Source: JBMFOH01 sp049969715 [NCBI: bacterium] (lineage in GTDB: Bacteria; DUMJ01). From it: a stretch of DNA of 20,413 nt. The notes below the pieces were generated by a model that was given only the letters and a program-made list of their open reading frames with translations, was not told where the DNA came from and searched no databases. Where the stretch lies: assembly GCA_049969715.1 (NCBI GenBank), contig JBMFOH010000030.1, positions 1-20,413 of the forward strand, written 5' to 3'. Made by a program: the position numbers and the translations under genes. This document shows, one piece after another, positions 1 to 20,413 of this stretch. Every line of letters begins with the position of its first letter. Positions within the stretch are counted from its first letter, which is position 1.

Positions 1-20
1 AGGGGAAATATCCCTTTTTC

Positions 21-41
21 AAGAGGGGTAATTCCCCTTTT
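21..41 (+). terminator. Hairpin at window edge, possible terminator of an upstream gene
   Basis: An eight-base left arm (AAGAGGGG) pairs with CCCCTTTT across a five-base loop (TAATT), with one G-T wobble. The right arm ends in four T. A weaker hairpin of similar composition (AGGG/CCCT) lies at about 1-16. They sit ahead of the strong promoter at 79-108 and could end transcription of a gene to the left of the window. The T-run is short and part of the stem, so a terminator role is only likely, not shown. Confidence 0.35.
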
Positions 42-78
42 AAATTCCACGCAAAAGTTTATAGAGCCACTCCCCCCC

Positions 79-108
79 TTGACAAATGTGTGGGGGGGGG
101 GGTAAAAT
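79..108 (+). promoter_or_regulatory. Sigma-70-type promoter with an 11-G spacer tract
   Basis: A perfect -35 box TTGACA lies at 79-84 and a near-consensus -10 box TAAAAT at 103-108, separated by 18 bases. Eleven of the spacer bases (92-102) are an uninterrupted run of G, and seven C (72-78) lie directly before the -35 box. Transcription would start near 115, giving a leader of about 250 bases before the binding-protein gene. Spacer length sets promoter strength, so gain or loss of one G would change expression; the meningococcal porA promoter works this way. The run length could also be an assembly artefact. Confidence 0.7.
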
Positions 109-232
109 ATAAGTAAATTTATAGGGGATTAGGCTGTAGGAGTAGACTATTAGTAAAAGTGAGGCTAAAAGAGTCTTAGAAGTTTATGGGAAAGAAAGGA
201 GAGTGATGTCTGGAGAGGAAAAGATATGATAG

Positions 233-248
233 TCTTAATGATTTAAGA
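233..248. promoter_or_regulatory. Perfect 16-base palindromic hairpin in the leader
   Basis: TCTTAA and TTAAGA flank a TGAT loop, giving a perfect six-base inverted repeat. A related repeat, TCTTA-GAAAGT-TAAGA, lies at 295-310. Both contain the AGTCTTA heptamer. They could be operator half-sites or small RNA hairpins. In AT-rich DNA such short repeats also arise by chance, so confidence is low. Confidence 0.25.
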
Positions 249-319
249 GGTAATTCAGTCAAGTTAACCTGAAAAGGGTAGTTTTAGATAGCAGTCTTAG
301 AAAGTTAAGATTAGGAGAG

Positions 320-346
320 GTTTTAGAGTTTGGAGAAAATCTACAT
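320..346 (+). repeat. 27-base shared leader element, plus-operon copy
   Basis: This element begins GTTTTAGAG and ends AAATCTACAT. It is identical over all 27 bases to the reverse complement of 20342-20368. In each copy a Shine-Dalgarno-like purine stretch and an ATG follow within about 10-25 bases; here they are AAGGAG at 355-360 and the binding-protein start. It is not palindromic. Its presence ahead of both operons suggests a shared regulatory site, protein-bound or acting in the transcript, or a relic of the duplication that produced the two operons. Confidence 0.75.
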
Positions 347-364
347 TAATTTAGAAGGAGTGAG

Positions 365-1861
365 ATGGTTATGAGAAAATTTGAGATTGTAGTGTTTTTG
401 TTGATCTTTGTATTAGGAAGTATTTCTATCGTTTTGTCTCAAGAAAAACCTAAGTTTGGGCCAAAGGCTTCTTTGAAAGGTGAACTTTCTGTATTTCTGC
501 AGGCTTATACCCCTAGGGAAAGGACAGAGGCTGATAGATGGCTTCCACCCCAGTATGGATGGACGATCCAGAAAGAGTATGAGAAACTTCACCCTGAAGT
601 TAAGATAAAATTCTTAGAGGCGGTTGAAACTGATTATTTTACTTGGATACAAACCAGATTGATAGGAGGAGAAGCTCCCCATATATTTTGGGGACACCAT
701 GGTTGGGCAGAAGAATGGGGGCCAAAAGGATTAGTTATTGCTATGGATCCTTATCTAGACTTGCCAAATCCGTATATTCCCGGGAATAAAAGATGGCGTG
801 ATATATTTGACCCCTCAGTTCTAGCACAGAATGCTGCTCCTGATGGAAAACAATATACGATAAATGGAGACCTTGTTACCACTGGAATTTTCTACAATAA
901 AGATGTCTTTGATCAGTTAGGACTTAAGGTACCGAAATACTGGGATGAATTTATTATGGTGCTTAAAAAGATTAAGGCTGATGGAAAGTATATACCTATG
1001 AGCTGGCCTGGAGCAGAAAAAGAATATGCCTATTCTTGGCTTAACAGGTTCACTCATTATCCACTTTATAAACCATTGATGAAAGAATTTGATGTGATTC
1101 CTGAGGAAAAACCAGGGGTAGTAACTCAGAAAGAGCAGGCTCTCGCATGGAAGAAAGGGATAGAGACTCTAACTAGTGAAAGATGGAAGATTGGTGCTCA
1201 GTTACAAAAGGAATTCTCTCAATATTGGAGTCCAGGATTCCTTGGGTTAACAGCGAGCCAAGCGTATGAACAGTTTATCACTGGAAAGGCAGCAATGTAT
1301 CTTGATGGGAGTTGGCAGATTAAACCAGTTAGGCTAGATCCTTTGAGAAAATTTAATTGGGGTTGGATGCCATTCCCAGTTGTTACTAATAAAACTACTA
1401 AATACGCTCCACGTCCAGGAACTATAAAAGGATTAACTTTAGGTGGTCCTTCTGCAGCGTTCCAGTTCAATGTACCGGCTTCTGCCCAGAAACAAGGTAT
1501 GCTAGAAGTAGCTGTTGACTTTCTGATGTATCTTACAGCTCCGAAAAATGCTGGTCCATTAATAGCTGATTTGGGTGCTTTTCTTCCTAGTATTAAAGGG
1601 GTAAAACCTGCTAAAGAATTAGAGGCGGTCTTTTGGAGACCTGGAACATACGAATTCCTTGAATTAATATTCCCAAATCCCGGATACATAGATATAACTG
1701 AAGAGGCTAAAGATAAGAACTATAAACTGTGGCAACTCTATATAGGAGATCAGATTTCACTTGATAAATATGTAGAAGAAGCAACAAAGAATGTAGATGA
1801 TGCTGTAAATAAATTGATTAAAGAACATAACTGGGATTTCAGTAAGTACGGAGTAAAGTAA
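365..1861 (+). CDS. ABC transporter sugar-binding protein (CUT1-type), operon 1
   Basis: This is a secreted solute-binding protein that would capture an oligosaccharide in the periplasm and deliver it to the permease pair encoded next. Residues 1-26 form a signal peptide: a basic start (MRKFE), a hydrophobic core, then a small-residue cleavage region near VLSQ. There is no lipobox cysteine. The mature part shows features of the MalE-like group: FYNKDVF, WDEF, and a region around PGFLGLTASQAYEQFITGKAAMYLDGSW (residues about 290-320, written here as the run surrounding GKAAMYLDGSW). The 498-residue length is slightly above the usual 420-450. AAGGAG lies 4 bases before this ATG and 10 before the next ATG at 371, so either start is possible. 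The family is certain; the sugar is unknown. It is a paralogue of the binding protein at 18680-20245. Confidence 0.93.
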   Translation: MVMRKFEIVVFLLIFVLGSISIVLSQEKPKFGPKASLKGELSVFLQAYTPRERTEADRWLPPQYGWTIQKEYEKLHPEVKIKFLEAVETDYFTWIQTRLIGGEAPHIFWGHHGWAEEWGPKGLVIAMDPYLDLPNPYIPGNKRWRDIFDPSVLAQNAAPDGKQYTINGDLVTTGIFYNKDVFDQLGLKVPKYWDEFIMVLKKIKADGKYIPMSWPGAEKEYAYSWLNRFTHYPLYKPLMKEFDVIPEEKPGVVTQKEQALAWKKGIETLTSERWKIGAQLQKEFSQYWSPGFLGLTASQAYEQFITGKAAMYLDGSWQIKPVRLDPLRKFNWGWMPFPVVTNKTTKYAPRPGTIKGLTLGGPSAAFQFNVPASAQKQGMLEVAVDFLMYLTAPKNAGPLIADLGAFLPSIKGVKPAKELEAVFWRPGTYEFLELIFPNPGYIDITEEAKDKNYKLWQLYIGDQISLDKYVEEATKNVDDAVNKLIKEHNWDFSKYGVK

Positions 1862-1871
1862 TTTAGTAGTT

Positions 1872-1922
1872 AGGAGAAGTATAGAGAAACTTGTTCTAGA
1901 AATTTTGCTCTATACTTCCCCT
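1872..1922 (+). other. Intercistronic hairpin between binding-protein and permease genes
   Basis: The arms AGGAGAAGTATAGAG (1872-1886) and CTCTATACTTCCCCT (1908-1922) pair over 15 bases with one mismatch around a 21-base loop. The hairpin starts 11 bases after the stop codon of the binding-protein gene. No strong T-run follows. Such structures after malE-type genes typically protect the upstream message or partly stop transcription, so that more binding protein than permease is made. The opposite operon has a different hairpin in the same place (18631-18667). Confidence 0.7.
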
Positions 1923-1953
1923 ATTCTTTAAATCTAATAGAAAAGGAGTAGTT

Positions 1954-2862
1954 ATGATGGTAAAAAATTCTTTTCTAAAAAGTATGTACAAAAACAAGTT
2001 TATTTATATTTCTCTTATCCCTGCATTTGCTTTATTGTTAACCTTCAATTATTACCCTGCTATCAATGCCCTTTATCACTCTCTCTTCGAATGGGATGGA
2101 ATTGGATACGAAAAATTTATAGGTATAGGTAACTTCATAAACTTATTTAGAGATCCAGTATTCATAATAGCCTTAAAAAATGTTCTAATTCTTGCTATCG
2201 CAGGAGTGAGTATCTCTTTAACTTTTCCCTTGTTAGCAGCAGAGTTAACGTTCAATCTTAGAAACCTAAAAATGCAATACTTATATCGTACTATGTTTGT
2301 AGTTCCAATGGTTGTTCCTGGCGTTGTAGGCCTCTTACTATGGGGATTTATATATAGGCCAGATGGCCTTTTAAATGCTATCCTAGAAAGAGTAGGTCTA
2401 GGAAATCTTTGTAGACCTTGGTTAGGAGACTTTAATACAGCCTTGTATGCCATTATATTTATAGGCTTCCCTTGGATAGGCTCTTTTAATTATCTTATCT
2501 ATTTAGCTGGACTCCAAAGTATATCTAGGGAACTATTTGAGTCAAGTATAATAGACGGGGCTACTAGGTTACAGCAGATATTCTATATAGATATTCCAAT
2601 GATTCTTGGTCAAGTAAAACTTATTCTTATTCTTACTATTATCGGAGTAATGCAGGGTTATACTACCCAAGTAGTACTTACTCAAGGAGGTCCTGGATAT
2701 GCAACCATGGTACCAGGAATGCATATGTATAATAGTGCTTTTCAATACTATAAGATGGGATACGGATGTGCTATAGGAACATTTCTATTTGGAGTTATCC
2801 TTATTCTCACTATAATTAGTAGGAAATACATCCAAGCTCCTACAGAATTTGGAGGGAGATAG
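1954..2862 (+). CDS. ABC sugar transporter permease, MalF type, operon 1
   Basis: This integral membrane subunit forms half of the import channel with the next gene product. The 302 residues contain about six hydrophobic segments, starting with IYISLIPAFALLLTF near residues 17-32. The permease signature loop that contacts the ATPase begins at E193 (ELFESSIIDGA, with DIP further on). A conserved motif LTQGGPGYATMVPG follows near residue 245. AAGGAG lies 5 bases before this ATG and 8 before the ATG three bases later. It is closely related along its length to the permease half of the fusion protein at 16656-18599 but has no propeller domain. Its stop is one base from the next start, which indicates tight coupling. 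Confidence 0.93.
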   Translation: MMVKNSFLKSMYKNKFIYISLIPAFALLLTFNYYPAINALYHSLFEWDGIGYEKFIGIGNFINLFRDPVFIIALKNVLILAIAGVSISLTFPLLAAELTFNLRNLKMQYLYRTMFVVPMVVPGVVGLLLWGFIYRPDGLLNAILERVGLGNLCRPWLGDFNTALYAIIFIGFPWIGSFNYLIYLAGLQSISRELFESSIIDGATRLQQIFYIDIPMILGQVKLILILTIIGVMQGYTTQVVLTQGGPGYATMVPGMHMYNSAFQYYKMGYGCAIGTFLFGVILILTIISRKYIQAPTEFGGR

Positions 2863-2863
2863 T

Positions 2864-3685
2864 ATGGGAAAATTCTATGTTGGAGAGGTATTAAAACATT
2901 TATCAATTATTATTCTTGTTTTACTTACACTCTATCCCTTTTTCTTTTTAGTAAACTCTTCATTAAAAAGTCATGAAGAGTTTACCCATAATTTTTTAGG
3001 TCTACCTAAATATATAAGGTGGGTAAATTATACAGCAGCTTGGAAGGCAGTAAGTAGATATATCTATAATAGTCTTATAATGAGTTCATCTACTGTAATT
3101 ATGGTAGTATTTCTATCCTCCTATGTAGGATACATATTCGCTAGATATAAATTTCCTGGTAGAGAATTCTTATTTTATGCTATTATAAGTCTATTGATGA
3201 TACCTGGAGCTTTAACTTTGATTCCTCAGTTTATTATTGTAAAAAATTTGGGCTTACTCAATACTAGATGGGCATGTATACTCCCTTGGACCTCTGGAGG
3301 ACAGATATTTGCAATATTTGTTATGCATAGTTTTATGAGTTCGCTCCCAGAGGAATTATTTGAGGCAGCTAGGGTAGATGGTGCAGGAATATTTCAAATC
3401 TACACCAAAATTGCTATCCCTCTTTCCTATCCCACACTTATCACTATAGCGATTATGCATTTTGTTGGTACTTGGAATGATATTATCTGGCCGTTGGTTA
3501 CTATTACAAAACCAGAGCTAAGACCGGTAACTGTAGGAATTATGGCTTTTAATTCTGCTTACTACCAAAACTATGGACCTTTATTTGCTGGATATATATT
3601 AGCTTCTATCCCTCTAATAATTCTGTTTATATTTACTATGCGGTACTATATTCAGGGCCTACTCTCAGGAGCAATAAAGATGTAG
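2864..3685 (+). CDS. ABC sugar transporter permease, MalG type, operon 1
   Basis: This is the second membrane subunit of the importer, about 273 residues with six predicted membrane segments. The ATPase-contacting loop begins at E164 (ELFEAARVDGAG, then IAIPLSYP). The C-terminus YYIQGLLSGAIKM is typical of MalG-like proteins. An upstream in-frame TTG at 2849 would overlap the previous gene, but GGAGGG at 2851-2856 is placed correctly for the ATG at 2864, so that start is preferred. It is a close paralogue of the protein at 15822-16646: both share YIFAR, NTRW, ILPW and the same signature-loop position. Confidence 0.93.
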   Translation: MGKFYVGEVLKHLSIIILVLLTLYPFFFLVNSSLKSHEEFTHNFLGLPKYIRWVNYTAAWKAVSRYIYNSLIMSSSTVIMVVFLSSYVGYIFARYKFPGREFLFYAIISLLMIPGALTLIPQFIIVKNLGLLNTRWACILPWTSGGQIFAIFVMHSFMSSLPEELFEAARVDGAGIFQIYTKIAIPLSYPTLITIAIMHFVGTWNDIIWPLVTITKPELRPVTVGIMAFNSAYYQNYGPLFAGYILASIPLIILFIFTMRYYIQGLLSGAIKM

Positions 3686-3701
3686 TCCCTAAGAGGTAAC
3701 T

Positions 3702-4571
3702 ATGAAAAGAATAAAGACTTTATATTTTGGACTCTCTTTAAAGCCGTTTAAAGATAAAAGTGAAGATTTCATTTGTTCTAAGATAGAGGGGATGTTATGC
3801 TTATGGTATCCTATAATAAAGGATGCAGAGGAGCTCTGGTTTAACTTTATGATAGGTAATGGAGATCTAGTTTTAACTTGGGACGGTAATCCAGAGTCAG
3901 AATTCGAGTGGGACCATTATAAAGGACATAACAATCCTTTATATGCAGGATATAAATTTGATCCGATCCCTTTGAGAGAATATATGACAGATTGGCCACA
4001 TTTTACCTACAGGGATTTGAAATTTATTTTCAATTGTTTAAAGTCCTTAGGTAAGAAAAGGGGGTTAAATATAAGGATTATAGTAAATATAGAACCAGGT
4101 CCAGAGTTTAGTGAGTCTTCATTTAGATATATAGAGCATCCCGAAATTCTTGAATACCAAGGTGGCGGACATGGTAACTCGATCTCATTTAAGGCTAAAT
4201 TTAATAGAGATAATAGAAAATACGCTAGCTATCCAGATGGAATCTCTGAAGGCGAACCATTCGGAAGATTTTTGGGTAGGCAATTGCGTGAGTTCATTAA
4301 ATTTACAGAAATAGACGGGGTTTTCTTTTCCAACGGGCTTGGTTTTGGGACACACCCTTGGTCCCTTATAGGACACAACTTTGATGGGGAAAAATTTAAC
4401 CTAGTTAATTTTGCTCTAGAAGCTAAGGAAATAGAAGCTTTTTGGAACTTATTAAGAAAAGAAGTGCCTCAGATCATAATTACTGCGCAGGGAACTAATT
4501 GGCCTGTAGGGGGTGGATATATCGGTAAAATGTGTTCCTATAAAGGAAATACACGAGAAATATCTTACTAG
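3702..4571 (+). CDS. Glycosidase-like protein, N-terminal part of a frameshifted gene
   Basis: This is the first 270 or so codons of a gene whose second part lies in the +1 frame at 4513-6039. The product looks like the catalytic (beta/alpha)8-barrel part of a large sugar-acting enzyme, with segments such as LNIRIIVNIEPGPEF, EIDGVFFSNGLGFG and IIITAQGTNWPVG in strand-like positions. It has no signal peptide, so it should act in the cytoplasm. After GTA at 4506-4508 the frame reads 21 further codons that do not look like the family and stops at 4571. Removing one G from the run at 4509-4513 gives a continuous protein of about 778 residues through NWPVGVDISVK. I cannot assign a known glycoside hydrolase family. 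The ribosome site (AGAGGT) is moderate. Confidence 0.7.
   Translation: MKRIKTLYFGLSLKPFKDKSEDFICSKIEGMLCLWYPIIKDAEELWFNFMIGNGDLVLTWDGNPESEFEWDHYKGHNNPLYAGYKFDPIPLREYMTDWPHFTYRDLKFIFNCLKSLGKKRGLNIRIIVNIEPGPEFSESSFRYIEHPEILEYQGGGHGNSISFKAKFNRDNRKYASYPDGISEGEPFGRFLGRQLREFIKFTEIDGVFFSNGLGFGTHPWSLIGHNFDGEKFNLVNFALEAKEIEAFWNLLRKEVPQIIITAQGTNWPVGGGYIGKMCSYKGNTREISY
4509..4513 (+). other. Frameshift site, run of five G
   Basis: The reading frame of 3702-4571 and that of 4513-6039 overlap here. Reading four G instead of five joins them as GTA-GGG-GTG-GAT, that is V-G-V-D. Possible explanations are a sequencing or assembly error in the homopolymer, a genuine one-base insertion that inactivates the gene, slippage-based on/off switching, or a programmed +1 shift. 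The sequence alone cannot separate these. Confidence 0.75.
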
Positions 4572-6039
4572 ACCTCTAGGTACTACAGTTTCTGTATTTT
4601 TTAATGATTCTCTAGGTTTTGCTATGGCTAGCTATTTATCTAGAATAGCTTCTACCTCATCTTTTGATTTTGGGTATTACTTCTTAGACCCTTGGTATCC
4701 TCAAGATGCCTGGGAAGACTTTCCTTATGATCATCAACCCTTTGATATTTATTGTCCTATGTCTAGTGGGGTAGTAACTGGAGAGGGAAAGACTATAGGA
4801 GCCGATGGTATAAGCTGTAGTGCTATAAATGATGATAATGGAGAGTTCTGTGAGGATGCGGTATACGAGGTAATACCTCATTTTAGAAAAGCTATTTTAC
4901 ATAGACCAGACGCTCCAGGGATATTAGTGTGGCTATTCCCATTTGAAGAATATAATAAAGTTGGGATTGGAGAACCTGATTTAATAAATAATCTATTCTT
5001 TTGGGATTGCTTTACAGCATCTGCTATAGATAATGGACTACCTCTAAATACTGTAATTTCCTCAAACAATTTCATTAAAAATAACTTCGCTATGTTAAAA
5101 GATTCGATTTTGTACTCCTGTGTACCTCTATATAACTGGGAATACAGTAAGAAATTAGAAGAATTTGTAAAACTTGGAGGAAAAGTTCTTCTATACGGTT
5201 CTATATTACATACAAGTGATGAGATAAGAAATTTGCTAAATCTAAAAGTTGGAGAAGGGATAGAGGGAGAGGTAGCACTAGTTCAGGAAAGGTATAATTT
5301 TATGAAAGATATAAATCCTTTTATCTATCATAAGGGGATTATCTCTGGAGGACCTATTGTAGAAGAATTAAAAGATTATAATGACCCTTACACTGAAGTT
5401 ATCTATGAAGTGGTAAAAGATGGGGAAAAGAAAGTATATTCAATACTAAGAAGTCTACCAGAGTGGAATGGGGGTAAGATAGCCTGGGTTAGAGGTACCC
5501 TCCCTTTTGAGTTAAATGGAGAGAATATCCAATTTAAAAATCCTTTGCCAGCGAAGATTCAGAGATTTCTTTTAGGGCTTCTTGGGTACTCTATAGAGCA
5601 AAGTCCGGATAATTTTAGAAACAGTCAGATATTTATCTCTAGACATAACAATGCATATATTTTCTCTGGTTATAAACCAGATACCACCGTAGAATTGTCT
5701 TTCAAATTCCCAGAAGGAGCTCCTATATTCTATAATTATGATACAGTTATAAAAGAGGGGACCTCTTCATATTGCCTTTCTAAGGCTTTCCACGAAGAAT
5801 GTAGGATCTTTGTAAAACAATTCTCTGGGAAAATAAAGTGTAGGCGTACTCTTAGACGTGAGTTTACTGAAGATGAGGTGGAAATTATTGGCTTAGAAAA
5901 TGCGGAAATAATATTTTATCCGCCAGAGACTAAGTTAGAAAAAGTGCAAGTAAGTCCTAGATATAAGATAGAAACATGTAGAGAGTTAAAGTTTATAAAA
6001 ATAAAGAATGTGAAGAGTAGTATATTACTATCCTGGTAA
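4513..6039 (+). CDS. Glycosidase-like protein, C-terminal part of the frameshifted gene
   Basis: This is the continuation of the gene starting at 3702. The nominal start is a GTG inside the G-run with no usable ribosome site of its own, so it is unlikely to be translated separately. Early residues complete the barrel (VSVFFNDSLGFAMASYLSRIA). Around fused residues 400-560 the pattern APGILVWLFPFEEY ... SCVPLYNWEYSKKLEEFVKL-GGKVLLYGS resembles the amidotransferase-like Rossmann domain that follows the barrel in GH42-type beta-galactosidases. A beta-rich C-terminal domain follows. The same architecture appears in the protein at 13058-15808. The remaining frame is intact to its stop, so any loss of function would be recent. 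Confidence 0.72.
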   Translation: MDISVKCVPIKEIHEKYLTRPLGTTVSVFFNDSLGFAMASYLSRIASTSSFDFGYYFLDPWYPQDAWEDFPYDHQPFDIYCPMSSGVVTGEGKTIGADGISCSAINDDNGEFCEDAVYEVIPHFRKAILHRPDAPGILVWLFPFEEYNKVGIGEPDLINNLFFWDCFTASAIDNGLPLNTVISSNNFIKNNFAMLKDSILYSCVPLYNWEYSKKLEEFVKLGGKVLLYGSILHTSDEIRNLLNLKVGEGIEGEVALVQERYNFMKDINPFIYHKGIISGGPIVEELKDYNDPYTEVIYEVVKDGEKKVYSILRSLPEWNGGKIAWVRGTLPFELNGENIQFKNPLPAKIQRFLLGLLGYSIEQSPDNFRNSQIFISRHNNAYIFSGYKPDTTVELSFKFPEGAPIFYNYDTVIKEGTSSYCLSKAFHEECRIFVKQFSGKIKCRRTLRREFTEDEVEIIGLENAEIIFYPPETKLEKVQVSPRYKIETCRELKFIKIKNVKSSILLSW

Positions 6040-6077
6040 CATCAAGTACGTAGTCAATTACTTTAGGAGGTGATAGT

Positions 6078-8132
6078 ATGCCGATTTATCGTGATGCTGT
6101 ATACGGTGGAGAAACAGTTACTCTTGAAAATCAATATTTAAGATTTGAAGTTCATAAACGTTTAACTGGTTGGGGATGGGGAGAGCTATTTGTAGCTGAC
6201 AATAGTCAACAGTATAAGTTTATGGCAGTTTTAGAACATCTTGCCGAGGCAGATATATCAGGATTCCCTCATCCATTGAGGCTTGAGGCAAAGGAATACA
6301 AATTAGAGAAATCTAATGATAAGCAGGTGCTTTCCTTTGAGGTAAGACCTCAACCAGTAGATCCCCCAAGTGAATATCTATCAAAAGATTCTATACTGCA
6401 AGGTACCGTCAGATTTATTTTGCCAAACGATAAACCAATAATTCATTACGAGATGTCTTTAAGAAGTGAATGCCTAATTTATCTTAATTACATTCGTGGT
6501 CCATGGTTACGTATCGGAGTAGATAGTTTTGGCATGAAGAAATATGATGCTATATTCCCCGGAATAGAATGGGTAGTAGATGATGAATGGTCAAGTGGTA
6601 CTGATTGGTTCGAACATCCACAGGCTCTCCGAGTTGCTCCTCATCCATATAAAGTCGCTATACCTGTCATGGCTATCAGCTATGATGGAATTGGTATAGG
6701 ACTTTCATGGAATCCAGAGGAATCTATTCTTACTCCATGGACTAGTATTAGATGTCCACAGCCAGTTTTCGCTACACCTAACTTTATAGATCGTAGAAGT
6801 CATCACTTATTAGGACTAATGTATCCAAGTGCTCGTTGGGGTACAGATGAAAATAATTTACATGCTAAGTCACCTATTCTAGTAAGAAGGGGAGTGACGT
6901 TTCCTCTTCATGCCCAAATTTCAGTCGTAAAGGGTACTAGCTTAGACGTGATTTTAGACTGGGTCAAACGTAATGCTCTACCTGATCCTGGTCCACCAAG
7001 ATACAAGTGGGAAGAAGTACTAGATCGTATTGCAAAGGCTTATAATACCAATCTTTGGATTGAAGGAAAGGGCTGGGGGATTCGCGGAGAGGGTCAACCT
7101 GTTGTCCCTGATTTTATCTTGTATTACATTGAACATGGAACAGATCAAGAAGTTATTTCTGGTCTTAAAGAAAAAATCGCATGGTGTAAGAGTCAGAAGT
7201 TTAAAGTAACTAAGGAAGGGTCTGGTTCCTTGAGATATCCGTATCTCTCCAGACCATTAGACTGGATTTTAAATCATCCTGAAGATTCTCTTGAAATCGG
7301 GAATCAACTTCTCAAGATACAAACTCCAGAAGGTGATTTCCCCTTTGATCCATCTGGTAGACATTCTACCTTACTTCAGGATTGGGCTAATATGTGGCGT
7401 CCTTTAGGACATCCGGGGGATTCTGCTATAGACCTATGTTCAACTGCAAGCGCCTCGTTAATTCTTGCAGGGAGGAATACTGGAGAGTCCAAATTTATAG
7501 ATGCTGCTAGGAAAACTTTAGAATTTGCTACAAAGTTTGAACGCCCTGAAGGGGGAGATTGGTGGGAAACACCTCTATCAAGTCCCAATTTACTCGCTGC
7601 TGGGCATACTGCAATAGCCTGCTATCTAGGTTATCAGGAATTTAATGATAAGAGATATTTGGAAAAAGCTATTCGTTGGATTCGAAGTATTATTCCTTTT
7701 ACCCATTTATGGCAGCCAGAAGATATCCCTATGCTCTATAATACTAAGCCATGCTTCTGTAGCACCTCTTGGTTCTTAAGTGATTGGGTTTCCAAACATG
7801 TCCAATGGGAAGTTTTACAGATTTTTGCTAAGTCAGCCAAGATTGGTATTAATTGGGCAGAGCTTGATCCAGAGATAGATTGGGATAAGTTTCAAAAAGG
7901 GGTTACAACAGCTGTATTACGCTGGATGATAGATTCTAAAGATTCAGATTGGCTTACTCATTCTGAATATCCTTTAGAATTGATTAAAGACGGGAAGTGG
8001 GACACTTTATTCGCTGACACATTTGATCCTGTCAACAATACCTATGGTGGTGGACCAATTATGCCAGAACTAATTGCGGATAATGTTATAATTCTTTTAA
8101 AGAAAAACAGAGATAAAAAATCTGGGAGGTAA
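6078..8132 (+). CDS. Putative glycoside hydrolase, beta-sandwich plus (alpha/alpha)6 barrel
   Basis: This 684-residue cytoplasmic protein has no signal peptide. Residues 1 to about 300 are beta-rich and look like a sugar-enzyme sandwich domain (LENQYLRFEVHK, VRFILPNDKPIIHYEMSLR). Residues about 310-680 are helical and repetitive (YKWEEVLDRIAKAYN, FIDAARKTLEFATKF, RYLEKAIRWIRSII), as in six-hairpin glycosidases. Acid residues in aromatic settings, such as W495-W496-E497, may lie in the active site. The order sandwich then barrel recalls GH15/GH65/GH94, but I do not recognise the family. AGGAGG lies seven bases before the ATG. Nearly half of the arginine codons are CGN, unlike the transporter genes, which may point to separate acquisition. 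Confidence 0.7.
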   Translation: MPIYRDAVYGGETVTLENQYLRFEVHKRLTGWGWGELFVADNSQQYKFMAVLEHLAEADISGFPHPLRLEAKEYKLEKSNDKQVLSFEVRPQPVDPPSEYLSKDSILQGTVRFILPNDKPIIHYEMSLRSECLIYLNYIRGPWLRIGVDSFGMKKYDAIFPGIEWVVDDEWSSGTDWFEHPQALRVAPHPYKVAIPVMAISYDGIGIGLSWNPEESILTPWTSIRCPQPVFATPNFIDRRSHHLLGLMYPSARWGTDENNLHAKSPILVRRGVTFPLHAQISVVKGTSLDVILDWVKRNALPDPGPPRYKWEEVLDRIAKAYNTNLWIEGKGWGIRGEGQPVVPDFILYYIEHGTDQEVISGLKEKIAWCKSQKFKVTKEGSGSLRYPYLSRPLDWILNHPEDSLEIGNQLLKIQTPEGDFPFDPSGRHSTLLQDWANMWRPLGHPGDSAIDLCSTASASLILAGRNTGESKFIDAARKTLEFATKFERPEGGDWWETPLSSPNLLAAGHTAIACYLGYQEFNDKRYLEKAIRWIRSIIPFTHLWQPEDIPMLYNTKPCFCSTSWFLSDWVSKHVQWEVLQIFAKSAKIGINWAELDPEIDWDKFQKGVTTAVLRWMIDSKDSDWLTHSEYPLELIKDGKWDTLFADTFDPVNNTYGGGPIMPELIADNVIILLKKNRDKKSGR

Positions 8133-8136
8133 AGTT

Positions 8137-9927
8137 ATGATCAAATCTAATGCGTACGGTGTAACCCCACAATGGTTAGATGAACATTATAATAGTATTG
8201 TATCTGCTTGCCATAAGCAGAATATTACACATATTGGTATCACTACATCTATCACTGGTAAACTATTAACCTCTCCAGAAAAACTTAGAGAACTAAAAGA
8301 GAGATTAATTAATGATGGTATCACATGCTGGGCTGAGATAGTTTCTATCGGACATCCTGCTATGGGAAAATATTACGATCCTTTAGGTAGGCCTCCTACG
8401 CCAGATCTATTCTGGGATGGAGACTTAATAATTACTCCAGGAGACAATGTAGAGCTTTTGCCTCGTGGTTGGCAATATGCTATTAATGAATTTGGTAATC
8501 CTGTTTATTGTACTGCTTGCCCTAATGAAGCTTGGCTTAAAAGAAACCTGCGTGTCTTGAATGAACTAGCTCCAATTTTTGATGAGATCTGGTATGACGA
8601 TGATTTTCGCCTTGATGGAGATCAAGGAGCAGGAAAGCCTCATACAAGTACTGCTGCTTGCTACTGTGATGAATGTTTGGAAGAACTTTCTAAGAGGGTT
8701 GGAAATCGAATAATGCGTGAAGATATTTTATCTGATCAAGCTTTGCATAATGCCTGGATAGAGGCTAAAGTTGATAAGTTAACCTCTATGTGGGATATAC
8801 TCAGTCATACAGCTCACCAGATTAATCCTAAACTGCGTTTGGGATTAATGGTCCGTTGGGGAGGAGAAGAGCGTGATGGTATAGATATTGATAAAATATT
8901 ATCTCACTCTGGAAGTGATATTTTGTTACGTGCAGGGGAAGGACATTTTACTCGAGATGAATTTAATCTGCCAGAGAACCAAGCCATTGAATACCTTGTC
9001 ACTTCTTATCACATAAGTTGGTTCCCTCCTAAGACAAAAGTCTGGAGTGAGACCACTTACTTTACAGGCATTACAGAAGAAGATATTCTAAAGAAGATAG
9101 CTTTAGCTTTGGCATCTGGTGCGCAGGAATTATCCTACTGTCCCTGTGTACCAGAATGGATTGAAGAACAAAATTTCTTGAGTGAAAAATTAGAATTTAT
9201 AAAAAGATTGGGTAATATCTTTTCAAATGCTGAATTAATATATCAGCCTATCGCTATTCTACGTACCAAATCAGCAGGCTATGGGGATCGGTTTCCTCTT
9301 CAAAGGGTAAGAGATCGACAGCCTTTTCCTCTCTTCAGTCTAGCAGGTTTATGTGCTCAGGTTATTCGTCAAAACCACTGGTGTGATACTGGTAATCAAA
9401 AGATATTAGCTGTAACAGGCCGCAGTGTATGGGATTTTGATTTAGATGATCTAGGGGATCGACACTTAATACTAGATGGTTCAGCATTACTAGAGAATTC
9501 TCCTCTTAATGCTGAACTTGGACTTGCCAATATTACCAAAACTCTAGATGGCAGGGTAAATTTCTCTGGAGGGATATTTACAAGCGATGGGTTACTCTAT
9601 TCATCTTCTAGAATAACTATCATTCCTTATGTCTGGCAAGATGTGCCTGAGTCATTATTAAATCAGCTTCTCTACGACATCCGTCGTGTGATAGGCTCAA
9701 AAGCCCTTTCTGTAGTGGTAGAAGGAGATCTGTATGTATTGCCGGTTCACTATCGTCATAATGATTATGATGCTATCTTACTTGTCAATCTTACACACTC
9801 TCCTAGAGAGATAGCCCTATATCTAAAGGATACTCGTACACACCTTTATGATCAGGGAGGTATGCCGATAGATAAACATCTCATCCTTGCTCCTGATGAG
9901 ATTCGTATAATAATTGCCCGTGATTAG
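8137..9927 (+). CDS. Putative glycosidase, (beta/alpha)8 barrel with Cys motif
   Basis: This 596-residue protein has no signal peptide. The N-terminal 350 residues fit a TIM barrel of glycosidase type: a strand ending FDEIWYDDDFRLDG (D154-D156) and another at WSETTYF with E305 are candidate catalytic carboxylates. A cluster C175-x-C177-x-x-C180 (CYCDEC) follows the acidic strand, a pattern seen in several uncharacterised glycosidase-like families and possibly structural or metal-binding. The C-terminal part (ILDGSALLENSPLNAELG and a beta-rich tail) resembles the accessory domains of related enzymes. The ribosome site GGGAGG overlaps the end of the preceding gene, with a four-base gap between genes. 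About two thirds of arginine codons are CGN. The exact family is not recognised. Confidence 0.7.
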   Translation: MIKSNAYGVTPQWLDEHYNSIVSACHKQNITHIGITTSITGKLLTSPEKLRELKERLINDGITCWAEIVSIGHPAMGKYYDPLGRPPTPDLFWDGDLIITPGDNVELLPRGWQYAINEFGNPVYCTACPNEAWLKRNLRVLNELAPIFDEIWYDDDFRLDGDQGAGKPHTSTAACYCDECLEELSKRVGNRIMREDILSDQALHNAWIEAKVDKLTSMWDILSHTAHQINPKLRLGLMVRWGGEERDGIDIDKILSHSGSDILLRAGEGHFTRDEFNLPENQAIEYLVTSYHISWFPPKTKVWSETTYFTGITEEDILKKIALALASGAQELSYCPCVPEWIEEQNFLSEKLEFIKRLGNIFSNAELIYQPIAILRTKSAGYGDRFPLQRVRDRQPFPLFSLAGLCAQVIRQNHWCDTGNQKILAVTGRSVWDFDLDDLGDRHLILDGSALLENSPLNAELGLANITKTLDGRVNFSGGIFTSDGLLYSSSRITIIPYVWQDVPESLLNQLLYDIRRVIGSKALSVVVEGDLYVLPVHYRHNDYDAILLVNLTHSPREIALYLKDTRTHLYDQGGMPIDKHLILAPDEIRIIIARD

Positions 9928-9948
9928 CTAAGGAGTAATCTTAGTTAA
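9924..9948. terminator. Small hairpin at the convergent operon ends
   Basis: TTAGCTAAG (9924-9932) and CTTAGTTAA (9940-9948) form a nine-base stem with one wobble around a seven-base loop. It covers the stop codon of the plus-strand gene and the last codons and stop of the minus-strand gene. It might contribute to bidirectional termination. The stem is AT-rich and lacks a T-run, so this is a weak call. Confidence 0.3.
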
Positions 9949-11199
9949 ATAATAAATAGTTGGTTCTACGATGTGTAGATTATTTAGGAAGGGCTCTGTA
10001 TATTTTATGTCTCCAAATTCTCTATTATCAAAATGATGCTGAACTCCTACATGATTGTTCCAGTCTACTCCTTCAGTGAGAAAGCCAAAATCCCCATGAT
10101 GATGCTTTGCTATAGCTCTCAGTATAGTAAGTCCTTTGTTTAGATATACCTCATTCTTGGAGTCACTGTAGGCTTCTAAATAGGCTAATGATGCCTCTGC
10201 ATTTTCCCATAGATAGGCAGTATCCCAACTTCTCTCCATAAATAGTAAACCTTTAGTCGGTACACCATTTTTATCCTCTGTAAGTTCAAACTGGGTCAGT
10301 CCTACAAGAGAATCATTATAAGCAAAATCTTTTATCTTTTTATCATCTAGGATCTTACTGATTTTGTTTAAGACCCTAAAGGCAACCGCATAACTGACAT
10401 TCTCATTATCATCGTATGTATCATGATTGATACTCCCATAAAAGCCACCATTATCTATAAAAAGATAAGCATTCTTTCTCAACTCCTTAGAGTAATCTTT
10501 AAGATTTTTCTCTGTAAGTTCTGCCATAAGTTGTAGTATAAATAAACCGTCTCCACTGTGGTTCCATATCGGATCAAAACCGCCTTCTGCTCTTTCCCTA
10601 TAGATTTTTCCCTCCGGAGTTATTCTTCGCGGAAACCAACCATTTGGACATATTTCAGTTCTGGAAAGGATCCAGTCTAGAAGTTTTTTACCTATCCACA
10701 AAAGTTTATCCTTTTTCTCTTTGTCCTCTATAAGATCACCTACAATGATAAGCTGATAGCCTATCTTAGCTAAAGAACCTGGACATAGCCAGTCATTGTT
10801 ATGCTTAAAATTGAGACAAAATCTATCTTCTAATATATCTCTATAAGGATATATAAAGCAAGTTTTATAATCAATAAACCCATCTTCTAACACATGGTCT
10901 AGTATAGAAAGAGCTATCTTCTTTATCTCTTCATCCTTTATATATTCTGCATAGAGTAGAAGCTCATAATTTCCTCCAACTGCGTTTGCCGCCCATCCTG
11001 GACCTTCCAAGCCTCCAAAATCATGCCAGAACATTGGATTTCCATTTACATCTACAAAGGTAGATTTAGCACAGTAATGTCCATTATACTTTGTAAGACA
11101 GCAATTTATGACAAAGTTTACTGAATCTCTCATACTATCTAATATTGTATAAGAAGGGTTCTCTGAAAGAAAGAATATACTTTCATTAGATTTAGCCAT
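9928..11199 (-). CDS. Putative (alpha/alpha)6-barrel glycosidase-like protein, last gene of operon 2
   Basis: This 423-residue protein has no signal peptide and is predicted mostly helical. Paired-helix segments repeat through the chain (DSMRDSVNFVINCCL, YELLLYAEYI, DEEIKKIALSILDHVL, GDGLFILQLMAELTEK, WENAEASLAYLEAY), as in six-hairpin glycosidases, GH88/GH105 hydrolases and sugar epimerases of the AGE group. D217 in WNHSGDG, E332 in LWENAEAS and a His-rich stretch HHHGDFGF near residue 368 are likely pocket residues. The start is supported by AAGGAGGT six bases upstream. It is separated from the preceding gene by 148 bases, unlike the tight spacing elsewhere. Its stop codon abuts the stop of the convergent plus-strand gene. 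The substrate is unknown. Confidence 0.68.
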   Translation of the reverse strand: MAKSNESIFFLSENPSYTILDSMRDSVNFVINCCLTKYNGHYCAKSTFVDVNGNPMFWHDFGGLEGPGWAANAVGGNYELLLYAEYIKDEEIKKIALSILDHVLEDGFIDYKTCFIYPYRDILEDRFCLNFKHNNDWLCPGSLAKIGYQLIIVGDLIEDKEKKDKLLWIGKKLLDWILSRTEICPNGWFPRRITPEGKIYRERAEGGFDPIWNHSGDGLFILQLMAELTEKNLKDYSKELRKNAYLFIDNGGFYGSINHDTYDDNENVSYAVAFRVLNKISKILDDKKIKDFAYNDSLVGLTQFELTEDKNGVPTKGLLFMERSWDTAYLWENAEASLAYLEAYSDSKNEVYLNKGLTILRAIAKHHHGDFGFLTEGVDWNNHVGVQHHFDNREFGDIKYTEPFLNNLHIVEPTIYYLTKITP

Positions 11200-11244
11200 A
11201 ATTTACCTCCTTAAATATGATATATACTAATATAAGTTCTAAAA

Positions 11245-11288
11245 TCTTAAATAGTAAATACTACTTCAAAAAGAAATAGTAGTTAAGA
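11245..11288. other. Bulged inverted repeat in the 148-base gap of operon 2
   Basis: Inner arms ACTACT (11260-11265) and AGTAGT (11278-11283) surround a 12-base loop, and outer arms TCTTA (11245-11249) and TAAGA (11284-11288) can pair across a ten-base bulge. The outer motif matches the TCTTA/TAAGA repeats in the leader at 233-310. This gap (11200-11347) is the largest within either operon. I found no convincing promoter here, so the hairpin may be a processing or attenuation site. Chance is possible in AT-rich DNA. Confidence 0.25.
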
Positions 11289-11347
11289 AGAATAACTTGA
11301 AGTGTATTCAGTCCTTCTGATAAAACTGTTTGATCACTTATGTAATG

Positions 11348-13039
11348 TTAACATGAGTATACGTAGTTTAGTCGTCCATATGGAGCTGTATCTCCATTAA
11401 GGTAGAGATCTTTTATACTCCAGTCTCCCTTTATATTATCAGCCCATTTGAAATGAATTTCAAATGGGGTATCTCCATTACCCAAACCAAGTAAATCTCT
11501 AGGGATGGCAATCATCATTTCATTTCCCTCTACCCTCATTGGAGCTCGTCCTACTGGTACCCATCTCCATCCTCCTAAACTTCTGTGAATTACAGAGAAA
11601 TCGTTGTCGATAGTTATCATATTGACCATATAATGATAACCTTCCCACCCCACATCCTCATTATCCTCAATATGTAAAAGGAGCCACATCCAAGGGGTAA
11701 ATGAAACACCTTTAATTGGTTCTCTGGTACGCACATAGAAATAGATATTCTCATCATCTCTTGCCACTTTCATTGTATCGAAAGAATTCCGGCCTGAATC
11801 ATTGGTATATATAATGTTTCCATATCCTGGATGGTTACGATGCAGATTCCCAAAAGGCATATCATAATAAGTAGGCTGAACATCATCCCATTGAGTGAAT
11901 GGTCCTCTTATGTCAATTGTTTTCTTGGGACCAGCGTCCGGAATCGGATCTGTTCCCTTATATCTACGAACATAATCTATAAGTTGCATATAGTAGTTAT
12001 CGAAGTGTCCCCCCTTCATAGGTTCAATATCCCTACTGAACTCCCAATTAGCTTGGTCAATAAATGAAACTGGTCTATCTTTAGAACCACGGAAGCGCGG
12101 TGCAGTCCACTCATTCCATCCAGTAACAAATACTATCCTTGGGTCCTGTGAAATTGCATATTCCCACTGTTCTGCAAAATTAAATCCCCATAGGAGAGCA
12201 CCAGGTGTTTTATCGTTATAACCGTCGTGAAAAGCTCTTCCACGGTTTCTTATTTCACCATACATAGCAGAATCTCCAAATCTTAACTGCGGATGTTGGG
12301 CAACAGAAACACTTATAATCTCTGGGTTTCCAGCCTTATCTCGGAAGATATGTTGGGGACGTTCAAAATCGATCCATGGAAAACCTCCTTCCTTTGGAGG
12401 CTCTGTAGGCCATTGAGATAATCTAAATGTAAAAAATTCCTGAACTTCTCTACTACATTCCCACGGTAACCCAATGATAAGAGGTTTCCCTTCCCAGTAG
12501 AACCATGTATCAGGATAAAATGCAGGCTTATAAATATCTTCATAGATTTCCTGTATAGTTTCTCCTGACTTAGTATTCGTATAATAGACGACCTTTGGCA
12601 CATTCCAACCTGCCTGGATGTACTTGTTTAATACTGAAAGGATAAGTTTACAATCGTCTCTAAACGTTAAACGGTTGGTAGTATCAAATACTAAGAAGTC
12701 AACATCTGCAAAAGTGAGCATCTCTATATGTTTGTGGATTACCCATTCATCAGATGTAAGGTAGTATCCAAATAACGGTTCTCCCCAATAATAGATGCTT
12801 TCAGGGGGTCCCCAAGCTGGATGGTCAAAATCTCTTGCTACTTCAGGATGTTCTTGTAGTAGCTTAGTTACATTTATTGGTATACTATTCTTTACAGGAG
12901 ATTTATTAACAAAGTAGAATATGCCAACATATCGGTCTCTTCGTCTCGGACCCACTTTACTTAAGATCGGTAATCTACGCCCTAAAGCATCCTTACCTAC
13001 TAGAGGTCCAAATCCATAGTTTAGATAATTCTTATCCAT
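11348..13039 (-). CDS. GH71/GH99-like glycosidase with C-terminal CBM9-like domain
   Basis: This 563-residue protein has no signal peptide. The N-terminal part (about 1-350) resembles the GH71/GH99-like clan often found in polysaccharide loci: it opens with RYVGIFYFV, has GEPLFGYYLTSDEWVIHKH and DVDFLVFDTTN, and carries the hallmark FVTGWNEW (W308-N309-E310-W311), where E310 is a candidate catalytic acid. From about residue 372 a beta-rich domain follows (TIDIRGPFTQWDDVQPTY, MKVARDDENIYFYVRT), a pattern typical of CBM9-like sugar-binding or DOMON-like modules. AAGGAGGG precedes the ATG by seven bases, and the gap to the upstream gene is 18 bases. CBM9 modules are commoner in secreted enzymes, so an apparent cytoplasmic location is notable. 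Specificity is unknown. Confidence 0.78.
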   Translation of the reverse strand: MDKNYLNYGFGPLVGKDALGRRLPILSKVGPRRRDRYVGIFYFVNKSPVKNSIPINVTKLLQEHPEVARDFDHPAWGPPESIYYWGEPLFGYYLTSDEWVIHKHIEMLTFADVDFLVFDTTNRLTFRDDCKLILSVLNKYIQAGWNVPKVVYYTNTKSGETIQEIYEDIYKPAFYPDTWFYWEGKPLIIGLPWECSREVQEFFTFRLSQWPTEPPKEGGFPWIDFERPQHIFRDKAGNPEIISVSVAQHPQLRFGDSAMYGEIRNRGRAFHDGYNDKTPGALLWGFNFAEQWEYAISQDPRIVFVTGWNEWTAPRFRGSKDRPVSFIDQANWEFSRDIEPMKGGHFDNYYMQLIDYVRRYKGTDPIPDAGPKKTIDIRGPFTQWDDVQPTYYDMPFGNLHRNHPGYGNIIYTNDSGRNSFDTMKVARDDENIYFYVRTREPIKGVSFTPWMWLLLHIEDNEDVGWEGYHYMVNMITIDNDFSVIHRSLGGWRWVPVGRAPMRVEGNEMMIAIPRDLLGLGNGDTPFEIHFKWADNIKGDWSIKDLYLNGDTAPYGRLNYVYSC

Positions 13040-13057
13040 CTAGTAGCCCTCCTTTAA

Positions 13058-15808
13058 TTATAATAGGCAAATAAATTTCCCTTTTAGAGACTCTGAGATA
13101 ACTATACTTTCTTTAGATTCCAGGGTTAATTCCTTCTCTATAGAGGTAAAGGTATTATCTAGTACTCCCACCCTTTCTATTCCTTTAAGCTCGATTGGAA
13201 ATCTAAATCTACCGCTTACTGTTGAGTAAACAATCCAGCATTGAGTTATACCTGGTAAAAGCCTACTTGGATGAATCTTAGCAAAGAGAAGATCTCCAGG
13301 CTTATTTACAAATCTATATTCGATATTATCTATCTTTATTCCAGTAGTCGAATATCCAGCAAAACCAAAAAGCTTTCCTTCTTTATCGATATTGTAAGCC
13401 ATAACTTTATCTCCCTTATAAGATATTGTATGCGACCTGATTTTCTGGTTATTTAGAGTTATCCAAGTAGGTGGATAATCTATCCATTTTTCCTCTTTTC
13501 TAAAGAACTCTCCAGACCAGTCTTCTTTTAGTTCATAGTAATGTCTAGCTATAGATACAGAGCCGTTTGGAAATTGAGTAAATAGGTATGGAGTGCAATG
13601 AGAGAGTATTTCAAATTCTTCATAGCATCCTAATTTTTCTAATATTTGAAATAGAGTAAAGACCTTTTCAGATTGGTTATCTCTTATCCTAAAACCAAAA
13701 TATGCGCTTATTCCTTTCTCTTTTCTGATAAATCCTATAGGCACCCCCTCTAGTTCTGCTACTATCTGTGCATTATTAGGTTTTACTATATAAACCTTAT
13801 CAGGAAAAAGACTTGTTGGAATAGTCATTGATTCTACGCTTTCTAGTTCTTTTATGAAATTAACCCTTCTCCCAGGATAAAATCCTTCTTCAACTTTAAA
13901 ACTCTCGTTTATACCGAATAAACTGCACCATTTAGGGTAGACATCTCTTCCTGTTGGAGAAAGCATCGCTGGTATAGACATCCATATAACATTTCCCCCT
14001 AAATCTATAAAATCTTTAAGGAATGCTAATGTCTTCTCTCTTATAATAGGCTGAAAGAGGACTACTATAGTATTGTAAGTTTTGTCATATATCTTTAACT
14101 TGCCATCAGTTGTTAGCGAACTGTGCTTCAAAAGCATCTCCTCTGTTATATAGTCAGCATATCCATACTGTACCATCCAACTTCCAAACCTGTCATTCGC
14201 ATAGAGAAGTTCTAATGGATATAACATTAATACTGAAGTATACCTGGTTTGAAAATCTTGGACATATCTAACTATATTCTCTAAGCTATTTGCTACCCCA
14301 TAGGCAGATGCTACATTTAAGAATCTCTCCGTTGCCTCTCTAGGAGAACCCCATGTCCCACAGTACGTAACAGGAAATCTATTAATATTAGCAAAGCTAA
14401 CTGCCATAGCCATTCCATAGTAGTTTCTATCTAAGTTTCCTCCTTCAGGAAAATCGTTACCCTCTCCGGTCAAAAATTCCCCCCATTTGAAATAATCATA
14501 ACAAGCACTTACTCCTTCTCTTACAGAGGAAGATGCTATATAATGAGGTCCATAATCATATCTAGAGATGTTTTCTCTTAGAGGTTTTCCAAATGAATAG
14601 TCTTCATCATATTGGTCGCAGGTAGGAGATTCCTGCCAGGTGGCATGAGCTTGTGTATACTGTATAGTTTCAAATTTCCTTTCTGCATATTTCAATGCTT
14701 TTACATATATATCTACAACTCTTTCATTTAGAAGAGCAAAATAGTTTTTCCTTAGTAACCATGTCTTATAAATCCCATTATTACTAGGCTCTATTATATG
14801 TTGAATAGGCCAATTCTTAAAATTATCATCCATATGATGCGCAAAGTAAACTAAATATTTAGGGAAGTCTTCAAACTCTTCCCCATACCTTTCACAGAAT
14901 TCTCTAATAAGATTTGGTGTAATATATCTGGCTTGAATCTCTGTTTTGCCAAAATGGGCAGAAAGGTCCCAATCAAATTGAATGTGCATCTCATCAGAAT
15001 AGAATCCTGACAGAATTATACCTGCATCTTTATAAGAGTCTATCACTGCCTTTATAAAGGCTTCGCACTTTGAACTAAAATAGTCCATTTCTTCTGCTTT
15101 ATATATAAGCACAATCAGAATAGCTTCGACTTCGGTAATGTCCGAAACATTACCTTTTACAAGAATCTCTGCTTTAGAATACCCGGAATTATAAGTTATT
15201 TCAGAATCGGAAATTAGTTGGTACTCTATAGTATCATCTATCAGCTTTATATTGTCTTTGGGTACATAGAAATATTCATCATTAAACTTTTCTTCTTTGT
15301 ATCTATAGCCTATTACCTTTTCTAATGTAAGTCTACATGGCCCTTTATTGTGAAACCAGACCTTCTGTAATGGAAGAGTAATCTTAAAGTTGCCATCTTC
15401 TCCTGGTTTTATCTCTCTATATTGATACCAATATCCAATATCCTCATACTTTCTTACATAAGCCGGTCCTAAATCTAATGGACTTATAATACTTGCGGTA
15501 AAGAGGAGCCCGTAATTTTGAGCTACATTGTACAATACCTTATAGGCATTTATACATTCTGGATCAGGAGGATAAAACCTTCTTTCCTTTCCTCCAAAGA
15601 AAAAGTCATAAGATACGCCTATAATTTTACCTCCAGACTTTTTTATCTCTTCACATACCTCAGAAAAACTCTTCTGAAATGATTTCTGTCTATAACTATA
15701 TGGATCTCTAGCTACTGCAAGCAGCTCTTCATCACTAGTAATTATAAAAGCCCCACTTCCTCTAATAAGATTCCACTTACCACAGTCTAATAAGATTCTC
15801 CTTCCCAT
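13058..15808 (-). CDS. Large glycosidase-like protein, TIM barrel plus amidotransferase-like domain
   Basis: This 916-residue cytoplasmic-type protein has no signal peptide. The N-terminal half looks like an elaborated (beta/alpha)8 barrel with an inserted beta region (about residues 110-240). The segment GIILSGFYSDEMHIQFDW (D272, E273) ends a strand and is a candidate acid/base site. Around residues 520-690 the pattern SVLMLYPLELLYAND ... NTIVVLFQPIIREKTLAFLKDF-IDLGGNVIWMS matches the Rossmann-like domain of GH42-type enzymes. A beta-rich tail ends the chain. The architecture parallels the frameshifted gene at 3702-6039, suggesting distant relatives placed at matching positions in the two operons. 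GGAGGA lies six bases before the ATG. I do not recognise a named family. Confidence 0.7.
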   Translation of the reverse strand: MGRRILLDCGKWNLIRGSGAFIITSDEELLAVARDPYSYRQKSFQKSFSEVCEEIKKSGGKIIGVSYDFFFGGKERRFYPPDPECINAYKVLYNVAQNYGLLFTASIISPLDLGPAYVRKYEDIGYWYQYREIKPGEDGNFKITLPLQKVWFHNKGPCRLTLEKVIGYRYKEEKFNDEYFYVPKDNIKLIDDTIEYQLISDSEITYNSGYSKAEILVKGNVSDITEVEAILIVLIYKAEEMDYFSSKCEAFIKAVIDSYKDAGIILSGFYSDEMHIQFDWDLSAHFGKTEIQARYITPNLIREFCERYGEEFEDFPKYLVYFAHHMDDNFKNWPIQHIIEPSNNGIYKTWLLRKNYFALLNERVVDIYVKALKYAERKFETIQYTQAHATWQESPTCDQYDEDYSFGKPLRENISRYDYGPHYIASSSVREGVSACYDYFKWGEFLTGEGNDFPEGGNLDRNYYGMAMAVSFANINRFPVTYCGTWGSPREATERFLNVASAYGVANSLENIVRYVQDFQTRYTSVLMLYPLELLYANDRFGSWMVQYGYADYITEEMLLKHSSLTTDGKLKIYDKTYNTIVVLFQPIIREKTLAFLKDFIDLGGNVIWMSIPAMLSPTGRDVYPKWCSLFGINESFKVEEGFYPGRRVNFIKELESVESMTIPTSLFPDKVYIVKPNNAQIVAELEGVPIGFIRKEKGISAYFGFRIRDNQSEKVFTLFQILEKLGCYEEFEILSHCTPYLFTQFPNGSVSIARHYYELKEDWSGEFFRKEEKWIDYPPTWITLNNQKIRSHTISYKGDKVMAYNIDKEGKLFGFAGYSTTGIKIDNIEYRFVNKPGDLLFAKIHPSRLLPGITQCWIVYSTVSGRFRFPIELKGIERVGVLDNTFTSIEKELTLESKESIVISESLKGKFICLL

Positions 15809-15821
15809 AATAATCCTCCGT

Positions 15822-16646
15822 TTATGCCTTCAAGGCACCAGCAATAATTCCTTGAATGTAGTATCTCATACCAAATAGAAATATAAAAACAAGAGGTAAT
15901 GCAGATATTCCATAAGCTGCCAACTGAGGACCCATATCAGTTATTCCATACTCAGAGACAAATGTCCTCAGACCCACTGTTACAACCTGGAGCCTAGTAT
16001 CACTTATAGTGATAAGAGGCCATATAAAGTCATTATAAGTTCCTGAGAAATTCATAATAGCAAGGGTAATCATAATAGGATAAGAGAGTGGGACAGCAAT
16101 CTTTGAATATAACTGAAATTCATTTGCTCCGTCTATCTGAGCAGAGTCAAATAACTCTTGAGGTAGAGTTGAGAAAAAGCTTCTACATAGAAGTATTCCA
16201 AAAACTTGTCCTCCAGATATCCACGGCAAAATTAATACCCACCTTGTATTTACTAGTCTTAATTGGTAAACCAAGACATAAGATGGGATTAATGTGAGAA
16301 TCCCAGGAATCATCATCAAAGAGAGAATTGCATAGAATATTACCTCTTTCCCAGGAAACCATCTCCTAGCAAAGATATATCCAGACATAGAAGAAAGCAA
16401 AAGAACACCTCCAAGGGCTAAACTAGATGCTATAAGGCTATTCTTCATATAATTTTTGATACCATTAAAACCTTCTATATAATTACCAAACTTCCAGGGA
16501 CTAGGTAACCCCCAAAAATTCCCATATATCTGAGCATTATCTTTAAAAGACATAACTATCATCATAATCACAGGGACAAACACTAAAAATAGAAAGAAGA
16601 TGAGTACTATCCAAATAAACAATTGTGATATCTTTTTGATATCCAT
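15822..16646 (-). CDS. ABC sugar transporter permease, MalG type, operon 2
   Basis: This 274-residue membrane subunit has about six hydrophobic segments, the first at residues 9-33 (FIWIVLIFFLFLVFVPV...). The ATPase-contacting loop starts at E164 (ELFDSAQIDGAN, then IAVPLSYP), exactly the same residue number as in the operon 1 counterpart. The C-terminus YYIQGIIAGALKA is typical. It should pair with the propeller-permease fusion encoded immediately upstream (gap nine bases) and with an ATPase not encoded here. AAGGAGG precedes the ATG. The glycosidase gene follows after 13 bases. Confidence 0.93.
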   Translation of the reverse strand: MDIKKISQLFIWIVLIFFLFLVFVPVIMMIVMSFKDNAQIYGNFWGLPSPWKFGNYIEGFNGIKNYMKNSLIASSLALGGVLLLSSMSGYIFARRWFPGKEVIFYAILSLMMIPGILTLIPSYVLVYQLRLVNTRWVLILPWISGGQVFGILLCRSFFSTLPQELFDSAQIDGANEFQLYSKIAVPLSYPIMITLAIMNFSGTYNDFIWPLITISDTRLQVVTVGLRTFVSEYGITDMGPQLAAYGISALPLVFIFLFGMRYYIQGIIAGALKA

Positions 16647-16655
16647 TTCTCCTCC

Positions 16656-18599
16656 TTACGCTTCATATTCGATTGAGGACCTTACATATCTCATATTGAT
16701 GATAGTACCAATAAGTATTACTATAAACAATACAGTAGCTATAGCTGATGCATAACCAAACTTGTTAAACCTCATAGCAGAATAGTAGAGCTGTAATGCT
16801 GGGACATATGTAGAAGAAGCTGGTCCTCCACCTGTCATTATGAATATAGTTGTAAAATCTTGCATAGTTCCTATATAGGTAAGGACAATTAACAACTTAA
16901 TCTGTCCCAAAAGTAGAGGAAGGTCTATGTTAAAGAATCTCTGAAAACTATTAGCTCCATCTACTCTTGCAGCATCAAAGAGTTCTGAAGGTACAGAGAT
17001 AAGTCCACCATAGTAGATAAGAAACGGAAATGCCCCTACCCATGGTATCCCCATAAATATAATAGACCATAAGGCAATACCAGGTTCACCTAACCAAGAG
17101 TGAGTATAATGTTCGAGTCCTATACTTCTTAATAGTTGGTTTAAAAGTCCAATGTTTGGATCATAGATCATCGTCCAAAGGAGAATGGATACTATACCTG
17201 GGACAACGATTGGAAGCACATATGCAACCCTCATCCAGTACTGAGCTTTAAAAGACCTTAGATGGAACACTAATTCAGCCACTAGTAAAGGCATCGTAAG
17301 AATCTTAATAATGTTTGTAATAAGGAGTAATAATAGGTTCTTTATACCAACTGTTAAATATGGGTCATACTTCATCTGTTTAAAGTTTTCCCACCCAATC
17401 CAGGTGGTAACACCTCCCGGATGCCAATCTGTAAAGGCATGATATATTCCTGAAAATGCAGGATAATAGTTGAATGTAGCTAAAAAGAGAATAGTAGGAA
17501 GAATAAACAGATACATAGTCTTGTATTTCCAAAATAATCTCATCACAGAAGTGACTCTTCCCCAACGTCTTCTCTCTATTTCTTTTCTAGTAGAACTAAG
17601 GAATATAGATAATATATATATCCCTATTAATATACCAATACAAATCCCTATCCATATATATATTCTTATTCTTAAGTTTTTGGCAGATATTATCTCTTTA
17701 AGAGTTGTACTAGAGAATGAACCTTCAAAATTACCTACACAGATGAGTGTTCCGTCTGGAGAGACATTAGTAGCCCACACTTCTTGAGTATTACCTATTT
17801 TATTTATCAGATTACCTCTTTCATCAAGAATATATAGATTCTTATCCCTTGATCCCCCCACTACCACCTTAGCATCATTAGAACATCCTACAGATAAGAC
17901 GTAATCTCCGGTAGTATAATTCCAGATTTCTTTGCCATTTATATCTAAAAGATAGATGTTGTTATCCTCAGAACCTATAGCTACATACTTCTTATCAGGA
18001 GAGATAGAGATAGTCCTTATATATCCATTAGCTTGAAAGTTCCAAAGAGACCTTCCACTAGTATCAAATGCATATACTGTAGCTCCCTTCCCTCCACAAA
18101 GAACTATATTGCCATCATAAGATATGCTTGTTGAGTGTAACTCTTCCCCTATAGCTTGTTTCCAAAGGATATCTCCTTTAGAATTTAATAAGTACAGGCT
18201 TCTATCGAGGCTACTAGTAGAAACACTTATATATTTACCCTCTTCAGAAATCCCTACCCCAGAAATTATATCTTGAAAAAGGACCTTCCAAATGAGATCG
18301 CCTTTTCTGTCTAAGAGATAGACATATCTATCCTCAGAGCCGACTGCTATATATCCACCATCTGGAGAGATACTTACACTATTGACTGTCCCACCAACTT
18401 TAAATTCCCAGATTTTATTGCCATCTCTACTTAACAGATAGACATAATCATCTCTTGATCCAACAGCAATAAATTCACCTTTACCATCTATTGAGATACT
18501 ATATATAGCATCCTTAGCTTTAAAGCTCCAGCTAGCAAGAATTACTGTAGGAATTAAGACAAAAATGATAAGAAAGAATAAAATGGACAATTTTCGCAT
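16656..18599 (-). CDS. Fusion of secreted seven-bladed beta-propeller and MalF-type permease
   Basis: This 647-residue protein, counted from the ATG at 18599, is the MalF-type subunit of transporter 2 with an unusual N-terminal extension. Residues 1-22 are a signal-peptide-like segment (MRKLSILFFLIIFVLIPTVI). Residues 23 to about 297 contain seven repeats of about 40 residues with the pattern SISPDG..IAVGSED..VYLLD..G..IW, a PQQ/WD-like propeller; the SWSFKA strand at the start could close the last blade. One membrane helix (311-333) and a strongly basic stretch (RKEIERRRWGR) follow, then a complete permease from about 361 with the signature loop at E539 (ELFDAARVDGAN). The topology is consistent: propeller outside, basic loop inside. 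The frame is open throughout. GGAGGA supports this start; an upstream ATG at 18659 lies inside a hairpin and is rejected. Confidence 0.9.
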   Translation of the reverse strand: MRKLSILFFLIIFVLIPTVILASWSFKAKDAIYSISIDGKGEFIAVGSRDDYVYLLSRDGNKIWEFKVGGTVNSVSISPDGGYIAVGSEDRYVYLLDRKGDLIWKVLFQDIISGVGISEEGKYISVSTSSLDRSLYLLNSKGDILWKQAIGEELHSTSISYDGNIVLCGGKGATVYAFDTSGRSLWNFQANGYIRTISISPDKKYVAIGSEDNNIYLLDINGKEIWNYTTGDYVLSVGCSNDAKVVVGGSRDKNLYILDERGNLINKIGNTQEVWATNVSPDGTLICVGNFEGSFSSTTLKEIISAKNLRIRIYIWIGICIGILIGIYILSIFLSSTRKEIERRRWGRVTSVMRLFWKYKTMYLFILPTILFLATFNYYPAFSGIYHAFTDWHPGGVTTWIGWENFKQMKYDPYLTVGIKNLLLLLITNIIKILTMPLLVAELVFHLRSFKAQYWMRVAYVLPIVVPGIVSILLWTMIYDPNIGLLNQLLRSIGLEHYTHSWLGEPGIALWSIIFMGIPWVGAFPFLIYYGGLISVPSELFDAARVDGANSFQRFFNIDLPLLLGQIKLLIVLTYIGTMQDFTTIFIMTGGGPASSTYVPALQLYYSAMRFNKFGYASAIATVLFIVILIGTIINMRYVRSSIEYEA

Positions 18600-18630
18600 A
18601 TCTTCCTCCATATTTATAGTATATAAGTTA

Positions 18631-18667
18631 GATATAAGATGCCAGGGACTCCCTGGCATCTTATATC
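18631..18667 (-). other. Perfect 17-base-pair intercistronic hairpin
   Basis: GATATAAGATGCCAGGG (18631-18647) and CCCTGGCATCTTATATC (18651-18667) are perfect complements around a three-base loop. The hairpin starts 12 bases after the stop of the binding-protein gene and ends about 30 bases before the start of the permease fusion. No T-run follows on the transcribed strand, so it is unlikely to be a full terminator. It matches in position the hairpin at 1872-1922 in the other operon and probably stabilises the binding-protein message or reduces read-through. Confidence 0.85.
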
Positions 18668-18679
18668 GTTAGATGTTTA

Positions 18680-20245
18680 CTATTTCTTCCTTTCGGGAGG
18701 TTTCTTTTCTGGATGTTCTAAATCCTCCATTGTTAATCCCAACATATCTAACACCCCAGGAAGATGTTTCTGGATGGAAGCTTGATAGTTCTTTAAAAAC
18801 TCGTCTAAGGTTAGTTTATCCATAAAATACTTCTGAGCTAGATCGACCCATTCTTGGACACTAGGCTGATAGTCATAGAGTCCTCTTGCCCTAAATGTTC
18901 CAGCGGTATCCTTTTCCATATTTCCTAGGACCTTTACTTGGGAGAATTTCTTCTTTAGTGCAGGAGAAACCTCTATATTCTTTATTAACGGAGCTCCTGA
19001 TAATCCTCCTCTTGGATTAACAGGGCTAAGTGCAGTCTTAACATACGTACTGAAGCCTTGTGGGCTTGTTACAAACATAAGGAAGTTCATCTCAAGGTCA
19101 TTCTGCTTCTTAGACTTCTTTGGAATACCCCAGAAGCCTACTGGCCACTCTATGGTCCTTATAGGCGCTTGGACTAGCGGACCTGACATACCAGGCATAG
19201 GAAATATTCCATAACCAAAAGGTTTAAGAGTAGTTTTTTCTGTTGCTGCAAGATTCTTTAGGTCTTTCTCAAAAGTGCTTATAAGCCAGGTTCCATCTAA
19301 CCACATAGCTGCCTTCTGAGTAAGGAATAGTGGATAGGCATTAGTTACACCTGTAAATCCTGGAGGGGTATATTCTGGTATCATCTGCTTGAAGTTAATA
19401 TACTGATCTCTCCACTCAGGAGAATCTACTCTAAGCACTCCATCTTTTACAGCACGAAGCTTTCTAAGAATGTTAAAGGTAATCTTATTGGCATCATCGT
19501 TTGTTGGATCGTTATAATCTGGTTTCCATTTATCATCTATACCTGGTCTAAAGCAATAATCCCCTGGCTTAGCTCTTACAATCTCTGCCTCTTTTCTTGT
19601 ATATTGGTCTGCATAAATTCTAGCTACCCAACCTACTCTCATCTCCCAGAATGAACGATAATCCCCCTCTATTGCCCAAGGAATATACCCTTTGGCCTTT
19701 AGTTTTTTAGACACACTTACAAGCTCATTCCAATTAGTAGGAGGATTTATACCTGTCTGAGCAAATGCGTTTTTGTTGTAGAACCAAGTCACTTGAACTA
19801 GGAATGGACTAAATGCATAAAATTCTCCAGTTAACGGGTCTCTTTGTGACATAACTACTACTGGGTCGAAATCTTCTCTCCATGGTCTATTAGTATAAGG
19901 ATTTATCTTATCTAGATACATAGAAAGATCGAGGAATCTTTTCGCATGTATCAAATCTGCTACAACATTGCAACCTACAAGCGATGCCTTTGGTTCACCA
20001 GCAGCAAACTGTGCCCTTATCCACTCAGGATAACCCTCTGGAGGCTTTAGCTCTACATGAACCTTTACCCCTGGATTTATTTTCATATAAGCCTTGGCAA
20101 CGGCTTCCCAACTCATCTTATCTTGACCAGGAAGGTTTATATAAATCTCTCCCTCTAGTCCTTGGGCAGGAAGAGGTAAAGCAACAAACAACGAACCAGT
20201 AACAAACACTATAACAAGTAAATAAATTAACAAAACCTTCTTCAT
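18680..20245 (-). CDS. ABC transporter sugar-binding protein (CUT1-type), operon 2
   Basis: This secreted solute-binding protein of 521 residues would feed the permease pair encoded downstream. Residues 1 to about 28 form a signal peptide (MKKVLLIYLLVIVFVTGSLF..., cleavage near PAQG) with no lipobox cysteine. The mature chain starts with a strand EGEIYINLPGQ and has family features: TWFYNKNAF, PTNWNELV, and PGFTGVTNAYPLFL followed by KAAMWLDGTW, closely matching the operon 1 protein. The C-terminus is a charged tail (EHPEKKPPERKK) not typical of the family. AGGAGG lies about eight bases before the ATG. The family is clear; the ligand is unknown but may be related to that of the operon 1 protein. 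Confidence 0.93.
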   Translation of the reverse strand: MKKVLLIYLLVIVFVTGSLFVALPLPAQGLEGEIYINLPGQDKMSWEAVAKAYMKINPGVKVHVELKPPEGYPEWIRAQFAAGEPKASLVGCNVVADLIHAKRFLDLSMYLDKINPYTNRPWREDFDPVVVMSQRDPLTGEFYAFSPFLVQVTWFYNKNAFAQTGINPPTNWNELVSVSKKLKAKGYIPWAIEGDYRSFWEMRVGWVARIYADQYTRKEAEIVRAKPGDYCFRPGIDDKWKPDYNDPTNDDANKITFNILRKLRAVKDGVLRVDSPEWRDQYINFKQMIPEYTPPGFTGVTNAYPLFLTQKAAMWLDGTWLISTFEKDLKNLAATEKTTLKPFGYGIFPMPGMSGPLVQAPIRTIEWPVGFWGIPKKSKKQNDLEMNFLMFVTSPQGFSTYVKTALSPVNPRGGLSGAPLIKNIEVSPALKKKFSQVKVLGNMEKDTAGTFRARGLYDYQPSVQEWVDLAQKYFMDKLTLDEFLKNYQASIQKHLPGVLDMLGLTMEDLEHPEKKPPERKK

Positions 20246-20272
20246 AATTTTTTCCTCCTTCCTTTTTATCTT

Positions 20273-20326
20273 CTATAAAATTCTACTGCCTAGATTAGGA
20301 TGCACCAGTTCACAGACTATCTTCAT
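20273..20326 (-). CDS. Possible 17-residue leader peptide
   Basis: The minus strand reads ATG-AAG-ATA through to TAG (MKIVCELVHPNLGSRIL) directly after a near-perfect Shine-Dalgarno sequence, AAGGAGGTG. The spacing is very short (about two bases from AGGAGG), which weakens the case. Its position just after the 27-base element matches the position of the binding-protein start in operon 1. It could be a regulatory leader peptide, a relic of a displaced gene start, or untranslated. Confidence 0.25.
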   Translation of the reverse strand: MKIVCELVHPNLGSRIL

Positions 20327-20341
20327 CACCTCCTTCCTAGC

Positions 20342-20368
20342 ATGTAGATTTTCTCCAAACTCTAAAAC
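20342..20368 (-). repeat. 27-base shared leader element, minus-operon copy
   Basis: This is the exact reverse complement of 320-346, so it has the same orientation relative to its own operon. It lies 97-123 bases ahead of the binding-protein start. Only 45 bases remain beyond it in the window, with no convincing promoter, so the start of transcription probably lies outside. The exact match over 27 bases in otherwise diverged leaders suggests selection or recent copying. Confidence 0.75.
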
Positions 20369-20413
20369 TTCTTGTAGTCTCACTTCTATCTATAGCCTTA
20401 CTACATTTCACCC

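What the first reader, a model, noticed from the sequence alone, without database searches (positions are those of the whole stretch)
16656..18599. Beta-propeller receptor fused to an ABC sugar permease
The sequence shows one open frame holding a signal-like segment, seven propeller repeats, one membrane helix, a basic linker and a complete MalF-type permease. Its paralogue at 1954-2862 lacks the first 340 or so residues. MalF-family permeases normally carry at most a periplasmic loop. A secreted propeller tethered to the channel could bind polysaccharide or the cell wall, dock the binding protein, or sense ligand. I know of no characterised example, so this is the best candidate for an undescribed transporter architecture.
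Basis: partly seen in the sequence, partly recalled or inferred. Interest (0 to 1): 0.8.

Follow-up and report, generated by a model that had tools for sequence, protein, structure and literature searches.

The report
Sugar importer with fused beta-propeller
One channel subunit of a bacterial sugar importer carries a seven-bladed, disc-shaped protein domain fixed to the outside of the membrane; the same fusion recurs in Chloroflexota and Paenibacillus-family genomes, in the latter often beside enzymes that cut the plant sugar rhamnose, so it is a real transporter variant that seems undescribed.

Summary
The gene is on the minus strand (18599 to 16656, 647 aa, no internal stop): signal peptide, seven-bladed WD40/PQQ-like propeller (23-299), membrane helix (about 300-334), basic linker, MalF-type permease. 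It is not a chimera. The single-frame fusion, in the order SBP gene, fused permease, MalG gene, occurs in 24 of 42 named loci (all with Chloroflexota titles), in 21 of 298 sampled genomes of one Anaerolineae class and in 31 of 295 of one Paenibacillus family. In a MalF tree all 37 fused rows and only two unfused rows stand apart from nine other unfused rows. An alpha-L-rhamnosidase gene lies within 5 kb in 10 of 10 picked Paenibacillus-family genomes (seven of these loci already seen), and at 12 of 21 fetched Bacillota loci; those members probably import rhamnose-containing oligosaccharides. For the window this rests on one shared neighbour gene. The propeller diverges faster than the permease (28% against 57% identity), and its blade order is not traceable between the window and Chloroflexota, as if it had been rebuilt while the architecture stayed. 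My best mechanism is a docking or hand-over platform for the binding protein; glycan capture is a close rival.

The parts
18680..20245 (-). Solute-binding protein gene (SBP_bac_1, 521 aa), first gene of the operon; signal peptide without a Cys in its first 35 residues, so no lipobox
   Evidence: sequence; PF01547 4.9e-23; the same SBP subfamily adjoins fused permeases elsewhere
18631..18667 (-). 17-bp RNA hairpin between the SBP and fused permease genes, a likely internal terminator
   Evidence: -30.4 kcal/mol, z -8.15 against 200 shuffles; precedent in the abstract of PMC9045158
16656..18599 (-). Fused gene, 647 aa: signal, propeller, TM0, linker and MalF-type permease
18534..18599 (-). Signal-peptide-like segment, residues 1-22
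   Evidence: hydropathy; helix 2-20
17703..18533 (-). Seven-bladed propeller, residues 23-299 (residues 24/25-27 close blade 7)
   Evidence: 28 strands; Foldseek, TM-score on the target 0.85-0.90 for its first four rows (designed WRAP-T and natural PkwA seven-bladed propellers)
17598..17702 (-). Membrane helix TM0, residues 300-334, directly after the last blade
   Evidence: 308-338 hydrophobic; helix 300-334
17526..17597 (-). Basic linker, residues 335-358
   Evidence: alignment
16659..17525 (-). MalF-type permease, residues 359-647
   Evidence: PF00528; MalF 2r6g_F 4.3e-23 over residues 394-641
15822..16646 (-). MalG-type partner permease gene
   Evidence: (PF00528 2.3e-12)
13058..15808 (-). 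916-aa conserved gene without a Pfam match; a relative follows a fused operon in L116
   Evidence: none; L116, 5e-195
11348..13039 (-). 563-aa conserved gene without a Pfam match; relatives beside fused operons in L096, L101, L102 and L110
   Evidence: 3e-177, 3e-31, 8e-35, 2e-49; the relative in L101 has a sub-threshold GH99 match, 20.5 bits against 33

Best explanation
This is a type I ABC oligosaccharide importer (SBP, MalF-type, MalG-type; the ATPase is presumably encoded elsewhere) in which the MalF-type subunit carries an exported seven-bladed propeller, set on the membrane by an extra helix that runs on from the last blade. Shown: one protein, its domain order, the conserved operon, and a fused group shared by the window, Chloroflexota and Bacillota. 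Strongly inferred: the propeller is outside the membrane (signal peptide, then helix, then positive linker). Inferred: the Paenibacillus-family members import alpha-L-rhamnose-containing oligosaccharides, and the window member perhaps a related glycan. Inferred, my choice among several: the propeller is a docking or hand-over platform that holds the binding protein of the same operon beside the channel mouth, so that its scaffold and position are kept while its surface changes freely. Rough odds: architecture 0.97, importer 0.9, rhamnosides in Paenibacillus 0.7, in the window 0.4, docking role 0.4.
For: Single intact frame and domains. Fusions in 24 of 42 named loci, 21 of 298 genomes of an Anaerolineae class and 31 of 295 of a Paenibacillus family, centre genomes included. 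The order SBP, fused, MalG is kept: MalG adjoins in 24 of 24 named fused loci, and the same SBP subfamily in 23 of 24 (the 24th contig starts inside the gene). In the MalF tree nine unfused rows form one starred group; the other 39 rows are the 37 fused ones and two unfused ones, with two label changes in all. The last blade runs straight into TM0. Rhamnosidase gene within 5 kb of the fused gene in 10 of 10 picked genomes (coordinates; not blind: seven of these loci had been read), against about 2% per locus expected from 95 matches in about 70 Mb; relatives of the two P. dokdonensis rhamnosidases at 12 of 21 fetched Bacillota loci; rhaA and an FGGY kinase gene in the P. dokdonensis cluster; GH106 at L111. 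Precedent for a propeller protein that acts directly on an SBP: AztD and AztC (PMC6689063, passages).
Against: Nothing measured shows contact between propeller and SBP. The mirror-tree test gave no specific propeller-SBP signal (partial r 0.16, and 0.04 within one clade), but it also failed for the assumed MalF-SBP contact (0.12, 0.03), so it has no power. No segment of 5 or more columns in the SBP separates fused from unfused systems (one stretch of 4 columns; 21 fused and only two unfused rows). Two members with the same SBP subfamily do without a propeller (L056, L057), so it is not indispensable. No relative of those two rhamnosidases (E up to 1e-12) was found in the stretches held for any Chloroflexota locus or in the window, nor at 9 of the 21 Bacillota loci.
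Confidence: 0.42

Rival explanations
1. The propeller is a glycan-capturing domain: it binds a polysaccharide or cell-surface polymer and concentrates substrate at the importer, like a carbohydrate-binding module.
For: Inferred position outside the membrane; operons beside glycoside hydrolases; fast divergence as expected for changing specificities; an above-cut-off match to the lambda-carrageenase propeller family (68.3 bits against 26.8), one of many propeller families matched.
Against: The propeller columns kept across 24 fused proteins are scaffold-like, without a shared aromatic patch (surface not mapped). A domain fixed next to the channel would lie below the cell wall in Paenibacillus (general knowledge).
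Confidence: 0.27
2. The propeller holds a non-lipidated binding protein at the cell surface so that it is not lost.
For: The SBPs of the window, of L020, L059, L061, L062, L065 and L091 and of L116 (by eye) show no lipobox.
Against: 22 of 23 named Chloroflexota loci with the SBP start have a lipobox by a liberal pattern, and most Paenibacillus-family ones by eye.
Confidence: 0.08
3. The propeller is a sensor or regulator of the importer (gating by ligand or envelope state).
For: Propellers of bacterial protein kinases are among the sequence and fold matches (PkwA and a membrane-associated kinase; AfsK model, far below its cut-off).
Against: No signalling domain is fused, and the linker is little conserved (13% identity).
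Confidence: 0.1
4. The domain is a passive passenger: an old fusion kept by drift, with no function in transport.
For: Low sequence conservation and two unfused relatives.
Against: Intact frames with N-terminal parts of similar length persist across phyla, and blades appear to have been rebuilt without loss of the domain.
Confidence: 0.1
5. Assembly or frameshift artefact joining two genes.
For: None found.
Against: The same arrangement in many assemblies, including the isolate Paenibacillus dokdonensis.
Confidence: 0.01

Closest known systems
MalF of the E. coli maltose importer (PDB 2r6g chain F)
   Same: Permease core, residues 394-641 against MalF 253-511; MalG partner and SBP in one operon.
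   Different: E. coli MalF has its extra periplasmic part as the P2 loop between membrane helices (recalled); here an N-terminal propeller with its own helix lies outside the permease core, and no such insert is seen.
Importers with a substrate-binding domain fused to the permease (OpuA, GlnPQ; recalled, not fetched)
   Same: An extracytoplasmic domain fused to a permease through a membrane segment.
   Different: The fused domain is a propeller, not a binding-protein fold, and the SBP is a separate gene.
AztD, zinc chaperone acting with AztC (PMC6689063, passages seen)
   Same: An extracellular beta-propeller protein encoded with an ABC importer that passes its cargo directly to the SBP.
   Different: Separate zinc protein with an eight-bladed fold; no fusion, different substrate.
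Re-amplified, highly repetitive propellers (PMC9218822: abstract start, three passages)
   Same: Propellers amplified anew from single blades; the window's blades may be such a case.
   Different: That text has no hit for ABC, permease or transmembrane.
Bacillus subtilis YesOPQ rhamnogalacturonan importer (YesO in the title of PMC7596534, search listing only; YesP/Q recalled)
   Same: SBP-dependent sugar import linked to rhamnose-containing plant glycans (recalled).
   Different: As recalled, its permeases are of ordinary length, without a propeller; not tested here.

Membership tests
Type I ABC importer, MalF-type permease | BPD_transp_1 domain over cut-off | tested here: met
   51.3 bits against 26.4
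Type I ABC importer, MalF-type permease | EAA-type cytoplasmic loop (motif recalled) | tested here: met
   By eye: ELFDAARVDGANSFQRFFNIDLP
Type I ABC importer, MalF-type permease | Operon with SBP and MalG-type partner | tested here: met
   (gene order and families; one transcript not tested)
Type I ABC importer, MalF-type permease | Transport of a sugar with a cognate ATPase | not testable with these tools
   No ATPase match among the ten window proteins scanned; no assay possible
E. coli-type MalF | P2 periplasmic loop between membrane helices | tested here: not met
   similarity starts at MalF residue 253; the window permease core is 289 residues and aligns to the 302-aa paralogue without a long insert
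WD40/PQQ-type beta-propeller | Closed ring of four-stranded blades | tested here: met
   Predicted, not solved: (28 strands, seven blades); one search matches to seven-bladed structures
Importers with SBP domain fused to the permease | Fused domain has an SBP fold | tested here: not met
   propeller
BamB | Full-length family model over cut-off | tested here: not met
   TIGR03300 62.2 bits against 285.2

The most novel reading that the evidence does not exclude
A class of ABC sugar importers keeps a dedicated propeller slot on its permease: what selection preserves is a seven-bladed ring at the channel mouth, not a given sequence, and that ring has been rebuilt or replaced several times (window lineage, L063, the main Paenibacillus group, the second clade) while SBP, permease and partner descended together. 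The ring would be a working part of substrate delivery, a mode of SBP-channel coupling not known from the maltose paradigm.
Probability: 0.3. Interest if true: 0.75.

Novelty: new variant of a known kind. Interest (0 to 1): 0.55.

Why it matters
ABC importers of this type are among the best studied transporters, and the extra parts I know of are loops, SBP domains or cytoplasmic regulators (recalled). A propeller fused to the channel subunit in about one tenth of sampled Paenibacillus-family genomes, including a cultured isolate, is a testable addition: it asks how the SBP meets the channel, and it gives a candidate importer for rhamnose-containing plant glycans.

Tried and rejected
SBP-retention idea: rejected as a general explanation, because most SBPs beside fused permeases have a lipobox. 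Co-evolution by mirror tree: no power. A docking insert in the SBP: none found. Tracing blades by order: kept between Chloroflexota clade-1 members (8-12 of 12 best-blade hits in the nine pairs at permease identity 0.55-0.61 that leave out L063), near chance for the window against eight clade-1 members, L063 included (1-5 of 12), intermediate for L063 against the seven others (4-7 of 12); saturation of a fast domain cannot be excluded, and blade limits came from one alignment. PDB bit scores of designed repetitive propellers were not used to infer origin, because repeats inflate them. Catalytic or ligand site in the propeller: none recognised among conserved columns. Solved-structure searches of the 916-, 563- and 684-aa genes gave nothing usable. 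The viral-contig scans gave one partial propeller locus and nothing. Host identity: no genome is held; the paralogous SBP and permease are 90% and 87% identical to SKW194, whose phylum holds only three genomes here, none with the fusion. A text search for SKW194 hit only an unrelated virus paper.

Rows mislabelled or dropped: L023 was counted as unfused because its contig starts inside the gene; corrected. L071 was labelled fused but has no propeller match; L068 and L069 are MalF-MalG double ORFs; L070 gave no row. L023 and L071 were left out. One search used 13 representatives, one search compared six proteins with up to 18. Of 21 Bacillota loci (L096-L116) 20 entered: L097 dropped out because the ORF picker took an antisense frame; for the same reason the SBP of L111 was not seen. 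Large genome searches scored only 3-4 candidates per genome, so their counts are lower bounds; they include the centre genome, which was known to be fused (without it 20 of 297, 30 of 294, 2 of 399 and 1 of 347); several G genomes are the same as named loci, so the samples must not be added up. The text searches list 20 of 22 and 15 of 21 papers; I judged them by titles and abstract starts.

Full report
Observation. Pfam finds propeller families (PQQ_2, WD40) and BPD_transp_1 over their cut-offs in the same protein. Hydropathy gives a signal-like segment, a helix at 308-338 and the permease helices. Two AlphaFold2 models agree on 28 strands, seven blades, an N-terminal closing strand and a helix 300-334 that starts right after the last blade; the propeller blocks have pLDDT 86-96, the permease is poorly modelled in both. 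Foldseek puts designed and natural seven-bladed WD40-type propellers on top. Signal, outside domain, helix, then a basic stretch fits an exported propeller by the positive-inside rule (inference).

It is not an artefact. A scan of one genome per species for the permease family (two short patterns, so far from exhaustive) gave 42 loci; 24 of them (L002-L024, L042) are the same fusion, all with Chloroflexota titles and 37-41% identical to the window in the best segment. L023 is cut by its contig end. All 24 have a MalG gene next to it, and 23 an SBP gene of the same subfamily on the other side. In samples of whole genomes with the window protein as query I count fusions (match from the propeller into the permease in one frame) in 21 of 298 genomes of the class of G003, the genome of L002, 3 of 400 of the phylum of G005, the genome of L020, 2 of 348 of the phylum of G665, the genome of Paenibacillus dokdonensis, and 0 of 3 of the small phylum of SKW194. 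Apart from the last, each count includes its centre genome. In the family of G665, 27 of 295 genomes show it in the match itself; four more (G888, G905, G861, G790) show it when their loci are read, so 31 of 295. Four of these rows (G717, G849, G882, G829) report one stop inside the matched stretch; for G829 the frame read at L102 is intact to the permease end (648 aa), the other three I did not examine. In the plasmid collection 2515 records match and none covers 80% of the query in one place.

Descent. In a careful MalF-domain tree of 48 rows the label fused/unfused changes twice. Nine unfused rows, with the window's own paralogue, form one starred group (100/99). The other 39 rows are the 37 fused ones, from the window, Chloroflexota and Bacillota, and L056 and L057, which are unfused yet have the same SBP subfamily. 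An earlier tree put 25 fused rows and these two in one starred group of 27 (99/98). One old gain and one loss is the simplest reading; the root is not known, and the place of L056 and L057 inside is weakly supported (85/59). The close relatives of the window's paralogous operon are SKW194 (SBP 90%, permease 87% identical) and G002 (permease 89%), in a phylum with three genomes here, so the window probably belongs to that rare lineage.

Conservation. Against Chloroflexota clade 1 the window protein is 57% identical in the permease, 28% in the propeller, 12% in TM0 and 13% in the linker; the SBP is 45% and MalG 55% identical. Columns kept in at least 80% of 24 fused proteins in the propeller are Gly, Asp/Asn, Leu and Trp, of the blade-scaffold kind. 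Blade order is traceable between Chloroflexota members at permease identity 0.55-0.61 (8-12 of 12 best-blade hits in nine pairs without L063), also across phyla in the second clade (L112 against L058, L092, L093: 9-12 of 12), but not between the window and eight clade-1 members (1-5 of 12; chance is 2) and only partly for L063 (4-7 of 12). The main Paenibacillus group keeps order inside (10-12 of 12 in four pairs with L096) but not against clade 1 (1-3 of 12 in six pairs, at permease identity 0.43-0.51); L101 and L116 give 1-6 of 12 against the members compared. The window's own blades resemble one another more (mean 0.35) than their counterparts (0.30). This fits re-amplification or replacement of the propeller with the architecture kept; rapid divergence alone is not excluded, the less so for the deeper comparisons.

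Function. The gene order is SBP, fused permease, MalG in the window and elsewhere. In P. dokdonensis the cluster also has a GntR-type regulator, two alpha-L-rhamnosidase genes, an FGGY kinase and RhaA. In 10 of 10 fused genomes of its family that I picked from the full-length rows, a PF17389 rhamnosidase lies 2.2-4.7 kb from the fused gene (coordinates); with 95 matches in about 70 Mb, about 2% per locus would be expected. The pick was not blind (seven of the ten loci had been read), and the genomes are related. Over all 21 fetched Bacillota loci, 12 hold a relative of the two P. dokdonensis rhamnosidases within the stretch held and 9 do not; among the nine, L111 has a GH106 protein and L112 a GH141-like one. 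Chloroflexota loci show no such relative. Of ten neighbour proteins scanned there, two are sulfatases, two have weak alpha-L-fucosidase matches over cut-off, two are oxidoreductases, one a LacI-type regulator, one a PhyH protein, and two match nothing. The window's link to the rhamnose setting is its 563-aa gene, with relatives beside four of the 21 Bacillota loci (L096, L101, L102, L110). Its 916-aa gene recurs after the fused operon of L116, and its 684-aa gene beside fused operons of L060, L062, L076 and L091. So rhamnosides are likely for the Paenibacillus family and a guess for the window.

Mechanism. The propeller is inferred to stand outside, with almost no linker to TM0, so it should lie next to the channel mouth where the SBP docks. 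I choose a docking or hand-over platform: position and scaffold kept, surface free to change with the SBP. Against it: no measured contact, a mirror-tree test without power, no matching insert in the SBP, and two members without a propeller. Glycan capture is the main rival. Retention of unlipidated SBPs fails as a general rule. AztD shows that a propeller can act directly on the SBP of an ABC importer (PMC6689063, passages).

Hairpin. A 17-bp stem-loop (18631-18667, z -8.15) separates the SBP gene from the fused gene, as described for SBP-permease operons in Clostridia (PMC9045158, abstract).

Novelty. The parts are known kinds; the combination is a new variant. Text searches for it returned nothing that describes it as far as titles and abstract starts show; three of them had no hit at all (21, 22, 88), and subscription papers and preprints are not covered. 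No NCBIfam model passes its cut-off on the fused protein.

Noticed in passing
3702-6039 (+): One gene, intact as 775 aa in L038, is split in the window into two overlapping ORFs (74.6% and 69.1% identical to its two parts): a frameshift, real or from sequencing.
   Followed up: partly
6078-15808: Five long genes (423, 563, 596, 684 and 916 aa) without any Pfam or NCBIfam match; three of them recur beside fused importers in other phyla. Candidates for undescribed carbohydrate-active enzymes.
   Followed up: partly
18631-18667 (-) and 1860-1955 (+): Stem-loops after both SBP genes (z -8.15, and a weaker -2.41 with 6 of 200 shuffles as good), like internal terminators that set the SBP-to-permease ratio.
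   Followed up: partly
L068:1800-3770 (-) and L069:349-2322 (-): Single ORFs of about 656 aa that match both MalF and MalG: apparent tandem permease fusions in the genomes of L020 and L023.
   Followed up: no
L071:3916-5661 (-): A permease with about 330 extra N-terminal residues that do not match the propeller.
   Followed up: no
L060:4702-6510 and 9735-11480 (+): Two similar SBP genes (both match the window SBP at 2e-173 or better) flank one fused permease and MalG pair.
   Followed up: no
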